In this document: one piece after another, positions 1 to 64,000 of the stretch
How the letters are laid out: the number at the start of each line of letters is the position of its first letter
Numbering within the stretch: position 1 is the stretch's first letter
DNA from: Lachnospiraceae bacterium
GTDB taxonomy: Bacteria; Bacillota; Clostridia; Lachnospirales; Lachnospiraceae
DNA: 64,000 bases
Direction: 5' to 3'
Assembly: GCA_017624855.1 (NCBI GenBank)
Contig: JAGAMF010000010.1
Location: 1 to 64,000, forward strand
The notes under the pieces: model-generated
Seen by the model: only the letters and a program-made list of their open reading frames with translations
Told to the model about the DNA's origin: nothing
Databases searched by the model: none
Position numbers and translations under genes: made by a program

Positions 1-866
1 TAAGCAGCTGAACGGTCCACCTTGGTACAGTCCTTACCGGAGAAAGCACCACCGCCGTGACGGGCATATCCGCCGTAGGTATCTACGATAATTTTACGAC
101 CGGTCAAACCTGAGTCACCGTTAGGTCCGCCGATTACAAAGCGTCCTGTGGGGTTGATAAAATACTTGGTATTTTCATCCAAAAGTTCCACGGGAAGTAC
201 CGGTTCAAACACATACTTTTTAATATCTTTGTGAATCTGTTCCTGTGTCACATCGGGATCGTGCTGAGTAGATAAAACTACCGCTTCCAATCTGATGGGC
301 TTGCCGTTTTCGTCATATTCTACAGAAACCTGACTCTTACCGTCGGGACGAAGATATTTTAAAGTTCCGTCCTTTCTTACTTTGGTAAGCTGTAAAGTCA
401 ACTTATGTGCCAAAGAAATAGGATAGGGCATATATTCTTCGGTTTCGTTCGTAGCATAACCAAACATCATACCCTGATCACCTGCACCGATTGCTTCAAT
501 CTGGTCATCGCTCATTTTATCTTCTTTTGCTTCAAGAGCCTTATCAACGCCCATGGCAATATCAGCAGACTGCTTGTCCAAGGATACCATTACCGCACAG
601 GTATTACCATCAAAACCATACTCGGAACGGTCATAGCCGATGTCTGTTACCGTCTTACGAACAATTGCGGGAATATCAATGTTAGCCTTGGTGGTAACCT
701 CACCCATAACCACTACAAAACCTGTATTTGTGCATGTCTCACAAGCAACACGGCTCATGGGATCCTGTTCCATTAACGCATCCAAAACCGCATCGGAAAT
801 TGCATCACAGATTTTATCGGGATGTCCTTCGGTAACGGATTCTGAAGTAAATAATCTTTTTTCCAT
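1..866 (-). CDS. metK: S-adenosylmethionine synthetase, 3' end cut by window edge
   Basis: Makes S-adenosylmethionine from ATP and methionine in the cytoplasm. Translating the minus strand from the ATG at 866 gives 288 codons that match MetK closely: VTEGHPDK near residue 11 (ATP/methionine site), the hexapeptide-type motif GAGDQG near residue 115, and GGGAFSGKD near the edge, which binds phosphate and Mg. The family is about 395 residues, so roughly 105 C-terminal residues lie outside the window. The start follows a GGAGGA ribosome site. A SAM-I riboswitch and terminator sit immediately upstream, so expression should fall when SAM is abundant. Identification is secure. Confidence 0.98.
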
Positions 867-950
867 TTTTCTGTCCTCCTCTTAAAAATAAATGATTGAA
901 TAAAAGTTCGAAACGAACATTTCTCATGTTATGAAATTGTCCCATAACAT

Positions 951-975
951 AAAAAAACCGCTTATCAATAAGCGG
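951..975 (-). terminator. Riboswitch-controlled intrinsic terminator of metK leader
   Basis: On the minus strand the 8-bp stem CCGCTTAT/ATAAGCGG with a TG loop is followed by seven T. It sits just downstream of the SAM-I aptamer and about 85 bases before the metK start, where a SAM-stabilised terminator is expected. Confidence 0.88.
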
Positions 976-1001
976 ACCTGACTTCACATACATATCAAAT
1001 C

Positions 1002-1120
1002 CTCTTATTGTTCGACGCATTGCGTAAGCAATGCCACTCGCTCAGGTAGGCACCTTCCTTCTTAAAAGGGGTTGCCGTGGCTTCATCGGTCCTCTGTACC
1101 TCCACCACTCTGAATAAGAG
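1002..1120 (-). ncRNA. SAM-I (S-box) riboswitch
   Basis: Read on the minus strand the segment opens with CTCTTATT and closes with AATAAGAG, forming P1. Inside are the S-box landmarks AGAGTGGTGGAGG, CCGATGAAGCC, CGGCAACC and AAGGTGCC in the right order. The element lies directly upstream of metK, a classic S-box target. SAM binding should favour the terminator at 951-975. Confidence 0.96.
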
Positions 1121-1128
1121 ACAACTTA

Positions 1129-1157
1129 ACCTTACAACGACACGACCAAAATGTCAA
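1129..1157 (-). promoter_or_regulatory. metK promoter
   Basis: Minus strand TTGACA, 17-base spacer, TAAGGT. The -35 is perfect and the -10 weak. It starts a transcript just upstream of the S-box aptamer. Confidence 0.6.
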
Positions 1158-1216
1158 GCAGTTTACATCATTTTACAAATTCTTCTTTTTTTCACATATT
1201 ACAATTCGTAGTTTCA

Positions 1217-1245
1217 TTGACTTTATAGCATTTTTTCCATATAAT
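1217..1245 (+). promoter_or_regulatory. Promoter of the HD-GYP gene
   Basis: TTGACT, 17-base spacer, TATAAT: a near-consensus sigma-A promoter. Its -10 box overlaps the ATG at 1244, which argues that translation begins at the GTG at 1280. Confidence 0.8.
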
Positions 1246-1279
1246 GATAAAAGAAGTTTATTTAGGAGGGAGGAACAGC

Positions 1280-2353
1280 GTGAGACGAGTCAGAACATCA
1301 GAACTGATTCCCGGCATGATTACAGCGGAAGATGTTTATAACTATACCGGACAACTGATACTCCCCAAAGGTCTTACTCTTACCGACAAAGCCATTACCC
1401 GTTTGGAATTTTATTCCATCCTCAGTGTGCGAATCAATGATTCCGCCGCTGAAGAATTGGAAGTTGCGGAAGACAACCGCTCCCATTCCGAACGCATTCG
1501 CGAAAGTGTGGAGTTCAAGAAATTCCAGGAAAGCTTTGACGAGAATTTACAGAGCTTCAAAGACTCCATCAATGACATTGTGGATTTGAATGCCAAAATC
1601 GATACGGACGCCATGTTAACCAACACACTGGCCATTCTCTCAGAAGCCACATCAAGCTACCATGCTTTTGATATGTTGCATAACATGCGCCAATATGACG
1701 ACTTGACTTTTGCGCACTCCATGAATGTTGCTTTGATTTGCAATATTTTTTCCCAGTGGCTCAAATGGCCCGAGCAGGAGCAGAACCTTCTGACCTTATG
1801 CGGTTTGTTGCATGACATTGGTAAGCTTAAAATTCCCGATTCCATCATCAAGAAGCCGGACCGTCTGACAGACGATGAATATAAAATCATCAAAACCCAT
1901 ACCGTGGAAGGATTTCACATTCTTAAGAGCAGAAACATTAATTCTCATATTATGAACTCTGCCCTTATGCACCATGAGAAATGCGACGGAACAGGTTATC
2001 CCTTAGGTTTATCGGCAGATAAAATCGACCGTTATGCCAAGGCCGTTGCCATAGCCGATGTATATGACGCTATGACTTCTGCCAGAATCTATCGCGGTCC
2101 GTTGTGTCCGTTCAGGGTAATCGAAATTTTCGAATCGGAAGGTTTGCAGAAATACGATCCCGAATATATTTTGGTATTCCTTGAAAACATCGTAAATACT
2201 TACATACACAATGAAGTTTTACTCAGCGATAACCGTGTTGCTTCCGTTGCTTTTATTAACAAACAGCAATTATCCAAACCCATTGTTAAATGCGGGGATG
2301 ACATTATTGATTTATCAAAAGAAGATGACCTGCATATAGATGCAATTTTATAA
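1280..2353 (+). CDS. HD-GYP domain protein, probable cyclic-di-GMP phosphodiesterase
   Basis: Predicted cytoplasmic enzyme of 357 residues that hydrolyses cyclic di-GMP. The C-terminal half is a full HD-GYP domain: HDIGK near residue 178, and HHEKCDGTGYP near residue 230, which carries the GYP signature. The N-terminal ~120 residues form a sensor-like region of unknown fold, and there is no transmembrane segment. The GTG start is chosen because an AGGAGG site precedes it by nine bases and because the earlier ATG at 1244 lies in the promoter -10 box. It is transcribed alone, between a strong promoter and a shared terminator. A GGDEF cyclase at 10175-11524 provides the opposing activity. The partner process (motility, adhesion) cannot be read from this window. 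Confidence 0.9.
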   Translation: MRRVRTSELIPGMITAEDVYNYTGQLILPKGLTLTDKAITRLEFYSILSVRINDSAAEELEVAEDNRSHSERIRESVEFKKFQESFDENLQSFKDSINDIVDLNAKIDTDAMLTNTLAILSEATSSYHAFDMLHNMRQYDDLTFAHSMNVALICNIFSQWLKWPEQEQNLLTLCGLLHDIGKLKIPDSIIKKPDRLTDDEYKIIKTHTVEGFHILKSRNINSHIMNSALMHHEKCDGTGYPLGLSADKIDRYAKAVAIADVYDAMTSARIYRGPLCPFRVIEIFESEGLQKYDPEYILVFLENIVNTYIHNEVLLSDNRVASVAFINKQQLSKPIVKCGDDIIDLSKEDDLHIDAIL

Positions 2354-2377
2354 GAAACGCTTTTATAGGCAATATAA

Positions 2378-2406
2378 AAAGGACATTTCACTACGAAATG
2401 TCCTTT
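2378..2406. terminator. Bidirectional terminator between HD-GYP gene and murA
   Basis: Perfect 12-bp inverted repeat AAAGGACATTTC / GAAATGTCCTTT with a 5-base loop and T-rich flanks on both strands, lying between two convergent genes. Confidence 0.9.
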
Positions 2407-2409
2407 CTT

Positions 2410-3702
2410 TTATGATACGCCGAATTCAATTCTTTTTAATTCTTTCTGGTCCCTAACCTTGGCAATCTGCGCTCCGAGATTCTTCAGTTTCTCAGGGAAG
2501 TCTTCATAACCTCTCTCAATGTATTTAATATCGTCTACCACGGTGAGAGACTCAGCTGCAAGACCCGCAAGCACCAACGCCGCACCGGCTCTTAAATCGG
2601 GAGCCGAAACATTTGCACCGCTATATCGGGGCACGCCTGTGATAATGGCAGTATTTCCTTCCACCTTAATGTCTGCACCCATTTTAATAAGTTCATCCAC
2701 ATATTTAAAGCGATTATCAAAAATACTTTCCGTCACGATACTGATGCCTTCCGACAAGCCTAGGATTACCGTAATCTGAGGCTGCATATCGGTAGGGAAG
2801 CCGGGATAAGGCAAGGTCTTAACCTGCGTATTGTTCAAACGCTTGGTTGCAACCACTCTTACCGCATCATCGGATTCTTCCACCTCACATCCGATTTCAA
2901 GAAGCTTAGCCGAAATACACTCTAAATGCTTGGGAATTACATTCTTAACGGTAATATCGCCCTTTGTAATGGCTGCCGCCATCATAAAAGTACCTGCTTC
3001 TATCTGGTCGGGAATAATTGCATATTCTGCTTTATGAAGCTTGGGAACTCCATTAATACGAATTACATCGGTTCCTGCGCCCTTAATATTGGCTCCCATA
3101 CAGTTAAGGAAATTGGCCAAATCTACAACATGAGGCTCTTTTGCCGCATTCTCAATCGTTGTTCTTCCTTCTGCCATTACTGCTGCCATCATTACATTGA
3201 TGGTCGCTCCGACAGACACCTTATCCATAAAAATATGACCGCCTTTTAATTTTGTTGCTTCTGCCACAACAAAACCATGCTCCACGCGAACATCCGCACC
3301 CAAAGCACGAAATCCTTTGATGTGCTGATCAATTGCTCTCGTTCCTAAATTACAGCCACCGGGAAGAGGCACTTCCGCATGTTTATATTTACCAAGCAAA
3401 GCCCCCAACAAATAGTAGGAAGCTCTGATCTTTTTGATATGTTCGTCATCAATCACAAGGTTATCAATCTTTGAACCGTTAATTTTAACCGTATGGCGAT
3501 CGGTTTTTACCACCATGGCACCAACACTTTCCATTGCCGCCATTAATACATTTGTATCTCGCACATCGGGAACGTTCTCTACCGTAACGGTTTCATCTGT
3601 CATGATTGCCGCAGCAAGGATTGCCAAAGCTGCGTTTTTCGCACCGCCAATCTCAACTTCTCCGACCAGAGGTACGCCACCTTTCATTGCGTACAGTTCC
3701 AT
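2410..3702 (-). CDS. murA: UDP-N-acetylglucosamine 1-carboxyvinyltransferase
   Basis: First committed step of peptidoglycan precursor synthesis: transfers enolpyruvate from PEP to UDP-GlcNAc in the cytoplasm. The product is 430 residues, normal for MurA. Visible landmarks are GGAKNA near residue 20 (catalytic Lys) and PGGCNLG with the active-site Cys near 116, the residue alkylated by fosfomycin. The start at 3702 is preferred over upstream in-frame codons because GAGGTG precedes it. It has its own promoter and shares a terminator with the convergent HD-GYP gene. Clostridia often carry two MurA paralogues; which one this is cannot be decided here. Confidence 0.96.
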   Translation of the reverse strand: MELYAMKGGVPLVGEVEIGGAKNAALAILAAAIMTDETVTVENVPDVRDTNVLMAAMESVGAMVVKTDRHTVKINGSKIDNLVIDDEHIKKIRASYYLLGALLGKYKHAEVPLPGGCNLGTRAIDQHIKGFRALGADVRVEHGFVVAEATKLKGGHIFMDKVSVGATINVMMAAVMAEGRTTIENAAKEPHVVDLANFLNCMGANIKGAGTDVIRINGVPKLHKAEYAIIPDQIEAGTFMMAAAITKGDITVKNVIPKHLECISAKLLEIGCEVEESDDAVRVVATKRLNNTQVKTLPYPGFPTDMQPQITVILGLSEGISIVTESIFDNRFKYVDELIKMGADIKVEGNTAIITGVPRYSGANVSAPDLRAGAALVLAGLAAESLTVVDDIKYIERGYEDFPEKLKNLGAQIAKVRDQKELKRIEFGVS

Positions 3703-3758
3703 AAAACACCTCAACTTATTAGGTTTTGTAAACCCATTAACCCAATCATGCTTAGTTT

Positions 3759-3787
3759 ATTATATACTAAAACCCGACTGTTGTAAA
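3759..3787 (-). promoter_or_regulatory. murA promoter
   Basis: Minus strand TTTACA, 17-base spacer, TATAAT, about 55 bases before the murA start. Confidence 0.75.
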
Positions 3788-3812
3788 CCTTTTCGGTTTG
3801 AATTCAGACTAC

Positions 3813-5381
3813 TTACAAATAATCCAGCGGGTTAACCTGCTTTCCGCCGATTAAAATTTCAAAATGCACATGAGGTCCGGAACTTACACCGGTATTACCG
3901 CTGAGTGCGATCTTATCGCCCTGCGAAACCGTCTGACCGGGAGATACAAGCACCTTGCTAAGGTGAGCATATCTGGTCTGTCGACCGTCAGGATGATTAA
4001 TATATACCACATAGCCGTATCCACTACCCCAACCGGCTTTGGCAACAGTACCACCGGAAGACGCATATACCGGAGTGCCCACAGGTGTAGCCCAGTCAAC
4101 ACCCTTATGATAGGTAGACGCACCTGCCGTAGGCGCACTTCTTCGACCGAAGCGTGAAGACAAACGGCCACCGGAAATAGGCTTCACATAAGTAGGCGGT
4201 ACAATGGTTCCTCTTTCCACAATTTTAGGTACCGCTTCCATAATAACTTCTTCTTTTACTATATTTCGTGCGATTTCGTCATCGTTTTCATAAGTAACAT
4301 CCGCAACCACTTCTCTAAAACCTGCGGAAGGCTCCTGCAAAGTTACCATCTGAGTTGTATACCATTCATCATTGGGGATATAAATAATCTCCGCCTCATA
4401 AATTTCTTTGTAATGTTCACGGTTTGTCCAGATTACGGAAAGTTCCGGTTCCGGCACAGTAATAATCAACTCATCACCAATGTTCAATGTAGAATTTACA
4501 TTGTCCAATATGTGACCGTTCATTTCTACAATGGTTTCCATGGGAATGCCCACTGTAATAGAAATTTCCGAAAGGGTATCACCGCTTTTTACTTCATATA
4601 TCTGCTGAACTTCCTGCTCTTCTGTCAGCAGGTTGATGGCTTCATCCAGAGTACTCAATTCTTCTTCCAGGATATAAGCTTCAACCACTTCAACCTCTTC
4701 CGAAAAAGCGATTTCTTTTATACCAAGTTCAAAATCGTCAAAATCCATGTACTCGGTAACTTTTTCCGGGTCCACTTCATGTGTTAATGCAGCACTCACT
4801 CCGGCCTCCGTATCCCAGCTCTGACGCTCGCTTCCGCTTCTGGTTACATTGGCTGTCAATACATTCAACTCACGATCCGGATTCAAATTCATTGCCAATT
4901 CGTACTGTCCTTCCGTATCATAAGTCGCAATTGTACGGGATAAAAGTTCGCTTACTTCTTCCGCGGTTCGTAAATTAACCGTTTGACTGTTAACTTTAAC
5001 TGTATAAGCGCGAATTAAAGTTTCTTTTTCATGCTCCGCCATTACAGCCTTAATATTCTCAGTTACAGTCTTTTTATCGTCACATTTACTCCAAAAGGTT
5101 TCTTCACCTTCTATTATAATTTCAGGCTCTTCCACAATGTACAAGCCCTCGGACTCAGATGCCAACTCCCGTCGCGCCTGACGAATACAATCTTCTATCA
5201 TATCCGTATTCGCCACATAACCAACCTTTTCTCCATACAAATAAACCGTAAAACGATTGTCACCCGTAGACTCGTAAAATTCGATACAAGGCAGGAAAAA
5301 GGCCGCAACAAACCATGCCCCCAATAATACCTTGAGCGCATGGATCTTTATTCTTTTATGAAAATGTGTAATGTATTTCAT
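3813..5381 (-). CDS. Cell-wall M23 endopeptidase with LysM and G5 domains
   Basis: Predicted exported murein hydrolase, 522 residues. In order: a short basic N-terminus, one hydrophobic segment at about residues 15-35 (signal peptide or anchor), an unassigned region, a LysM peptidoglycan-binding motif near 262-306 (VKSGDTLSEIS), a G5 domain near 330-400 and a C-terminal M23 domain. The zinc ligands of M23 are visible as HKGVD near 420 and HVHFE near 504, so it should be catalytically active. The ATG at 5381 is chosen because GGAG lies nine bases upstream. The architecture resembles clostridial LysM-G5-M23 proteins that cut peptide cross-links. Transcribed alone from its own promoter. Confidence 0.92.
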   Translation of the reverse strand: MKYITHFHKRIKIHALKVLLGAWFVAAFFLPCIEFYESTGDNRFTVYLYGEKVGYVANTDMIEDCIRQARRELASESEGLYIVEEPEIIIEGEETFWSKCDDKKTVTENIKAVMAEHEKETLIRAYTVKVNSQTVNLRTAEEVSELLSRTIATYDTEGQYELAMNLNPDRELNVLTANVTRSGSERQSWDTEAGVSAALTHEVDPEKVTEYMDFDDFELGIKEIAFSEEVEVVEAYILEEELSTLDEAINLLTEEQEVQQIYEVKSGDTLSEISITVGIPMETIVEMNGHILDNVNSTLNIGDELIITVPEPELSVIWTNREHYKEIYEAEIIYIPNDEWYTTQMVTLQEPSAGFREVVADVTYENDDEIARNIVKEEVIMEAVPKIVERGTIVPPTYVKPISGGRLSSRFGRRSAPTAGASTYHKGVDWATPVGTPVYASSGGTVAKAGWGSGYGYVVYINHPDGRQTRYAHLSKVLVSPGQTVSQGDKIALSGNTGVSSGPHVHFEILIGGKQVNPLDYL

Positions 5382-5455
5382 GGATTCATTCTCCGACAAA
5401 TTCAAATAACGAATAAAATCCGTCTTTTTCTACAAACTCCCCAATATAACACTTC

Positions 5456-5485
5456 ATTTTAACATCCAAATCTAAGCTGCGTCAA
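5456..5485 (-). promoter_or_regulatory. Promoter of the M23 peptidase gene
   Basis: Minus strand TTGACG, 18-base spacer, TAAAAT. Confidence 0.6.
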
Positions 5486-5509
5486 GTTAAGGTTTTTTAA
5501 TCCTTTTTC

Positions 5510-5538
5510 TTGACTACATTAAAAAAAGAGAGTATGTT
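5510..5538 (+). promoter_or_regulatory. Malic enzyme promoter
   Basis: TTGACT, 17-base spacer, TATGTT. It leaves an AT-rich untranslated leader of about 95 bases with no clear hairpin. Confidence 0.65.
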
Positions 5539-5641
5539 AAATATTGTTTTGTTTCTTTTATGTATTATATATTATTGATACATTCACGAAAAAGTCATTA
5601 ATTTTAAAATTTTATCAATATATTTTTGGAGGAAAAAACTA

Positions 5642-6817
5642 ATGAATTACGCAGAAGAATCACTCAAAAAGCACGGAGAATGGAAAGGAAAAATCGAAGT
5701 TGTAAGCCGCGTTCCGGTTTCTACCAAAGAAGACCTTTCCTTAGCATATACTCCCGGTGTTGCAGAGCCCTGCCTTGAAATCCAGAAGGATGTAGAAAAG
5801 AGCTATGACTACACTCGCCGTTGGAACACATGTCTCGTTGTAACCGACGGTACAGCGGTTCTCGGCTTAGGCGATATCGGTCCCGAAGCAGGTATGCCCG
5901 TTATGGAAGGCAAGTGTGTTCTTTTTAAATCTTTCGGTGATGTAGACGCATTCCCTCTTTGCATTAAGTCAAAAGATGTAGATGAAATCGTAAATACCGT
6001 TTATTTGATTTCAGGCTCTTGCGGCGGTGTAAACTTAGAGGATATTGCAGCTCCCCGTTGTTTCGAAATCGAGAAGAAGTTAAAAGAAAAATGTGATATT
6101 CCTATTTTCCATGACGACCAGCACGGAACTGCAATTATCACATTGGCAGGTCTGATTAACGCATTAAAGGTTGTAGGAAAGACAAAGGAAGAAATCAAGG
6201 TTGTTGTAAACGGTGCAGGTGCTGCCGCAACAGCAATTACCAAGTTGATTCTTTCATACGGTGTTAAAAATGTTATTATGTGCGACCGTACAGGTGCTGT
6301 ATACGAAGGTCGTAAAGAAGGCATGAATCCTTTTAAAGAAGAAATGGCTAAGATTACCAACTTAGAGAAGAAGTCCGGCTCTCTTGCCGATATGGTAGTA
6401 GGTGCCGATGTATTTATCGGTGTATCTGCTCCCGGCGCATTAACCACAGAAATGGTTAAGACCATGAACAAGGATTCCATCGTATTCGCATGTGCTAACC
6501 CCACACCTGAAATCTATCCCGATGAAGCAAAGGCAGGCGGAGCAAGAGTCGTTTCTACCGGTCGTAGCGACTTCCCCAACCAGATTAACAATGTACTTGC
6601 ATTCCCCGCATTGTTCCGTGGCGCATTTGATGTTCGTGCAAAAGACATCAATGAAGAAATGAAGATTGCTGCATCTCTTGCACTTGCAAACTTAATTTCT
6701 GATGATGAGTTAAACGAAGACTACATCATTCCCGCAGCTTTCGATCCCCGCGTAAAGGAAGCAGTTTCCAAAGCGGTAGCTCAGGCCGCAAGAGATTCAG
6801 GCGTTGCCCGCTTATAA
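5642..6817 (+). CDS. NAD(P)-dependent malic enzyme (malate dehydrogenase, decarboxylating)
   Basis: Interconverts malate and pyruvate plus CO2 with NAD(P). The protein is 391 residues, the short bacterial/archaeal form without a phosphotransacetylase domain. YTPGVAEPC near residue 36 holds the catalytic Tyr, GKCVLFKSFGDVDAFP near 90 holds the catalytic Lys, HDDQHGTA near 157 binds metal, and GAGAAA near 190 starts the nucleotide-binding domain. TTTTGGAGGAAAA precedes the ATG. It is monocistronic, between its own promoter and a terminator. Together with fumarase and fumarate reductase at 11.7-16.9 kb it could connect pyruvate to the C4-dicarboxylate branch. Cofactor preference cannot be settled by eye. 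Confidence 0.95.
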   Translation: MNYAEESLKKHGEWKGKIEVVSRVPVSTKEDLSLAYTPGVAEPCLEIQKDVEKSYDYTRRWNTCLVVTDGTAVLGLGDIGPEAGMPVMEGKCVLFKSFGDVDAFPLCIKSKDVDEIVNTVYLISGSCGGVNLEDIAAPRCFEIEKKLKEKCDIPIFHDDQHGTAIITLAGLINALKVVGKTKEEIKVVVNGAGAAATAITKLILSYGVKNVIMCDRTGAVYEGRKEGMNPFKEEMAKITNLEKKSGSLADMVVGADVFIGVSAPGALTTEMVKTMNKDSIVFACANPTPEIYPDEAKAGGARVVSTGRSDFPNQINNVLAFPALFRGAFDVRAKDINEEMKIAASLALANLISDDELNEDYIIPAAFDPRVKEAVSKAVAQAARDSGVARL

Positions 6818-6843
6818 TCTTCTATCATTACAATAATAACAAT

Positions 6844-6877
6844 AAAACGCTGTGGTTTAATAAAACCACAGCGTTTT
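6844..6877. terminator. Bidirectional terminator after malic enzyme
   Basis: Perfect 15-bp inverted repeat AAAACGCTGTGGTTT / AAACCACAGCGTTTT with a short AT loop and T-runs on either side, between convergent genes. Confidence 0.92.
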
Positions 6878-6910
6878 TATATTATCTTTTATAAATGTTC
6901 CAAACAACTT

Positions 6911-7513
6911 CTACTGCTCTCTGAAATAATCATATAAGCAGGAGAATGTTTCAATATTAGCATCATATACAGAATCTACTCCTGTAATGGTACCGGCATA
7001 ATATCCGTTCTCCATTTCAAAAACAGCTACCTGACCCTTAAATACATAGCCCTGCGCTTCCATCTCATAATAGTTTGCAGAATACTTTAAAATATCATCA
7101 TTGTCAAACTCTAATTCCTGCGGAACACCTTCTCCCATAGAAGCAGTAACACCATCCATGTAAAATTTTTGGAAGGATGCAAAATCACTATACGCATGGG
7201 ATTCTTTGGGGAATTTCTGCATCATTACGGTAAAAGTCATGTCCGAATTATCAAGTATGAGATGGTCACCGTTTCCCACTTCGGGATATATATTCCATCC
7301 GCCTTCAATCTCGGGAATACTCACAACATAACTCTCAAGCTCAGGCATGAATTCCTGTAACTCAATATCCGCTTCAACCACATCCTCGGAAACACTTTCG
7401 TCCGCTCCGGATACAACGCTTTCCGGCTCATCATCCGAAGCCGAAAGAGCACTACCGCAACCCATCATAAAAAATGTTGCAACCGTCAAAGTTACCAAAA
7501 TAATTTTTTTCAT
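6911..7513 (-). CDS. Predicted lipoprotein of unknown function
   Basis: 200-residue exported protein. The N-terminus is a lipoprotein signal: MKK, a hydrophobic stretch and the lipobox FMMGC with the lipidated Cys at about residue 19. An acidic linker rich in Asp, Glu and Ser follows, then a compact ~150-residue domain not assigned to a family. AAGGAG precedes the ATG. It lies downstream of the coiled-coil gene on the same strand, but a terminator hairpin (7552-7582) stands between them, so co-transcription would need readthrough. No function is proposed beyond a surface location. Confidence 0.82.
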   Translation of the reverse strand: MKKIILVTLTVATFFMMGCGSALSASDDEPESVVSGADESVSEDVVEADIELQEFMPELESYVVSIPEIEGGWNIYPEVGNGDHLILDNSDMTFTVMMQKFPKESHAYSDFASFQKFYMDGVTASMGEGVPQELEFDNDDILKYSANYYEMEAQGYVFKGQVAVFEMENGYYAGTITGVDSVYDANIETFSCLYDYFREQ

Positions 7514-7551
7514 CTTTTTCTCCTTTTACAATAAAACATCTTTTATTTTTC

Positions 7552-7582
7552 ATAAAAACAGGCCGATATCTCTATCGACCTG
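7552..7582 (-). terminator. Terminator of the coiled-coil gene
   Basis: Minus strand CAGGTCGATA / TATCGGCCTG (10 bp with one wobble pair), loop of four, then TTTTTATG. Confidence 0.8.
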
Positions 7583-7595
7583 CTATAGTAATTCT

Positions 7596-8771
7596 TTATA
7601 CAATTCCTAAAATCGAAAGAACGGTAAGTACAATGTTTGCCACACCCAAAATAATTGCAATAATCACCATGGTCTTGGTTGATTTCATCTTGGTGTACAA
7701 TTCCTGATTATGTTTTGTCAAACCTTCTGTCTGGTTCTTAAGTTCGTCAACCACAACAGCCTGCACATTACGATATACCTTAACATTCTCTTTATGTACA
7801 AAGTCATCGGACTGGCGGAACAACTCTTCCAAGGTTTTCTTATTTTCTTCTTCTCTTGCGATTCTTGCTTCTTCTCTCTGCTGTTCTTCCAGCTGTCTGC
7901 GCTGCTCTTCTTCTTCTTTGCGAAGTTCTTCTTCCGGTGAAGGCTTATGAATCGTATCCACCGTAGAACGAATATATTCCAAGTGATCCGCAATTTCACG
8001 ATTCTCGCGTCTTATTGTCAATAAAGCGTTATCAACCGATGTCTTAACAGATGACTTCAAATCCTCGGTAGAATGCTTTAAATCTTCCGTAGTCGCCTTA
8101 ATTTCCTCAGTAGAAATCTTCATATCTTCCGTAGAAATCATCACGCCCTGTACGGTTGAGCGCATCTGCTCCATGGATTCCTTCACTTCATCCGCAGAAG
8201 TTCTTACTTCCGCAACAGCAGTCTGCATACCTTCTACGGAATTCTTAACTTCCAAAGCTGAACTTGTAACATCATCCGCAGAAGTTCTTACCATATCGGA
8301 TGCATATCGAATTTCGTCAGCGGTTGTTTTAACATCTTCCGCAATCTGGCGAACAGCCGCAACCGAACCGGAAACCTCCTGTGTTGACTGCTTCATCTGA
8401 TCAACCGGAACCATCAATGCTCCGCTTACGGATTCATTTAATGCAGTACCTACGGTAGTATCCAAATTGCTTAACGCTTCATCCAAAGCCGCCATAATAG
8501 CACTGGATAAATCAGCAGCTACCGCGCCTGACTCTTCATCACTTTTATGTATTCCCTGAACCTTACTGATACTTTCATCTACCAGGGCGTAAATACGATC
8601 CGTAAGTTCTGAATTCTTATAATTCAGCTTACGCATATCCTGTAAAATGCCTTCATACGCCGCAACCTGCTCCTGAAGACGCTGCATCTCGGATGCTTCC
8701 GCCTGAGCGTTTGCTCTAATCATTTCCTGGGCATTATATTTCTGTGCTAACTTGTCCATAAAATTGTCCAT
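7596..8771 (-). CDS. Long coiled-coil protein with C-terminal membrane anchor, function unknown
   Basis: 391 residues. Nearly everything from about residue 15 to 330 looks helical and coiled-coil, with a strikingly repetitive middle (about 130-250) in which seven-residue units such as TSADEVK, STEDMKI and STEDLKS recur. A very charged Glu/Arg/Gln stretch follows near 270-320. The last ~25 residues are a single hydrophobic helix with almost nothing after it, as in a tail-anchored membrane protein. There is no signal peptide, so the coiled coil should face the cytoplasm. The repeats recall methyl-accepting signalling helices or phage tape-measure segments, but no hairpin-tip signature of a chemoreceptor is present. 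GGAGG precedes the ATG. Confidence 0.85.
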   Translation of the reverse strand: MDNFMDKLAQKYNAQEMIRANAQAEASEMQRLQEQVAAYEGILQDMRKLNYKNSELTDRIYALVDESISKVQGIHKSDEESGAVAADLSSAIMAALDEALSNLDTTVGTALNESVSGALMVPVDQMKQSTQEVSGSVAAVRQIAEDVKTTADEIRYASDMVRTSADDVTSSALEVKNSVEGMQTAVAEVRTSADEVKESMEQMRSTVQGVMISTEDMKISTEEIKATTEDLKHSTEDLKSSVKTSVDNALLTIRRENREIADHLEYIRSTVDTIHKPSPEEELRKEEEEQRRQLEEQQREEARIAREEENKKTLEELFRQSDDFVHKENVKVYRNVQAVVVDELKNQTEGLTKHNQELYTKMKSTKTMVIIAIILGVANIVLTVLSILGIV

Positions 8772-8829
8772 TGTTGTCCCTCCAACTACCCCATTCGTCC
8801 AAATAAATACGAATACATAGATTTAATAC

Positions 8830-8858
8830 ATTTTATCATTTTTTATTGCTTTTTACAA
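8830..8858 (-). promoter_or_regulatory. Promoter of the coiled-coil gene
   Basis: Minus strand TTGTAA, 17-base spacer, TAAAAT with an extended TG motif (TGATAAAAT). Confidence 0.7.
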
Positions 8859-9074
8859 CATGAAAGTGCTTAAACTTCCCTTTCACATTTAATAAATTTA
8901 GCAAACTTTCTTTAATATAAAACAAAAAATTGATTTACATAATTTATTTCTTTATTTTTAAAACTACTTTTACTTTACGTTCATTTTTTATTCATATTTA
9001 TTGTCTATACTAAATAACAGATAGAAAACAATCATTCAAGTGACATTTACATTGCTAACAATTTTTTTCATAAT

Positions 9075-9102
9075 GCCTCGGTGTTCAAACGAACATCGGG
9101 GC
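9075..9102. other. Strong hairpin in a 469-bp AT-rich gap
   Basis: The gap 8772-9240 is AT-rich and holds the two divergent promoters plus this 12-bp stem GCCTCGGTGTTC / GAACATCGGGGC (two wobble pairs, loop AAAC). No clean T-run follows on either strand, so it is not a textbook terminator. The stretch 8859-9070 shows nothing else I can support. Confidence 0.5.
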
Positions 9103-9126
9103 ACTCCTCATTTTATGGAGAAATTC

Positions 9127-9155
9127 TTGGATTATGTTTATTCTTTTGATATAAT
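9127..9155 (+). promoter_or_regulatory. Promoter of the 90-residue gene
   Basis: TTGGAT, 17-base spacer, TATAAT with extended TG (TGATATAAT). Confidence 0.75.
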
Positions 9156-9240
9156 GATGATTCGGATAACACTATAACAATTTGCCCCTTTTCGCATTAC
9201 TATAGCGATTCCATTAAATATAATCTGCCGAGGTGATACC

Positions 9241-9513
9241 ATGTTTAAATTATGGGTAAAAATCATAAAAGAAAACCGCTTAATAAAAGATACCATTATA
9301 GAAGATGCTACGGAAGACACCCGTACGCATAAGATTTTTAACGGCTTGGAAGAAGCCTGTAAAGAATTTGACTTGGCGAAACCGATATGGCTCGATTCCA
9401 CTATCGCAGATTTTAAGCGCTTAAACAAAGCACGCTTTACCAAAGATAATTTCATTGAGCCAATCGATTTTGATTACTTAGAGCTTTTGGTCCTTGAAGA
9501 AGATATTTTATAA
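9241..9513 (+). CDS. Small protein of unknown function, 90 residues
   Basis: A complete short gene with its own extended -10 promoter and a GAGGTG ribosome site seven bases before the ATG. The product is soluble, mixed charge and rich in Lys, Asp and Glu, with no signal peptide, membrane segment or Cys pair. It has a central stretch LDSTIADFKRLNKARF and an acidic, Leu-rich C-terminus. I do not recognise the family. The last six bases overlap the end of convergent spoVT, which suggests both ends are genuine and compactly arranged. Confidence 0.72.
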   Translation: MFKLWVKIIKENRLIKDTIIEDATEDTRTHKIFNGLEEACKEFDLAKPIWLDSTIADFKRLNKARFTKDNFIEPIDFDYLELLVLEEDIL

Positions 9514-10050
9514 TTCCATTTGTTTTCCGAGAAAAGCAGCGGCAGAAAGAACCAGTTTGCGTTCCACATCGCCGATGCTTTCTTTTTGCTCAGTGCTTAA
9601 AAGAAAAACCGCACCTACCACATCGCCTTCGCAAATAATGGGGGCAATAGCCTGCGATACGCAATCATTCTCATCTTCCGCCAGTGCGACGAAATTTTTC
9701 TCGCCCAGCTTAGCCACCACGGTTTCTCTTTTCTCCATTTTGCGTTCCACATCTTTGCTCACATGTTTTCCGAGAAGATTTTTCATTCCGCCCGAAACCG
9801 CAATATAACGGTCCCGGTCTGCGATTACCGCAATTCGACCCGATACTTGCGCAAGGCTGTCACTATACTGCTTCGCAAAGCTGTTCATCTCACCGATGGA
9901 AGAATATTTTTTAAGAATGATCTCGCCTTCCCGATCTGTAAAAATTTCCAGCGGGTCACTCTCTCTAATCCGTAAAGTTCTCCGGATTTCTTTGGGAATT
10001 ACAATCCGTCCCAAATCGTCAATTCTACGCACAATACCAGTTGCCTTCAT
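9508..10050 (-). CDS. spoVT: Stage V sporulation protein T-like AbrB-family regulator
   Basis: DNA-binding regulator of 180 residues. Residues 1-50 form an AbrB swapped-hairpin domain (RRIDDLGRIVIPKEIRR is the hallmark). Residues 55-178 form a GAF-like domain as in B. subtilis SpoVT, which tunes forespore (sigma-G) genes and germination. Length and both domains match SpoVT rather than the shorter AbrB or Abh. GGAGGA precedes the ATG. The gene overlaps the convergent 90-residue gene by six bases. In Clostridia SpoVT-like proteins are also kept by weak sporulators, so spore formation is suggested but not shown. Confidence 0.94.
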   Translation of the reverse strand: MKATGIVRRIDDLGRIVIPKEIRRTLRIRESDPLEIFTDREGEIILKKYSSIGEMNSFAKQYSDSLAQVSGRIAVIADRDRYIAVSGGMKNLLGKHVSKDVERKMEKRETVVAKLGEKNFVALAEDENDCVSQAIAPIICEGDVVGAVFLLSTEQKESIGDVERKLVLSAAAFLGKQMEL

Positions 10051-10174
10051 AACTTTTTATGTCCTCCGTTTCCATTACCTTCTGTTTTCCAATCAATTGA
10101 AATTTCAAATCTTTGGATACGGAGTTATTATGTGGAAATTTTATGGAATTATACCATGAGATTGACAACGCTTT

Positions 10175-11524
10175 TTACTGTAATTTATCTTTTATATCAT
10201 TTTTCTGATAATATATTTTCTTCTCTTCGTACATACGGCTGTCCGCTTCGTAAAGCTGCTCTTTTATATGCACATTTTCATCCCTCCAGCTGCTGCCGAT
10301 GGAAATTTCAATATCCGCTTCCGCCATCTTTTCACGCAATTTTTCGGTTTTTTCCGCCAATTCCGCTTCCTCTGCATCAACAAGAATAGCCACGAACTCA
10401 TCACCGCCGATTCGATAGGTATCCTCGCCAAAAACCTTTTTAAAAATTTTAGCCGTATTTTTAATCAGTTTATCGCCGTAATCATGCCCCAAAGTATCAT
10501 TGGCTTTTTTCAAACCGTTTAAGTCCATATAAATAATACCCAGCTTCTCGGGAGGACGCTTTTTCAAGGCATTGCGCACCTCATTATAGCGGTTACGGTT
10601 ATTCAACTTAGTTAATGTATCTTCATAACTTAAACGCTCCAACTGCTCCATAACACGGCGTTTCTCCAAGTCGTTCTGAATAAAGTACAACACCGAAGTA
10701 AGCAAGTCAAAGTCTACAATGTTATCCGCAGGATCGTCAACGCCCAAAAATCCTACGATTTCGTTATCTTTTACCACCGGCACGGCCAAAAGGCTTCTGA
10801 TTCCCTGAGCCTCTAAAATACGATATGTAGATGTTTCTTTTGATACATCCGCATCCAAATCAGAGATATAAAACATCCCCTTCTCATTAAACATATCCAA
10901 AAAAGGTTGAGTCGCTTCCATAGGCACATTTTGCAAATTATCCAATTGCGCAGTAACGCCTTTCGCTACCCATTCATAGGTATTGGATGTGGTTTGCGCC
11001 TGATAATCGATTTCAAACAGGTAAGTTCTGTTTGCTTTGTAGTAATCACCGATAATGGCAAACAGATTGTTTATCGCATCCTTAACTTTTAACTTTAATT
11101 CCAAAGTCTTGGCACAACGGATAAGCACGCGCTCACGCTTCAACTGATGCAGGGTATCTTCCTGCGCCTTAATCTGCTCTGTAACTTCATCTGCAATTTC
11201 CAAGTATAAAATTTTATCTTCTACTTCAATGGATTTCCAACGAACCCGAAAATACTCGTCATGCTCCTCATTGTGATACAACACATTGGTAAAACGCTTC
11301 GTATCACACCCTCCGCAGCTACGGCAATTCTCGCAGGAATGGCTGATTTCCCGCAAAACTTCATGACACTTTTTACCAATATAAGAGTCATCATCCTCAG
11401 CCAAACCGACTTTCTTCTTCATCTCGCCGTTCATATATACAAGTGCGCAATCCTTGGTATCTGCCACAAATACCAAACTGCCGCATTCTTCCGGAATTCT
11501 TGATTTTAATGTATCTAAAAGCAT
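10175..11524 (-). CDS. PAS-GAF-GGDEF diguanylate cyclase
   Basis: Predicted soluble enzyme of 449 residues that joins two GTP into cyclic di-GMP. It has a PAS-like sensor at about 10-130, a linker helix, a GAF domain at about 150-295 and a GGDEF domain at about 300-445. The active-site motif reads YRIGGDEF near residue 373, so it should be active. The RxxD product-inhibition site expected just upstream is missing (FGED instead). The PAS region holds the Cys-rich string SCENCRSCGGCDTKRF near residue 60, suited to metal or redox sensing. The ATG at 11524 is chosen for its GGAGGA site. No membrane segment is present. Confidence 0.9.
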   Translation of the reverse strand: MLLDTLKSRIPEECGSLVFVADTKDCALVYMNGEMKKKVGLAEDDDSYIGKKCHEVLREISHSCENCRSCGGCDTKRFTNVLYHNEEHDEYFRVRWKSIEVEDKILYLEIADEVTEQIKAQEDTLHQLKRERVLIRCAKTLELKLKVKDAINNLFAIIGDYYKANRTYLFEIDYQAQTTSNTYEWVAKGVTAQLDNLQNVPMEATQPFLDMFNEKGMFYISDLDADVSKETSTYRILEAQGIRSLLAVPVVKDNEIVGFLGVDDPADNIVDFDLLTSVLYFIQNDLEKRRVMEQLERLSYEDTLTKLNNRNRYNEVRNALKKRPPEKLGIIYMDLNGLKKANDTLGHDYGDKLIKNTAKIFKKVFGEDTYRIGGDEFVAILVDAEEAELAEKTEKLREKMAEADIEISIGSSWRDENVHIKEQLYEADSRMYEEKKIYYQKNDIKDKLQ

Positions 11525-11698
11525 CTTCTGTCCTCCGTATCCTATGTTTCTCTCAGATAGTTGCATATATCTAAAATATTATACCATAAACCGAGGCATC
11601 CCAAAAACAACTAATTGTTAAAAGAATGTGTTCTGCCATAAAATTATTTTTTACCATTATATCATGAGCAGACAAAGTTATAAAGTAGGACATGATAT

Positions 11699-11732
11699 AC
11701 AAAAAGGACATTCCCAAACGGAAATGTCCTTT
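11699..11732 (-). terminator. Terminator at the end of the fumarase/fumarate reductase cluster
   Basis: Minus strand AAAGGACATTTCC / GGAATGTCCTTTTT with a short loop and a T-run. It is very close in sequence to the hairpin at 2378-2406. Confidence 0.85.
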
Positions 11733-11751
11733 GCATGCTTTCTAAAAGCAA

Positions 11752-12312
11752 TTATTTGTTTTTCTGAGCAAGATATGCTGCTCTACCGTCTTCGTAGAGG
11801 TTCTTTCCTTCGCTGTCAATAATAACAACCAAAGGCATATCTTCCACATACAATTTTCTTAACGCTTCTGCGCCAAGATCTTCATATGCAATAAGTTCGC
11901 ACTTTTTAATACACTTTGCAAGCAATGCGCCGGCACCGCCGATTGCGCCGAAGTAAACACCGTTGTACTTCTTCATTGCTTCAATTACTTCAGGAAGACG
12001 AGCTCCCTTACCAATCATACCTCTTGCGCCAACTGACATCATGGTAGGTGCATAAGCATCCATACGACCGCTGGTTGTAGGGCCTGCAGAACCGATTACC
12101 TGACCGGGCTTAGCAGGTGTAGGACCTACATAGTAGATGGTTGCATCTGTAGGGTCCATGGGAAGAGGCTCACCCTTTGCAAGGGATTCGCACATTCTTT
12201 TATGACCTGCGTCACGGGATGTATAAATGGTACCTGTTAAATAAACGGTATCACCTGCATGTAATGTTTTTGCTAATTCTTCTGTTAAAGGTAATGTAAT
12301 ATGCTTCTCCAT
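11752..12312 (-). CDS. fumB: Class I fumarate hydratase, beta subunit
   Basis: C-terminal subunit of the oxygen-sensitive, iron-sulfur fumarase that interconverts fumarate and malate. 186 residues, the usual size for the split form. Landmarks are GDTVYLTGTIYTSRDAGHKR near 20-40, GSAGPTTSGRMD near 75-86 and GARGMIGKG near 95. Its ATG overlaps the alpha-subunit stop codon by one base, so the two are translationally coupled. It is the last gene of the hdr-flx-frd-transporter-fum run and is followed by an intrinsic terminator. The related L-tartrate dehydratase is possible, but the fumarate reductase context favours fumarase. Confidence 0.93.
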   Translation of the reverse strand: MEKHITLPLTEELAKTLHAGDTVYLTGTIYTSRDAGHKRMCESLAKGEPLPMDPTDATIYYVGPTPAKPGQVIGSAGPTTSGRMDAYAPTMMSVGARGMIGKGARLPEVIEAMKKYNGVYFGAIGGAGALLAKCIKKCELIAYEDLGAEALRKLYVEDMPLVVIIDSEGKNLYEDGRAAYLAQKNK

Positions 12313-13154
12313 TAGATCACCTCCGATTTATGACGGGTTACATGGCAGTTAATGTTAATTGCGCAAGGCATACCTGCAATGTGTGTGGGTAAGGTTTCAA
12401 TGTTAAGACCGATTGCTGTGGTTCTTCCACCGAAGCCCTGAGGTCCGATACCAAGTTCGTTAATCTTTTCAAGCATTTCTTTTTCAAGGTCTGCATAGTA
12501 AGGATCGGGATTCTCAGAATCGATAGGACGCATCAATGCCTTCTTAGCAAGCAATGCAGCCTTATCAAAAGTACCGCCGATACCAACACCTACTACCATG
12601 GGAGGGCAGGGGTTGGGGCCTGCTGTTTCAACAGTCTCAATGATAAAATCCTTGATACCTTCAATACCGTGAGAAGGTTTGAACATTCTGATGGCACTCA
12701 TGTTTTCACTACCAAAGCCCTTAGGACCAACGGTAATTTTTACATTTTCACCGGGAACGATTTCTGTATAAATCATAGCAGGTGTGTTATCGCCTGTGTT
12801 ACCGCGTCTTACGGGATCTTTTACTACGGATTTTCTTAAGTATCCTTTATCGTAACCGCGACGAACACCTTCGTTGATTGCATCTGTCAAGTCACCGCCT
12901 ACGAAGTGAACATCCTGACCGATCTCTAAGAATACACAAGCCATACCTGTATCCTGGCAAATGGGCACATTTTCATTGTCTGCGATTTCAAAGTTTTCGA
13001 TGATATTGTCCAAAACACCCTTTGCAATTTCACCGTCTTCACAAGCACGGCAGTTCTTGATGGCACATTTTACATCTTCGGGAAGATGAGTGTTGGCATC
13101 AATGCAAAGCTTTTCAACAACATCCGTAACATTACTTACATTAATTTCACGCAT
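12312..13154 (-). CDS. fumA: Class I fumarate hydratase, alpha subunit
   Basis: N-terminal, [4Fe-4S]-bearing subunit of the two-part fumarase, 280 residues. Cluster-ligand candidates are the Cys in VPICQDTGMA near residue 65, NPCPP near 185 and the C-terminal ININCHVTRH. The start at 13154 is chosen because AAGGAGAG lies just upstream; an earlier in-frame ATG lacks a site. It overlaps the beta subunit by one base. The 98-base gap to the transporter holds a hairpin (13187-13247), so transcript level may drop here. In the cluster it would supply fumarate to FrdAB or remove it in the other direction. Confidence 0.93.
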   Translation of the reverse strand: MREINVSNVTDVVEKLCIDANTHLPEDVKCAIKNCRACEDGEIAKGVLDNIIENFEIADNENVPICQDTGMACVFLEIGQDVHFVGGDLTDAINEGVRRGYDKGYLRKSVVKDPVRRGNTGDNTPAMIYTEIVPGENVKITVGPKGFGSENMSAIRMFKPSHGIEGIKDFIIETVETAGPNPCPPMVVGVGIGGTFDKAALLAKKALMRPIDSENPDPYYADLEKEMLEKINELGIGPQGFGGRTTAIGLNIETLPTHIAGMPCAININCHVTRHKSEVI

Positions 13155-13186
13155 GGTTTTCTCTCCTTTTAGAATAGTTTTAATGG

Positions 13187-13247
13187 GAGCATTGTACATT
13201 CTCAAAATCGCGTCTTACGACGCTTTCCTCACAAACTTGCAATGCTC
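13187..13247 (-). repeat. Intergenic two-tier hairpin between transporter and fumA
   Basis: Outer arms GAGCATTG / CAATGCTC enclose an inner stem GCGTC / GACGC with a 4-base loop. No T-run follows, so it looks like an mRNA processing or stability element. It shares a 14-base edge (TGCANNGCTCTGAA on the plus strand) with the hairpin at 23450-23515. Confidence 0.6.
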
Positions 13248-13252
13248 TGAAA

Positions 13253-14509
13253 TTAGAATAAAATAATCAAGAACTGTGATACAAGCACAACAGAGATTAA
13301 TGCGATAGGATATGTAGCTGCATAAGCTGCTGCAACATCTTCTGTTCCTGCTGTGTTGATTAAGGTTCCGAGAGCGGGGGTACTTGTCATACCGCCTGTG
13401 ATGGAACCAAGGTTGTTAAGAAGACTTAACTTAACAACATATTTTGCGAAGATGAATCCGAGAATCATAGGAACGATTGTCATGATTACACCGTATACAA
13501 AATATAAAATATGGAACTGTGCCACGAATTCAGCGCCGCCCGGAATACCTGCACCGATTAAGAAAAGCATAAGTCCCAATTCACGGAACACTTTAAGGGT
13601 TGCTTCGGGGGGCGTAAAACTGATTTTGCCGATTCTTCCAAAGTGACCAAACACGAGAGACATTAACAAACATCCGCCTGTTGTAGTCAATGCAAATGTT
13701 GTTCCGCTTAATCCCTGTGCGCTTAAAGGAATCTTAATCATACCTACGAAAATACCGCATACTGCTGCGAGAGCAAAAGGTGCAATTCCAAAGCCGTCAA
13801 GTTCAATTAATTTGCCGTCATATTTCTTTGATTCACCGTCAGAAGCCTGAACCAATTTCGCTCTTTCTTCTTCCATATTGGCTTTCATAAACTTAGGCAT
13901 AAGCTGTACAAAAAGTACTACACCGATAACACCGAAAAGATATGCAATACCGTGACCTACGGATACAACACTTTCCAAAGAAGCATCTACGGTAGCTTTC
14001 GCCGCTGAGAATGCAGGAGTTGATGTTAAGGAGCCGGAAAGAAGTCCAACCACCATTGCAGTCATCTCATCATGAGGCACATCAGGCTGAAGCCATCTGC
14101 CTAAAAAGATACAACCAACCGCAGCAAGACCACCTGCAATAATAACTACAAGTCCCAATGCAACATATGACTTGAAGTTTTTCTTCATGTTACCGAAGAA
14201 CTTAGGACCTGCAATAAAACCAACTGAGGTAACGAAGAAAATCAAACCGAGGTTCTCGATGATTTTTAACGCGTTTTCTGCATAATTTACTGCAGTACCG
14301 TCAGCCATTTTTACTGTAAGCTGTGCACTCAAGGGCTCGTAGAAAAAGCATCCATAAAGAAGCGCTACGATAAATACGCCGGCTGTACCAAGGTTAACTC
14401 CCTTAATGGAAATACGACCAAGCGCATAACCAACAAAAGTGATAATCAAAAGACTAAACATTAAAAATGTAATTCCCGTAATAGGAATAACACCGCCAAA
14501 AAGTGACAT
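13253..14509 (-). CDS. AspT-type (aspartate:alanine exchanger family) transporter, predicted C4-dicarboxylate carrier
   Basis: Polytopic membrane protein of 418 residues with about ten to twelve hydrophobic helices. Two pseudo-symmetric halves each carry the family signature: SGSLTSTPAFSAA near residue 157 and GGMTSTPALGTL near 380. Family members such as AspT exchange aspartate for alanine, and a succinate exporter is also known in the wider group. This copy is short because it lacks the RCK (TrkA-C) domains usually placed between the halves. Its position between frdA and fumA suggests succinate, fumarate, malate or aspartate as substrates. Substrate and direction are inference. Start follows GAGGAAGG. 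Confidence 0.86.
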   Translation of the reverse strand: MSLFGGVIPITGITFLMFSLLIITFVGYALGRISIKGVNLGTAGVFIVALLYGCFFYEPLSAQLTVKMADGTAVNYAENALKIIENLGLIFFVTSVGFIAGPKFFGNMKKNFKSYVALGLVVIIAGGLAAVGCIFLGRWLQPDVPHDEMTAMVVGLLSGSLTSTPAFSAAKATVDASLESVVSVGHGIAYLFGVIGVVLFVQLMPKFMKANMEEERAKLVQASDGESKKYDGKLIELDGFGIAPFALAAVCGIFVGMIKIPLSAQGLSGTTFALTTTGGCLLMSLVFGHFGRIGKISFTPPEATLKVFRELGLMLFLIGAGIPGGAEFVAQFHILYFVYGVIMTIVPMILGFIFAKYVVKLSLLNNLGSITGGMTSTPALGTLINTAGTEDVAAAYAATYPIALISVVLVSQFLIILF

Positions 14510-14549
14510 AATTTTTTTCCTTCCTCATGCTATATATTTACGCATTGCG

Positions 14550-14578
14550 GGGCGAAAACGCATTTTGCGCCTTCGCCC
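14550..14578 (-). repeat. Hairpin in the frdA-transporter gap
   Basis: Arms GGGCGAA / TTCGCCC around a smaller CGC/GCG stem. It lies in a 113-base gap inside an otherwise tightly packed gene run. No T-run follows, so probably not a terminator. Confidence 0.55.
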
Positions 14579-14622
14579 GACAAAAACATACATTATTTTT
14601 GACCAATTATTTAAATAAAATT

Positions 14623-16224
14623 TTATCTCTCGTGACGAGCATACTTAGGAAGAAGAAGAGGTGAAACATCGTTTGATTCGATGCCTGCTGCCTTTAACTC
14701 TTCTGCATATGCAGCCACATGGTCAATATTCATGGTTCCCAACTCAACTGTCTTCGCCTTAGCTGCTGCAGCCTTACCTGCGTTACGGCCGAATACAATG
14801 ATGTCAAGTAAGGAGTTACCCATAAGACGGTTTCTACCGTGGATACCACCAACAGCTTCACCAGCTACAAGCAAGTTGTCAATTGCCTTGGTAAATCCGT
14901 CGCCGCCGATTTCCAAACCACCGTTCTGGTAGTGAAGTGTAGGATAAATCAAAATGGGTTCTTTTCTCATATCGATGTCGTAGTTTAAGTACATACGAAG
15001 CATCGCAGGAATTCTCTTTTCGATGGTTCCGGGTCCGCCGATCATTTCGATCATGGGAGTATCCAACCATACACCGCTTCCGAGAGGTGTGGTTACACCC
15101 TTACCTCTGTCAGAGCATTCACGAATAATGGATGCTGCTGAAACATCACGGGTCTCAAGGGGATGCATGAATGCTTCACCATCTACGTTAACAAGCATAG
15201 CACCAAGAGAACGAACCTTCTCTGTTACCAACGCACCGAAAATCTGTGCAGGGTATGCAACACCTGTAGGATGATACTGGATTGTATCCTGGTATAAAAG
15301 GGGAGCACCTGCACGGTATCCCAATACCAAACCGTCAGCAGTAGCGCCGTAGTGGTTTGATGTAGGGAAGTTCTGGTAGTGAAGACGGCCTGCACCACCT
15401 GTTGCGATAACAACGGTTTTAGCCTTAGCTACCAAATAGTCGCCGGTTTCCATGTTGAGGAGAACTGCACCTGCAACCTGGCCCTTTTCATCTTTGATTA
15501 ATTCAACTGCTGAAGTAAATTCAACAACGGGAATCTGGCGGTTGATTACTTCGTCACGAAGTGTACGCATGATTTCTGCACCTGAGTAGTCCTTACAAGC
15601 ATGCATACGCTTTCTTGAAGTACCACCACCGTGTGTAGTTACCATTCTTCCGTCTTCGTCCTTATCGAACATAACACCTAATTTGTTTAACCACTGGATT
15701 GCATCGGGAGCTTCCATAACAAGGCGTCTTAAAAGCTCGGGTCTTGCAGCAAAGTGTCCGCCACCGAAAGCATCAAGATAGTGCTGAACGGGTGAATCGT
15801 TCTCTTTGTCAGCTGCCTGAATACCGCCTTCTGCCATCATGGTGTTGGCATCACCGATACGAAGCTTGGTTACGATCATTACATTAGCGCCTGCTTCGTG
15901 TGCTTCGATTGCTGCAGAAGAACCTGCACCACCGCCACCGATAACAAGTACATCAACATCGTAATCTACTTTGCTCAAATCAACCTTATCTGTTAAAAGA
16001 CGGCTGTTTGAGTGAAGAAGGTGTCCTAATTCTGTGGGAACCTTCTGGCCCTTGTTGGGTCCGATTTTAATTTCTACAAATCCATCTTCTCTGTAGTCGG
16101 GATGGTAAGCTTTCAGAAGGGTATCCTTTTCCTCAGCGGTCATACGTCTGGGTTCGGTTTTCATACGTTCTGCTCTGGTTGCTTCCACCTTTTTAATGGA
16201 TTCCTGCATTTCTGCTGTAAACAT
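14623..16224 (-). CDS. frdA: Fumarate reductase-type flavoprotein subunit (soluble FrdA)
   Basis: 533-residue FAD protein predicted to reduce fumarate to succinate in the cytoplasm. Residues 88-110 are the FAD Rossmann motif (VIGGGGAGSSAAIEA). QYHPTG at 316-321 and the Arg-containing segment following 350 match the active site of the FrdA/SdhA/NadB family. RLMGNSLLDIIVFGRNAG near 480 is the C-terminal FAD contact. The residue that carries covalent FAD in membrane FrdA (His) is Asn127 here (ANTMMAEGG), so FAD should be non-covalent. The first ~85 residues are an extension not usual in FrdA, and the C-terminal helical part is shortened. L-aspartate oxidase is an alternative, but the neighbouring frdB argues against it. 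Confidence 0.9.
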   Translation of the reverse strand: MFTAEMQESIKKVEATRAERMKTEPRRMTAEEKDTLLKAYHPDYREDGFVEIKIGPNKGQKVPTELGHLLHSNSRLLTDKVDLSKVDYDVDVLVIGGGGAGSSAAIEAHEAGANVMIVTKLRIGDANTMMAEGGIQAADKENDSPVQHYLDAFGGGHFAARPELLRRLVMEAPDAIQWLNKLGVMFDKDEDGRMVTTHGGGTSRKRMHACKDYSGAEIMRTLRDEVINRQIPVVEFTSAVELIKDEKGQVAGAVLLNMETGDYLVAKAKTVVIATGGAGRLHYQNFPTSNHYGATADGLVLGYRAGAPLLYQDTIQYHPTGVAYPAQIFGALVTEKVRSLGAMLVNVDGEAFMHPLETRDVSAASIIRECSDRGKGVTTPLGSGVWLDTPMIEMIGGPGTIEKRIPAMLRMYLNYDIDMRKEPILIYPTLHYQNGGLEIGGDGFTKAIDNLLVAGEAVGGIHGRNRLMGNSLLDIIVFGRNAGKAAAAKAKTVELGTMNIDHVAAYAEELKAAGIESNDVSPLLLPKYARHER

Positions 16225-16236
16225 ATTTATCCCTCC

Positions 16237-16911
16237 TTATTTTTCAATCTCTCTTGTGTTGTATAATTCCTGCATCTCAGTGATGGGTTTCTGCATAATC
16301 TGCTCGATTAACTCATCATATGCACCACTGTTGATTTCCTCAACACGGTTTGCCAAATGCTCTGTTTCGGGAGCAATGTACTTACCGGTGAGACGTCTTG
16401 CAAGAAGACCAACCATGGGATGAGAAATACCTGCGGGACATCTTACTGAACAGCATCCACAGCTTACACAGTCGAAAGACTCCTCAGCACACTTCTCGAA
16501 TTCGCCTCTCTGAGCATATGCAATGTACTGCATAACATTCAAGTCCTGTGTACAAGCCTTTGTACAAGCATTACATCCGATACAGCTGTAGATTTCAGGA
16601 TAAAGTTCCATCATAATCTGCTGTGTAGGCTTAATTTCATTAATGTCATATGTTCTCTTGTCAGTAGGGAAGAAGGGAATGCTTGCTACATACATACCTT
16701 CCTCAACCTGTGTCTGACATGCAAGACAGGTTTTTAACTCGTTCTTGCCTTTAATTCTGTAAATAGTTGCACATGCACCACAGAAACCGTGACGGCAGCC
16801 GCATCCTCTGTTTAAGGTATAGCCGGCATATTCCATAGCTGTCATGATTGTTAAATCTGCAGGTACACTGTATTTCTTACCAAAAAAGTATACATTTACC
16901 ATATTTTCCAT
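16237..16911 (-). CDS. frdB: Fumarate reductase-type iron-sulfur subunit (FrdB-like)
   Basis: 224-residue electron-transfer protein. The N-terminal [2Fe-2S] domain has CRHGFCGAC near 39-47 and a CLAC pair near 62. The C-terminal half has two cluster motifs, CIGCNACTKAC near 111 and CVSCGCCSVRCP near 147. No hydrophobic anchor and no frdC/frdD gene accompany it, so the enzyme should be soluble. Archaeal TfrB has the same FrdB-like half fused to an HdrB-like CCG domain. Here that domain is absent, but a separate hdrB lies in the same cluster, which fits HdrBC passing electrons to this subunit. The start follows AAAGGAC at a somewhat long spacing. Confidence 0.9.
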   Translation of the reverse strand: MENMVNVYFFGKKYSVPADLTIMTAMEYAGYTLNRGCGCRHGFCGACATIYRIKGKNELKTCLACQTQVEEGMYVASIPFFPTDKRTYDINEIKPTQQIMMELYPEIYSCIGCNACTKACTQDLNVMQYIAYAQRGEFEKCAEESFDCVSCGCCSVRCPAGISHPMVGLLARRLTGKYIAPETEHLANRVEEINSGAYDELIEQIMQKPITEMQELYNTREIEK

Positions 16912-16949
16912 TTTGGAATACCAGTCCTTTCGTTTTTTATAAAAGCCTC

Positions 16950-17804
16950 TTAATACTCGTTAGGCAGCTCATCGATTTCGTCGAAACGGAATACGGGGCC
17001 GTCCTTACATACATATTTAGAACCAATGTTACAACGTCCACACTTACCGATACCGCACTTCATACGAAGTTCGAAGGTTGTGTAAATCTGTTCATCCTTG
17101 AAACCTAATTCCTTAAGTCCCTGAAGAACGAACTTAATCATGATAGGCGGTCCGCAGACAAGAACTGTTTTATCTGTAGAGAATTCCAGCTCTTTTAAGT
17201 ATGCAGGTACGAAACCTACATGTCCGTCCCAGCCTTCCTGTTCACGGTCGATGGTTAAGTGTACATTAACACCTTCCGTCTTCATCCACAATTCCTGGAT
17301 TTCTTTTAACTGAACCAGGTCATCAGCGGAACGTGAACCGTAAAGGATATCGATGGTTCCGTAATTCGCTCTGTTATCAATTGCATAATTGATTACGGAA
17401 CGAAGAGGCGCAAGACCGATACCACCGGCGATGAATAAAAGGTTCTTGCCTTTTAATTCGGTTTCAACCGGGAAATGATTTCCGTAAGGTCCTCTTACGG
17501 TAATTTCATCACCAACCTGGAGGCTGTGAAGATAATCTGTAAGCTGACCGCATTTTTTGATACTGAACTCCTGGAATTCCTTATTCGTAGGAGATGATGT
17601 AATAGAGAACATTGCCTCACTTACGCCGGGAGCACATAACATTGCACACTGACCGGGCATATGCTCAAATAACTTACCGCCTTCGGGAGCGTTTACACGG
17701 AATGTTTTAACATCCGGTGTCTCCTGACGGATATCTGTAATTACACCAACCTTAGGAATCAAAGTGTCCAGTTCATAATTGGTATGACAATTGCATTCAC
17801 ACAT
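16950..17804 (-). CDS. flxA: FlxA-like FAD/NAD(P)H-binding oxidoreductase subunit
   Basis: 284 residues, of the AsrB/HydG/FlxA family. It has an FAD domain at about 15-105, an NAD-binding domain at about 110-240 (LLFIAGGIGLAPLRS, CGPPIMI), and a C-terminal [2Fe-2S] site MKCGIGKCGRCNIG with a last Cys in VCKDG near 250-268. It should take hydride from NADH and split it into single electrons. The N-terminus is unusually rich in Cys (MCECNCH). It overlaps flxB by one base. In Desulfovibrio FlxABCD-HdrABC this subunit is the NADH port; the same role is inferred here. Confidence 0.92.
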   Translation of the reverse strand: MCECNCHTNYELDTLIPKVGVITDIRQETPDVKTFRVNAPEGGKLFEHMPGQCAMLCAPGVSEAMFSITSSPTNKEFQEFSIKKCGQLTDYLHSLQVGDEITVRGPYGNHFPVETELKGKNLLFIAGGIGLAPLRSVINYAIDNRANYGTIDILYGSRSADDLVQLKEIQELWMKTEGVNVHLTIDREQEGWDGHVGFVPAYLKELEFSTDKTVLVCGPPIMIKFVLQGLKELGFKDEQIYTTFELRMKCGIGKCGRCNIGSKYVCKDGPVFRFDEIDELPNEY

Positions 17805-18835
17805 TATTCATTACCTCCCTGATTCTCAAAAGCTTTAATTACTTTTACAATGTTTAAGGATGAAGGACACTTGTCAACACAACGTCCGCAACCTACGCAT
17901 GAGTACATGCCGTCATTGTTTGCAGGGAAGTATACCAACTTATGCATGAATCTCTGACGGAATCTCTGCATCTGGCTTGTACGGTTGTTACCGTGAGCCA
18001 TCATTGTAAAATCTGAGTACATACATGAGTCCCAGCAACGATAACGCTGTACGCCGTGACCTGTATCATAATCCTTAATGTCATAGCACTGGCAGGTAGG
18101 ACATACGAAGGTACAAGTACCACAAGCCAAGCAGGGCTTGTAAAGCTCTTCCCAAACGGGAGAGTCGAACTTCTCCATAAGTACATCGCCGTTCCAGCCT
18201 TCCAAGGAAAGATCAGAGTAAGGAAGTTTCTCAACGATAGCGCGGATAGCTGCCTTTTCTTCTTCTACCTTAGCTTCATCAGCATTAACAAGTAATGATT
18301 CAACAGCCTTGGTTAATGCTTCACCCTTTTCAGTAATGGCTTTCCAGTAAAGTTCACCGTCAATCATCCATGTTGCAACATCGGCAACGGGATCTGCACA
18401 GTCTGTACCGAATACCTTACAGAAGCAGGTTTCTTCGGGCTCATGACATGCCAAAGCAACAATTGTGCCATGTGCACGTCTTGCAGCATAAAAGGTATCT
18501 ACGGGGTCTGCAAGGAATACCTTGTCTAAAACCTCTACACCCTTAATATCGCAAGCCTTCATACCGAATACTACAAAGTTCTGTGACTGTAATTCTTCGG
18601 GGGTAATTTTGATCTTTTTATCTTCTTTTGTACAAGTGTATAAGTTTTCACTCTGAGGGAAAAATGCGTCCTTAGCGGATTTTACGGTTTTTAATGTATC
18701 CAAATCCACATCTGCTTCTTCCGACCAGTAACCGAAGTTTGTCTGGTTTGCCACTTTTACGGGAAGAATCAATTCATTGTTTTCCGCAATCTTGGAGAAT
18801 AATGCGGAAAGATTTTCTTTTGCTATCTTAAACAT
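17804..18835 (-). CDS. flxB: FlxB-like 4Fe-4S protein (AsrA/HydB family)
   Basis: 343 residues. The N-terminal ~220 residues match the AsrA/sulfhydrogenase beta-type fold (KACDIKGVEVLD). The C-terminal part carries two [4Fe-4S] motifs, CLACGTCTFVCP near 232 and CVGCGRCVDKCP near 312, with extra Cys in TCQC and WDSC between them. It should relay electrons between FlxA and FlxC/MvhD. An AGAAAGGAGA site precedes the ATG, three bases after flxC. Sulfite reductase (AsrABC) is an alternative reading, but no asrC is present and the hdr genes favour Flx. Confidence 0.88.
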   Translation of the reverse strand: MFKIAKENLSALFSKIAENNELILPVKVANQTNFGYWSEEADVDLDTLKTVKSAKDAFFPQSENLYTCTKEDKKIKITPEELQSQNFVVFGMKACDIKGVEVLDKVFLADPVDTFYAARRAHGTIVALACHEPEETCFCKVFGTDCADPVADVATWMIDGELYWKAITEKGEALTKAVESLLVNADEAKVEEEKAAIRAIVEKLPYSDLSLEGWNGDVLMEKFDSPVWEELYKPCLACGTCTFVCPTCQCYDIKDYDTGHGVQRYRCWDSCMYSDFTMMAHGNNRTSQMQRFRQRFMHKLVYFPANNDGMYSCVGCGRCVDKCPSSLNIVKVIKAFENQGGNE

Positions 18836-18838
18836 ACA

Positions 18839-19813
18839 TTATCTCCTTTCTGTTACGATGCTGGGTTCGCAATCTTCAAATGTAAAGTTGGTAAGAGGTC
18901 CTCTTGCTTCGCTGTCGGCACCGGCCTGGAACTCACCATAAAATTCGTTAATGTCCTTAATGAACTTACGGTTGAACAAGTGAAGAGGAATACCCTGAGG
19001 GCATACGCGGCTACATTCGCCACAGTCTGTACATCTGCCTGCCACATGGAATGCACGGATAATGTGGAACATCTTCTCTTCGAAAGAATCCACATTTGCC
19101 TTCTGTGCGGTATCAAACTTGGTACTGTCGAATACACACTTACGGCAGCTGCATGCAGGACAAACATTTCTACAAGCATTGCAACGGATACATTTGCTTA
19201 ATTCGTTACGGAAGAAAGCAAACTTCTCTTCGGGGCTCATTGCCTCAATTCTCTCTACCTCTGCAAATCTCTCTGCATCCTTGGTATCTTTTGATTCACC
19301 GATGATTTCATCGTAAATCATGTGTTCCTTGCCCTTACATACATGACATCTTTCAAGCATTGCCTCTGCATAAGAGCAGGTCTTTTCACCGTAAAGGGTC
19401 TGAATGGTTAAAGTATCGCAAGCGTCAGACATTTCAGCACCGGAAATACTCTGGATACCTTTGATGCCTTTTTCTTTGATTTTATCAATATTCAATTTAC
19501 CCTTGCAGCCTACACCTACGATGTAAGCCTTTTCACGGTCAACACGGTGTTCCTTAATCAACTGATTAAAGCTGTATGTATCACAAGGCTTTAAACATAC
19601 CATGGTCTTGCCTTCCAACTTAGAAGCTTCGATCATGTATTTGCTAAGGTTCGCACCACAGAATCCGTTATATACGAAATTGTCTAATTCTTCAGCGCTA
19701 GTGAAGTAAGCCGGTTCAGGATTGTAAGGCAAATCACCGGCTTTCCAGCCAAGTACACGAACTACGGTACCGTCGGCAAGAAGTTCTTTTGCGCGGTTCA
19801 CTAATTCTTGCAT
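18839..19813 (-). CDS. flxC: FlxC-like 4Fe-4S protein (FdhB/FrhB-related)
   Basis: 324 residues. The first ~200 residues resemble the coenzyme F420 hydrogenase/FdhB beta-type domain (KPCDTYSFNQLI, VGVGCKGKLN). Two ferredoxin-type motifs follow: CIRCNACRNVCPACSCRKC near 208 and CTDCGECSRVCP near 261. The start overlaps mvhD by 13 bases, so translation is coupled. Shared layout with FlxB suggests paired relay subunits. The exact partner order in the complex is inferred from the Desulfovibrio FlxABCD model. Confidence 0.87.
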   Translation of the reverse strand: MQELVNRAKELLADGTVVRVLGWKAGDLPYNPEPAYFTSAEELDNFVYNGFCGANLSKYMIEASKLEGKTMVCLKPCDTYSFNQLIKEHRVDREKAYIVGVGCKGKLNIDKIKEKGIKGIQSISGAEMSDACDTLTIQTLYGEKTCSYAEAMLERCHVCKGKEHMIYDEIIGESKDTKDAERFAEVERIEAMSPEEKFAFFRNELSKCIRCNACRNVCPACSCRKCVFDSTKFDTAQKANVDSFEEKMFHIIRAFHVAGRCTDCGECSRVCPQGIPLHLFNRKFIKDINEFYGEFQAGADSEARGPLTNFTFEDCEPSIVTERR

Positions 19814-20238
19814 CTTAAATCCTCCAATCTTACGTTTTCACCAAGAGAGTGGATTTTCTCTACGAATTCATTCATAGTTGTAGAGAACTTCACACCTTCT
19901 GCAGCAGATACCCATTCAACACGGGTACGGCCGTTTTCCACACCGATATAATCAAGCATGGAGAATAATAATGTCATACGTCTTCTTGCGTAGTAATTAC
20001 CTGTGCTGTAATGGCAGTCTCCGGGGTGGCAACCACACATGATAACGCCATCTGCACCCTTCTGGAATGCACGAAGGATGAACATAGGATTTACACGGCA
20101 TGAACACGGTACACGAATAATTTTAACATCAGCAGGATATGCCAAACGGCTGCTACCTGCAAGGTCAGCACCTGCATAACTACACCAGTTACAGCAGAAT
20201 GCAACAATTTTAGGTCTAAATTCTTTTTCTATCGACAT
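19801..20238 (-). CDS. flxD: MvhD/FlxD-type [2Fe-2S] electron-transfer protein
   Basis: 145 residues, full length for MvhD. The cluster-binding Cys lie in FCCNWCSYAGAD near 14-25, VPCSCRVN near 44 and MCGCHPGDCHY near 67. In methanogens MvhD links hydrogenase to HdrA; in Flx systems the same subunit links the NADH module to HdrA. It overlaps the hdrA stop by 10 bases and flxC by 13, so stoichiometric expression with its partners is likely. The start follows GGAGGTGG. Confidence 0.93.
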   Translation of the reverse strand: MSIEKEFRPKIVAFCCNWCSYAGADLAGSSRLAYPADVKIIRVPCSCRVNPMFILRAFQKGADGVIMCGCHPGDCHYSTGNYYARRRMTLLFSMLDYIGVENGRTRVEWVSAAEGVKFSTTMNEFVEKIHSLGENVRLEDLRCKN

Positions 20239-22217
20239 ATCGCATCCACCTCCGCAAGAATCTGTCTGTTAGAGAATCCCTGAAGGTCCATAGCACCTGA
20301 AGGACAAACAACGGTACAAGCACCACAACCCTGACAGAGTGCGTTGTTAACAACAGCGATTCTTCTGTCTTCACGGATACCGTGGTCATTTACCTGTTTC
20401 ACTTCATAAGTGATTGCACCGTAAGGACAAACATTAGCACATGTTGAACATCCGTTACACATAAGCTCGTCAGCCTTTGCTGTACAAGGGTTGGTCATCA
20501 GCTTATCTTTTGCAAGAAGGCCGATTGCCTTAACCGCAGCAGCACCTGCCTGAGCAACAGTTTCGGGAATATCCTTAGGTCCCTGACATACGCCTGATAA
20601 AAATACACCTGCTGTAGGAGATTCTACAGGACGAAGCTTGGGATGTGCTTCTGTAAGGAAATTATTGGTATCAATACTTGCTGTAAGCATTGTTGCAATC
20701 TTTCTTACGGAAGGATCGGGCTCGATTGCAGTTGCAAGAACTACCATATCAGCCTCTTTTAAAATCTGCTTATTGTCGATTAAGTCTGCACCCTGTACCA
20801 AAAGCTTACCATTGGGAAGAGGAGCAACCTTACCAACCTGACCCTTAATGTAATTTACGCCGTACTCTTCAACCGCTCTTCTGTAGAACTCATCGAAGTT
20901 CTTACCGGGTGTACGCACATCAATGTAAAATACGGTTACGTTTACATCGGGATACTTGTCACGAATTAACATTGCATGCTTAGCTGTGTACATACAACAA
21001 ATCTTAGAACAGTAGCTCTTACCTCTGTTGTCTGCGCAACGGCTGCCTACACACTGAATGAATACCATCTCCTTGGGAGCCTTACCGTCTGAGAGACGCT
21101 CTAAATGACCCTTTGTAGGTCCTGCAGCGTTCATGATACGCTCTAATTCAAGAGAAGTGATAACATCCTTGCTCTGGCTGTATGCATATTCATCGTACTT
21201 GTCAAGCTTGATGGTATCAAAACCGGTAGCAACTACGATTGCGCCGTACTTTTCGGTAATGATTTCATCCTGCTGTGCATAATCGATTGCACCTGCCTGA
21301 CAAACCTTTTCACATAAACCACACTTGCCGGTCTTGAATTTAAGACATGCATCGCGGTCAATTACAGGCACATTGGGAATAGCCTGTGCAAAAGGAGTGT
21401 AGATTGCGCTTCTTGTGTTAAGACCGCGGTTGAACTCGCTGGGAGCCTTTTTAGAAGGACATTTCTCCTGGCAAACACCACAACCTGTACACTTATTCAT
21501 ATCTACGCTTCTTGCTTTTTTACGAATATCTACGGTAAAGTCACCAACGAAACCGGTAACCTTTTCTACTTCACTGTAAGTATAGATATTGATCTTCTCA
21601 TGAGCAGACGCTTCCACCATCTTCGGTGTAAGGATACATGCTGAACAGTCCAATGTGGGGAATGTCTTGTCTAACTGTGACATTCTACCGCCGATACTGG
21701 GAGTCTTTTCAACGATATCTACTTCATAACCTGCATCTGCAATATCAATTGCAGTCTGAATACCTGCAATACCGCCACCGATAACCAATGCACGCTTGGT
21801 TACACGGCTCTCGCCGGGCTGAAGAGGAGCATTTAAGTTAACCTTAGCAATCGCTGCTCTTGCAAGAATAACAGCCTTCTTGGTTGCCTCTTCCATATCT
21901 TTATGTATCCATGAACAATGTTCACGAATGTTGGCAATTTCTACCATGTAAGGATTTACGCCGGCACGCTCAGCAGCCTTACGGAAGGTTGCTTCATGCA
22001 TACGGGGTGAACAGGAACATACAACGATTCCTGTTAATCCTTTTTCTTTTACTGCTTCGAGAATCTTAGCCTGACCTGCTTCAGAACACATATACTGGTA
22101 ATCTTCTGCATGGACAACGCCGGGCTCTAACAGTGCCATTTCAACTACTTTTTTAACATCTACCGTAGCGGCAATGTTGCTACCGCAGTGGCAGACAAAT
22201 ACACCTATCCTCTGCAC
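20229..22217 (-). CDS. hdrA: Heterodisulfide reductase subunit A-like flavoprotein
   Basis: 662 residues, normal HdrA size, cytoplasmic. In order: an N-terminal domain with VCHCGSN and CSCSPRMHE, an FAD thioredoxin-reductase fold (VIGGGIAGIQ near 143), an inserted ferredoxin with CTGCGVCQEKCP near 243, CGLC/VCQAGA near 300, CSKICCMY near 405, and a C-terminal ferredoxin with CNGCSTCANVCP near 586 and CQGCGACTVVCP near 630. In methanogens this FAD is the site of electron bifurcation to ferredoxin and heterodisulfide. GTG start behind GGAGG. No selenocysteine is present. Bifurcation here is inferred from family, not shown. Confidence 0.95.
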   Translation of the reverse strand: MQRIGVFVCHCGSNIAATVDVKKVVEMALLEPGVVHAEDYQYMCSEAGQAKILEAVKEKGLTGIVVCSCSPRMHEATFRKAAERAGVNPYMVEIANIREHCSWIHKDMEEATKKAVILARAAIAKVNLNAPLQPGESRVTKRALVIGGGIAGIQTAIDIADAGYEVDIVEKTPSIGGRMSQLDKTFPTLDCSACILTPKMVEASAHEKINIYTYSEVEKVTGFVGDFTVDIRKKARSVDMNKCTGCGVCQEKCPSKKAPSEFNRGLNTRSAIYTPFAQAIPNVPVIDRDACLKFKTGKCGLCEKVCQAGAIDYAQQDEIITEKYGAIVVATGFDTIKLDKYDEYAYSQSKDVITSLELERIMNAAGPTKGHLERLSDGKAPKEMVFIQCVGSRCADNRGKSYCSKICCMYTAKHAMLIRDKYPDVNVTVFYIDVRTPGKNFDEFYRRAVEEYGVNYIKGQVGKVAPLPNGKLLVQGADLIDNKQILKEADMVVLATAIEPDPSVRKIATMLTASIDTNNFLTEAHPKLRPVESPTAGVFLSGVCQGPKDIPETVAQAGAAAVKAIGLLAKDKLMTNPCTAKADELMCNGCSTCANVCPYGAITYEVKQVNDHGIREDRRIAVVNNALCQGCGACTVVCPSGAMDLQGFSNRQILAEVDAICR

Positions 22218-22223
22218 TTGAAC

Positions 22224-22613
22224 TTACCTCCTGTATCTTCTGAATGCACTTACCAATAACTGCTGAGGCAGATCCGGATCAAGAAGTTCCGGAATTTCAT
22301 TGGGTGACAGGTAATCCTGTCCCTTCTGACGCACAACAACCTGTCTTGCTGCATCGATTAACTTGCCGGGCTTAACATCTCTGGGGCAACGCTCAACACA
22401 TGCAAAACATGAAAGGCATTTCCATAATGATTTAGAATTAACGAGAGATTCAATATCTTCGTTTACTACATATGATACAAACTGATGAGGTTTGATGTCC
22501 ATTTCGTTGTAGGAAGGACAAGATGCGGAACACTTACCGCACTTCATACACTTAAGAGGATTCACGCCGCTGATTTCTTTAATCTGTTCAGCCTGTTTTT
22601 TAGCTGTATTCAT
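22224..22613 (-). CDS. hdrC: Heterodisulfide reductase subunit C-like 2x[4Fe-4S] protein
   Basis: 129-residue soluble electron carrier between HdrA and HdrB. The two ferredoxin motifs are complete: KCMKCGKCSASCP at 21-33 and KCLSCFACVERCP at 65-77, with the RDVKPGK stretch typical of HdrC after the second. Its ATG overlaps the hdrB stop by one base, and hdrA follows after six bases. No membrane segment is present, unlike HdrE-linked forms, which supports a soluble complex. Confidence 0.94.
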   Translation of the reverse strand: MNTAKKQAEQIKEISGVNPLKCMKCGKCSASCPSYNEMDIKPHQFVSYVVNEDIESLVNSKSLWKCLSCFACVERCPRDVKPGKLIDAARQVVVRQKGQDYLSPNEIPELLDPDLPQQLLVSAFRRYRR

Positions 22614-23407
22614 TACTTAGCCACCTCCTCTTTTACTCCTAAAGCTTCTGCAAGTAACTCTGTAAAGTAAACTACGGGAAGCTTGTCATTGCCGTTTTTC
22701 TTTAAGTTGTAAAGACATAAAGGACAAGCTGTAATAAGCATTTCTGCTCCCATACCGTCTGCGCTGTCCATAATGCGTTCGCACATAGACTTAGACATGT
22801 CTTTTTCTTTTAAAGAAATGTAGCCGCCGCAACATTCGTTACGATAAGGATACACAACGGGCTCTGCGCCGATTGCACGGATAAAATCCTCGATGATAGT
22901 AGGATTCTCGGGATTATCAAATTCCAGAATCTTGCCGGGGCGAAGAAGGAGGCATCCATAGTATGCACCAATCTTCTTTCCTGTAAGAGGATTTACTACC
23001 TTTTCTTTGATCTTATCGAATCCAACGCGGTCACGGAGTACTTCCAAAAAGTGAAGCACTTCTGTTTCACCTGCATAGGGTTCTTCTAACTGCATGTAAT
23101 TGTTGGCTCTGGTACGAATGTCGTCCACATTCTTCATGTCGTCGTTTACACGCTTAATAACATGATGACATGCTGAACATAAGGTTACCAGATCCTGACC
23201 TTTTTCCTTTGCCTCATTTAAGGCACGAACAGAAGAAAGCTTGCTTGCGATTTCATCGGAGCCCAAAGGGTAAACTCCACCACAACACTGCCAGTTTTCG
23301 ATTTCTTCCAGTTCGAATCCCAAAGCAACCGCAGAAGCTCTTGCATATGCATCCAAGTCTTTTGCCTTGGTTCTAAGGGTACATCCCGGATAGTAACTGT
23401 ACTTCAT
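22613..23407 (-). CDS. hdrB: Heterodisulfide reductase subunit B-like CCG-domain protein
   Basis: 264 residues with two CCG domains. The first has Cys9, Cys41-Cys42, Cys77 and Cys80 (PGC, QCCGG, CSAC). The second has Cys152, Cys192-Cys193, Cys228 and Cys231 (YGC, ECCGG, CPLC). All ligands for the paired non-cubane [4Fe-4S] clusters of HdrB are present. In methanogens they cleave CoM-S-S-CoB. This bacterium is unlikely to have that substrate, and frdAB in the same run makes the FrdB subunit a plausible acceptor. The ATG at 23407 follows AAAGGAC; an in-frame ATG seven codons earlier has no site. First gene of the tight hdr-flx-frd run. Confidence 0.93.
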   Translation of the reverse strand: MKYSYYPGCTLRTKAKDLDAYARASAVALGFELEEIENWQCCGGVYPLGSDEIASKLSSVRALNEAKEKGQDLVTLCSACHHVIKRVNDDMKNVDDIRTRANNYMQLEEPYAGETEVLHFLEVLRDRVGFDKIKEKVVNPLTGKKIGAYYGCLLLRPGKILEFDNPENPTIIEDFIRAIGAEPVVYPYRNECCGGYISLKEKDMSKSMCERIMDSADGMGAEMLITACPLCLYNLKKNGNDKLPVVYFTELLAEALGVKEEVAK

Positions 23408-23449
23408 AGTTCTATTGTCCTTTCCCATATTATAGTAAAAAGTATTTCA

Positions 23450-23515
23450 ACCATTCAGAGCCTATTCGCATAATCGTCAGCTCGCGGCTTTTGAATCTGC
23501 ACGGCTCTGAACGGT
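23450..23515 (-). repeat. Large hairpin between the dehydrogenase gene and hdrB
   Basis: Arms ACCGTTCAGAGCC / GGCTCTGAATGGT pair over 13 bp with one wobble, around a 40-base loop. No T-run follows, so readthrough from the dehydrogenase promoter into hdrB seems possible. A TATAAT occurs on the minus strand just after it, but without a convincing -35. Confidence 0.7.
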
Positions 23516-23522
23516 AAATATA

Positions 23523-24470
23523 TTATAATTCAATCTGAGCAATAACTTCTTTTAATGCATCTGCACTTGCTTTTAACTTAGCAATTTCTTCGTCGGTTAA
23601 CTTCACGGGAACCTTACCCTGAATACCCTTAGGTCCAACCAATGTTAATGTACTTACACAAACATCTTCGATACCGTATTCACCATGCATCATAGAAGAT
23701 ACGGTTGCCATAGATTCGTCAGAAGCTGCCAAAATAGCGCAAAGTGCACAAACAGATGCTGAAACCGCATAGAAGGTTGCACCCTTGTTTGCAATTACCT
23801 GTCCGCCTGATTTACGTACATAAGTAATCATAGCTTCCTTATCTACTTCTTTTACATCCTTATCGATGTTCTTAACAAGTTCTACATACTCGTCTGCAGG
23901 TACACCGCACACATTTGCGATTGACCAGGGAATGAATGATGTATCACCGTGCTCACCGAATACATATGCGTGAATGTTCTTCTGTGCAATGCTGTAATGC
24001 TCAGAAAGTCCGCAACGAAGACGAGCAGTATCAAGAATTGTACCTGAACCGATTACCTGATTCTCGGGAAGTCCTGAAATCTTGGTAAATACATAAGTCA
24101 TAATGTCAACCGGGTTACTTACGATAATGTAAAGTGCGTTGGGTGCATACTTTACGATTTCGGGTGTAATGCTCTTTAAAATGTTAACATTGGTCTGTGT
24201 AAGCTCAATTCTTGTCTGACCGGGCTTACGAGCGATACCTGAAGTAATAATAACGATATCGGAATCTGTTGCATCCACATATTCACCTGCGGTGATTTTA
24301 ATGGGATTACGGAAGCAGGTACCCTGCTCGATATCCATTACTTCTCCTTCTACTTTCTGCTTGTTAATATCAATCAGAACGATTTCTGAGGCGATATCCT
24401 GCTGAGAAAGTGTGTACGCAATTGTGGAACCTACGCTACCGGCTCCAATGATTGTGATTTTTTTGCTCAT
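23523..24470 (-). CDS. LDH/MDH-superfamily NAD-dependent dehydrogenase, specificity residue as in malate dehydrogenase
   Basis: 315-residue cytoplasmic enzyme reducing a 2-oxoacid with NADH. GAGSVGS at 10-16 binds NAD. Catalytic residues are all present: Arg87, Asp147, Arg150 and His174 (GEHGDT). The overall sequence is L-lactate dehydrogenase-like (GSGTILDTAR, KGATFYA). However, the residue aligned to Gln102 of LDH, which sets substrate choice, is Arg81 (GIARKPGQTR), the malate/oxaloacetate-type residue. So oxaloacetate to malate is the likelier reaction, in line with the neighbouring fumarase and fumarate reductase. Lactate dehydrogenase remains possible because the Thr at the other specificity site is LDH-like. 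It has its own promoter with a Rex-like operator. Confidence 0.85.
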   Translation of the reverse strand: MSKKITIIGAGSVGSTIAYTLSQQDIASEIVLIDINKQKVEGEVMDIEQGTCFRNPIKITAGEYVDATDSDIVIITSGIARKPGQTRIELTQTNVNILKSITPEIVKYAPNALYIIVSNPVDIMTYVFTKISGLPENQVIGSGTILDTARLRCGLSEHYSIAQKNIHAYVFGEHGDTSFIPWSIANVCGVPADEYVELVKNIDKDVKEVDKEAMITYVRKSGGQVIANKGATFYAVSASVCALCAILAASDESMATVSSMMHGEYGIEDVCVSTLTLVGPKGIQGKVPVKLTDEEIAKLKASADALKEVIAQIEL

Positions 24471-24485
24471 ACTTGATTATCTCCT

Positions 24486-24503
24486 TTGTTTATTTTTTAA
24501 CAA
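24486..24503 (-). promoter_or_regulatory. Rex-like redox operator
   Basis: Minus strand TTGTTAA-AAAA-TAAACAA. Compared with the clostridial Rex consensus TTGTTAANNNNTTAACAA it differs at one position. It lies just downstream of the predicted start point (about +11 to +28), where a bound repressor would block transcription until NADH rises. Confidence 0.65.
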
Positions 24504-24520
24504 TCTAAGTGTCCGTATAT

Positions 24521-24549
24521 AGAATATCACAATAAAAGGCTTAAAACAA
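24521..24549 (-). promoter_or_regulatory. Promoter of the dehydrogenase (and possibly the hdr-flx-frd) genes
   Basis: Minus strand TTGTTT, 17-base spacer, TATTCT. It is the only convincing promoter seen upstream of the cluster. Confidence 0.6.
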
Positions 24550-24674
24550 GGACTTTTTCGACGGATAATCATGTTATTTGCTAAAAATTTACCGGACTTT
24601 TTTGTGCACTTTTAAGTTAGTTTTTGCTAACCACTCATATCCGGATTGCACCTCTCTGAATTTGAGCGAGATTA

Positions 24675-24707
24675 CAAAAAATCCTCCACCCGTCAGGGTA
24701 GAGGATT
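24675..24707 (-). terminator. nagB terminator
   Basis: Minus strand AATCCTCTACCC / GGGTGGAGGATT, 12 bp with a wobble, loop TGAC, then TTTT. It sits 25 bases after the nagB stop. Confidence 0.9.
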
Positions 24708-24731
24708 CCTTTATTTTATTATTATATTCTT

Positions 24732-25463
24732 TTACATATCCACTTTTGACAATGCCGCAGCATCTGCAACCACGGTACAATCCGGATGCAACTGTAAAAC
24801 AGATGCGGGAACTTCCGGTGTAACAGGTCCGAAAAATGCCTTCTTAACAATGTCAGCCTTATCTTCACCGCTTACCACTACAAGCACTTTTTTAGCCTGC
24901 ATAATGGTCTTGATGCCCATGGTGTATGCCTGCTTGGGCACATCATCATAAGACGCAAAGAAACGCTGATTTGCTTTGATGGTAGATTCTGTCAAATCTA
25001 CACAATGTGTCTCCAAAGGAAAATCTGCCGCCGGCTCGTTAAAACCGATGTGGCCGTTATGACCAAGTCCCAAAAGCTGTAAGTCCTGACCGCCTACGGA
25101 ATGAATGATTTCATTGTAAGCGTTACATGCCTTGTCGCTGTCGGGTTCCGTTCCGTCGGGAAGGAAGGTTCTTTCCTTGTTGATGTTAACGTGGCTGAAT
25201 AAATTATCGTTCATAAAATAGTAGTAGCTCTGGTCATTTTCTTTGGTAATACCCTTGTACTCATCCAAGTTTACGGTTGTTACCTCGGAGAAATCCAAAT
25301 CTCCCACTTCGTACTTTGCTACCAGTTCCTTATATGTACCGATGGGTGTGGAACCTGTTGCCAGACCCAGCACACAGTTCGGCTTCACATAAATCTGTGC
25401 AGCAATGAGGTTTGCAGCCTTGCGGCTCATTTCGTCGTAATCTTTTGCTTTGATAATTTTCAT
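24732..25463 (-). CDS. nagB: Glucosamine-6-phosphate deaminase
   Basis: Converts glucosamine-6-phosphate to fructose-6-phosphate and ammonia, feeding amino sugars into glycolysis. 243 residues, normal for the compact Firmicute form. LATGSTPIGTY near 33 is the phosphate loop, NLDEY near 65 holds the catalytic Asp, and LGLGHNGHIGFNEP near 130-143 holds the ring-opening His. It is transcribed alone from its own promoter and ends in a strong terminator. No nagA or PTS gene is adjacent, so it may serve general amino-sugar balance. Confidence 0.96.
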   Translation of the reverse strand: MKIIKAKDYDEMSRKAANLIAAQIYVKPNCVLGLATGSTPIGTYKELVAKYEVGDLDFSEVTTVNLDEYKGITKENDQSYYYFMNDNLFSHVNINKERTFLPDGTEPDSDKACNAYNEIIHSVGGQDLQLLGLGHNGHIGFNEPAADFPLETHCVDLTESTIKANQRFFASYDDVPKQAYTMGIKTIMQAKKVLVVVSGEDKADIVKKAFFGPVTPEVPASVLQLHPDCTVVADAAALSKVDM

Positions 25464-25504
25464 AAATTTTCAAGCCCCTTTATAGTAAGATTTTTTACAA
25501 GGGA

Positions 25505-25533
25505 ATTATACACCTATCTTTTTTTCAGCACAA
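25505..25533 (-). promoter_or_regulatory. nagB promoter
   Basis: Minus strand TTGTGC, 17-base spacer, TATAAT. Confidence 0.7.
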
Positions 25534-25612
25534 TTATTTTTTTATAAAAATTTCAAAAAAATTACAAACATCATTATGAACGGTTTTTATAATAAAAATC
25601 AGGGAACCACTC

Positions 25613-26374
25613 CTATCCCAGCAGATAATCCGTCACCAACATTACACAGAATCCCACCAGCAACGCATAGGTTGCTCCACGCTCATTTCCGTGAGCATGA
25701 GTCTCCGGAATCATTTCATCGCTGATGATATATAGCATGGTTCCTCCGGCAAAAGCCAGAGCAAAAGGCAAAATCGCAGTTGAAATACTTACCGCGAAAT
25801 ATCCGATTAAGGTACCCGCAATTTCCACCATACCGGTTAATGCCGCAATCATAAAAGTTTTCTTGCCGCTGACCCCTGCTGCCAGCATGGGTCCGATAAT
25901 GACCATACCCTCGGGAATATTCTGCAAAGCGATACCGCCCGCAATCAAAAACGCCTGCGCCATATCTTCGGAGCCAAAACCCACTCCAGCCGCAATACCT
26001 TCCGGCAGATTATGAATGGCTATGGCCAACACAAAGAGAAGCACTTTATTCAAATTAGCATTTTTATGTTCTTCCTCTTCTTCCGGAGAGCCTACAATTT
26101 TATGAAGGTGAGGTACCAGCTTGTCAATAAGATTTAAAACTACCGCACCCACAAAAATTCCGACAATCGTTACCACAAGCCCCGTCTTGCCATCGCCGTA
26201 ATCCAGAGAAGGCACAATCAGTCCCAGTACCGCAGCCGCCAACATAACGCCTGCCGCAAAGGACAATACAATATCCGCAAATTTATGAGACAGCCCCTTA
26301 AAAATAAAACCGATGCAGGAACCAAAAATGGTTGCACCGCCCACTCCTAAGGCTGTAAGAAAAACCATTTCCAT
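25613..26374 (-). CDS. ZIP-family divalent metal transporter
   Basis: 253-residue membrane protein with about eight helices. The metal-binding helices are intact: HNLPEG near 120 and QNIPEG near 152, both ZIP hallmarks. An acidic/His-containing loop (SPEEEEEHKN) near 95 separates the first and second halves. It should import Zn, Fe or Mn down a gradient; the metal cannot be told from sequence. GGAGGAG precedes the ATG, and the gene lies 62 bases after the amidase gene on the same strand. Similar to ZupT/GufA-type proteins. Confidence 0.93.
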   Translation of the reverse strand: MEMVFLTALGVGGATIFGSCIGFIFKGLSHKFADIVLSFAAGVMLAAAVLGLIVPSLDYGDGKTGLVVTIVGIFVGAVVLNLIDKLVPHLHKIVGSPEEEEEHKNANLNKVLLFVLAIAIHNLPEGIAAGVGFGSEDMAQAFLIAGGIALQNIPEGMVIIGPMLAAGVSGKKTFMIAALTGMVEIAGTLIGYFAVSISTAILPFALAFAGGTMLYIISDEMIPETHAHGNERGATYALLVGFCVMLVTDYLLG

Positions 26375-26436
26375 ATGCGTCTTCTCCTCCGGGCAAACCC
26401 CAAATACTACTTTTTTATCGTAAAATAATCTCTGTC

Positions 26437-27432
26437 CTACTGCGCAAAATACGCATCAATGCCGTTGGCAATTCCCACCGCCATTTTCTGCTGATATTCC
26501 GGCGTAGCCATCAAAGCATCTTCTTCCGGATTGGACATAAATCCCATCTCTACAATGGTTGCCGGCACGGCACACCAGTTAATGCCGCTCATGGTATCCG
26601 TCTCGATAATGCTTCTTTCTTTACATCCGGTATTTCCCACCAGTCCGCTCAAAACGCACTCCGACAAATCCCGGCTTTGATCATACAAATATCCGTTATA
26701 AGGATTGGATGGTGTCTGGCACATGGTTAACGCTCCGTGCACCGACGAATCCTCCGAGCCGTTGGCATGAATCCTGATAAAAGCATCCGCATTGGCCTCG
26801 TTTGCCACCTGCGCCCGTTCACTGTTACTCATGTTTACATCATGGGTTTCGCGCACCATAATAACAGTATACCCTCTCGCTTCCCATTCATCCCTTAACA
26901 AAAGCGATACCGCAAGATTTAATTCATATTCCTTTAGTCCCGTAACGCATCCGGTGGTACCGCTTGATACCTTAGGTTTTGTCTCGCTTGCCCCGGGACC
27001 GACAGGCTCATGCTCGCTGTTGCCCTGCGCCTGATGCCCTGCATCAATCACCACAACACGACCGCCTCCCGTATTGCTTACAGGTGCCTGCGGTTCGGTA
27101 TTCTCAGGAGGTGTTGCCTGGGAAGTTACTTCCTGCTCCGAAACCGGTTCTTGTGCATCCTGCATATTTTCTGCGCTTCCGCTGCTTTCGGCCGAGTCTT
27201 CTTCGCCGCCCTGCACGGATTCATTCTCCAAACCTACATCGACACTTTCATCAACAGACACATCCTCCATAATATCGGTCGCGTCTGCATCTTCCTGCAT
27301 TTCGCTTTCCTGAACGACTGCGTTTCCTTCCTGCACAATGCTCTGCTCCGCCGTCTGCATACATCCGGCCAACATCACCGCAATCATGATAAAAGCAAGA
27401 AAGCAAGCCAATCTTTTCACATGCTTATGCAT
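26437..27432 (-). CDS. N-acetylmuramoyl-L-alanine amidase lipoprotein (Amidase_3)
   Basis: 331-residue surface murein hydrolase. The N-terminus is a lipoprotein signal with lipobox MLAGC near residue 24. A long acidic, Ser/Glu/Val-rich linker (30-115) would span the wall. The catalytic domain at about 120-330 has zinc ligands in VVIDAGHQ near 128, a Glu in LKEYELNLA, His in RIHANG near 221 and the catalytic Glu in [10 protein letters not shown] near 296. The ATG at 27432 overlaps the region of the dgt stop, with GAGGAGG inside the dgt end, so the two are translationally coupled. Confidence 0.93.
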
Positions 27433-27433
27433 T

Positions 27434-28663
27434 TTATTCCTCCTCAAAATATCCCTTGTACTCTACTTTTAAAGTACTGTCAGGGAACAAATAGCGGAAC
27501 AATTCCACAAAATAATCATCCGTCATGCTGGCAATGTAATCCACTACCAGTTCATCCGGCGCTATTTCACTGTAGGCCGGACCGCGTCTGTAAGTTTTCG
27601 TGATTTCTTCAATATAAGAAATGTGATGCTTGTACAGCATACTATCTTTAGTCAAAGACTTCGCTTCTTTTAAAAGGTACTCATACATCTTCGCAATCAT
27701 AGGATAAATGGACTCTTCATACACCTTTTCCAAATCTTTTTGCTTATAAATGCGCTGATAATTCTCTTTCTTTGCCAGCGAAAATGCCTCATAATAAGCA
27801 TCGTCCATTTCCAAATGGTCCTTGCCGTAACTGTTTTCAATGATATTCACAATCATATTGTTAATGATTTCCGCATTGGTCTTACCGATGATTCCACCAC
27901 TGAAGGCCTCGCTGTCCTCATAAATTCCAAGGCGCTTGGCATCCTGTCTGTCCTTACCAAGATACGCAATAATATCCGATACTCTTACCACACAGGCTTC
28001 CAGCGTAGAGGGCACCAGCCTTTTGATTGCCCTTGCGTCCAAATAACACTCTTCCATCTTCGCATCAAAAGTTGCAAAATCTTCATAATGTTTTGGCTTG
28101 TAATTTTTACACTCCATCTCTCCGTTGTGGCAGATAATACCGTCTAAGGTCTGCAAACTTAAATTCAAAGGGAAAATCACATCCAACACTCTTGCACTCT
28201 GAATATTGTGGTTAAAAAGTCTGCCCGTATTGGCGCAGTAAATCTCACTTAACTTATACTCGCCCGGATGGCCGAACGGAGTATGGCCAATATCATGTCC
28301 CAGTGCCGCCGCCTCTATTAAATCCGTATTCAGATTCAATACACTGCCGATATTTCTGGCAATTCTTGCCACCAACTGCACATGCTGGGCACGACGGGTA
28401 ATATCATCATTGTGATACAGCGAAAACACCTGGGTCTTGTCCATGTAACGACTGTAATAAGGAATATGCATGATTTTCTCCACATCCCTAACAAAAGCCG
28501 GCCGCCAGATATTTGCCTTATCGTGACTCGGATCGCGACGAATAATATCCTCATCCTTACATGCATAAGGATTTATCTTATGTTCCGCCCTGTCTTTTGC
28601 AATCTGCTCCTGCAACTCGGGAGTGAGCGACTTATAAGTTCTGTTATCATTGGAAACTGTCAT
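27434..28663 (-). CDS. dgt: Deoxyguanosinetriphosphate triphosphohydrolase-like protein
   Basis: 409-residue HD-domain enzyme predicted to hydrolyse dGTP or other dNTPs to nucleoside and tripolyphosphate, lowering nucleotide pools. Metal-binding signature: [15 protein letters not shown] near 90 (first His), then [15 protein letters not shown] near 122 with the HD pair. The start at 28663 follows AAGGAGAT; the longer frame has no site. It is packed between fbp (22-base gap) and the amidase lipoprotein (1-base gap), a likely three-gene transcript of mixed function. Confidence 0.93.
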
Positions 28664-28685
28664 TGATATCTCCTTTTTACACATT

Positions 28686-30644
28686 CTAAACTCGATTGCC
28701 TACATTACCCTGCTGATACGCCTTCAAAAGTTGCTCCAAATCCGCAATGCTGCTCTTTAAACGTTTACCGATATCCGTATCCGCAATGTACATTCTGCGG
28801 GCAAATTTTTCTATTTCCAATGTATCGGAAATAATGTCCGTTTCTTCTGTAATCGCCTTCTCCGTTGTTTCAAACTGTTCGTGAGCAACCAGACGCATAC
28901 CGTGGGAATTGGATACCAATGTATATCCCGCAATACCGGTTTTGTCGTGGTATGCCTTGGAGAAACCGCCGTCAATCATTAATACCTTACCACCACACTT
29001 AATAGGTGTTTCACCATTCTTGGTTTCTACGGGCACATGGCCGTTAATAATATGTCCTCCGGTTACGGAAGCTCCGAATTCCGCAAGAATTTTATCTGCG
29101 GTTTCCGTCTTTTCAATCAGGTTATAATAAGCATCCTTCTCTTCCTTGTGAGTTGCCTTATCATCCACAAACAAGCGCTCAAAAGTAGCCATCTTGGCAC
29201 GACCGTAAGCAGGCGACTTGGGACCGTTCCACAAGTACCACAGAATATCGCCGCCCTTCTGATGCTCGTCGGTTCCGGGCTTACCAAAGAATCCTTTGCG
29301 TGCATGCTCTTCCAACACATCATACATCTCTTTACCGCTGACTTCTTTCTCTCCGATAAAAGTCTTGGTAAACTCACCGTTTTCTTCCATAGGCACACAA
29401 CCGTGGAATAAAAGGTTACCGTTGGAAACCCGATATAAACTTCCCTTCTGATATAAAAGTCTGATATGTTTCTGCAACTTCTCGCAATTCATAAAAGCCT
29501 TTTTCAAATGCTCTACAAGCTTCCACTCATCCTCTGTCAACTCATAAGGATTTGCCGGATCTACCGTAGGGAAATCGCAATCTTTTAAGGGGTATTCCAC
29601 ACCGTCAATACATACGGTCTTTTTATCATAATCAATTTTATCCAGTAAAAGGTTACCCTCCATACCAAATTCCGGATTGCGCTGAATTAATCTGCCTTCC
29701 AGTTTAAACTGTAACATGGTAATGGCCTTATACATGCGCATTTCCACTTCGGATGCATTGGTGAACTGTCCCTTGCTGTCCTCTTTTAAACGGAAGCAGG
29801 AGCAATCCGTATCTTTATAAAAGTGCAAAGCAAAGCTTGCCAAAGGCAAAAGATTAATGCCATAGCCATCTTCCAATACGGACAAATTGCCGTAACGGGC
29901 CGACATACGGATTACATTGGCGATACATGCCGCATTACCGCCGGCAGCACCCATCCATACCACATCATGGTTACCCCAGACAAAATCCAGAGAATGATAA
30001 TTGCATAAAGTATCCATAATAATGTGAGGACCGGGGCCTCTGTCATAGATATCACCGATAACATGTAAGTGATCCACAACCATACGCTGAATCAATTCGC
30101 ACAAAGTTACGATAACCGCATCCGCCTGACCGATTCTTACGATGGTCTGCAAAATACGATTATAGTACTGCTCCTTGTCGTAGACTTCTTCCTTCTCCGT
30201 AATCAATTCTTCCACTACATAAACGAACCCCTTGGGAATCGCCTTACGCACTTTGGAACGGGTATATTTGGAGGATACACATTTTACCACCTGCACAAGA
30301 TGATGCAAGGTCATCATGTACCAGTCTTCAATATCCTCTTCCTTCGCTTTTACGATTTCCAATTTCTCCTTGGGATAGTAAATCAAAGTGGCCAACTGTT
30401 TTTTATAGCTGTTGCTCACCGTCTTTCCCATAACTTCATCTATTTTACGACGCACGGAACCGGAGCCGTTCTTTAACACATGGACAAACTGCTCGTATTC
30501 GCCGTGAATATCCGTAAGGAAATGTTCGGTTCCCTTGGGCAGTGCAAGAATTGCCTGAAGGTTAATAATCTCTACTGCTGCCGCATTTTCCGTAGGATAC
30601 TGTTTTGCCAATAAGGATAAATATTTTTCGTGTTCTCTCTGCAT
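28686..30644 (-). CDS. fbp: Fructose-1,6-bisphosphatase, class III
   Basis: Gluconeogenic phosphatase making fructose-6-phosphate. 652 residues, typical of the large Firmicute class III enzyme and unrelated to class I. It belongs to the metallophosphoesterase fold: LTDIHGEYEQF near 42, GDIYDRGPGPH near 196, WGNHDVVWMG near 220 and GHIINGHVPVETKNGE near 535 carry the metal ligands. Starts behind AGGAG. It may be the first gene of an fbp-dgt-amidase transcript. Presence next to glycogen and YvcK genes in this window fits a cell that can run gluconeogenesis. Confidence 0.96.
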   Translation of the reverse strand: MQREHEKYLSLLAKQYPTENAAAVEIINLQAILALPKGTEHFLTDIHGEYEQFVHVLKNGSGSVRRKIDEVMGKTVSNSYKKQLATLIYYPKEKLEIVKAKEEDIEDWYMMTLHHLVQVVKCVSSKYTRSKVRKAIPKGFVYVVEELITEKEEVYDKEQYYNRILQTIVRIGQADAVIVTLCELIQRMVVDHLHVIGDIYDRGPGPHIIMDTLCNYHSLDFVWGNHDVVWMGAAGGNAACIANVIRMSARYGNLSVLEDGYGINLLPLASFALHFYKDTDCSCFRLKEDSKGQFTNASEVEMRMYKAITMLQFKLEGRLIQRNPEFGMEGNLLLDKIDYDKKTVCIDGVEYPLKDCDFPTVDPANPYELTEDEWKLVEHLKKAFMNCEKLQKHIRLLYQKGSLYRVSNGNLLFHGCVPMEENGEFTKTFIGEKEVSGKEMYDVLEEHARKGFFGKPGTDEHQKGGDILWYLWNGPKSPAYGRAKMATFERLFVDDKATHKEEKDAYYNLIEKTETADKILAEFGASVTGGHIINGHVPVETKNGETPIKCGGKVLMIDGGFSKAYHDKTGIAGYTLVSNSHGMRLVAHEQFETTEKAITEETDIISDTLEIEKFARRMYIADTDIGKRLKSSIADLEQLLKAYQQGNVGNRV

Positions 30645-30737
30645 CTTATTCTCCTATTGTTGTTATTCTTTTACTATTTTAGCACAGCCCTGATAATCTT
30701 GCCATGGCATAAAATTTCAATATGTATAAAATGTATA

Positions 30738-30776
30738 AAAAATGCACCTCGGATTTTTCCCATAAGGTGCATTTTT
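30738..30776. terminator. Terminator after the amidohydrolase gene
   Basis: AAAATGCACCT / AGGTGCATTTTT, 12-bp stem with a 15-base loop and T-runs on both strands. Confidence 0.85.
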
Positions 30777-30808
30777 ACTTCCCAAATATTAAGGAAGGCT
30801 CATGCTTC

Positions 30809-31594
30809 CTACAGTCCAAAAACTCTGACAAAATTATCATATAAAATCTTCTCGTTTGCTTCCTTGCCCAACTTCAAATCAAGAAAACGCTCCAATTCTT
30901 TCTTCGGCTCCCACATAGGAAAATCCGTACCGAAGAAGAAATGGTCCTCACCGAAACGGTCTATCAAACGCAATGCCTCATTACGGTCAATGAAGGGCAA
31001 CGAACTTGAAGTATCATAAAATACATTTTCAAACTTCGGATTGCGATATGCATCCTCCCATCTGTGATAGCCGCCAAAATGAGAGGCAAGAATAATCAAT
31101 TCCGGAAACTCTGCCGCAATCTTTGCCATTCTCTTGGGAGATGAATAATCGTATCTGTCATCACCCATATGTAACAAAAGCTTCATTCCCTTATCGCTCA
31201 TAGCCCTGTAAATCGGATACATCTTCGGGTCGTCAATATCGTACTGCTGCATATCATTGTGGAACTTTACACCCACAATGCCCATCCCTTTCATACGGTC
31301 AAGCTCTGCATCATAATCTTCGTAATCCTTATGCATACCGCCGAAACCGATAAATTTAGGATGTTCCTTACACTCTCTTGCGATAAAATCATTAATGCTT
31401 GTCACTTGAGCAGGTGCCAACGCGGAAGAACATACAAGAATTCGTTCCGTTCCAATTACTTCTTCTTTTTCAAGAAGGCTGTGACTGGATGCGTCGGAAT
31501 ACATGGGAATATCATAAAAGTGTCCTATAGACTCCGATGCCTTCACTGCAATTTTATCCGGAAATATATGTGCATGCGCATCTATAATTTTCAT
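30809..31594 (-). CDS. Amidohydrolase family (Amidohydro_2) metal-dependent hydrolase
   Basis: 261-residue TIM-barrel hydrolase. The metal site is visible: DAHAHIFPD at 5-13, VGVKFHND near 107, LLLHMGDD near 139, LASHFGGYHRW near 168 and FGTDFPMW near 222. These match the ACMSD/Amidohydro_2 group, whose members act on many ring or carboxylate substrates. The substrate cannot be named. AAAGGAG precedes the ATG. It lies 44 bases downstream of lspA, perhaps in an asnA-lspA-hydrolase transcript ending at the terminator. Confidence 0.88.
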   Translation of the reverse strand: MKIIDAHAHIFPDKIAVKASESIGHFYDIPMYSDASSHSLLEKEEVIGTERILVCSSALAPAQVTSINDFIARECKEHPKFIGFGGMHKDYEDYDAELDRMKGMGIVGVKFHNDMQQYDIDDPKMYPIYRAMSDKGMKLLLHMGDDRYDYSSPKRMAKIAAEFPELIILASHFGGYHRWEDAYRNPKFENVFYDTSSSLPFIDRNEALRLIDRFGEDHFFFGTDFPMWEPKKELERFLDLKLGKEANEKILYDNFVRVFGL

Positions 31595-31638
31595 CTTATT
31601 GCTCCTTTGTCTCTTTATATTAAAATATTAAAAGACTT

Positions 31639-32214
31639 CTATTCCTTATTTTCTTCCGTAACCTTATCTTCTGTATCTGCTTCTACGCTTTTCTTCTTCC
31701 AAAAAGGAAACATACGCTCAAAATCTTCATCTGTATACTTAAAAATGGTGTATACAACCATCAGGACGAATCCTACACTGATAAAAGAATCTGCCACATT
31801 AAATACAGGGAAATTAATGGCGCTGACATAAAACATATCCACCACATGTCCCTGTCCGAATTCCCCACGGAACATTCTGTCAAGCAGGTTTCCGATAGCT
31901 CCGCCGGCAATCATTACTTCCATAATTCGAAATTCGATGAAGCGTTTTTCAAAAGGCATTTTGACATATTGCCATATCACCGCTCCCAACACAATGGGAG
32001 TCATGATAATAAAAAGCCACTGTTTGTTCTGAAACAATCCCCATGCCATGCCGTAATTTTTTACATAAACAAGTTCAAAAATGCCATCAATTAACACGAT
32101 GCGGCCATGTTCGCCAATCTGTGTCACCGTCAAGTACTTGGTCCACTGGTCCAAAAGAACCACCGCAATAACACCCAGCACCGGCAAAATATATCTGATT
32201 AAAACTTTTTTCAT
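31639..32214 (-). CDS. lspA: Lipoprotein signal peptidase (signal peptidase II)
   Basis: Membrane aspartyl protease that removes signal peptides from prolipoproteins such as those at 6911 and 26437. 191 residues with four hydrophobic helices. The catalytic Asp pair sits in GNLLDRM near 113 and FNVADSFI near 138, with VKNYGMAWG near 51 matching the family NxGxxWG motif. A charged tail of about 25 residues after the last helix is longer than usual. The ATG at 32214 is chosen for its AGGAG site. Confidence 0.96.
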   Translation of the reverse strand: MKKVLIRYILPVLGVIAVVLLDQWTKYLTVTQIGEHGRIVLIDGIFELVYVKNYGMAWGLFQNKQWLFIIMTPIVLGAVIWQYVKMPFEKRFIEFRIMEVMIAGGAIGNLLDRMFRGEFGQGHVVDMFYVSAINFPVFNVADSFISVGFVLMVVYTIFKYTDEDFERMFPFWKKKSVEADTEDKVTEENKE

Positions 32215-32252
32215 TAAAATAAACTCCTGCAAAATTAAGCTTATCCCAAGCC

Positions 32253-33263
32253 TTATAAAATATTCACGCCGTGAGCCTTGGCAATCTTATGGACTTCTTC
32301 GGGCCAGATAGACGACTGCACCTCGCCGATGTGAGCACGCTGCAAGAAGAACATACAGATTCTGGACTGTCCGATACCGCCACCGATGGTGTAAGGAAGA
32401 TTTGCCTCCAATACATCCTTCTGGAAGGGCATGTTTGCTCTGTCTTCACAACCGGAAATCTTTAACTGTCTGTCCAAAGCTTCCTCATCCACACGAATAC
32501 CCATGGAAGATAACTCCAACGCCATATCCAATACAGGATAATATACCAGAATATCACCGTTTAACTCCCAGTCATCATAATCCGGCGCACGACCGTCATG
32601 TCTCTCACCGGAATCCAAAGCACCGCCGATTTTGGAGAGGAACACCGCACCTTTTTCCTTGGTGATTAAGTTCTCGCGCTCCTTGGGGGTTTTATCCGGA
32701 TACATATCCTCCAACTCCTGGGTTGTGATAAATGTAATTTCATTAGGCAGGAACGGATCCATAAAATGATATTTCCCGCACATGAAATACTCTGTCTGCT
32801 TTATAGCCATAAAAATACGAAATACGGTTTCTTTTAAGGTTTCCTCATTTCGTTCACTTTTATCAATGATTCTTTCCCAGTCCCACTGGTCAACATAGAT
32901 GGAATGAATGTTGTCCGTCTCTTCATCGCGACGAATTGCCGTCATATCGGTATAGAGACCTTCTCCCACTTCAAAACCATATTCTCTTAATGCAAGTCTT
33001 TTCCACTTGGCAAGGGAATGCACGATTTCCACTTCTGCGTCATCCTGCTCTTTGATACCGAAAGAAACCGGTCTTTCCACACCGCTTAAATTATCGTTCA
33101 GACCGCTTTCCGGCTTTACGAAAAGGGGCGCAGATACACGGGTTAAGTTTAACGCCGATGCCAAAGCACGCTCAAAATAGTCTTTTACTTCCTTGATTGC
33201 TATCTCGGTTTCTTTAATGGACTGAGGGCTTTTATAACCCTCGGGAATAAAAATTTTACTCAT
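32253..33263 (-). CDS. asnA: Aspartate-ammonia ligase (asparagine synthetase A)
   Basis: Makes asparagine from aspartate, ammonia and ATP. 336 residues, standard AsnA length. The fold is class II aminoacyl-tRNA synthetase-like; VSFGIKEQD near 67, YTDMTAIRRDEE near 103 and a C-terminal IGGGIGQSR motif near 297 fit it. AGGAGA precedes the ATG. It lies next to asnS, so asparagine synthesis and charging are side by side. No T-box leader was found ahead of either gene. Confidence 0.96.
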   Translation of the reverse strand: MSKIFIPEGYKSPQSIKETEIAIKEVKDYFERALASALNLTRVSAPLFVKPESGLNDNLSGVERPVSFGIKEQDDAEVEIVHSLAKWKRLALREYGFEVGEGLYTDMTAIRRDEETDNIHSIYVDQWDWERIIDKSERNEETLKETVFRIFMAIKQTEYFMCGKYHFMDPFLPNEITFITTQELEDMYPDKTPKERENLITKEKGAVFLSKIGGALDSGERHDGRAPDYDDWELNGDILVYYPVLDMALELSSMGIRVDEEALDRQLKISGCEDRANMPFQKDVLEANLPYTIGGGIGQSRICMFFLQRAHIGEVQSSIWPEEVHKIAKAHGVNIL

Positions 33264-33360
33264 AAAAATCGTCTCCTGATTTTTTTATGTTTTAGATTAT
33301 ATGTAGCATCGATTTCTTTTATCATCATCGGCCAAAATCACCTATGTATAATAACAAAGC

Positions 33361-33386
33361 AAGGGTTGAAGCAATTTTCAACCCTT
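33361..33386 (-). terminator. asnS terminator
   Basis: Perfect 10-bp stem AAGGGTTGAA / TTCAACCCTT with a six-base loop, nine bases after the asnS stop. The following T-run on the minus strand is interrupted. Confidence 0.7.
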
Positions 33387-33394
33387 AAAACTTC

Positions 33395-34786
33395 TTATAA
33401 ATCGCAGTTGTTTACGGTTCTGGGGAAAGGAATGACATCGCGGATGTTACCCATACCGGTTAAGTACATTACGCAACGCTCAAAACCAAGTCCGAAGCCT
33501 GCATGTCTTGCAGAACCGTACTTACGAAGATCAAGATAAAAGTCGTAATCTTCTTCCTTAAGTCCAAGCTCTTTCATACGGGCAGACAACTTCTCGTAGT
33601 CATCTTCACGCTGGCTGCCGCCGATGATTTCACCGATTCCGGGAACAAGGCAGTCCATAGCCGCAACGGTTTTACCGTCATCGTTTAACTTCATGTAGAA
33701 GGCCTTAATCTCCTTGGGATAATCGGTTACGAATACAGGACGCTTAAAGATTTCTTCTGTAAGATATCTTTCATGCTCTGTCTGTAAATCACAGCCCCAA
33801 CTTACTTTATAATCAAAATTGTCATTGTTCTTTTCAAGAATTTCAATTGCTTCTGTGTAGGTTACATGACCGAATTCGGAATTCATAACACCTTCCAATC
33901 TTTCGATAAGACCCTTATCGATGAAGTTGTTGAAGAATGCCATTTCTTCCGGCGCATTTTCAAGCACATAACGAATTACATATTTAATCATGCTTTCTGC
34001 AAGCATCATATCGTCTTTTAAATCCGCAAATGCAATTTCCGGCTCAATCATCCAGAACTCTGCCGCATGACGGGTAGTATTGGAATTCTCCGCACGGAAG
34101 GTAGGTCCGAATGTATAGATATTGCGGAATGCCATAGCGTAAGTTTCACCGTTTAACTGACCGCTTACGGTAAGGTTTGTATTCTTACCGAAGAAATCCT
34201 GAGAGTAATCCACTTTACCGTCTTCTGTCTTAGGCAAATTGTTCATGTCCATAGTGGTTACAGTAAACATTTCGCCTGCACCCTCACAGTCACTTCCGGT
34301 AATCAAGGGAGTGTGAACATATACGAAATCTCTCTCCTGGAAGAACTTATGAATTGCATATGCGCAAAGTGAACGCACACGGAACACAGCCTGAAAAGTA
34401 TTGGTTCTGGGACGCAAATGAGTCATGGTGCGAAGATACTCTAAGGTATGTCTCTTCTTCTGTAAAGGATAATCCGGTGTGGATGCACCCTCTACCATAA
34501 TCTCTGTTGCCTGAATTTCGAAAGGCTGCTTTGCTTCCGGTGTTGCCACCAATTTACCTTTTACGATTAAAGCAGTACCAACGTTTGCCTTGCTGATTTC
34601 TGCAAAGTTGTCCATGGTATCATGATAAACCACCTGAAGCGGCTCGAAGAATGTACCATCATTTAATACGATAAAACCGAAAGTCTTGCTGTCACGGATA
34701 CTGCGCACCCAGCCGCCTACTTCGATTTCTTTGTCCAAATACTGCTCTCTGTTTCTGAAAAGTTCTCTTACTGATATGAGTTCCAT
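33395..34786 (-). CDS. asnS: Asparaginyl-tRNA synthetase
   Basis: Charges tRNA-Asn. 463 residues. N-terminal OB-fold anticodon-binding domain at about 10-110 ([17 protein letters not shown]), then the class II core: motif 2 [21 protein letters not shown] near 225 and motif 3 [15 protein letters not shown] near 430. RHAAEF and the lack of an AspRS GAD insertion point to AsnRS. AAGGAGA precedes the ATG, and it has its own promoter. Confidence 0.97.
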
Positions 34787-34842
34787 GCCGGTCTCCTTGT
34801 TTCTTTCTATACTGTATTTGCTATAATTTATATTATTGTCAT

Positions 34843-34871
34843 TTTATATCGTGTTTCAGATAAAAAAGCAA
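34843..34871 (-). promoter_or_regulatory. asnS promoter
   Basis: Minus strand TTGCTT, 17-base spacer, TATAAA. Confidence 0.65.
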
Positions 34872-34975
34872 TACAACTTGCCGTATAAACACTTCTCACT
34901 TATAACACAAACTTGATTATACCGCAGAAATGTCCAGTTTACAAATGTTTTTTATTTTTTATTCCGTTGTTTTGC

Positions 34976-35320
34976 TTATTGCGCCAGTTTATACAACGCA
35001 AGCTGATTCAAACTCACTCCTTCGCGCTCTGCCTCAATGACAAGACGCTGGTGCAATGTTTTAGGAAGTCGTACCACAAATTTTCCACTATAGTTTCCTA
35101 CAACATCAGGAACAGGTATGGATAAATTGTTTTCTATTTTTACTTCCAAATATAATTCCATTGCTTCATTCAAACTTGCGTATAATTCTTCTAAAGTATC
35201 AGCGGTACTTTGACAACCATCCAGCTCAAGTATTCTTCCATAAAAATAATGACCGCTTTCATCATTCATTTCCTGCACCAGTCGGGTATAGGGTAATTTC
35301 ATATAATCTTTAAGTTCCAT
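34976..35320 (-). CDS. hicB: HicB-family antitoxin
   Basis: 114-residue antitoxin of a type II system. The N-terminal part is the degenerate RNase H-like HicB domain (GRILELDGCQSTADTLEEL), the C-terminal part a ribbon-helix-helix-type DNA-binding segment (FVVRLPKTLHQRLVIEAE). It should bind and silence HicA and repress its own operon. The ATG at 35320 follows AAGGAGTG; the longer frame lacks a site. It lies 42 bases after hicA, the usual toxin-first order. Confidence 0.92.
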   Translation of the reverse strand: MELKDYMKLPYTRLVQEMNDESGHYFYGRILELDGCQSTADTLEELYASLNEAMELYLEVKIENNLSIPVPDVVGNYSGKFVVRLPKTLHQRLVIEAEREGVSLNQLALYKLAQ

Positions 35321-35362
35321 CTTTTCACTCCTTTCTTTTATATTATATCCCATCAACACTTT

Positions 35363-35590
35363 TTATTTGCCAATCCGATTTAAAATGTCCGCTATGTATG
35401 CCTTCTTCAACGGATTTTCCTGCTTAATGGTAATCAAATCTCCGGTTTCCTTATTCAGATATTGCTTATGACTGCCCTTTTGTCTTACAGCCACATAGCC
35501 AAAAGCGCCCAGTACTTTATCCGCTTCCTCAGGACGTATTCCATGGGGTTGCCGCTTCATCTTCTGTAGAATCTTTTCAACATTAGGCAT
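35363..35590 (-). CDS. hicA: HicA-family mRNA interferase toxin
   Basis: 75 residues, a small double-stranded RNA-binding-fold toxin that cuts mRNA. The catalytic His is in KGSHKQY near residue 41, and the family ends in a ITIKQENPLKKAYIADIL-type helix, both intact, so it should be active. AAGGAGAGG precedes the ATG. Promoter and operator-like repeat lie just upstream. Confidence 0.92.
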   Translation of the reverse strand: MPNVEKILQKMKRQPHGIRPEEADKVLGAFGYVAVRQKGSHKQYLNKETGDLITIKQENPLKKAYIADILNRIGK

Positions 35591-35608
35591 TCTACCTCTC
35601 CTTTCTTT

Positions 35609-35637
35609 ATAGTACTACACTTGATACTATTTGTCTA
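35609..35637 (-). promoter_or_regulatory. hicAB promoter with operator-like inverted repeat
   Basis: Minus strand TAGACA, 17-base spacer, TACTAT. A perfect inverted repeat ATAGTA (N10) TACTAT places one arm over the -10 box and the other in the spacer, suited to HicB autorepression. Confidence 0.55.
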
Positions 35638-35836
35638 TTCGTTTTGTTTAAGGAAATTAAAATCGAATTATTTTTAGAATTATCCTGCACATGTAGCGCA
35701 AATAATTTGAGAATATAACACTAAGAATTTACAGAAACTGTATATCAGCTCTCACATTATATAAAAATAATTTATTATTTTCAATATAACATGCATCGGA
35801 ACTTTGGTCTATATTGTGAATGTTTTATGTGCATAA
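35638..35836. other. AT-rich gap without a supported gene
   Basis: Between the hicAB promoter and the hairpin at 35837. No reading frame with a ribosome site and no clear repeat was found here. Confidence 0.6.
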
Positions 35837-35871
35837 AAAAGGAATTATTGTGCTTTACAATAATTCCTTTT
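35837..35871. terminator. Terminator-like hairpin downstream of mfd
   Basis: Perfect 15-bp stem AAAAGGAATTATTGT / ACAATAATTCCTTTT, loop of five, T-rich on both sides. It lies about 110 bases past the mfd stop, so the mfd mRNA would have a long 3' tail. Confidence 0.8.
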
Positions 35872-35978
35872 ACTTTTCATGTTTATAACATTTTTATTAA
35901 TTATTCTTTTCTCCTACCGAAAAATCAGTCTTCGTTGCAACTCTTCTTTCAGTATATTAAAGTTCAAAATCTCACTGC

Positions 35979-38900
35979 CTAAAACAATACTTCCATATCA
36001 CACAGCAACTGCTCTGTCTTTTCCAGTAAAAGCATTTCGTCCTTTTCGATTAAGCCGTCCTTTTCATACTTGTATTCAAAGCCCGGTCCTCCTGCGGTAA
36101 TAAAACGCATTTTACCTTTATACTGAGAAAGAAAGCCTTCCAGATTCTCCGTTTTTACCGGTGCGTCCTGCTTAACCGTGATTTTTATTTTACCGAAAGA
36201 GCCTTTGATTTCCGTTACATACATGCGGTGAGCCTTGCTGCGAATTAAAGAAATTCGCAAAAGGTGTGCCGCCGGTTTCGGAATGGTTCCAAAGCGGTCC
36301 AACAATTCTTCCTCTACCTGCTCTGCATCGGTTTTGCCTTCAATCATGGCAATGCGCTGATACATTTCCAGCTTCTGTACTTCATTGACGATGTATTCCA
36401 TGGGGATATATGCATCCACATCCAAATCCACCAGAGTCTCAAAATCCTCCTGTACCGTCTCGCCCTTCTGCTTCATTACCTCGGCATTCAACATTTTACA
36501 ATAGAGTTCGTAACCTACCGCCTCCATATGTCCGTGCTGTTTCATGCCCAAGATATTACCGGCACCGCGAATTTCCAAGTCACGCATACTGATTTTAAAA
36601 CCGCTGCCAAGTTCCGTAAATTCACGAATTGCCTGAAGACGCTTCTCCGCCACTTCTTTTAACATTTTATCCTTACGATACATGAGAAAAGCGTAGGCTG
36701 TCTTATTCGAACGTCCCACACGACCGCGAAGCTGGTACAACTGCGATAAACCTAAGCGATCGGAATCATGAATAATCATGGTATTTACATTGGAGATATC
36801 CAAACCGGTTTCAATGATGGTGGTGGACACCAATACATCAATCTCCCCGTTGATAAAATCATACATGATCTGCTCCAGGACTTTTTCGTGCATCTGTCCG
36901 TGAGCATAAGCCACTCTTGCTTCCGGAACAAGTCGGGAAATCATGGCCGCCACATCATCAATATCACTGATACGGTTATAAACATAATATACCTGTCCGT
37001 TTCTTGTCATTTCACGAACAATGGCTTCACGAACCATCTCCTCATTAAATTCCATGACGAAAGTCTGGATGGGCAATCTGTCCTGAGGCGGTTCCTCCAA
37101 AATGCTCATGTCGCGGATTCCGATTAAGCTCATATGCAAAGTTCTGGGAATGGGTGTCGCCGTCAAAGTCAGTACATCCACATCTTCCCTTAACTTTTTA
37201 ATCTTCTCTTTGTGGGCAACGCCGAAGCGCTGTTCTTCATCAATGATTAAAAGGCCTAAATCCTTTAACGCCACATCGTCGGACAATACCCTATGGGTTC
37301 CCACAACAATATCGATCATGCCCTTCTTTAAATCATCTATGGTCTTCTTATTCTGGGCATTGGTGCGAAATCTGCACAACAATTCCACCCTTATGGGAAA
37401 GTCTTTCATTCGCTGAGCAAAGGTATTGTAATGCTGCTGAGCCAAAATGGTGGTAGGTACCAAATACACTACCTGCTTTCCTTCCATAACTGCCTTAAAA
37501 GCCGCGCGAATGGCAATCTCAGTCTTGCCGTAACCTACATCACCGCAGATGAGACGCTCCATAATTTTACCACTTTCCATATCGGCTTTGGTGGCTTCAA
37601 TTGCCGCAAGCTGATCCTCGGTTTCCTCGTAAGGGAAAAGCTCCTCAAACTCTTTCTGCCACACCGTATCTTTGGCGTAACGGTATCCCTGGGTCTGCTG
37701 TCTCTTGGCATACAATTCCACCAGTTCTTTCGCCACACCGGCAACCGCCTGGCGAACCTTGGATTTTGTTTTGTGCCACTCCTGCGTGCCCAGTTTGTTA
37801 ATCTTAGGCTTCTTCGCATCGGCAGATGCATATTTCTGAATCAGGTCAAAAGCCGTGGCAAGCACATAGAGATTGGCTCCGTCACGATACTCAATTTTCA
37901 TATAATCTTTGGTGACGCCGTCGGTGGTAATTTTATCAATACCACGGTAAATACCCATACCGTAGTTTTCATGTACCACATAGTCACCCACTTTTAACTC
38001 CGCAAAGTCCTTAATCTTCTGACCGGAATATGCGGAAACTTTTTTCTTCTTTTTCTTTCGCTCCGCACCGAAAATATCCGTATCGCAAAGCACAACAAAA
38101 CGAATCAGAGGATATTCAAATCCCTGACGCGCTCTTCCGTAGAGAGTCATAATTTCACCGGGCTGCAACTCTCTGTCTTTATTTTCACTGTAAAAAGCCT
38201 GTACGCCCTCATCCGTAATATCTGCTGCCAGACGCTTTGCTCTGGTTCTTGATGAAGATATGACAATCACACGGTAGCCTTTCTTTTTAAAATGCTTTAA
38301 GTCCTTCATCAACTGCGCCACATTGCTGTTATAAGGAGATACCGAAATCACCTGAAGCGGAATTCTCTCAGCAAAACGAATGGGCGATTTTACATAGTCC
38401 AATACGGACATGGATACCAACGGAAGCTTCTGCAAATCCCCATAGGCTTTCTTTAAAGGCTGTAAAATCTTCATCTGCCCGGGAAGCACATACCCCTTCT
38501 CTGCACGGTGGCTCATGCTGTCGGCAAACTCCGCCTCCACAGTACGGCCGTGGGCGTCCACCTTGGATATCTCATCCATAAAAATGCAGATTTTACGATT
38601 GGCAAACAAGTCAAGAAGCTTGCCTGCTTCCGGATAGAAATATAAAATATAGCTTTCCAAATTGCAGTGATTCTTAAATTCCACAATCTGTTCTTTTAAC
38701 TCTTCAAACTGCTTTTTTACCCGATAGGCTTCTTCGGTCTTAAAATCATCACGCAGTACTTTTTCATTCTTCTTGGCATCTTTTTCAATGCGCTTTAAAC
38801 CCTCCTGTAAAATGCTGTCGGTTACAAACATTTCTACGGCAGGATATACGGTTATGCTGCGAAGCTTCTCAACGGAACGCTGGCTTAACACATCAAAGCT

Positions 38901-39506
38901 TCGAATGGAATCCACTTCGTCGCCCCACAACTCAATACGGTACGGATTTTCTTCCGTTAAGTCAAACACGTCAATGATGCCGCCACGAATGGAAAACTGC
39001 CCCGGTTCCTCTACCTGATGCACATTTTGATAGCCCATGGCACTTAGACGATACGCAATCGCCGCCTCTTCCGTCACGGCGCCCTTTTGCAGGCTCAAAG
39101 TATTCTTCTCATACACATCCAAAGGAATCACCGGATGCATAAAAGAATCTATTGTGGTTACAATTGTAATTGATTTACCTTCTAAGATTCTGCGGATTAC
39201 CCGCATACGCTCGGTGGTAATCCTGTTTCCGAATACATCGGCCTGATAAAAAATTAAATCCTTGGCAGGATAGTAACACACGGACTTATCATAAAAAGAA
39301 TAGTCCTGCACTATTTCCTTCGCTTTCAACTCGTCATAAGTCACAATAAGCTTTACATCATAATCAGCGGACAAACCGCTGATAAAATGCAGCTTCTGAC
39401 TTTCTACACAGCCGGTGATTTCCACCGCGCCGCTGTTTTTGCGAAGGATATCCTGCACTCTCTCAAACTCCGCCAATTCACGAAGCGGTGCATTTAACAA
39501 ATTCAT
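35979..39506 (-). CDS. mfd: Transcription-repair coupling factor
   Basis: 1175-residue DNA translocase that removes stalled RNA polymerase and recruits UvrA. In order: UvrB-homology region (about 15-340), the RNA-polymerase-interacting domain near 500-580 (VHENYGMGIYRGI), then a RecG-like helicase with GDVGYGKTEIA near 655, DEEQRFGV near 755 and TATPIPRT near 790, and a C-terminal TRCF domain. The ATG at 39506 follows GAGGTAAC, 13 bases after pth. pth-mfd order matches the B. subtilis pth-fin-mfd region, with fin absent. Confidence 0.97.
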   Translation of the reverse strand: MNLLNAPLRELAEFERVQDILRKNSGAVEITGCVESQKLHFISGLSADYDVKLIVTYDELKAKEIVQDYSFYDKSVCYYPAKDLIFYQADVFGNRITTERMRVIRRILEGKSITIVTTIDSFMHPVIPLDVYEKNTLSLQKGAVTEEAAIAYRLSAMGYQNVHQVEEPGQFSIRGGIIDVFDLTEENPYRIELWGDEVDSIRSFDVLSQRSVEKLRSITVYPAVEMFVTDSILQEGLKRIEKDAKKNEKVLRDDFKTEEAYRVKKQFEELKEQIVEFKNHCNLESYILYFYPEAGKLLDLFANRKICIFMDEISKVDAHGRTVEAEFADSMSHRAEKGYVLPGQMKILQPLKKAYGDLQKLPLVSMSVLDYVKSPIRFAERIPLQVISVSPYNSNVAQLMKDLKHFKKKGYRVIVISSSRTRAKRLAADITDEGVQAFYSENKDRELQPGEIMTLYGRARQGFEYPLIRFVVLCDTDIFGAERKKKKKKVSAYSGQKIKDFAELKVGDYVVHENYGMGIYRGIDKITTDGVTKDYMKIEYRDGANLYVLATAFDLIQKYASADAKKPKINKLGTQEWHKTKSKVRQAVAGVAKELVELYAKRQQTQGYRYAKDTVWQKEFEELFPYEETEDQLAAIEATKADMESGKIMERLICGDVGYGKTEIAIRAAFKAVMEGKQVVYLVPTTILAQQHYNTFAQRMKDFPIRVELLCRFRTNAQNKKTIDDLKKGMIDIVVGTHRVLSDDVALKDLGLLIIDEEQRFGVAHKEKIKKLREDVDVLTLTATPIPRTLHMSLIGIRDMSILEEPPQDRLPIQTFVMEFNEEMVREAIVREMTRNGQVYYVYNRISDIDDVAAMISRLVPEARVAYAHGQMHEKVLEQIMYDFINGEIDVLVSTTIIETGLDISNVNTMIIHDSDRLGLSQLYQLRGRVGRSNKTAYAFLMYRKDKMLKEVAEKRLQAIREFTELGSGFKISMRDLEIRGAGNILGMKQHGHMEAVGYELYCKMLNAEVMKQKGETVQEDFETLVDLDVDAYIPMEYIVNEVQKLEMYQRIAMIEGKTDAEQVEEELLDRFGTIPKPAAHLLRISLIRSKAHRMYVTEIKGSFGKIKITVKQDAPVKTENLEGFLSQYKGKMRFITAGGPGFEYKYEKDGLIEKDEMLLLEKTEQLLCDMEVLF

Positions 39507-39519
39507 AGTTACCTCGCTT

Positions 39520-40098
39520 TTACTCCTGTGCAACCTTACGGTTAAAACGGTTCATGGCCTCGTCCACTTCGTCCGCCATAATCAATTTTACGGCTTCAAT
39601 GCAACGCTCTGCCGCGTCCTTCTCAGCTTTAATCTCATCCTCGGTAAAATGGCCGAGCACATAATCCGCCAAATCCATTTTGGAAGGTTTCTCGCCCACG
39701 CCTACTTTGATGCGCAGGAAAACATCATTTCCCAAATGCTGTAAAATATTCTTTATGCCGTTGTGTCCGCCGGCACTGCCTTTGGTGCGGATGCGAAGTC
39801 CGCCTACGGGAAGACTGATATCGTCATAAATGACAATCAACTCACTTTCAGGGTCTACCTTATAATAGTCTATGAGTTCGCGAACACTTTCACCACTTAA
39901 ATTCATAAAAGTCTGAGGCTTTGCAAGAATGACACGCTGTCCTTCAATCACGCCTTTGCCTACCAAAGCCTTGTGCTTTTTATCCAAAACATCAATGTTA
40001 TATTTATTTGCAAGAGCATCAATTACCGAGAAACCGATATTGTGTCTTGTATTGTTATATTTTAATCCGGGATTTCCCAAGCCTACGATAATGTACAT
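39520..40098 (-). CDS. pth: Peptidyl-tRNA hydrolase
   Basis: Recycles tRNA from peptidyl-tRNAs that fall off the ribosome. 192 residues. VGLGNPGLKYNNTRHNIGF at 5-23 holds the catalytic His, KPQTFMNLSG near 66 and DDISLPVGGLRIRTKGSAGGHNG near 94-116 complete the family pattern. The ATG at 40098 follows AGGAG; a longer frame starting at 40188 would add 30 residues with no resemblance to Pth. Co-transcription with mfd is likely. Confidence 0.97.
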   Translation of the reverse strand: MYIIVGLGNPGLKYNNTRHNIGFSVIDALANKYNIDVLDKKHKALVGKGVIEGQRVILAKPQTFMNLSGESVRELIDYYKVDPESELIVIYDDISLPVGGLRIRTKGSAGGHNGIKNILQHLGNDVFLRIKVGVGEKPSKMDLADYVLGHFTEDEIKAEKDAAERCIEAVKLIMADEVDEAMNRFNRKVAQE

Positions 40099-40189
40099 TT
40101 TTTCTCCTCTTTCTTTGATCCAATCGGGAATTTCGATTATACTCCCTGTGGACATTTGTTGCAAGCGTTCGCCGAGAGTATTTTTCATA

Positions 40190-40267
40190 TCAAATATCCT
40201 TTTTCAATGAAACATGGTTTATGATTTCTTCAAATCCATTCTTCCGATAAAAGGCAAACGCCGGCAT
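40190..40267 (-). pseudogene. Remnant of a GNAT acetyltransferase C-terminus
   Basis: A 25-codon frame with AGGAGAG ahead of its ATG encodes AFAFYRKNGFEEIINH, the typical last motif of a GNAT acetyltransferase (FYxKNGF), then stops. The rest of the domain is missing. It sits directly after an intact GNAT gene (10-base gap) and before pth, so it may be the tail of a decayed second copy. Confidence 0.55.
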
Positions 40268-40277
40268 AAAATCTCTC

Positions 40278-40715
40278 CTACTCCAACCACTGAATAAATG
40301 CCGTTTTATCCGCGGAATTATATCCAGCACTTTTATAAAAGTTAAGCGTCGCATCCTCTTTTGCGCCGGTCAGCAGCATCATTTTATAGCAATTCATCTG
40401 CTTTGCTATTTCTTTGGCGTAATTTAAGCATTCCTTCGCATAACCTCTACCGCGATAATTCGCATGCGTCACCACATTCTCAATAAAAGCGTAGGGCCTT
40501 ATGCCTCGGGTCAAATTGGGAATAATTACACATACGCAGGATGAAACGATTTGATCATCTACGATTTTTACGATAATGTGGTGATTCGAATCCTGCATAA
40601 TTGCCTGCCAGGTCTGCTTCAAATGCTCAGATTCTTCGGGCACGGAATCTTCATGCAGATGAGTATATAGTTGTAAAAGTTGATTTAATTCATTTTGTTG
40701 GATTTCTCTAACCAT
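40278..40715 (-). CDS. GNAT-family N-acetyltransferase
   Basis: 145 residues, one GNAT domain. The acetyl-CoA loop is visible as NYRGRGYAKECL near 88-99 and the final motif as LNFYKSAGY near 125. Substrate unknown. It has its own promoter (40751-40779). A short remnant of another GNAT lies immediately downstream. Confidence 0.88.
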   Translation of the reverse strand: MVREIQQNELNQLLQLYTHLHEDSVPEESEHLKQTWQAIMQDSNHHIIVKIVDDQIVSSCVCVIIPNLTRGIRPYAFIENVVTHANYRGRGYAKECLNYAKEIAKQMNCYKMMLLTGAKEDATLNFYKSAGYNSADKTAFIQWLE

Positions 40716-40750
40716 TTTATTGCCCCCACATTTCCCTTTTGACTGCCTTT

Positions 40751-40779
40751 ATAATATTCCATTTTGGGCTTCATTGCAA
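40751..40779 (-). promoter_or_regulatory. Promoter of the GNAT gene
   Basis: Minus strand TTGCAA, 17-base spacer, TATTAT. The remainder of the 40716-41121 gap is AT-rich and shows only this and the terminator at 41052-41089. Confidence 0.55.
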
Positions 40780-41051
40780 TTTTTAATAAAAATACGCTAC
40801 AAAAATATTTTAGGGGACTTTTTGCAACAAATCTTTTTTTTGATGCTCTTGCATATTTTTTGAATTGCTTTCTTTTCATAAACGGCATCTTTTTATGGTA
40901 TACGCATCCCCCTCTTTTAATTTTTCGAAATATGCCTTACATCCTCCACATGTGAAAAAATATGTTTCCACAAGTTCGCGACTTTCCTTGGATAACACAT
41001 CGGCAACATATAACAGCACAGGTCCTTGATTACCTCACATTTTATAAAAAT

Positions 41052-41089
41052 AGGACCGAAAATTGCAACCGGTTGCATTTTTCAGTCCT
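41052..41089 (-). terminator. Terminator of the HAD phosphatase gene
   Basis: Minus strand AGGACTGAAAAATGCAA / TTGCAATTTTCGGTCCT around CCGG, nearly perfect over 17 bp, then ATTTTTATA. The centre TGCAACCGGTTGCA is palindromic. Confidence 0.8.
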
Positions 41090-41121
41090 AGAATTGCCTT
41101 GCGATATATTTTTAAGCTGTT

Positions 41122-41931
41122 TTATTTATATTTTTCCTCAAGCCATTTAGCAACACCGTCTTCATCATTGGATAAAACAATCCCTGTCGCATATTTCTTT
41201 AAATCCTCATGTGCATTTGCAACAGCATAACTTTCGTCTGCTATCTGAAACATATCTATATCATTTTTACCGTCGCCAAATACAATTATCTTTTCACAAT
41301 TTAACATTGCCTGTAATTGCTTAATTGCATTGGACTTCGATGCTTCTGCCGGCATAATCTCCAGCCACTGTTCATTTGTATAGATATCTGTTTGATATAC
41401 GCAATGATATCTGTCTTTATATTTTATGTATATGGGTTCAAGTTTTTCCGATTCATCAATGCAGGTAATATAAAAAATATTACCTTCTTTTAGACGATGT
41501 AACGAATCTACTTCATTGGTTCGAATATCGCCTTTGCGACTGTCGAGAAACATTTTCATACCCTTCGTACACAGTTCCGGCACAAACGAAAACTTTTCCT
41601 TTCCGTTGATATATGCATAAACTATCGGGTATACACCATTATTAAATAAGTCTTCTAATACAGGCTGAATAGAATTATCAAAATAATTAGCAATCAATAT
41701 TTTCTCTGTAACATTATCCACTACAAATGCTCCATTGTACACTATCAACGGAATTTGGGCCTTAATTCCGTTTGTCACCTTTTTTGCAGTAATCAAGGAC
41801 CGCGCAGTTGCATACGAAAAAATCATTCCCTTATCTACCAAGGAATTAATAACAGCATTTGTATATTCGGAAGTTGTTTCATTGCTTCTCAACAATGTAC
41901 CGTCTAAATCAGAAACATATAACTTTCTCAT
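41122..41931 (-). CDS. HAD-superfamily Cof-type phosphatase
   Basis: 269 residues, class IIB HAD hydrolase. VSDLDGTLL at 6-14 holds the nucleophile and acid Asp, SYATARS near 40 is motif II, a Lys near 199 and GDGKNDIDMF near 220 complete the metal site. A large cap lies between. Members dephosphorylate sugar phosphates, FMN or other small molecules; the substrate is not predictable. The ATG follows the upstream Cys-rich gene closely, with a ribosome site inside the gap. Confidence 0.9.
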   Translation of the reverse strand: MRKLYVSDLDGTLLRSNETTSEYTNAVINSLVDKGMIFSYATARSLITAKKVTNGIKAQIPLIVYNGAFVVDNVTEKILIANYFDNSIQPVLEDLFNNGVYPIVYAYINGKEKFSFVPELCTKGMKMFLDSRKGDIRTNEVDSLHRLKEGNIFYITCIDESEKLEPIYIKYKDRYHCVYQTDIYTNEQWLEIMPAEASKSNAIKQLQAMLNCEKIIVFGDGKNDIDMFQIADESYAVANAHEDLKKYATGIVLSNDEDGVAKWLEEKYK

Positions 41932-41933
41932 CC

Positions 41934-42311
41934 TTAGTTCCTTAAATTACTCTCTTTATTAAAAAATGCCCTCTCAAGCATTTCATATTCTGCCGGCGTG
42001 CAAACTTCTTTGCTCACCTTTTGATATTCTTCTGAACGCAACAGCATCTGTGAAATTTTCTCACAGGGAAAATCCTCACACTGATTACATTTTTCTACAC
42101 AGTGTTCCTTCGTGCACTCCACTAACTTGTATGTACATTGTTTATGGGAATGACACCCCTCGCATTTTATCTCTTCGTTTGTAACGATTCTGTCTCGCCA
42201 GCCGACTCTGTACCACAACTCTGCAACTGTGCGTAACTCTTCATCAGTATGCGCATTGTATCTCGGACACGCTATGCAATTGTCTCCGCATAATGTAATT
42301 TTTTCTTTCAT
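41934..42311 (-). CDS. Cys-rich DUF3795-like protein
   Basis: 125 residues with 14 Cys: CGDNCIACPRY near 8-18, CEGCHSHKQC near 50-59, CTKEHCVEKCNQCEDFPC near 67-84. This spacing resembles DUF3795 proteins of anaerobes, thought to bind zinc or an iron-sulfur cluster. No signal peptide. It is coupled to the HAD phosphatase gene two bases downstream. Function unknown. Confidence 0.82.
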   Translation of the reverse strand: MKEKITLCGDNCIACPRYNAHTDEELRTVAELWYRVGWRDRIVTNEEIKCEGCHSHKQCTYKLVECTKEHCVEKCNQCEDFPCEKISQMLLRSEEYQKVSKEVCTPAEYEMLERAFFNKESNLRN

Positions 42312-42347
42312 AAAAAAGCCTTTCTACAATACCCGTTTCTCTACTCA

Positions 42348-42911
42348 TCACACCCCATAAACAACAATACCGGCCACTGCCGAGATTACAATGAGAATAA
42401 TCGGCGATAACTTCTTTTTCGCAGCATACTGATATCCAACCATGGAAGCCACAAGAATTCCTGCGATAATAATTGCCTGCACATTTACTTTTATGGCACC
42501 TATGCTTCCAAGTAAGGTACCAAACAACATAAAAATACCCGTCGCAAGTACAATACCGATGATGCAGGGTTTCAGTCCACCCAAGACTGCCTGTACATAC
42601 TTATTTTTCAACAGGCTTTTCAGTAATGCCATGATTATCAATATGATAAAAAAAGAAGGCATAATAACCGCTGTGGTCGCAATTAATGCGCCTAAAAAGC
42701 CCGCCTGCTGACTGCCCACATAAGTTGCAAGATTCACCATAATCGGTCCCGGCGTACTTTCACTGACCGCAATCATATACGCAAGCATCTCTTCATCAAT
42801 CCAGCCATAGTCCATAACTACATCACGAATCAATGATATGGCGGCATAGCCTCCGCCAAAGGAGAAAAAGCCTACTTTCAGAAAGCCGAGAAAAAGCTCT
42901 AAATATATCAT
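42348..42911 (-). CDS. Chromate-transporter-family membrane protein, second half
   Basis: 187 residues, about six helices. It carries one CHR domain: SFGGGYAAISLI near 17 and ESTPGPIMVNLATYVG near 51. Short-chain CHR proteins come in adjacent pairs that together equal one long ChrA. Its ATG overlaps the partner's stop (ATGA, four bases), so the two halves should be made in equal amounts. The natural substrate in anaerobes is uncertain; chromate or sulfate export is a family-level label only. Confidence 0.9.
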   Translation of the reverse strand: MIYLELFLGFLKVGFFSFGGGYAAISLIRDVVMDYGWIDEEMLAYMIAVSESTPGPIMVNLATYVGSQQAGFLGALIATTAVIMPSFFIILIIMALLKSLLKNKYVQAVLGGLKPCIIGIVLATGIFMLFGTLLGSIGAIKVNVQAIIIAGILVASMVGYQYAAKKKLSPIILIVISAVAGIVVYGV

Positions 42912-43486
42912 TCCTCTTCACCGCCTTTCTGCTTAGCTCCACCACTTATTATAAACAGAATCAAACTCACAGCGGCCGCTATCAACATCATACTGATGGC
43001 AGAAAAATTCCATGCAAAAATATTAATTGCTAACATTGCAACGCAGGAACAAATCATAATAATCACTGCTTTTTTCTTTTTCGACATCTTTTTTACCATG
43101 TTAATTCCCGCATTAAGAATCAATATACCCACACCTACTTTTATCCCCTTAAAAGCATTGGCAATTATGGTAATTTCCAGAAAATTATCCAAAAACATAG
43201 AGATCAAAAATATCACAACAAAGGAAGGTACCGCCATTCCCAGTGTTGCAATCAGTGCCCCCATAAATCCTGCCATTTTATATCCAGTATAGGTGGCACA
43301 GTTAACAGCAATCGGTCCCGGTGTCGATTCGGCAACAACCAGCATATTTGACATCTCATCATGGCTTATCCACTTTTTACGCTCCACGCAATGATTCTCT
43401 ATGATTGAAATCATGGCATATCCGCCACCAAAAGTAAACAGACCGATTTTTGCAAATGTTAAAAATAAATCCAGCAAAATGTTCAT
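42908..43486 (-). CDS. Chromate-transporter-family membrane protein, first half
   Basis: 192 residues with one CHR domain (TFGGGYAMISII near 17, ESTPGPIAVNCATYTG near 53). Partner of the next gene, with which it overlaps by four bases. The two copies are similar but clearly diverged. A charged tail ends the protein (KQKGGEEE). It is the upstream gene of the pair. Confidence 0.9.
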   Translation of the reverse strand: MNILLDLFLTFAKIGLFTFGGGYAMISIIENHCVERKKWISHDEMSNMLVVAESTPGPIAVNCATYTGYKMAGFMGALIATLGMAVPSFVVIFLISMFLDNFLEITIIANAFKGIKVGVGILILNAGINMVKKMSKKKKAVIIMICSCVAMLAINIFAWNFSAISMMLIAAAVSLILFIISGGAKQKGGEEE

Positions 43487-43495
43487 AATTTTACC

Positions 43496-44014
43496 CTATT
43501 CTTCAAACTCCTTCGCCAACATGGCATACACATAAAAATCCTCGTACTTATTTTGATCCGCTTTATTCGGGAAAATTTCTTTATGTTCTGCCTCACGACG
43601 CATGCCCAAACGCTCCACCAGTCGGTTAGATTTATCGTTTCGCGTATTTACTTCCGCAATGATACGACGCACGCCCATATTCTTGAAAGCATAGCCCATC
43701 ATGCCTTTTACACTCTCACAGGCATAGCCCTTGCCTTGAAATCCCCCATGGAAAGTATAACCGATTTCATAAGTTCCGAAATCTCTCTTGGAAAAATAAA
43801 TTTTACCGATTACTTTATTGTCCAAAACCACGGCATAGAATTCATCACTTTCCGCAAAGGAAGCCGCCTCCTTCACGCAGGCCTCCCTTGTAAAAGTCTC
43901 GTATGGCTCAAAATATGTCACCTCCGGATCGGTTAAGATTTCTGCTAAATCTTCCCAGTCCTCCGGTCTAAATTTTCTTACGGTTAATCGTTCTGTTGTA
44001 AATAATACAGACAT
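43496..44014 (-). CDS. GNAT acetyltransferase, RimJ/RimL type
   Basis: 172 residues. The N-terminal LFTTERLTVRKFRPEDWEDL is the RimJ/RimL-like opening, and GGFQGKGYACESV near 90 is the acetyl-CoA loop. Family members acetylate ribosomal proteins or other amines. AGAGGAG precedes the ATG. Not obviously linked to the chr pair downstream. Confidence 0.9.
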   Translation of the reverse strand: MSVLFTTERLTVRKFRPEDWEDLAEILTDPEVTYFEPYETFTREACVKEAASFAESDEFYAVVLDNKVIGKIYFSKRDFGTYEIGYTFHGGFQGKGYACESVKGMMGYAFKNMGVRRIIAEVNTRNDKSNRLVERLGMRREAEHKEIFPNKADQNKYEDFYVYAMLAKEFEE

Positions 44015-44038
44015 GTTTTTTCTCCTCTTTACAGTGTC

Positions 44039-44596
44039 TTACCGGATTGATTTTATATCCCGCTTCACTTTCCTAATATTCATTCCAACCAACTTACCAT
44101 AACAGTCGGTATACAACTTTTTATACTCATCAAAATTCAGTTCACAATCATAGCCCATGCTTACCAACTCCACACCAAAGACCTTGGCAACAACTCCAAC
44201 TTCCTTCATTCCGTTTCTCTCATAAAAGGCTTTGCGCCCAAGGCGCTGCTGCATATTCTTGGCTTTAACATAAACACTTTCGATTTCCAAAAAGAAGCGG
44301 TACTCTTTGTACTTCTCCTGCAACCGGTTCAGACAACCGGCGCCATAGCCTTGTCCTCTTGCATCTTCTGCTACCGCAAAATAATCAAGCATCACCAGAT
44401 CTCCACTGTTCATGGTAATTGCAAAGCCTTTAAATGCGCCTTCATCCTCAATCAGCCATACATCTGCCTTATTCTTTTTATGCGTAGCACGAATCAGCCA
44501 TAAAGGTTTTCGCTCCGAAAGAGGAAAGGCTTTTTTATATAATTTAGAGATATTATGCCAGTCGGCATTTGTATTGATTTGCCTATAGTTTGTCAA
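44039..44596 (-). CDS. GNAT-family acetyltransferase
   Basis: About 185 residues. The acetyl-CoA motif reads EDARGQGYGAGCLN near 80, and FYERNGMKEVG near 125 is the last strand-helix motif. The start is uncertain: a GTG at 44617 has no ribosome site, while the TTG at 44596 has AAAGGATG eight bases upstream and is used here. Substrate unknown. Confidence 0.82.
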   Translation of the reverse strand: MTNYRQINTNADWHNISKLYKKAFPLSERKPLWLIRATHKKNKADVWLIEDEGAFKGFAITMNSGDLVMLDYFAVAEDARGQGYGAGCLNRLQEKYKEYRFFLEIESVYVKAKNMQQRLGRKAFYERNGMKEVGVVAKVFGVELVSMGYDCELNFDEYKKLYTDCYGKLVGMNIRKVKRDIKSIR

Positions 44597-44646
44597 TGAT
44601 ACTTCATCCTTTACCACAATAATTACTCATATTATATGTGCTACAT

Positions 44647-44979
44647 TTAATCTTTCATCATTTCAATCGTTACACGATTCCACTGATACTTCTTCATATC
44701 AACTCTTCCACCCACAAACTCCACACCTTCATTTTTCAGAAGTTCAATCTGCCGATTCTCACCACCGAAAGCAAAGGCTTCTGAGACTTCTCCCAAACGA
44801 TTCACCACGCGGTGACAGGGAATTGTTGTCGGGTCAGGGTTGACATGCAAAGCATATCCTACCACACGGGACCACCTTTTATTTCCTGCAAGGGATGCGA
44901 CCTGTCCATAGGTTGCAACCTTCCCCTTTGGAACTTGTTTTACAACATCATAAATCAATTCGAAGGTAGATCTTTTCAT
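44647..44979 (-). CDS. MGMT-fold alkylated-DNA protein alkyltransferase, short form
   Basis: 110 residues, only the DNA-binding/active domain of O6-alkylguanine transferase. IPCHRVVN near 53 keeps the acceptor Cys, unlike alkyltransferase-like proteins that have Trp there. A recognition helix (YGQVASLAGNKRWSRVVGYAL) and the Asn hinge in the PCHRVVN motif are present. It should repair alkylated guanine directly or flag it for repair. It overlaps the 68-residue gene by four bases and is part of a comB-small-MGMT run. Confidence 0.9.
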   Translation of the reverse strand: MKRSTFELIYDVVKQVPKGKVATYGQVASLAGNKRWSRVVGYALHVNPDPTTIPCHRVVNRLGEVSEAFAFGGENRQIELLKNEGVEFVGGRVDMKKYQWNRVTIEMMKD

Positions 44980-45182
44980 CGCATATCCTTTTTTATCAAA
45001 ACATTATACTCATCTTGCGAAATCTTTTTCATGATTTCTGTAGGATGTCCCATACACTCAAACCCTTTTTCATATGCCTTGTCAATATCCTGCAAGTCTA
45101 TGATTTTAACATACGGGCCATCACCCTCACAAAAATAATTCACAAATAAAGTGCATCTCATTCCTTCATATGTAACAATCAT
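44976..45182 (-). CDS. Small protein of unknown function between comB and the MGMT gene
   Basis: 68 residues, overlapping both neighbours by four bases (ATGA-type), so it is surely translated as part of the run. Mixed charge, two Cys, no signal or membrane segment; segment FVNYFCEGDGPYVKIIDL. I do not recognise the family. Its coupling to an alkyltransferase and a ComB homologue gives no clear functional hint. Confidence 0.72.
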   Translation of the reverse strand: MIVTYEGMRCTLFVNYFCEGDGPYVKIIDLQDIDKAYEKGFECMGHPTEIMKKISQDEYNVLIKKDMR

Positions 45183-45871
45183 GATATTCTCCTCGCTATA
45201 TATCCAATCTCGTCCTTGTCTATCCGAATGACAAAAGGAAACCTGTCATACTGAATACACATCCAAAAATCCGCCGTGGGAAAAACCTCTCTCTGCGCTT
45301 CATCAAAGAAATGCTTGCCACCGGTAAACTGTAATTCTTCCGCTCTCTCTTTTATATCGGTTAATTCGTTGCCTTCTAAAATACTTTTGATGTACTCTGC
45401 ACACAGTTCGTCTTCCAAAGCTTGTGTTACGCCGTTGTTTCCCATGCAGACCAAAGAAACCACTTCGGGATTTTTACTTTTAATGTACTCGGCAACCGCC
45501 CTTGCATTCACAAGACTTCCCGTAATGATTTCACTTGCTCCCACGGCGTTCACAATACCCTGGGTGCCTGCGCTTGTGGTATGAATAATGGTTTTTCCTT
45601 CCACCTGTTCACGACTTACAGAAGAAGGCGAATTGCCATAGTCAAAACCTTCGCACATTTTGCCGCGACGCTCGCCTACCAAAAGACTGTTGTCCAAGGT
45701 ATCTTTTAATCGAAAGGCTTCCTCAATTGTGCCTACGGGACGGATTTCTTTTACTCCCATGTCATACAGGTAACATTCCAAGGAAAAAGCACGGAATACA
45801 TCAATGATAACCGTTAAGCCCTCTGCCTTTTTTGCGCCTTCTATATAGTGTAAAATATTGATTCTGGTCAT
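45179..45871 (-). CDS. comB: ComB-family 2-phosphosulfolactate phosphatase-like protein
   Basis: 230 residues. Family marks are VIIDVFRAFSLECYL near 22, VGERRG near 65, and HTTSAGTQGI near 98. ComB removes phosphate from 2-phosphosulfolactate in coenzyme M synthesis in methanogens and in sulfolactate synthesis in Bacillus. Many Firmicutes have isolated ComB homologues with no comA nearby, as here, so the true substrate is uncertain. AAAGGAG precedes the ATG. It overlaps the 68-residue gene by four bases. A structured region lies upstream (45971-46154). Confidence 0.82.
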   Translation of the reverse strand: MTRINILHYIEGAKKAEGLTVIIDVFRAFSLECYLYDMGVKEIRPVGTIEEAFRLKDTLDNSLLVGERRGKMCEGFDYGNSPSSVSREQVEGKTIIHTTSAGTQGIVNAVGASEIITGSLVNARAVAEYIKSKNPEVVSLVCMGNNGVTQALEDELCAEYIKSILEGNELTDIKERAEELQFTGGKHFFDEAQREVFPTADFWMCIQYDRFPFVIRIDKDEIGYIARRIS

Positions 45872-45906
45872 GGAAAATACTCCTTTGATTGAACTGCAAA
45901 CTTCTT

Positions 45907-45952
45907 AAATCTATCTTCTGTGTCGATATTTGTCGATGAAATCTATCTTCTG
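45907..45952. repeat. Paired 14-bp direct repeats upstream of comB
   Basis: AAATCTATCTTCTG occurs at 45907-45920 and again at 45939-45952, exactly. Between them is a second short direct repeat, TGTCGAT at 45921 and 45931. The spacing (32 bp, three helix turns) suits a regulator binding one face. Confidence 0.65.
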
Positions 45953-45970
45953 CTGCTCACATATTACTGA

Positions 45971-46154
45971 TATAATAAAGCCGGTAGTTTTTCTACCGGC
46001 AATCGTGTTACAGGGCTCACATTTGTATTTACATTTTGTCAGTAAGGCTACATAAACAAAAAACCCTCCCTGTACTTTGGACGGTGTAGGGAAGGTTTTT
46101 TCCAACACGAGGCCAACCACTCTGTGGCGATTGCCTTTTTATGATTATATTATA
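45971..46154. ncRNA. Candidate structured RNA locus with promoters on both strands
   Basis: Arms GGCAATCG (45998-46005) and CGATTGCC (46128-46135) pair, extended by CGTGTT/AACACG (46004-46009 with 46104-46109), with a side hairpin CCAC-TCT-GTGG (46117-46127). A 14-bp internal hairpin (46062-46075 with 46084-46097) has T-runs on both strands. TACAGGG (46009-46015) can instead pair with CCCTGTA (46068-46074). Plus strand: extended -10 TGATATAAT ending at 45976 and a terminal TTTTT at 46136-46140. Minus strand: TTGTAA-16-TATAAT (46149-46176) and a terminator-like GCCGGTAG/CTACCGGC (45980-46000). The known family, if any, was not recognised. A short mobile palindrome is an alternative. Confidence 0.5.
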
Positions 46155-46206
46155 ACAAAGATTATAAACATTACAAGAATTTTTTTCATCGACAACATTT
46201 TCCCTT

Positions 46207-46719
46207 TTACAATGTAATCATGTACATCTGTGCAGGTTTTCCTTCTGCCTCAAATTCCCGTTCCGCAACACCGCCGTTTTTTACAATGGTTTTTACGGAG
46301 GCAATATTATCCTTAAAAGTTGCCATATGCAATTCCGTCATTCCTGCATTCCTTGCTACATCTTTTAACTGTCGAAGCATCTCAGTGGCATAGCCTTTTC
46401 TTCGCTCCGAAGGGCGCACACTGTAACCGCTGTTGCCAAAATCCTGTAAGAAATCATTTAGTGTATGACGCAAATCAATGATGCCTACGATTCTTCCTTC
46501 TTCATTCACCGCAAAGAAAGTATCCGTTACCACCCAGGCAGGATTCACCGTCTCAGGCGATGTATTGTTGCTCACAGACACCAACCATTCCTCATAAGAA
46601 TCCATTTGATCTAAAAGCTCACTGCCGTTTATTTCCGTATCACCGTATTCAAAATGTTCTCTTTTATATTCCAGCGCAGCCTCCTTCATTTCGGCCGTGG
46701 GACACACCAATTGTATCAT
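46207..46719 (-). CDS. GNAT-family acetyltransferase
   Basis: 170 residues. VRPSERRKGYATEMLRQL near 100 is the acetyl-CoA loop; an N-terminal EYKREHFEYGDTEINGS segment resembles GNATs annotated as predicted acetyltransferases in Firmicutes. The start follows AGGAGA. Substrate unknown. Confidence 0.88.
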   Translation of the reverse strand: MIQLVCPTAEMKEAALEYKREHFEYGDTEINGSELLDQMDSYEEWLVSVSNNTSPETVNPAWVVTDTFFAVNEEGRIVGIIDLRHTLNDFLQDFGNSGYSVRPSERRKGYATEMLRQLKDVARNAGMTELHMATFKDNIASVKTIVKNGGVAEREFEAEGKPAQMYMITL

Positions 46720-46731
46720 CTTAGTATTCTC

Positions 46732-47403
46732 CTACCATTTTTTCAACAACACCGCAGGTTCTGATTCACTGCCCGCCAAAACAGATTCACTGCCGCGGTT
46801 CTTCTTTCGTATTTTTCCGTCACAATATTGATAAGTTTGCGTTCCTTCCTTACCGATTGCGCCGTACGGATTATACGAAACTTTTGTGGCACATTGAATT
46901 CGAAGTTCCCGTTCTGTGCTCACAATATCCTTCGGATGATAAACAAACAATTCTTCTCGATCTTTAAAAGTAATAATCAGCAGTTCACCGTCGAAATGAA
47001 TGTTTTTTATTTTATGGTCGTTCTCATAAGGTGCTTCAAAAGATTCGCCATACACATATAAACTGCATCGTCCAAAATGCACCGGAAACTCTACCGACGC
47101 AAGCTTCATACCTAACACATCTGCCACATATTCTTCCCCTTCATGTACCGCTTCAAAATATGTTTTGGTAAGTTCTATATTTTTACCCCGAAATTTCAGT
47201 TGATACTTGTTGGAATTTTCTTCCACAATTCCCACAACTTCCGAACCCACACATATATGAAAAGGTGTAACCGGTCCAAAGCCGAAATCGCTCAAATGTC
47301 GCAATACGCGATGGCACTTAGGGCATCGCAGGGAATAATTGGCATATACCGTTTCTTTCATTTCCGTTTCGCAATATCTGCACTGTAAAACTTTTACTTC
47401 CAT
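46732..47403 (-). CDS. Zinc-ribbon protein of unknown function
   Basis: 223 residues. Residues 8-31 form a zinc ribbon (CRYC near 8, CPKC near 28). The rest is mainly beta-strand with no recognised signature. Soluble, no signal peptide. A weak ribosome site precedes the ATG. It lies between yvcK and a GNAT gene on the same strand with short gaps, so probably co-transcribed. Confidence 0.75.
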   Translation of the reverse strand: MEVKVLQCRYCETEMKETVYANYSLRCPKCHRVLRHLSDFGFGPVTPFHICVGSEVVGIVEENSNKYQLKFRGKNIELTKTYFEAVHEGEEYVADVLGMKLASVEFPVHFGRCSLYVYGESFEAPYENDHKIKNIHFDGELLIITFKDREELFVYHPKDIVSTERELRIQCATKVSYNPYGAIGKEGTQTYQYCDGKIRKKNRGSESVLAGSESEPAVLLKKW

Positions 47404-47428
47404 ATCTTTGTTGCCTCTGCCAAAAACA

Positions 47429-48382
47429 CTATTCCTTACTCAACAAATATCCAAATATATGCATGCCAAGCTTCAATACATTATGTCGAAGAAGATTATT
47501 TTTTACCGTAACATAGTCATCGCTGATTACCAGCTCCACCAGACTCTCTGTTTCTTCTCTGTCCAGTTCCACAGGATCCTTCTGCTCCAAGGATTCGTAG
47601 CGTTTTGCCATCTCTTTATCAATGGCACCGTCATTGGCGATTACCACATCAACCTTACGCTCACCCAGATATTTATTAATCAGGCAGATATGGTCAGACA
47701 CCTTAAAATCCTCCGTTTCCCCGGGCTGGGTCACCATATTGCAAACATACATAATCTTACCTTTGCTTCGGTCGATGGCCTCCACAATCTCTTCACAAAT
47801 CAGGTTCGGAATAATACTGGTAAAAAGGCTGCCCATGCTAAGCACAATCAAATCAGCCTCTTCCAAAGCTTTTACAGCTTCCTTGGTAGGTACGGGCTCT
47901 TCCTTATAAAAGACCCTCTTTACCGCATTGTGATTCTCTGTAATTTTATGCTCGCCTTCCACAATGCTGCCGTCGGCCATCTCTCCCATAAGCACCACAT
48001 TATCTTCCGTCAAAGGTACAACCTTCCCTTTTAGATTAAAAACCTTGCTGAGAGCCTCAATACCGTCTGACAGATTTCCCGTGATTTCGGAAGATGCAGT
48101 CAGGAGGAGATTACCTACCGTATGACCGTCCAAATCGCTGGTGGTATGGAAACGATAATTAAAAAGTTCCATAACCAAAGGCTCTGTCTCGGACAGAGCC
48201 ACCAATACTCTTCTTATGTCTCCAACCGCGGGAATACTGAATTCCTCACGCAAAACCCCTGTGCTTCTGCCGTCATCACAAACCGACACAATGGCAGTTA
48301 AATCCACGGGAAATTCTTTTAAACCGCGAAGCAGGGTGGACGAACCTGTTCCACCACCTAAAACCACTACTTTTCTTTTCAT
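47429..48382 (-). CDS. yvcK: YvcK/CofD-like protein (gluconeogenesis and morphology factor)
   Basis: 317 residues. VVLGGGTGSSTLLRGL near 5-20 and VSVCDDGRSTGVLREEF near 36-52 are the UDP-sugar binding marks of the YvcK family, which binds UDP-GlcNAc and supports cell shape during gluconeogenic growth. CofD (F420 synthesis) is related but no F420 gene is present. The ATG at 48382 follows GGAGG. Often linked to rapZ and whiA, which are not seen here; murI lies upstream instead. Confidence 0.92.
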   Translation of the reverse strand: MKRKVVVLGGGTGSSTLLRGLKEFPVDLTAIVSVCDDGRSTGVLREEFSIPAVGDIRRVLVALSETEPLVMELFNYRFHTTSDLDGHTVGNLLLTASSEITGNLSDGIEALSKVFNLKGKVVPLTEDNVVLMGEMADGSIVEGEHKITENHNAVKRVFYKEEPVPTKEAVKALEEADLIVLSMGSLFTSIIPNLICEEIVEAIDRSKGKIMYVCNMVTQPGETEDFKVSDHICLINKYLGERKVDVVIANDGAIDKEMAKRYESLEQKDPVELDREETESLVELVISDDYVTVKNNLLRHNVLKLGMHIFGYLLSKE

Positions 48383-48462
48383 GGAAACCTCCGTTTTGCT
48401 TTGCATCCGAATAATAGTTTTCGTTCAAATTCGTTTTATATGTATTAAATATCCTTTTTATT

Positions 48463-49272
48463 TTATTCCGGCAATTCCAATAACTTGCGGGAAAATTCCA
48501 GCATCTCATCCGTTCCCAGACTGTTATAAAAAACAACCTGCCCACCTTCTTCTTTATCGGAAAGCAATCCGCACTCTTCCAAACGCCTCTTGGTCTGCTT
48601 GGCGGTGCCGTAGCCACCGTCATAAATTACGGTATTGGGCAAAACCTGCTGTATGGTATTTTTAATCAAAGGATAGTGGGTACATCCCAATACCACAGCA
48701 TCGATTTCTTCTTTTTTAAAAACAGAAAATTTCTTTTCTAAATATTCAATCACTTTGTCGTCTTTCAGGTGACCGCTTTCAATCAGCTCCACCAATCCCG
48801 GACAAGGCACCTTAATAATATCCGCATCCTCTTCATACAGATGCATCATGTCACCGAATTTCTTCTGTTCCAAAGTAACCACAGTTGCCATAACCAATAC
48901 CCTGGAATGTTCCTTGGCCAATACCGCCGGTTTTAATGCAGGCTCAATACCGATAATGGGAATCTCCGGATAAAATTTCCGAAGAAGTCCTGCTGCCACA
49001 CTGGTAGCGGTATTGCAGGCAATTACAATAGCCTTCGCCCCTTCATCCAACAGAAAACGGGCATTTTTCATGGTTAAATCAATCAGTTCATGAGCGGGTT
49101 TGGTGCCGTAAGGCGCATAAGCCGAATCACCGTAATAGATAAAATCCTCTCCCGGCATCAGCTTAACCAACTCCCGAAGCACACTGATTCCACCCACGCC
49201 GGAATCCATAATCCCAATAGGGCGATTATCACATATTTTATTTTCAGAAAGAGTTACTTTCTTTGCATTCAT
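48463..49272 (-). CDS. murI: Glutamate racemase
   Basis: Makes D-glutamate for peptidoglycan. 269 residues with both catalytic Cys: ACNTAT near 88 and GCTHYPL near 200, plus GIMDSGVGG near 20 and YGDSAYAPYG near 47. Start follows a GTGAGG site. It could share a transcript with yvcK after an 80-base gap. A ~15-residue N-terminal extension precedes the core. Confidence 0.96.
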   Translation of the reverse strand: MNAKKVTLSENKICDNRPIGIMDSGVGGISVLRELVKLMPGEDFIYYGDSAYAPYGTKPAHELIDLTMKNARFLLDEGAKAIVIACNTATSVAAGLLRKFYPEIPIIGIEPALKPAVLAKEHSRVLVMATVVTLEQKKFGDMMHLYEEDADIIKVPCPGLVELIESGHLKDDKVIEYLEKKFSVFKKEEIDAVVLGCTHYPLIKNTIQQVLPNTVIYDGGYGTAKQTKRRLEECGLLSDKEEGGQVVFYNSLGTDEMLEFSRKLLELPE

Positions 49273-49490
49273 TTTAAAAGCCTCACTTGCCGTCTTCGTT
49301 TCATACTGCCACTTTTACTAAAATTCAATGTTTTAATCATATGCCTGTTTTTATTATTAAAATCACTTACTATGTTACCACATTCCCTTTAATTGTAAAA
49401 GAAATATATCGCATATATTTTTTTCTCTTTTTGAAATACTATGACTATCTTTTATTCCTTTTATGAATATAAAAATTGAATATAAAAATA

Positions 49491-49518
49491 TGGAGGTTGT
49501 TTTATGAACAAAAATTAA
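49491..49518 (+). other. Ribosome site plus a four-codon frame
   Basis: TGGAGG, then ATG AAC AAA AAT TAA seven bases later, running straight into the spoVG terminator region. It looks like the 5' end of a lost gene or a tiny leader frame. Nothing else convincing was seen in 49273-49490. Confidence 0.35.
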
Positions 49519-49541
49519 AAGGGGCACCAAACGGCACCCCC
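49517..49541 (-). terminator. spoVG terminator
   Basis: Minus strand GGGGTGCC / GGTGCCCC (eight pairs, two of them wobble) with loop GTTT, then TTTTAATTTTT. The wobbles mean it works only on this strand. Confidence 0.82.
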
Positions 49542-49554
49542 TTGTTTGTATTAA

Positions 49555-49833
49555 TTATGATACGGATTCTCTGTCAATTCCGACATACTCACGGTACTCT
49601 TTCAGAATAATCTCCTGAATATAGTCTCTCGTTTCCGTGTTAAGCGGATGAGCCACATCACGAAACTCATTTTCTCCGCTTTTTCTGCTGGGCATGGCTA
49701 TAGACAAGCCATTATCTCCTTCAATGATTTTAATATCATGTACAACAAACACATCATCTAAAGTAATTGATGCCACAGCTTTTAATTTACCATCACTCGG
49801 AATCTTTCTTACTCGTACATCGGTAACTGTCAT
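49555..49833 (-). CDS. spoVG: SpoVG regulatory protein
   Basis: 92-residue nucleic-acid-binding regulator. [11 protein letters not shown] at the N-terminus, [15 protein letters not shown] near 26 and [17 protein letters not shown] near 56 are near-universal SpoVG marks. In Bacillus it affects asymmetric septation; elsewhere it binds DNA or RNA. The ATG at 49833 follows AAGGAGG; the longer frame is not needed. Presence beside glgD is typical of Lachnospiraceae-like gene order (an inference from memory). Confidence 0.96.
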
Positions 49834-49891
49834 GTTAATCCTCCTTCCCCCAAAGGACATAACTGTTCTTTACTACACAAACAATAAGTTA

Positions 49892-51010
49892 TTATACATC
49901 ATATCTCTCGTTCTTCTCTATCAGGACTTTAATCTCGCCTTCGCCCACATAGTATGAGTTGGCACGGATAGTATCACGGCTCTCTACAATGCAGTTCTCG
50001 ATATGCGTGTTATCACCGATATAAACATCGTTCAAAATAATGGAATTCTTAATGGTACAATTATTACCTACGAATACCTTTTTAAAGATAATGGAGTTCT
50101 CAACCTTACCATTAATGATACTACCGCTGGATACAAGGCTGTTCTTAACATCTGAGCCTACATTGTATTTTGCGGGAGCCAAATCGTCTACCTTTGAATA
50201 TACTGCAGGATATTCACGGAAGAAGAAGTTTCTTACATCCGGTTTTAAGAAGTCCATGTTTGTCTCATAGTAATCTTCCACTGAAGCAATATTCTTCCAG
50301 TAATCTTTCATCTTGTAACCGAAGATTCTCTTCATTCCCTTATAACGAATTAAAATATCCGCTACCAGGTCATGTCTTCCTTCTTCGGCTGATTTTTCAA
50401 TTAATTCGATTAAAAGTCTTCTTCTGATAACATAGATACCGCAAGAAACCGTATTGGATTTTGCAACAACGGGCTTCTCCTCGAATTCTTCAATGCGGCT
50501 TTCTTCATTCATCTTGATGACACCGTATCTGTCTACATTCATTCCTTCCGGCATGTCCTTGCAAACAACGGTAATATCAGCCTTCTTATCAATATGATAT
50601 TCAAGAACCTTGTTGTAATCCATCTTGTATACACAATCGCCAGATGCAATAACAACATAAGGCTCATGGCTGTTCTTTAAGAAATCAAGATTCTGATAAA
50701 TCGCATCGGCTGTACCGCGATACCAGTTGCTGTTATCTGCTGTCACAACAGGTGTGAATACATACAAACCGCCCTGCTTACGACCGAAGTCCCACCACTT
50801 GGAAGAACTCAAATGCTCATTTAAGCTGCGGGCATTGTACTGTGTTAAAACTGCCACACGCTGAATGTGAGAGTTAGACATATTACTCAATGCGAAGTCA
50901 ATACTTCTGTAGCTACCTGCTACGGGCATAGCGGAAATTGCTCTCTTCTGAGACAATTCACGCATTCTGTGGTTGTGGCCGCCGGCCAAAATAATTCCAA
51001 TCGCTCTCAT
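49892..51010 (-). CDS. glgD: GlgD subunit of glucose-1-phosphate adenylyltransferase
   Basis: 372 residues, second subunit of ADP-glucose pyrophosphorylase for glycogen. It shares the fold of GlgC, but the N-terminal signature is degenerate (LAGGHNHRMREL instead of the Gly-rich GxGxRL loop), as expected for GlgD, which modulates rather than catalyses. The C-terminal part is a left-handed beta-helix of hexapeptide repeats. Its start overlaps the glgC stop by one base. No glgA, glgB or glgP is in the window. Confidence 0.95.
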   Translation of the reverse strand: MRAIGIILAGGHNHRMRELSQKRAISAMPVAGSYRSIDFALSNMSNSHIQRVAVLTQYNARSLNEHLSSSKWWDFGRKQGGLYVFTPVVTADNSNWYRGTADAIYQNLDFLKNSHEPYVVIASGDCVYKMDYNKVLEYHIDKKADITVVCKDMPEGMNVDRYGVIKMNEESRIEEFEEKPVVAKSNTVSCGIYVIRRRLLIELIEKSAEEGRHDLVADILIRYKGMKRIFGYKMKDYWKNIASVEDYYETNMDFLKPDVRNFFFREYPAVYSKVDDLAPAKYNVGSDVKNSLVSSGSIINGKVENSIIFKKVFVGNNCTIKNSIILNDVYIGDNTHIENCIVESRDTIRANSYYVGEGEIKVLIEKNERYDV

Positions 51011-52281
51011 TATTCATCACCTGCCTTAATCAAAGTTTTTCCACTGCCAAGGTACATATCGGGATAATCGGCTACAGTAGTGTTTCCTGAAACCACTGAG
51101 TTCTTACCTACCGATACGCCGTTGGGCACCATTGTCTTTTCGCCAATGGTTACAAGGCCGTGATTATAAATGTGAGGCGCCGTATCGTTATCGATTTCTT
51201 CGCCGACACCAAGTTTTACATCGTTTCCGATAATAACGTTTTCTGCAATAATACCCTTGTTAATTTCACAATTCTTTCCGATGGTGGTATCGTTCATGAT
51301 AATCGAATCACGAACAACCGTACCTTCTTCAATGGTTACCCCACAACCAATGATGGAATTGTATACCTTTCCGCAAATTACGGAACCTTCTCCAATCAGA
51401 CATCTTTCTACCACACTGTCAGCCGACATATACTGAGGCGGTAACTTATCACTCTTGGTGTAAATCTTCCAGTAATCTTCATACAGGTTAAATACGGGAA
51501 CAATATCAATCAATTCCATATTTGCTTCCCAGTATGAATGCAATGTTCCTACATCCTTCCAATAACCGTTATATTCGTACGCATACAAAGGTGCTCCCTT
51601 TTCGTGGCAATACGGAATAATGTGTTTACCGAAGTCAAGGTTGGGCTGATCTGCCTTCGCAAGAAGAGCTTCCTTTAATGTCTTCCAGTTAAAAATATAA
51701 ATACCCATGGAAGCAAGGTTGCTTCTGGGATTTGCAGGTTTTTCTTCAAAATCTACAATCTTACGATTCTCGTCCGTAATAACGATACCGAATCTCTTTG
51801 CTTCTTCCAAAGGAACGGGCATAGCAGCCAATGTAACTTCAGCACCGTTCTGCTTATGAAAATCAAGCATTACCTCATAATCCATCTTGTAAATATGGTC
51901 TCCGGAAAGAATCAGAACATATTCAGGATTAAAGCTATCCATATAATCAATATTCTGATAAATAGCATTTGCAGTACCTGTATACCATTCACTGTTTGCA
52001 CTCTTCTCATAGGGAGGTAATACGGTTACACCACCAATATTGCGATCCAAATCCCAAGGAATACCAATACCGATATGTGTGTTCAGGCGGAGAGGCTGAT
52101 ACTGTGTCAATACACCTACCGTGTCAACGCCCGAATTAATGCAGTTACTTAACGGAAAGTCGATAATACGATATTTTCCACCAAAAGCTACTGCAGGTTT
52201 TGCTACTTTGGCTGTAAGGATTCCGAGACGGCTACCCTGTCCACCGGCAAGTAACATTGCAATCATTTCTTTCTTGATCAT
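51010..52281 (-). CDS. glgC: Glucose-1-phosphate adenylyltransferase catalytic subunit
   Basis: Makes ADP-glucose for glycogen. 423 residues. [11 protein letters not shown] near 10 is the nucleotide loop, GTANAIYQN near 105 and [11 protein letters not shown] near 190 line the substrate site, followed by hexapeptide repeats. The ATG at 52281 follows AAGGGGTG. It is expressed from a strong extended -10 promoter through a leader hairpin. Confidence 0.97.
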
Positions 52282-52334
52282 GTCTTCACCCCTTAGCTGT
52301 ATTTGTGTCATTTCTGCACTGAATTTTTATAACG

Positions 52335-52365
52335 AGAAAAGGACATCCCCAAATGTCTTCTTTTC
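52335..52365 (-). promoter_or_regulatory. Leader hairpin in front of glgC
   Basis: Minus strand AAAAGAAGACAT / ATGTCCTTTTC, imperfect, about 30 bases after the promoter and 55 before the start codon. T-rich after the stem; possible weak attenuator. Its sequence resembles the AAAGGACAT terminators at 2378 and 11699. Confidence 0.45.
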
Positions 52366-52395
52366 ATCATATGTAATCCCCGCATACACTTATGT

Positions 52396-52424
52396 ATTAT
52401 AACATGCCCAAAAATAAATGTGAA
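52396..52424 (-). promoter_or_regulatory. glgC promoter
   Basis: Minus strand TTCACA, 17-base spacer, TATAAT with extended TG (TGTTATAAT). Confidence 0.75.
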
Positions 52425-52582
52425 CCATTTGCACGAAAATAATCAGCAAAAATGCGTTTTTTTCTGTGTAATTTTAATAAAAATGACGGAAACCGCAACC
52501 ATTTTTTGTGTATTTTGTCAGTATTTGTCAAATTCTTTGGTTTTTTCTCTTTCCATATTTCACAAAAAGCATAAAAACGCTC

Positions 52583-52611
52583 TTGGTTTTTCGCCCCGGT
52601 AAGTGTATTAT
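52583..52611 (+). promoter_or_regulatory. murC promoter
   Basis: TTGGTT, 17-base spacer, TATTAT, 35 bases before the murC start. The gap 52282-52645 holds this, the divergent glgC promoter and the leader hairpin, and nothing else I can support. Confidence 0.6.
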
Positions 52612-52645
52612 AAAAGTTAACAATACTGAAAAAGAGGAAAATCTT

Positions 52646-54025
52646 ATGTATAAAATAGATTTTGACACTCCAATACATGTGCATTTTATCGGTATCGGCG
52701 GTATCAGCATGAGCGGCCTTGCCCAAGTGCTTTTATCCAGAGGTTTCACAGTCTCCGGTTCCGATAATTCCAAGTCTGCTCTGACGGACGAATTGATGAA
52801 CGCAGGAGCAACGATTTACATCGGTCAACGCGCTTCCAATATTTCCGAAGACATTGACCTTGTAGTCTATACCGCTGCAATTCACGAAGACAATCCGGAA
52901 TATGCGCGCTGCGTGGAATTGTCTCTTCCCATGATGTCGAGAGCATGTCTCTTGGGGCAGATGATGAAAAATTACAATAACGCCATCGCCATCAGCGGAA
53001 CCCACGGCAAAACCACCACATCTTCCATGGCATCCGAAATTCTCATGGCTGCGGATTTAGATCCCACCCTGTCCATCGGAGGCATTTTAAAAAGTATCGG
53101 CGGCAATATTCGTGTCGGACATTCGGATATCTTTTTAACGGAAGCTTGCGAATATACCAACAGCTTTTTAAACTTCTTCCCTAAAATAGGTATCATCTTA
53201 AATGTGGAAGAAGATCACTTGGACTTTTTTAAAGATATTCACGAAATACGGGAATCTTTCCATAAATTTGCAAAACTTATTCCCGGCGACGGTATTTTAT
53301 TCATCAATCATGATATTGAAGGAAGGGAAATCATCACCAAAGATTTGGATTGTCCCGTAAAAACCTTCGGTTTTACTTCGGACTGCGACTATTATGCTTC
53401 CGACTTAACGCTTGATGATAAGGGAAGTTATCATTTTACTTTCCATACACCGGAAGCAAAAACACAGGAAATTGTTTTGCAGGTTGTGGGAAAACATAAT
53501 GTATGCAATGCCCTGGCCGCTCTGGCTATGGCTGATTACTTAGACATTCCTCTTGAAATTGCAGCCCGCGGAATCCACGCCTTTACCGGTACGGTTCGGC
53601 GCTTTGAGTTTAAGGGCAGCATCGGCGGTGTCAATATTATTGATGACTACGCCCACCACCCCACCGAGATTGAGGCAACACTGGAAGCCGCCAAGAATTA
53701 CCCCCACGGGCGCTTATGGTGCGTATTCCAGCCTCACACCTATACCAGAACCAAGGCTTTTATGGATGATTTCGCCAAGGCGCTCTCCAAAGCCGAAAAT
53801 GTTATTTTAGCAGACATTTACGCTGCCAGAGAAACAGATACCTTAGGCATCAGCTCCAAAGATTTACAGAAAGCCATCAATAATTTAGGTGGAAAATGCT
53901 TCTATTTCCCCTCTTTTGATGAAATTGAAAATTTTTTATTGGAAAATTGTATCCCCGACGACCTGTTGATAACTATGGGGGCCGGAGATGTAGTAAAAAT
54001 CGGGGAAAAACTCCTCGGCAATTAA
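52646..54025 (+). CDS. murC: UDP-N-acetylmuramate-L-alanine ligase
   Basis: Adds L-alanine to UDP-MurNAc. 459 residues. HFIGIGGISMSGLA near 14 is the UDP-MurNAc loop, SGTHGKTTTSSM near 115 the P-loop, DDYAHHPTEI near 336 and HTYTRTKAF near 370 the central and C-terminal domain marks. The ATG at 52646 follows AGAGGAAA; the frame extends upstream but across the promoter. First gene after the change of strand. Confidence 0.97.
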   Translation: MYKIDFDTPIHVHFIGIGGISMSGLAQVLLSRGFTVSGSDNSKSALTDELMNAGATIYIGQRASNISEDIDLVVYTAAIHEDNPEYARCVELSLPMMSRACLLGQMMKNYNNAIAISGTHGKTTTSSMASEILMAADLDPTLSIGGILKSIGGNIRVGHSDIFLTEACEYTNSFLNFFPKIGIILNVEEDHLDFFKDIHEIRESFHKFAKLIPGDGILFINHDIEGREIITKDLDCPVKTFGFTSDCDYYASDLTLDDKGSYHFTFHTPEAKTQEIVLQVVGKHNVCNALAALAMADYLDIPLEIAARGIHAFTGTVRRFEFKGSIGGVNIIDDYAHHPTEIEATLEAAKNYPHGRLWCVFQPHTYTRTKAFMDDFAKALSKAENVILADIYAARETDTLGISSKDLQKAINNLGGKCFYFPSFDEIENFLLENCIPDDLLITMGAGDVVKIGEKLLGN

Positions 54026-54026
54026 C

Positions 54027-54189
54027 TTATCCACAATATCCACAGATTTTGAGCAAGTTTTCGTGCAACAAAATTTGTGGATATTTTTTGTAAACATAAC
54101 ATTTTTTACCTGCGCGATTTTCCGCGACATTCCGCATTTTTTGAAAGTTATGTGTACCAAATCAAGACAAGTTATCCACATTGTCCACC
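54027..54189. promoter_or_regulatory. DnaA-box cluster between murC and the dnaD-like gene
   Basis: Two perfect TTATCCACA boxes (54027-54035 and 54172-54180), two with one mismatch (ATATCCACA at 54036-54044, and TGTGGATAT on the other strand at 54076-54084) and a weaker TTGTCCACC at 54181-54189. An AT-rich stretch follows (54205-54260). Suggests DnaA binding. Confidence 0.6.
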
Positions 54190-54256
54190 ACCCCTGAAAC
54201 CCCCGATTTTTCTAGGTTTTTTATAAAATTTAGCTATTTCTTTTTTGAAATCTCTG

Positions 54257-54265
54257 TGCTATAAT
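54257..54265 (+). promoter_or_regulatory. Extended -10 promoter of the dnaD-like gene
   Basis: TGCTATAAT (TG-N-TATAAT) with no good -35; 69 bases before the start, directly downstream of the DnaA boxes. Confidence 0.5.
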
Positions 54266-54333
54266 CACTATGCTTTGAAAATATTATTTGGGACAGAAAG
54301 TTGATTCCTGCCCCAAGTGTAAGGGGTTTACAT

Positions 54334-55431
54334 ATGAATCGTATTATGCTTTATCAGGAGAACGCCTGTGGAATGACAGGTGTATCCAATGTGTTCATTG
54401 ACTCTTTTATGAAGGATGCCAATGATGCGCAGCTCAAAATATATTTGTACCTTATCAGAATGTTCTCATCCAATATGCCGGTCAGCATTTCGGAAATGGC
54501 GGATAAGTTCAACCATACCGAACGGGAAGTAATTCGTTCCCTTCAATATTGGGAACGCATGAAACTTTTGATCCTGGATTATGACGAGAACAAAAATATC
54601 GTGGGAATTCGTTTGGAATCACCTGTTGCAACCGAAAACAACGCGCCCGAAGCTAAGCCTTTGGCACCTATCGTTTCTATGGTTCCTTCTCCCGTTGCAG
54701 AGAAGACAACCGTTGCAAAAGAAGCTTCCACTCTCAGAACCGCTCCCGAAAAACCTTCTTATTCTGCCGATCAGTTGCGTACATATAAGGATAAAGAAGA
54801 AATCAGCGAAATGCTTTGCATCACGGAGCAGTATCTGGGCAAAACCTTAAGCCCTACCGATTTAAGAAGTATTCTTTATATCCATCTGGAGTTGGGCTAT
54901 TCCATGGAAATGCTGGATGCTCTTATGGAATACTGCTTAGACCGCGGCAAAAAGGAAATGCGTTATATTGAAAAAACCGCCATCGGCTGGTATGAGCAGG
55001 GCTTTGACACCGTAAAACAGGCCAAAGCCGGCGTAAGCAAATATGATAAGACCATCTATTCCGTCATGAAAGCTTTGGGTAAAAACGGCACACCCACAGC
55101 CAAGGAAGTAGATTACATCAATAAATGGACCGGGTCTTTTGGTTTTACCATGGACATCATTTTTGAATGTTGCGAAAGAACCGTGCTTGCCGTAGATTCT
55201 CATCGTTTTGAATATGCGGATAAAATTCTTTCCAGCTGGAAGGAAAGTAATGTCCACTCGGTTCGGGAAATCAAGGAATTGGATAAAGCCTTCCGCAACA
55301 GACCCAAAAACGGCGGTTCCGGAAGTTCAGGCAGTTCTTCTTCCGCCAAAACCGGCCAGAACAAATATAACCATTTCCCGCAGCACGATTATGATTTTGC
55401 AGCATTGGAAAAAGAAATTGTTAGCAACTAA
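54334..55431 (+). CDS. dnaD: DnaD-like replication initiation protein
   Basis: 365 residues. An N-terminal winged-helix region (about 20-90; SISEMADKFNHTEREVIRSLQYWERM), a Pro/Ala linker, then two DnaD (DDBH2-type) domains near 160-230 and 250-325, the first ending in the family YIEKTAIGWYEQGFDTVKQA motif. DnaD remodels the origin and helps load the helicase. The ATG at 54334 follows AAGGGG. A Gly/Ser-rich patch near 330 precedes the C-terminal end. The downstream dnaC-like gene is 11 bases away. Confidence 0.93.
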   Translation: MNRIMLYQENACGMTGVSNVFIDSFMKDANDAQLKIYLYLIRMFSSNMPVSISEMADKFNHTEREVIRSLQYWERMKLLILDYDENKNIVGIRLESPVATENNAPEAKPLAPIVSMVPSPVAEKTTVAKEASTLRTAPEKPSYSADQLRTYKDKEEISEMLCITEQYLGKTLSPTDLRSILYIHLELGYSMEMLDALMEYCLDRGKKEMRYIEKTAIGWYEQGFDTVKQAKAGVSKYDKTIYSVMKALGKNGTPTAKEVDYINKWTGSFGFTMDIIFECCERTVLAVDSHRFEYADKILSSWKESNVHSVREIKELDKAFRNRPKNGGSGSSGSSSSAKTGQNKYNHFPQHDYDFAALEKEIVSN

Positions 55432-55442
55432 GGAGAGATACC

Positions 55443-56411
55443 GTGGCATTGACCAATACACAATACGAATCCATCCGTCAAGAATATGCCAACCGGCGCA
55501 TCAATTCCCAAAAGCTTTTGGACGAGCGAACCAAAGAAATTTACGAAAAGCTCCCCGAATACAAGGAATTGGATGAGCTTACCGCAACCCTGTCCGTTCA
55601 GCACGGCAAACGGGTGATTATGGGCGAAAGCGACACATTGGATGAATTAAAAGATATTCTGGAAGACTTAAATCGCCAAAAAAAGTTGCTTTTAACCTCA
55701 GCAGGTTATTCCGTTAATTATTTGGATCCCGTATATACCTGTCCTTATTGCAAAGATACCGGATATATCGAGAACGAGAAATGCCATTGCCATAAACAGG
55801 CAATTTTGGATATAATGTATGAACAGTCCAATATCAGGCAAACACTTTTGGATGTATCCTTTGATGACATAGAATTGGACTATCAAACCGGCGACGACCA
55901 AAAAAGACTGGAAAATGCAGTCGAAAAAGCCAAAGAATTTGTTAAAAACTTCAAATTGGACTATCAAAACCTTATGTTTTATGGTACAGTAGGTACCGGC
56001 AAAAGCTTTTTATCCAATTGTATCGCCCATGAATTGATTGAACAGAAGTACTTTGTTTTATATTTCAGTTCCAACAATTTCTTCAACAGGGCATCGGAAG
56101 CTTATTTTAACAAAAATAATTCCAACGACGGCAATTTCTTTGAAGATATTTATAATTGCGACCTTTTAATTCTGGATGATTTGGGAACCGAACTCACCAA
56201 CAGCTTTGTGGAATCACAGCTTTTTGCCTGTTTGGAAGAGCGTTCTCTTCATCATAAATCAACTATCATATCCACCAATCTTCCCATGGAAGAATTGAGA
56301 GACCGGTATTCTGACAGAATTTTCTCCAGAATCATCAGCAACTTTGATGTTTGCAAATTATCCGGTCAGGATGTAAGAATATACAAAAAAAGATTAAACA
56401 ACAGAAAGTGA
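55443..56411 (+). CDS. dnaC: DnaC/DnaI-like helicase loader ATPase
   Basis: 322 residues. An N-terminal helical region, a zinc motif CPYCKDTGY...CHC near 100-118 as in DnaI, then a AAA+ domain with GTVGTGKS near 182 (Walker A) and LLILDDLG near 241 (Walker B). It should load the replicative helicase together with DnaD. GTG start with AAGGAGAG upstream. IstB transposition proteins share the fold, but no transposase is adjacent and the zinc domain fits DnaI. Confidence 0.93.
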   Translation: MALTNTQYESIRQEYANRRINSQKLLDERTKEIYEKLPEYKELDELTATLSVQHGKRVIMGESDTLDELKDILEDLNRQKKLLLTSAGYSVNYLDPVYTCPYCKDTGYIENEKCHCHKQAILDIMYEQSNIRQTLLDVSFDDIELDYQTGDDQKRLENAVEKAKEFVKNFKLDYQNLMFYGTVGTGKSFLSNCIAHELIEQKYFVLYFSSNNFFNRASEAYFNKNNSNDGNFFEDIYNCDLLILDDLGTELTNSFVESQLFACLEERSLHHKSTIISTNLPMEELRDRYSDRIFSRIISNFDVCKLSGQDVRIYKKRLNNRK

Positions 56412-56421
56412 GGACCTCCCC

Positions 56422-57603
56422 ATGTCTGACAAGAAACAAGAAGTACGTAATCTGGAAACCATTCCCGTTGGTTCCTTAGGATTAATTCCCTTGGAGAGCT
56501 GCCGCTCTCTTGGCGAAAAGGTTGACAAATACCTGGTTAAATGGAGAACCGAACGCGAAAGCGAGCACAAAGACAGCCTTGCATTCGCAGGTTACCAGAG
56601 AGACACCTACATTTTGGATACCAAAGTACCCCGCTTCGGTTCCGGTGAAGCAAAGGGTGTTATCAACGAATCCGTTCGTGGTGATGACTTATACATCATG
56701 GTTGATGTATGTAATCATAGCTTAACCTACTCTCTTTCCGGCAACAAAAACAGAATGTCACCGGACGATCATTATCAGGATTTAAAGAGAATCATCGCTG
56801 CAGTTGGCGGTAAAGCAAGAAGAATTACCGTAATTATGCCTTTCCTTTACGAAAGCAGACAGCATAAAAGAAGTTCTCGTGAATCTTTGGACTGCGCATT
56901 GGCACTTCAGGAATTGGTTAGCATGGGCGTAGACAACATCATCACTTTTGATGCTCACGACCCCCGTGTACAGAATGCAATTCCTCTTCACGGCTTTGAA
57001 ACCGTACAGCCCGCTTATCAGTTCATTAAGGGCTTGGTAAACAATGTACCCGATATCAAGTTCGATTCTGACCACATGATGACCATCAGCCCCGATGAAG
57101 GCGGTATGTCCAGAGCAATCTATATTGCCAATGTACTTGGTCTTGATATGGGTATGTTCTACAAGAGAAGAGATTACACCCGCATTGTAGACGGAAGAAA
57201 CCCCATCGTTGCTCACGAGTTCCTCGGAACTGATGTAGAAGGCAAGGATATGATTATCATCGACGATATGATTTCATCCGGCGAAAGCGTTATCGAAGTT
57301 GCTACCGCATTAAAAGCCCGCAAAGCAAACCGTATCTTTATTGCTACTACTTTCGGTCTTTTCACCAACGGTCTCGAAAAATTCGATAAAGCATACGAAG
57401 ACGGCTTAATTCACCGCGTTCTGACCACAAACCTTGTATATCAGACACCGGAACTTTTACAGAGAGAATGGTACATTAACTGTGACATGAGTAAGTATAT
57501 TGCTTACATCATTGATACCTTAAACCATGACAGCTCTATCAGCGATCTGTTAAATCCCAGTGAGCGTATTCAGAACTTCTTAAAAGAGCATCAGGCAAAA
57601 TAA
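56422..57603 (+). CDS. prs: Ribose-phosphate pyrophosphokinase, long variant
   Basis: Makes PRPP from ribose-5-phosphate and ATP for nucleotides, His and Trp. 393 residues, about 75 longer than the common form, with the extra mostly N-terminal. MPFLYESRQHKRSSRE near 139 is the catalytic/ATP loop, FDAHDPRVQ near 177 binds metal, and MIIIDDMISSGES near 277 is the PRPP loop. It follows dnaC by 10 bases in the same run and ends at a strong terminator. Confidence 0.95.
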   Translation: MSDKKQEVRNLETIPVGSLGLIPLESCRSLGEKVDKYLVKWRTERESEHKDSLAFAGYQRDTYILDTKVPRFGSGEAKGVINESVRGDDLYIMVDVCNHSLTYSLSGNKNRMSPDDHYQDLKRIIAAVGGKARRITVIMPFLYESRQHKRSSRESLDCALALQELVSMGVDNIITFDAHDPRVQNAIPLHGFETVQPAYQFIKGLVNNVPDIKFDSDHMMTISPDEGGMSRAIYIANVLGLDMGMFYKRRDYTRIVDGRNPIVAHEFLGTDVEGKDMIIIDDMISSGESVIEVATALKARKANRIFIATTFGLFTNGLEKFDKAYEDGLIHRVLTTNLVYQTPELLQREWYINCDMSKYIAYIIDTLNHDSSISDLLNPSERIQNFLKEHQAK

Positions 57604-57666
57604 TGCTAATCCTACTTTTATATAGGTTTTAGAATTAGTACAAGAAATCAAAATATTACAAATTAC

Positions 57667-57699
57667 ACCTCCGTACGATACCAAAGTACGGAGGTTTTT
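57667..57699 (+). terminator. Terminator after prs
   Basis: ACCTCCGTAC / GTACGGAGGT, perfect 10-bp stem with a nine-base loop, then TTTTA. Confidence 0.92.
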
Positions 57700-57865
57700 A
57701 TGTGAAATATTACTTTTTTATATTATTGATGTCATTTTAATCTGTTTTCGTGATTATAGCCTTGCGTTTTATCTCAAGCGGTGCTATCTTGATATTGTGA
57801 AGAGAATGTGAATTTTATAACATAGTTGGAATTGTTAGCAACGAAAAGTCGTAGAAAGGATTATT

Positions 57866-58351
57866 ATGAAAAATAATAAAGGTTTTTCACTTATTGAATT
57901 GATTGTTGTTATTTGTATTATGGCCATTGCTGTGGGTCTTATGGCTCCTCAATTAATCAGATACTTAGAAAAAACCAATGTATCCGCTGATATTCAGCTG
58001 GCTGATACCATTCGTACCGGTGTCACTACCGCTATTGTAGATGCAGAGGTTCAAGCCGACACCGCCAGCCATCCTTATTTAGATTTAATGGCTTCCGATG
58101 CAGGAATGAATATTAACGAAAATACATCTTTTTTAAATTCTGACTGCGTATTAAAAGAAAGCTTGGAAGAATCTTTTGGTTTTCCGATTAATCAGATTAT
58201 GATGCAAATGCGTTCAGCACGAGGCAGTGATTGCGATTGTAATGTTCGTACCATTAATAATATGGTTTTGGTAACATTTACTTGTACAGACAATACCGGT
58301 TTGAAGGACACTTCTAATTCTACACCGGAAAATGATATTTTTGTTGATTAG
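57866..58351 (+). CDS. Type IV prepilin-like protein
   Basis: 161 residues. The N-terminus is a class III signal: short basic leader KNNKG, then FSLIELIVVICIMAIA with Glu at position +5, followed by a hydrophobic helix. PilD-type processing after Gly is expected. The rest is a small polar domain with two Cys in CDC and CTC-type contexts near 120 and 140, possibly a disulfide. No pilB, pilC or pilD gene is nearby, so its assembly machinery must be elsewhere. AAAGGA precedes the ATG. Confidence 0.88.
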   Translation: MKNNKGFSLIELIVVICIMAIAVGLMAPQLIRYLEKTNVSADIQLADTIRTGVTTAIVDAEVQADTASHPYLDLMASDAGMNINENTSFLNSDCVLKESLEESFGFPINQIMMQMRSARGSDCDCNVRTINNMVLVTFTCTDNTGLKDTSNSTPENDIFVD

Positions 58352-58393
58352 ATTTTAATCATATATTACAATAGCATTTGACAAATGCAAATA

Positions 58394-58435
58394 TGGTCAG
58401 TTCGAAACCATCCTGACCTTAAACAAAACTAAGGA
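58394..58435 (+). ncRNA. preQ1-I riboswitch
   Basis: GGTCAG / CTGACC stem with the loop TTCGAAACCATC, followed by the A-rich tail TTAAACAAAACTAAGG that overlaps the ribosome site. This matches the small class I (Tte-like) preQ1 aptamer. It lies directly ahead of queT, so preQ1 should block translation start. Confidence 0.85.
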
Positions 58436-58444
58436 GATTTAATT

Positions 58445-59023
58445 ATGAATAACAAGAAAGTTTTATTTCTGACACAGGCGGCATTAATTGCCGCCCTTTA
58501 TGTGGTTCTTACGGAGATATCCAACATCTTCAGTCTGGCATCCTTCATGGTGCAAATTCGTTTTTCAGAAGCATTGACAATTTTACCGTTTTTTATACCG
58601 GCAGCCATACCCGGTCTTTTTGTAGGCTGCATTATCAGTAATTTATTGGTCAGCGCCAATATTTTTGATATCATATTCGGCAGCCTGGCCACCTTAATCG
58701 GTGCGTTACTGACTTATTTTATCGGCAGAGTATCATCCGGTAAAGATACAAACAATAAAACAGACGCATCCGATGCTACCACCATATCAGCTCCCAAATC
58801 ACGATATAAAAAAGCAGCGGCATGGTTTGCTCCCATACCGCCGATTGTTGCCAATACGCTTATTATTCCTTTTGTCTTAAAATATGCTTACGGCTATGAA
58901 CCACTTTGGCTTTTCTTCCTTACGATTTTTGCCGGGGAGTTTATTTCCTGCGGCATTTTAGGAATGCCTCTGTTATTCCTTGTAAAAAAATACGCACGGC
59001 ATCTTTTTACGCCAGACCGCTAA
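58445..59023 (+). CDS. queT: Queuosine precursor ECF transporter S component
   Basis: 192-residue membrane protein with about five or six helices. [17 protein letters not shown] near 35-50 and [15 protein letters not shown] near 55 are QueT marks. It should bind preQ1 or a related base and import it with a shared ECF module (EcfA1, A2, T), none of which is here. A polar insert near 100-120 (about 25 residues, Thr/Lys/Asp-rich) interrupts the helices and is unusual. The stop overlaps the convergent galE end by three bases. Confidence 0.93.
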
Positions 59024-60036
59024 TCCTCGTATCCGTTTGGATTACCGGACTGCCAACGCCAGGAATCTTCACACATTTTAAGAATATCCCGCTCCGCTTT
59101 CCAGTGGAGCTCTTTTTCTGCCTTTTCGGGACTTGCGTAACATTCCGCAATATCTCCCGGGCGACGTTCTTTTATTTCGTAGGGAATGGTCACTCCCGAT
59201 GCCCTTTCAAAATTCTTTACCACATCCAATACGCTGTATCCGGTTCCGGTACCTAAATTATAAATGCATAAACCCGGATTTTCAGCAATTTTCTCAATGG
59301 CGCGAACATGACCCAGTGCAAGATCCACCACATGAATATAATCACGCACACCGGTTCCGTCATGGGTTTCATAATCATCGCCAAATACGCCCAAACATTT
59401 TAATTTGCCCACAGCCACCTGTGTGATATAAGGCATTAAATTATTGGGAATTCCGTTGGGATTCTCGCCAATCATACCACTCTCATGAGCACCGATGGGA
59501 TTAAAATATCTTAAAAGAATTACATTCCATGCAGAATCTGCCTTCTGCATATCCATTAACACCTGCTCCAACATGGACTTGGTCTGTCCGTAAGGATTGG
59601 TAATCTCCCCCTTAGGGCATTCCTCTGTAATGGGCACAAAAGCAGGGCTTCCGTACACAGTTGCCGACGAAGAAAAAACTATGTTTTTAACGCCGAATTC
59701 TTCCATTACATTTAACAAACACAAGGTTCCCGCAATATTATTCTGATAATACTTCCAAGGCTCTCTTACCGATTCGCCTACGGCTTTTAAACCGGCAAAA
59801 TGAATGCAGGAATCAATGTTTTCCTTGCGGAATACTTCTCGCAATCCCGCTTCGTCCAGTATGTCCACCTCATAAAAGGGCACAGCCTTACCGGTAATCT
59901 GTTCCACGCGACACAAGGATTTGCGGCTGGAATTACTGAGATTGTCTATTACCACTACCTCATAGCCTGCATTCTGCAATTCCACTACGGTGTGGCTTCC
60001 GATATATCCGGCTCCGCCGGTTACAAGTATTGCCAT
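59020..60036 (-). CDS. galE: UDP-glucose 4-epimerase
   Basis: Interconverts UDP-glucose and UDP-galactose. 338 residues. [13 protein letters not shown] at 5-17 is the NAD loop. Ser-Tyr-Lys catalysis: SSSATVYG near 123 and NPYGQTK near 147. [12 protein letters not shown] near 255 and the C-terminal HWKAERDI complete the family pattern. AGGAGA precedes the ATG. Placed downstream of a sugar-nucleotidyltransferase gene, 42 bases apart. Confidence 0.96.
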
Positions 60037-60078
60037 CTCTGTTCTCCTAGGGTTTGTCTATTATTTAAAAACAGCCTT

Positions 60079-60999
60079 TTAACCCCAAAGCACATCAGGG
60101 TATATGCCTGCATCTTTTAACTTCTGAATGGATTCCGTTACATAAGGCTTATCTTCCTTGTATGTAACGCCAAACCACTTATCCTTGGAAGAAAGCACCT
60201 GAACGGTAGCCCTATCTTCTTTTAAAAGGGTATCAACTTCAATGGGAAGATAGCATTCTGCCTTCAAGGGATTCTTCTCTACCTGATTTGCAAAGAACTC
60301 TTCCAAGGCCTTACCGAGCTCGGGAATAATGCTGGGAGTAAATCCCCACATGTTCATGGATACGGGAGTTTTTACATCAATCGGTGTAAAAGTTGCACCA
60401 TCATCCTCCGAATATGCTGCACCTTCCGGTGTCTTAATAATCTTGGTTCTTTCCGTAATGGACACCAAATATCCATCCTCATTGGTCACACAGCAACCGC
60501 GTGCTACGGAACCGTTCTCTGTAAGGGTATTCTCTAAAAGATATCCCACCATGGCATAACGGAACTTATCATCATCTTCATGAGTGGTGAGGAAATCATA
60601 TAATACCTGAAAAGCTTCCACACCGTAATAATCATCCGCATTGATTACCGCAAAAGGACCGTCCACCACATTTCTGCAGCTAAAAATCGCGTGAGCGGTT
60701 CCCCAAGGTTTTACTCTCTCTTCGGGAATCACAAATCCGTCCGGCACATCCTTAATATCCTGGAACACATACTCCACTTCCATGTGGCGGCTTACTGCGT
60801 CGCCGATACATTCTCTGAACAACGCCTCATTTTCTTTTTTTATGATAAAAACAGCTTTTTTAAAACCTGCTCTCAATGCATCATAAATAGAAAAATCCAA
60901 TATTTTATTACCGACTGTATCCACGGGATCAATCTGCTTTAAACCACCGTAACGGCTACCCATTCCGGCTGCCATAATTACTAATACGGGCTCTCTCAT
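60079..60999 (-). CDS. Sugar-phosphate nucleotidyltransferase (UTP-glucose-1-phosphate uridylyltransferase-like)
   Basis: 306 residues, NTP_transferase fold. MAAGMGSRYGGLKQ near 9 is the nucleotide loop; VINADDYYG near 120 is the metal-binding motif. It is related to, but shorter and different from, GalU-type enzymes and common in Lachnospiraceae next to galE. It would make the UDP-sugar that GalE epimerises; the exact sugar is an inference. AAGGAGG precedes the ATG. Confidence 0.85.
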   Translation of the reverse strand: MREPVLVIMAAGMGSRYGGLKQIDPVDTVGNKILDFSIYDALRAGFKKAVFIIKKENEALFRECIGDAVSRHMEVEYVFQDIKDVPDGFVIPEERVKPWGTAHAIFSCRNVVDGPFAVINADDYYGVEAFQVLYDFLTTHEDDDKFRYAMVGYLLENTLTENGSVARGCCVTNEDGYLVSITERTKIIKTPEGAAYSEDDGATFTPIDVKTPVSMNMWGFTPSIIPELGKALEEFFANQVEKNPLKAECYLPIEVDTLLKEDRATVQVLSSKDKWFGVTYKEDKPYVTESIQKLKDAGIYPDVLWG

Positions 61000-61011
61000 C
61001 TTTTCCCCTCC

Positions 61012-63123
61012 TTATACTTCAAAAAGTAAATCGCCATATGTAGGAATCGGCCAAATATCTTTGTCCGTAATCATTTCCAATTCATCCGCAGGCTCTCTTA
61101 ACGCATCCATAGCAACTTTTACATGGTCTCGATAGTAAATCGCGCAAGTCTTATGCTCCTTGATGCTCTGAGCGGCTTTTAACTCACTTTCCAAATTGCT
61201 AAGTGCCTTCTGCATCTTTGTAAGCTTATCTGTTACTTCCGCAAGAAGATTTCGCTGTACAAAAGCAGTCACACCGGCCTCTTCCGCTAAGAGTACAGAC
61301 TCTGAAAGGATTTTTACATAACGGATTTCCGCAGGTATAATCTGCTTTGCAGACATCTCAATCATACATTTTGCTTCGATATTGATGGTCTTGGAATAGG
61401 TCTCGTATAAAACATCCTTACGGGACTCCAACTCTGCCCTTGTAAAAATGTTGAACTTTTCAAACAAAGCAAAGGACTTATCCGTAGTTAAGGTTTCCAC
61501 CGCATCCAACATGGTGGGAAGATTGGGAAGTCCTCTTCTCTCTGCCTCTACAATCCATTCAGGTGCATAACCGTTACCGTTAAAAATAATTCTCTGATGT
61601 GCAGTCATATATTCTTTAATCAAATCATGCACTGCCAAATCAAAATCTTCTGCGCCTTCCAATCTGTCAGCAGCTTCACAAAAAGCTTCTGCTACAATGG
61701 TATTTAAAATGGTATTGGGATCTCCGATGGAATCGGACGAACCCACCATACGAAACTCAAACTTGTTACCGGTAAAAGCAAAAGGTGATGTACGGTTACG
61801 ATCTGTAGCATCTTTTAAAAGGTCGGGCAAAGTGGAAACACCGGTTTCCAATACTCCGCCTTCCACCAAATGAGTAGCCTCACCGGTTTCTACTAGCTGT
61901 TTTACCACATCTTCCAACTGTTCTCCCAGGAACATGGAAATAATTGCAGGCGGTGCTTCATCCGCACCCAGTCTGTGATCGTTTCCTACATCGGATGCAC
62001 TCTGTCGCAACAAGTCTGCATGGGTATCTACTGCCTTCATTATACAAGCCAGCACCAATAAAAACTGAATATTTTCATTGGGTGTGTCACCGGGATCCAA
62101 AAGATTCATTCCTGTATCGGTAGTTAACGACCAGTTATTATGCTTACCGGAACCGTTTACACCCTGGAAGGGTTTTTCATGTAAAAGGCAGGTAAGTCCG
62201 TGTCTTCCGGCAACCTTTTTTAAGGTTTCCATGACAATCTGGTTATGGTCTACCGCCACATTGGAAGTCTCATAAATCGGTGCCAATTCATGCTGCGCGG
62301 GAGCAACTTCGTTATGCTGAGTCTTAGCGGTAACACCAAGTTTCCAAAGCTCCACATTCAAATCCTTCATATATGCGCCGATACGTTCACGGATGATACC
62401 ATAGTAGTGGTCATCCATTTCCTGTCCCTTTGGCGGCGGAGCACCAAAAAGGGTTCTTCCGGCATAGATTAAATCTTCTCTCTTTAAATAATTCTGACGG
62501 TCAATCAGGAAATATTCCTGCTCCGCACCTACGGAGGGAATCACTTTCTTGGCATCGTAATTACCGAAAAGTCTAACGATACGCAATGCCTGCTGCCCTA
62601 CTGCTTCCATAGAACGAAGCAAGGGAGTCTTTTTATCCAAAGCCTCACCTTTGTAAGAGCAGAACGCTGTAGGAATACAAAGAATTTTACCGGTGGCATC
62701 CTCCTTAATAAAAGCAGGGGATGTAATATCCCAGGTTGTATAACCTCTTGCTTCAAAGGTTGCACGAAGTCCGCCGGAAGGGAAAGAAGACGCATCCGGC
62801 TCACCCTTAATCAACTCTTTGCCTTTAAATTCCAGAAGCATTTTACCCGACTTGTCGGGATGTGTAATAAAAGAATCATGCTTTTCCGCAGTAAAACCGG
62901 TAAGAGGCTGGAACCAGTGCGTATAATGGGTAGCACCCTGCTCCACTGCCCAGTCCTTCATAGCCTTGGCTACAATGTTTGCGGTCTTTCCGGAAAGTTC
63001 ACCACCGTTTTCCATTACACGGATTACTTCCTCATAAGCTTCCGGCTCCACCCATTTCTGCATGGTCTCCGGAGTAAAGACATTTTTCGCAAATATCTCT
63101 TCAATGTTAATCATTTCAGTCAT
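61012..63123 (-). CDS. glnN: Glutamine synthetase, type III
   Basis: Makes glutamine from glutamate, ammonia and ATP. 703 residues, the size of the GSIII class found in Clostridia and Bacteroides and much longer than GSI (about 450). GAEQEYFLID near 205 and NEVAPAQHELAPIYE near 275 are active-site marks. GVNGSGKHNNWSL near 330 is the ATP/glutamate segment. GGAGAA precedes the ATG. Separated from the nucleotidyltransferase by only 12 bases, but likely a separate function. Confidence 0.96.
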   Translation of the reverse strand: MTEMINIEEIFAKNVFTPETMQKWVEPEAYEEVIRVMENGGELSGKTANIVAKAMKDWAVEQGATHYTHWFQPLTGFTAEKHDSFITHPDKSGKMLLEFKGKELIKGEPDASSFPSGGLRATFEARGYTTWDITSPAFIKEDATGKILCIPTAFCSYKGEALDKKTPLLRSMEAVGQQALRIVRLFGNYDAKKVIPSVGAEQEYFLIDRQNYLKREDLIYAGRTLFGAPPPKGQEMDDHYYGIIRERIGAYMKDLNVELWKLGVTAKTQHNEVAPAQHELAPIYETSNVAVDHNQIVMETLKKVAGRHGLTCLLHEKPFQGVNGSGKHNNWSLTTDTGMNLLDPGDTPNENIQFLLVLACIMKAVDTHADLLRQSASDVGNDHRLGADEAPPAIISMFLGEQLEDVVKQLVETGEATHLVEGGVLETGVSTLPDLLKDATDRNRTSPFAFTGNKFEFRMVGSSDSIGDPNTILNTIVAEAFCEAADRLEGAEDFDLAVHDLIKEYMTAHQRIIFNGNGYAPEWIVEAERRGLPNLPTMLDAVETLTTDKSFALFEKFNIFTRAELESRKDVLYETYSKTINIEAKCMIEMSAKQIIPAEIRYVKILSESVLLAEEAGVTAFVQRNLLAEVTDKLTKMQKALSNLESELKAAQSIKEHKTCAIYYRDHVKVAMDALREPADELEMITDKDIWPIPTYGDLLFEV

Positions 63124-63199
63124 ATATATTCTCCATTCGGATTCTTTTACAATATATCCCTGGGAAGGGAATACACTGTTTTATCTCTTTTTATAAAAG

Positions 63200-63225
63200 A
63201 TGGGGCTACCGGTAATATCCCCCAT
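63200..63225 (-). terminator. Weak terminator after the U32 peptidase gene
   Basis: ATGGGG / CCCCAT with a 14-base loop and a following CTTTT on the minus strand. Confidence 0.5.
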
Positions 63226-63235
63226 AAAAAAAGCA

Positions 63236-64000
63236 TTAAGCCTTCTTTACACGAAGCAAATCGTACTTCTCGCAAGTCTCGCTTAACTGTAAAAACAATA
63301 CCTGCTGAGGGTGAGGTGCACTGTCCACCGCAGCGCCTTTTTCATCATACATTGCTTCCACCACCGTTGACACATTACGACCGTCCGGCTTCATAATCTC
63401 AATGGTATCTCCAACACAGAACTTATTTTTCTGCTCAATACGCACCTTGCCGTCATCGGTAATTTCTTCCGCGATACCCAAATATACATACTCGTTGATA
63501 TAAGTATTGCTGTCGTATATCTGAGTCTCTTCCGTAGGCTTTCCAAAATAAAATCCGGTGGTAAACTGGCGGTAGGTACATTTGGAAATCTCCTGCCGAT
63601 ACCAATCCATATTTTTAGCATATTCCTCGGGCGATGTATAAAAATCGTCAATAGCCTTGCGATAGGTTCTTGCCACAGCCGCCACATACAATGCGGTCTT
63701 CATACGGCCTTCAATCTTCAAAGAATCGATTCCCGCATCTACAATTTCGGGAATGTACTCTATCATACATAAATCCTTTGAGTTAAAAATATATGTTCCC
63801 CGCTCGTTTTCATATACCGGCATATATTCGCCGGGACGGGTTTCTTCCACCACCGCATATTTCCAACGGCAGGGATGGGTACAAGCCCCCTGGTTGGCAT
63901 CTCTTCCGGTAAAATAATTGGATAAAAGACATCTTCCGGAATAAGAAATGCACATAGCTCCGTGAATAAAACTCTCTATCTCCATCTCTTCGGGAATGTG
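63236..64000 (-). CDS. U32-family peptidase, N-terminus beyond window
   Basis: The frame is open to the edge at 64000 and gives 254 C-terminal residues. It contains the U32 signature E-x-F-x-HGAMCISYSGRC near 63960, followed by RDANQGACTHPCRW and IEGRMKTALYVA. The family includes collagenase-like proteases and tRNA-hydroxylation proteins (TrhP/YegQ type); the signature alone does not choose between them. No start can be placed. Followed by a weak hairpin. Confidence 0.93.
   Translation of the reverse strand, partial: HIPEEMEIESFIHGAMCISYSGRCLLSNYFTGRDANQGACTHPCRWKYAVVEETRPGEYMPVYENERGTYIFNSKDLCMIEYIPEIVDAGIDSLKIEGRMKTALYVAAVARTYRKAIDDFYTSPEEYAKNMDWYRQEISKCTYRQFTTGFYFGKPTEETQIYDSNTYINEYVYLGIAEEITDDGKVRIEQKNKFCVGDTIEIMKPDGRNVSTVVEAMYDEKGAAVDSAPHPQQVLFLQLSETCEKYDLLRVKKA

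Follow-up and report, generated by a model that had tools for sequence, protein, structure and literature searches.

Organization of the gene cluster

The window, a stretch of 64,000 nucleotides from a contig of a Lachnospiraceae bacterium, carried genes on its minus strand in the order mdh-hdrBCA-mvhD-flxCBA-frdBA-aspT-fumAB, from position 24470 to position 11752 (Table 1). Each gene was an intact open reading frame at the coordinates given in a preliminary description of this DNA, and the gene order listed there was confirmed with the correction that the genes run from high to low coordinates. A single-strand run from hdrB to frdA with overlaps or gaps below 40 bases was likewise confirmed, successive junctions being -1, 6, -10, -13, 3, -1, 38 and 12 bp and the largest gap 38 bp. 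Gaps of 94 bp and 113 bp separated mdh from hdrB and frdA from aspT, respectively. The gap between aspT and fumA was 47 bp, or 98 bp with the likely fumA start at about 13154, a downstream ATG at which the NCBIfam match begins, and fumA and fumB overlapped by 1 bp. The AspT-type transporter and fumAB reported beyond frdA were indicated by intact reading frames and family matches, and assignments of the named genes agreed with Pfam, NCBIfam and PDB-chain matches. A terminator-like hairpin followed fumB; overall, terminator-like sites were slightly more frequent than expected by chance (15 versus 10.8, sd 4.1) and promoter-like sites were not (23 found versus 28.8 expected from shuffles).

Table 1. 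Positions in the window and supporting matches of the operon genes and the hairpin that follows them.
Feature	Positions	Strand	Basis
mdh, NAD-dependent dehydrogenase, LDH-like family	23523..24470	-	Pfam Ldh_1_N/C; R81
hdrB, CCG protein, two non-cubane cluster sites	22613..23428	-	PF02754 twice
hdrC, two CxxCxxCxxxC [4Fe-4S] motifs	22224..22613	-	Fer4_8, Fer4_17
hdrA, probable bifurcating FAD subunit, ferredoxin domains present	20229..22217	-	full-length match to 5odc_A HdrA, 679 bits
mvhD/flxD, [2Fe-2S] adaptor to HdrA	19801..20238	-	PF02662, 183 bits
flxC, Fe-S adaptor like FdhB of Hdr-formate dehydrogenase complexes	18839..19813	-	PDB matches: 9t1s_M 87 bits, 7bkb_E 76, 8rvu_E 74
flxB, Fe-S subunit like sulfhydrogenase beta	17804..18835	-	Fer4_22; 9nez_B, 161 bits
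flxA, FAD/NAD(P)H diaphorase	16950..17804	-	NAD_binding_1, FAD_binding_6, DHODB_Fe-S_bind
frdB, electron-transfer subunit, one [2Fe-2S] and two [4Fe-4S], no CCG domain	16237..16911	-	cysteine ligands
frdA, fumarate reductase flavoprotein	14623..16224	-	FAD_binding_2, 238 bits; alignment to 3p4p_A FrdA
aspT, AspT-family carrier	13253..14509	-	two PF06826 blocks
fumA, class I fumarase alpha	12312..13205	-	PRK06246, 426 bits (cut-off 276)
fumB, class I fumarase beta	11752..12312	-	PRK06842, 285 bits (cut-off 238); PF05683
terminator-like hairpin	11732-11703	-	13-pair stem and T-rich tail, 19 bases past fumB

The dehydrogenase previously noted just upstream of hdrB was present and its identity was refined. 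Thus, the mdh product scored as an L-lactate dehydrogenase against NCBIfam PRK00066 (349 bits, cut-off 339) but carried the malate-type R81. Arginine occupied this position, which we take to discriminate malate (Arg) from lactate (Gln) dehydrogenases, in 89 of 90 matched loci, some genomes being counted twice, and the remaining sequence was truncated there. The enzyme is probably a malate dehydrogenase mis-scored as L-lactate dehydrogenase. No RCK domain or other domain beyond PF06826 was detected in the AspT-family carrier at E <= 1e-5. This carrier is a probable succinate exporter or exchanger; of 59 relatives that could be assessed, 33 had an AspT homologue close to the operon.

Properties of the electron-transfer and fumarate reductase subunits

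All subunits of FlxABCD and HdrABC were encoded within the one cluster. The ten CCG-type cysteines of HdrB were invariant in an alignment of 11 sequences; this protein matched PDB HdrB chains with 139-155 bits, and its best NCBIfam matches, both below cut-off, were MfrE/SdhE (145 bits) and CoB-CoM HdrB (138 bits). The sequence features of a bifurcating HdrA were all found in the hdrA product, which was full length, contained the FAD domain, kept the Fe-S motifs of 5odc_A and had K413 aligned to 5odc K409, a residue that presumably has a functional role.

Alignment of FrdA with 3p4p_A and 22 sequences identified the complete catalytic set of His, Thr-Glu, Arg, His and Arg; H318, E335, R359, H431 and R466 were invariant and T334 nearly so, and we assume that these residues act as in E. 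coli FrdA. In the 22-sequence alignment, N127 occupied the position of the histidine that binds FAD covalently, and non-covalent FAD is expected from this substitution. FrdA also had an N-terminal extension of about 88 aa. The only other strong FrdA-like match in the genome, apart from one on a duplicate contig, was NadB (535 bits, cut-off 472), the gene for which sits between nadC and nadA; given this separate NadB and the pairing of FrdA with frdB, fumarase and Hdr-Flx, identification of FrdA as an aspartate oxidase was rejected.

FrdB (224 aa) had 12 cysteines, invariant among 22 sequences, that can coordinate one [2Fe-2S] cluster and two [4Fe-4S] clusters. Subunit B of quinone-linked fumarate reductases and succinate dehydrogenases canonically carries one cluster each of the [2Fe-2S], [4Fe-4S] and [3Fe-4S] types, a pattern from which FrdB departed by its two full CxxCxxCxxxC motifs. 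An AlphaFold2 model of FrdB had a mean pLDDT of 83.7 and a pTM of 0.60 and was weakest at residues 40-42, within the [2Fe-2S] loop. FrdB reached only 29.6 bits against the TfrB model (cut-off 385), with its best stretch confined to residues 12-82, and TfrA, although the best NCBIfam match of FrdA, scored 335 bits against a cut-off of 718. Membership of FrdAB in the TfrAB family was rejected on the basis of these scores and the lack of a CCG domain in FrdB. Without a TfrB-type thiol domain, FrdB should need a protein electron donor.

No membrane anchor subunit was noted among the operon reading frames, and Sdh_cyt was above cut-off in none of 20 operon genomes, one sub-threshold match being seen in a search that covered Sdh_cyt rather than FrdC- and FrdD-specific models. 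A quinone-linked reading of FrdAB was rejected because of the missing anchor and the different FrdB cluster motifs. RnfC was above cut-off in 18 of the 20 genomes, and a complete rnfCDGEAB set occurred in the genome that holds the window.

Conservation of the operon

Conserved adjacency of frdAB with hdrABC-flxABCD, which the preliminary description had proposed as a check, was strongly evident within the class and was not the rule outside it. HdrB and FrdB of the operon type occurred in the same 54 of 393 class-level genomes (Fisher p about 8e-68), on one contig and less than 8 kb apart in 47 of these and in an operon split by contig ends in the other seven. A scan of genome contigs detected the order hdrBCA-mvhD-flxCBA-frdB in all 60 loci whose upstream sequence exceeded 8.5 kb; frdA came next after frdB in 59 of 59 loci with enough downstream sequence and fumAB was present in 58 of these. 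In the Clostridia loci of sufficient length, hdrA, mvhD and the NADH module were retained without exception. The same gene order was seen in 16 family loci, and a reordered arrangement, frdBA followed by hdrBCA-mvhD-flxCBA, recurred in a separate clade. Divergence of frdB correlated about as closely with that of the seven hdr/flx genes (r 0.71-0.86) as with that of frdA (0.85), values that carry no species-tree control. Blautia luti, B. wexlerae, B. schinkii and Faecalicatena contorta were among the named species with the operon in their genomes. Most sampled family and class genomes lacked it, which counts against the bifurcating function proposed below.

An accidental adjacency or assembly artefact might be suspected from the state of the genome, which is 74.5% complete and includes a redundant contig, C8. 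This explanation is hardly credible, being refuted by synteny, the 16 family loci, the 60 named loci and the 54 class genomes, sets that overlap in part and represent dozens of separate assemblies. A second frdB match was located on C8, which was 99.96% identical to window positions 4039-17186 over the 13.1 kb examined. From this near-identity C8 is most likely a redundant contig, and a second operon copy was rejected. The operon is no chance neighbourhood; among gut Clostridia it seems to be widespread and to be inherited as a whole.

Among 33 loci fetched from other classes, the full Hdr-Flx set adjoined frdBA in five, some had no NADH module in view, and 15 lacked hdr genes over the stretch covered, five of these 15 being cut on one side. 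FrdBA thus seems not to need Hdr in principle, which also counts against the proposed function. On balance we favour the view that frdBA is a portable soluble core whose electron input has been swapped from lineage to lineage, the inputs being Hdr-Flx, HdrCB alone, a 1092-aa HdrA-like protein together with MvhD, ferredoxin-like proteins that bind FMN, or cytochrome b fused to ferredoxin. In gut Clostridia, cultivated Blautia among them, this core may have become fixed as part of an NADH:ferredoxin,fumarate bifurcating enzyme of nine subunits, with succinate formation as a coupling site with Rnf.

Proposed reaction and alternatives

The operon probably specifies a soluble fumarate reductase that oxidises NADH and bifurcates electrons at a flavin, together with its feeder path, as judged from gene content, conserved residues and co-inheritance. 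This function had been suggested in the preliminary description, and all parts needed for it were present, with no SdhC-type anchor above cut-off. Malate dehydrogenase and fumarase would convert oxaloacetate, from PEP carboxykinase, to fumarate. FlxA would accept the hydride of NADH, and electrons would travel by way of FlxB, FlxC and MvhD to the HdrA flavin, which would split each pair, sending one electron to ferredoxin and the other to HdrC-HdrB for direct transfer to FrdB, FrdA and fumarate. The net reaction would be 2 NADH + fumarate + Fdox -> 2 NAD+ + succinate + Fdred(2-). Rnf would return the ferredoxin electrons to NAD+ and pump ions, and the AspT-type carrier would probably export succinate.

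The computed free energy of the bifurcating reaction was about -33 to -53 kJ/mol for ferredoxin at -500 to -400 mV, which makes it feasible. It is very unlikely that fumarate reduction is driven by reduced ferredoxin, alone or with NADH (confurcation), or that the operon oxidises succinate. Hdr complexes are reversible in principle, and the other-class frdBA loci with no NADH module in view fit such a function, but the NADH module in every sufficiently long Clostridia locus does not. With fumarate/succinate at +33 mV, ferredoxin as the sole donor would waste energy, and electrons flowing back to NAD+ and ferredoxin would have to run uphill; succinate is, moreover, excreted by B. luti (PMC12773636).

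The same complex could operate with an HdrA that does not bifurcate, NADH simply reducing fumarate and the energy being lost as heat. Plain reduction of fumarate by NADH releases about 68 kJ/mol under standard conditions (computed), and the B. luti model of Trischler and Mueller 2026 contains a plain NADH-dependent fumarate reductase (PMC12773636); the fumarate reductase assay published for this species used methyl viologen. Such an enzyme is nevertheless unlikely here, since it would not need the hdrA and mvhD found in every Clostridia locus of sufficient length and since HdrA retains the Fe-S motifs found in its counterparts in bifurcating complexes.

An improbable third alternative is reduction by Hdr-Flx of a diffusible disulfide (a small thiol or DsrC-like protein), with FrdBA drawing on the thiol or another carrier. 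The complete set of CCG-type cysteines in HdrB is consistent with such chemistry, as are available excerpts in which Flx-Hdr is described as an electron route to ferredoxin and thiols (PMC7282089) and two options are given for a tubeworm symbiont, one of them DsrC-like (PMC11636981). Against it, FrdB, unlike TfrB, has no thiol-oxidising CCG domain, HdrB has similar scores for HdrB and for MfrE/SdhE, a partner of fumarate reductase, and HdrB and FrdB co-occurred one to one in the class sample.

Relation to described systems

Several Hdr-, Flx- and fumarate reductase-containing systems resemble the operon in part. The FlxABCD-HdrABC complex of Desulfovibrio vulgaris has the same seven subunits and NADH as presumed donor; it is associated with thiol/DsrC chemistry, and we know of no fixed frdBA partner for it. 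It is reportedly linked to ethanol metabolism, as in the title of a 2015 paper by Ramos. In methanogen TfrAB, to which FrdA is related by its best NCBIfam match, FrdB-like and CCG parts act together; TfrB fuses the CCG domain, whereas in the operon HdrB is a protein of its own, accompanied by HdrA, HdrC and Flx. HdrABC-MvhAGD and HdrABC-Fdh (5odc, 7bkb, 8rvu, 9t1s) share the HdrABC core, MvhD and an FdhB-like adaptor (FlxC) but use H2 or formate and CoM-S-S-CoB, as opposed to the predicted NADH (FlxAB) and FrdBA acceptor. Quinol:fumarate reductase and complex II share the FrdA catalytic residues and differ by their anchor, covalent-FAD histidine and [3Fe-4S] pattern. A fumarate reductase with cytochrome b is described in the available part of PMC4149029.

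The preliminary description knew of no characterised bacterial complex of this composition. None was found in the literature, nor was a biochemical demonstration of ferredoxin reduction coupled to fumarate, which counts against bifurcation, but the operon type and the same bifurcation hypothesis are already published for the thermophile Pseudoclostridium thermosuccinogenes (PMC7282089, in the excerpts available, the earlier source being its reference 15, the 2019 preprint 10.20944/preprints201912.0288.v1). As excerpted, its 'succinate operon' likewise contains fumarase, Flx-Hdr (locus tags RS03360-30), fumarate reductase (two tags) and a possible succinate transporter, but its fumarase lies at the opposite end of the locus, and the legend lists no malate dehydrogenase. 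Its gene content is that of the present operon type, a likeness drawn from description as the species lies outside the 80 loci kept. In those excerpts the operon is a proposal with transcript data and no purified enzyme is reported. Bifurcation is supported by an increase in expression of about 4-fold when CO2 was limiting, not significant for every subunit, and by H2, cited there as almost abolishing succinate formation; the opposite effect of a redox potential lowered with Na2S, 'confusing' to the authors, counts against it.

Related proposals, including direct electron transfer, exist for tubeworm symbionts, in which tfrAB accompanies flxABCD-hdrABC (PMC6315080, PMC11636981, both as excerpted). 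Unlike the present operon, these clusters belong to Gammaproteobacteria, are interspersed with korABCD and serve carbon fixation by the rTCA cycle. In one symbiont, expression of tfrAB diverged from the Hdr-Flx pattern (PMC11636981, excerpt), which counts against the bifurcating reading.

Significance

New here are the tight co-inheritance in Clostridia, the swapping of electron donors around frdBA in other classes and the presence of the operon in B. luti. Since the operon occurs in genomes of named, cultured species, the 2019 proposal is directly testable. If NADH-driven bifurcation is correct, succinate formation in operon-bearing gut Clostridia would conserve energy without a membrane enzyme, and the published energy balance of B. 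luti would change; succinate output would be predicted to be under the control of H2 pressure and ferredoxin load. Thus, with 2 H+ per 2 e- at Rnf, 3.6 H+ per ATP and a succinate yield of 0.42 (values from PMC12773636), the gain would be about 0.56 ATP per succinate, or about 0.23 ATP per glucose in B. luti.

Organization of the operon

The Hdr-Flx-Frd cluster with fumarase, exchanger and dehydrogenase genes that was recognized in the preliminary description was confirmed by family assignments from NCBIfam, Pfam and the sequences of solved structures. The genes form a single operon in the window, in which the hdrB-to-frdA junctions include four overlaps and a largest gap of 38 bp and a terminator-like hairpin of 13 pairs lies 3' of fumB. 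Genes for a GGDEF diguanylate cyclase and a SpoVT regulator were noted downstream, and no connection of either to the operon was established.

Genes of the operon and its downstream neighbors, with window coordinates
Feature	Coordinates	Strand	Position
Malate/lactate-type dehydrogenase	24470-23523	-	first gene in reading order
hdrB, hdrC, hdrA, mvhD (flxD), flxC, flxB, flxA, frdB, frdA	frdA end 14623	-	in this order after the dehydrogenase
AspT-family carrier, fumA, fumB	fumB end 11752	-	after frdA
GGDEF diguanylate cyclase	10175-11566		downstream of operon
SpoVT regulator	9508-10050		downstream of operon

The dehydrogenase scored as L-lactate dehydrogenase (LDH) in NCBIfam. At the site that distinguishes malate dehydrogenase (MDH) from LDH, the window's enzyme carries the malate-type arginine. 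Arginine was present there in 89 of 90 dehydrogenase loci with a match, a set in which some genomes are counted twice and not all copies directly adjoin the operon; the other sequence is truncated there. Against its NCBIfam name, the enzyme is probably an MDH that is systematically mis-named.

Properties of the subunits

FrdA was alignable with 3p4p_A, which we take to be E. coli FrdA, and with SdhA (1nek_A). Residues H318, T334, E335, R359, H431 and R466 of FrdA presumably correspond to the catalytic residues of fumarate reductase, and all were invariant in 22 sequences from across the phylum except T334, which was nearly so. FrdA has N127 at the position of the covalent-FAD histidine. No Pfam match to FrdA starts before residue 89, and the principal match, FAD_binding_2, spans 91-472, which indicates that the N terminus is extended by about 88 residues; a separate C-terminal domain had no Pfam match. 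Twelve cysteines of FrdB were invariant in 22 sequences, four for [2Fe-2S] and the others in two CxxCxxCxxxC motifs; two [4Fe-4S] clusters are therefore expected, whereas a [4Fe-4S]/[3Fe-4S] pair is the canonical pattern of quinone enzymes. The predicted model of FrdB had a mean pLDDT of 83.7 and a pTM of 0.60. Membership of FrdA and FrdB in Tfr was ruled out, as FrdA scored 335 bits against the NCBIfam TfrA model (cut-off 718) and FrdB, unlike TfrB, contains no CCG domain.

HdrA gave a full-length match of 679 bits, with Fe-S motifs kept, to 5odc_A, the HdrA chain in the structure of the MvhAGD-HdrABC complex; K413 was aligned with 5odc K409, presumably the residue at the bifurcating flavin. 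HdrB keeps two CCG units, and the ten cysteines of its two expected non-cubane sites were invariant in 11 aligned sequences. In NCBIfam, HdrB stayed far under cut-off both against MfrE/SdhE (145 bits), which is the CCG partner of methylmenaquinol:fumarate reductase, and against CoB-CoM HdrB (138 bits). FlxC resembles FdhB of Hdr-formate dehydrogenase complexes (9t1s, 7bkb, 8rvu), FlxB resembles the sulfhydrogenase beta chain 9nez_B, and the Pfam domains of FlxA are for FAD, NAD and DHODB-type Fe-S binding. These matches and domains make an electron line NADH-FlxA-FlxB-FlxC-MvhD-HdrA plausible, with the order of steps inferred.

Conservation in the family and class

Conservation was evident in family, contig-scan and class locus sets that overlap, some genomes being counted under a name and again without one. 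Strong FrdB matches (E < 1e-30) were found in 19 of 199 other family genomes, and thus the operon is patchy in the family. In 16 of these 19 loci (L035-L050), hdrBCA-mvhD-flxCBA-frdBA was complete and in order, with hdrA in two pieces in one (L036); the remaining three were interrupted by contig ends. A scan of genome contigs gave at least 546 confirmed related loci, of which the best 80, close relatives, were used. Among these 80, the entire order was retained in all 60 loci with more than 8.5 kb upstream and the dehydrogenase in 51 of the 60, while in the 59 loci with more than 6.5 kb downstream, frdA was next in all, fumAB was present in 58 and an AspT homologue in 33.

The class sample comprised 393 genomes, namely the window's own and others with a completeness of 90% or more. 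FrdB (E <= 1e-25) and HdrB (E <= 1e-20) were each found in 54 of them; the two sets were identical, and 339 genomes had neither (Fisher p ~8e-68). The adjacency of frdAB and hdrABC-flxABCD that had been put forward as a check was found in the class: HdrB and FrdB were on the same contig, 2.5-6.9 kb apart, in 47 of the 54, and in the other seven, all checked, the operon was divided by contig ends. Apart from the window's own, 53 of these class genomes remain, and the wider context was examined in 24 of them. In 23 loci, flx/hdr genes occupy the upstream side of frdBA up to the limit of the contig; in the other (L247), frdBA came first, then hdrBCA-mvhD-flxCBA. Over 34 family- and class-level loci, frdB divergence tracked that of hdr/flx genes (r 0.71-0.86) much like that of frdA (0.85), these being raw correlations with the species tree not taken into account.

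Putative electron donor modules outside the class

At phylum level, FrdB was found in 39 of 398 genomes, the window's own included. The remaining 38 genomes all belong to other classes; loci from 33 of them were examined, and modules were labeled from tblastn context and position, with some members checked by Pfam.

Modules near frdBA in 33 loci outside the class
Module	Loci	Remarks
Full Hdr-Flx	5	4 after frdBA, 1 before
HdrCB only	5	
HdrA-like proteins with MvhD	8	hdrC-hdrB also visible in 6; 1092-aa protein checked in L200
FMN-binding Fer4 protein	2	both checked by Pfam
Cytochrome b561-ferredoxin fusion	2	both checked by Pfam
fumAB and malic enzyme before frdBA, no electron donor recognized	7	malic enzyme checked in L191, L192, L195, L210, L218
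No module recognized	4	

In L200, from another class, frdBA follows hdrCBA and proteins of 1092 aa (L200:10284-13562) and 472 aa (L200:8673-10091); the former is an HdrA-like pyridine-nucleotide oxidoreductase protein, and the latter had no Pfam or NCBIfam match at the thresholds used. Similar contexts were noted in L201, L203, L209 and L219-L222. FMN-binding plus Fer4 proteins near frdBA (L197:8778-12394 and L205:8076-9113) are a possible further electron input; a 536-aa protein near frdBA in L197 had no family match. A fused ferredoxin and cytochrome b561 protein directly after frdBA (L206:5327-6313 and L208:5353-6342) would tie the soluble-type frdBA pair to the membrane.

No hdr gene was present in the stretch seen in 15 of the 33 loci, five of which (L191, L192, L210, L223 and L225) are incomplete on one side. 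In a midpoint-rooted FastTree phylogeny of FrdA+FrdB, which covered 57 of 59 sequences and had several weak nodes, gene contexts around frdBA were largely clade-specific. All five loci in which Hdr-Flx follows frdBA grouped in one clade (support 1.0), apart from the other Clostridia loci, and L204 was placed elsewhere with weak support. The loci without hdr and the clade-specific contexts thus argue against Hdr being universally required, and they favor an exchangeable electron donor around a constant frdBA core.

Genome context and proposed mechanism

Among 20 operon-bearing genomes surveyed, RnfC exceeded its cut-off in 18, with G007 and G507 the exceptions, PEPCK was found in 18, three with weak matches, and FeFe hydrogenase in all 20. 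An SdhC-type anchor was above cut-off in none of the 20, with one sub-threshold match in a B. wexlerae genome. The window's genome has a complete rnfCDGEAB; no second CCG protein was found in it, and its only other strong FrdA-like matches were NadB (beside nadC and nadA) and a duplicate contig, such absences being weak because this genome is 74.5% complete. The duplicate contig (C8, L033; 21 kb) comes from the same assembly and was 99.96% identical to window positions 4039-17186 (13.1 kb examined), probably through strain variation or assembly redundancy.

On the best reading, the reaction would be 2 NADH + fumarate + Fdox -> 2 NAD+ + succinate + Fdred(2-), for which about -33 to -53 kJ/mol was computed, depending on the ferredoxin potential; Rnf would then harvest the reduced ferredoxin.

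According to PMC7282089, transcripts of the comparable operon of Pseudoclostridium thermosuccinogenes rose about 4-fold when CO2 was limiting, a change that did not reach significance for every subunit; earlier work cited there found succinate almost abolished by H2, interpreted as fitting, and an opposite effect of Na2S, termed confusing. For tubeworm symbionts, PMC6315080 and PMC11636981 propose direct transfer from Hdr-Flx to Tfr; the expression pattern of tfrAB there was unlike that of the cluster (PMC11636981). In Trischler and Mueller 2026 (PMC12773636), Blautia luti extracts had fumarate reductase activity of 0.50-0.99 U/mg with reduced methyl viologen, with higher activity after growth on sorbitol or maltose, frdAB was highly transcribed and the enzyme was modelled as NADH-dependent; the main text contains none of the terms Hdr, heterodisulfide and Flx. 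The genome of B. luti MSK.16.34 (L120), perhaps a strain other than the one assayed, contains hdrBCA-mvhD-flxCBA-frdBA-fumAB, with no match to the dehydrogenase or AspT in the stretch examined. No account of a purified complex was found in the titles, abstracts and passages searched, in a literature collection that contains few subscription journals and no bioRxiv preprints.

The sequence shows the parts of a bifurcating fumarate reductase, with the coupling a proposal, and the NADH-driven, bifurcating soluble enzyme of the preliminary description is likely. The novelty attached there to the idea does not stand, as the proposal was already published for P. thermosuccinogenes, and the complex is of a known but unproven kind. 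What is added here is the wider distribution of the operon and a cultivable gut test case.
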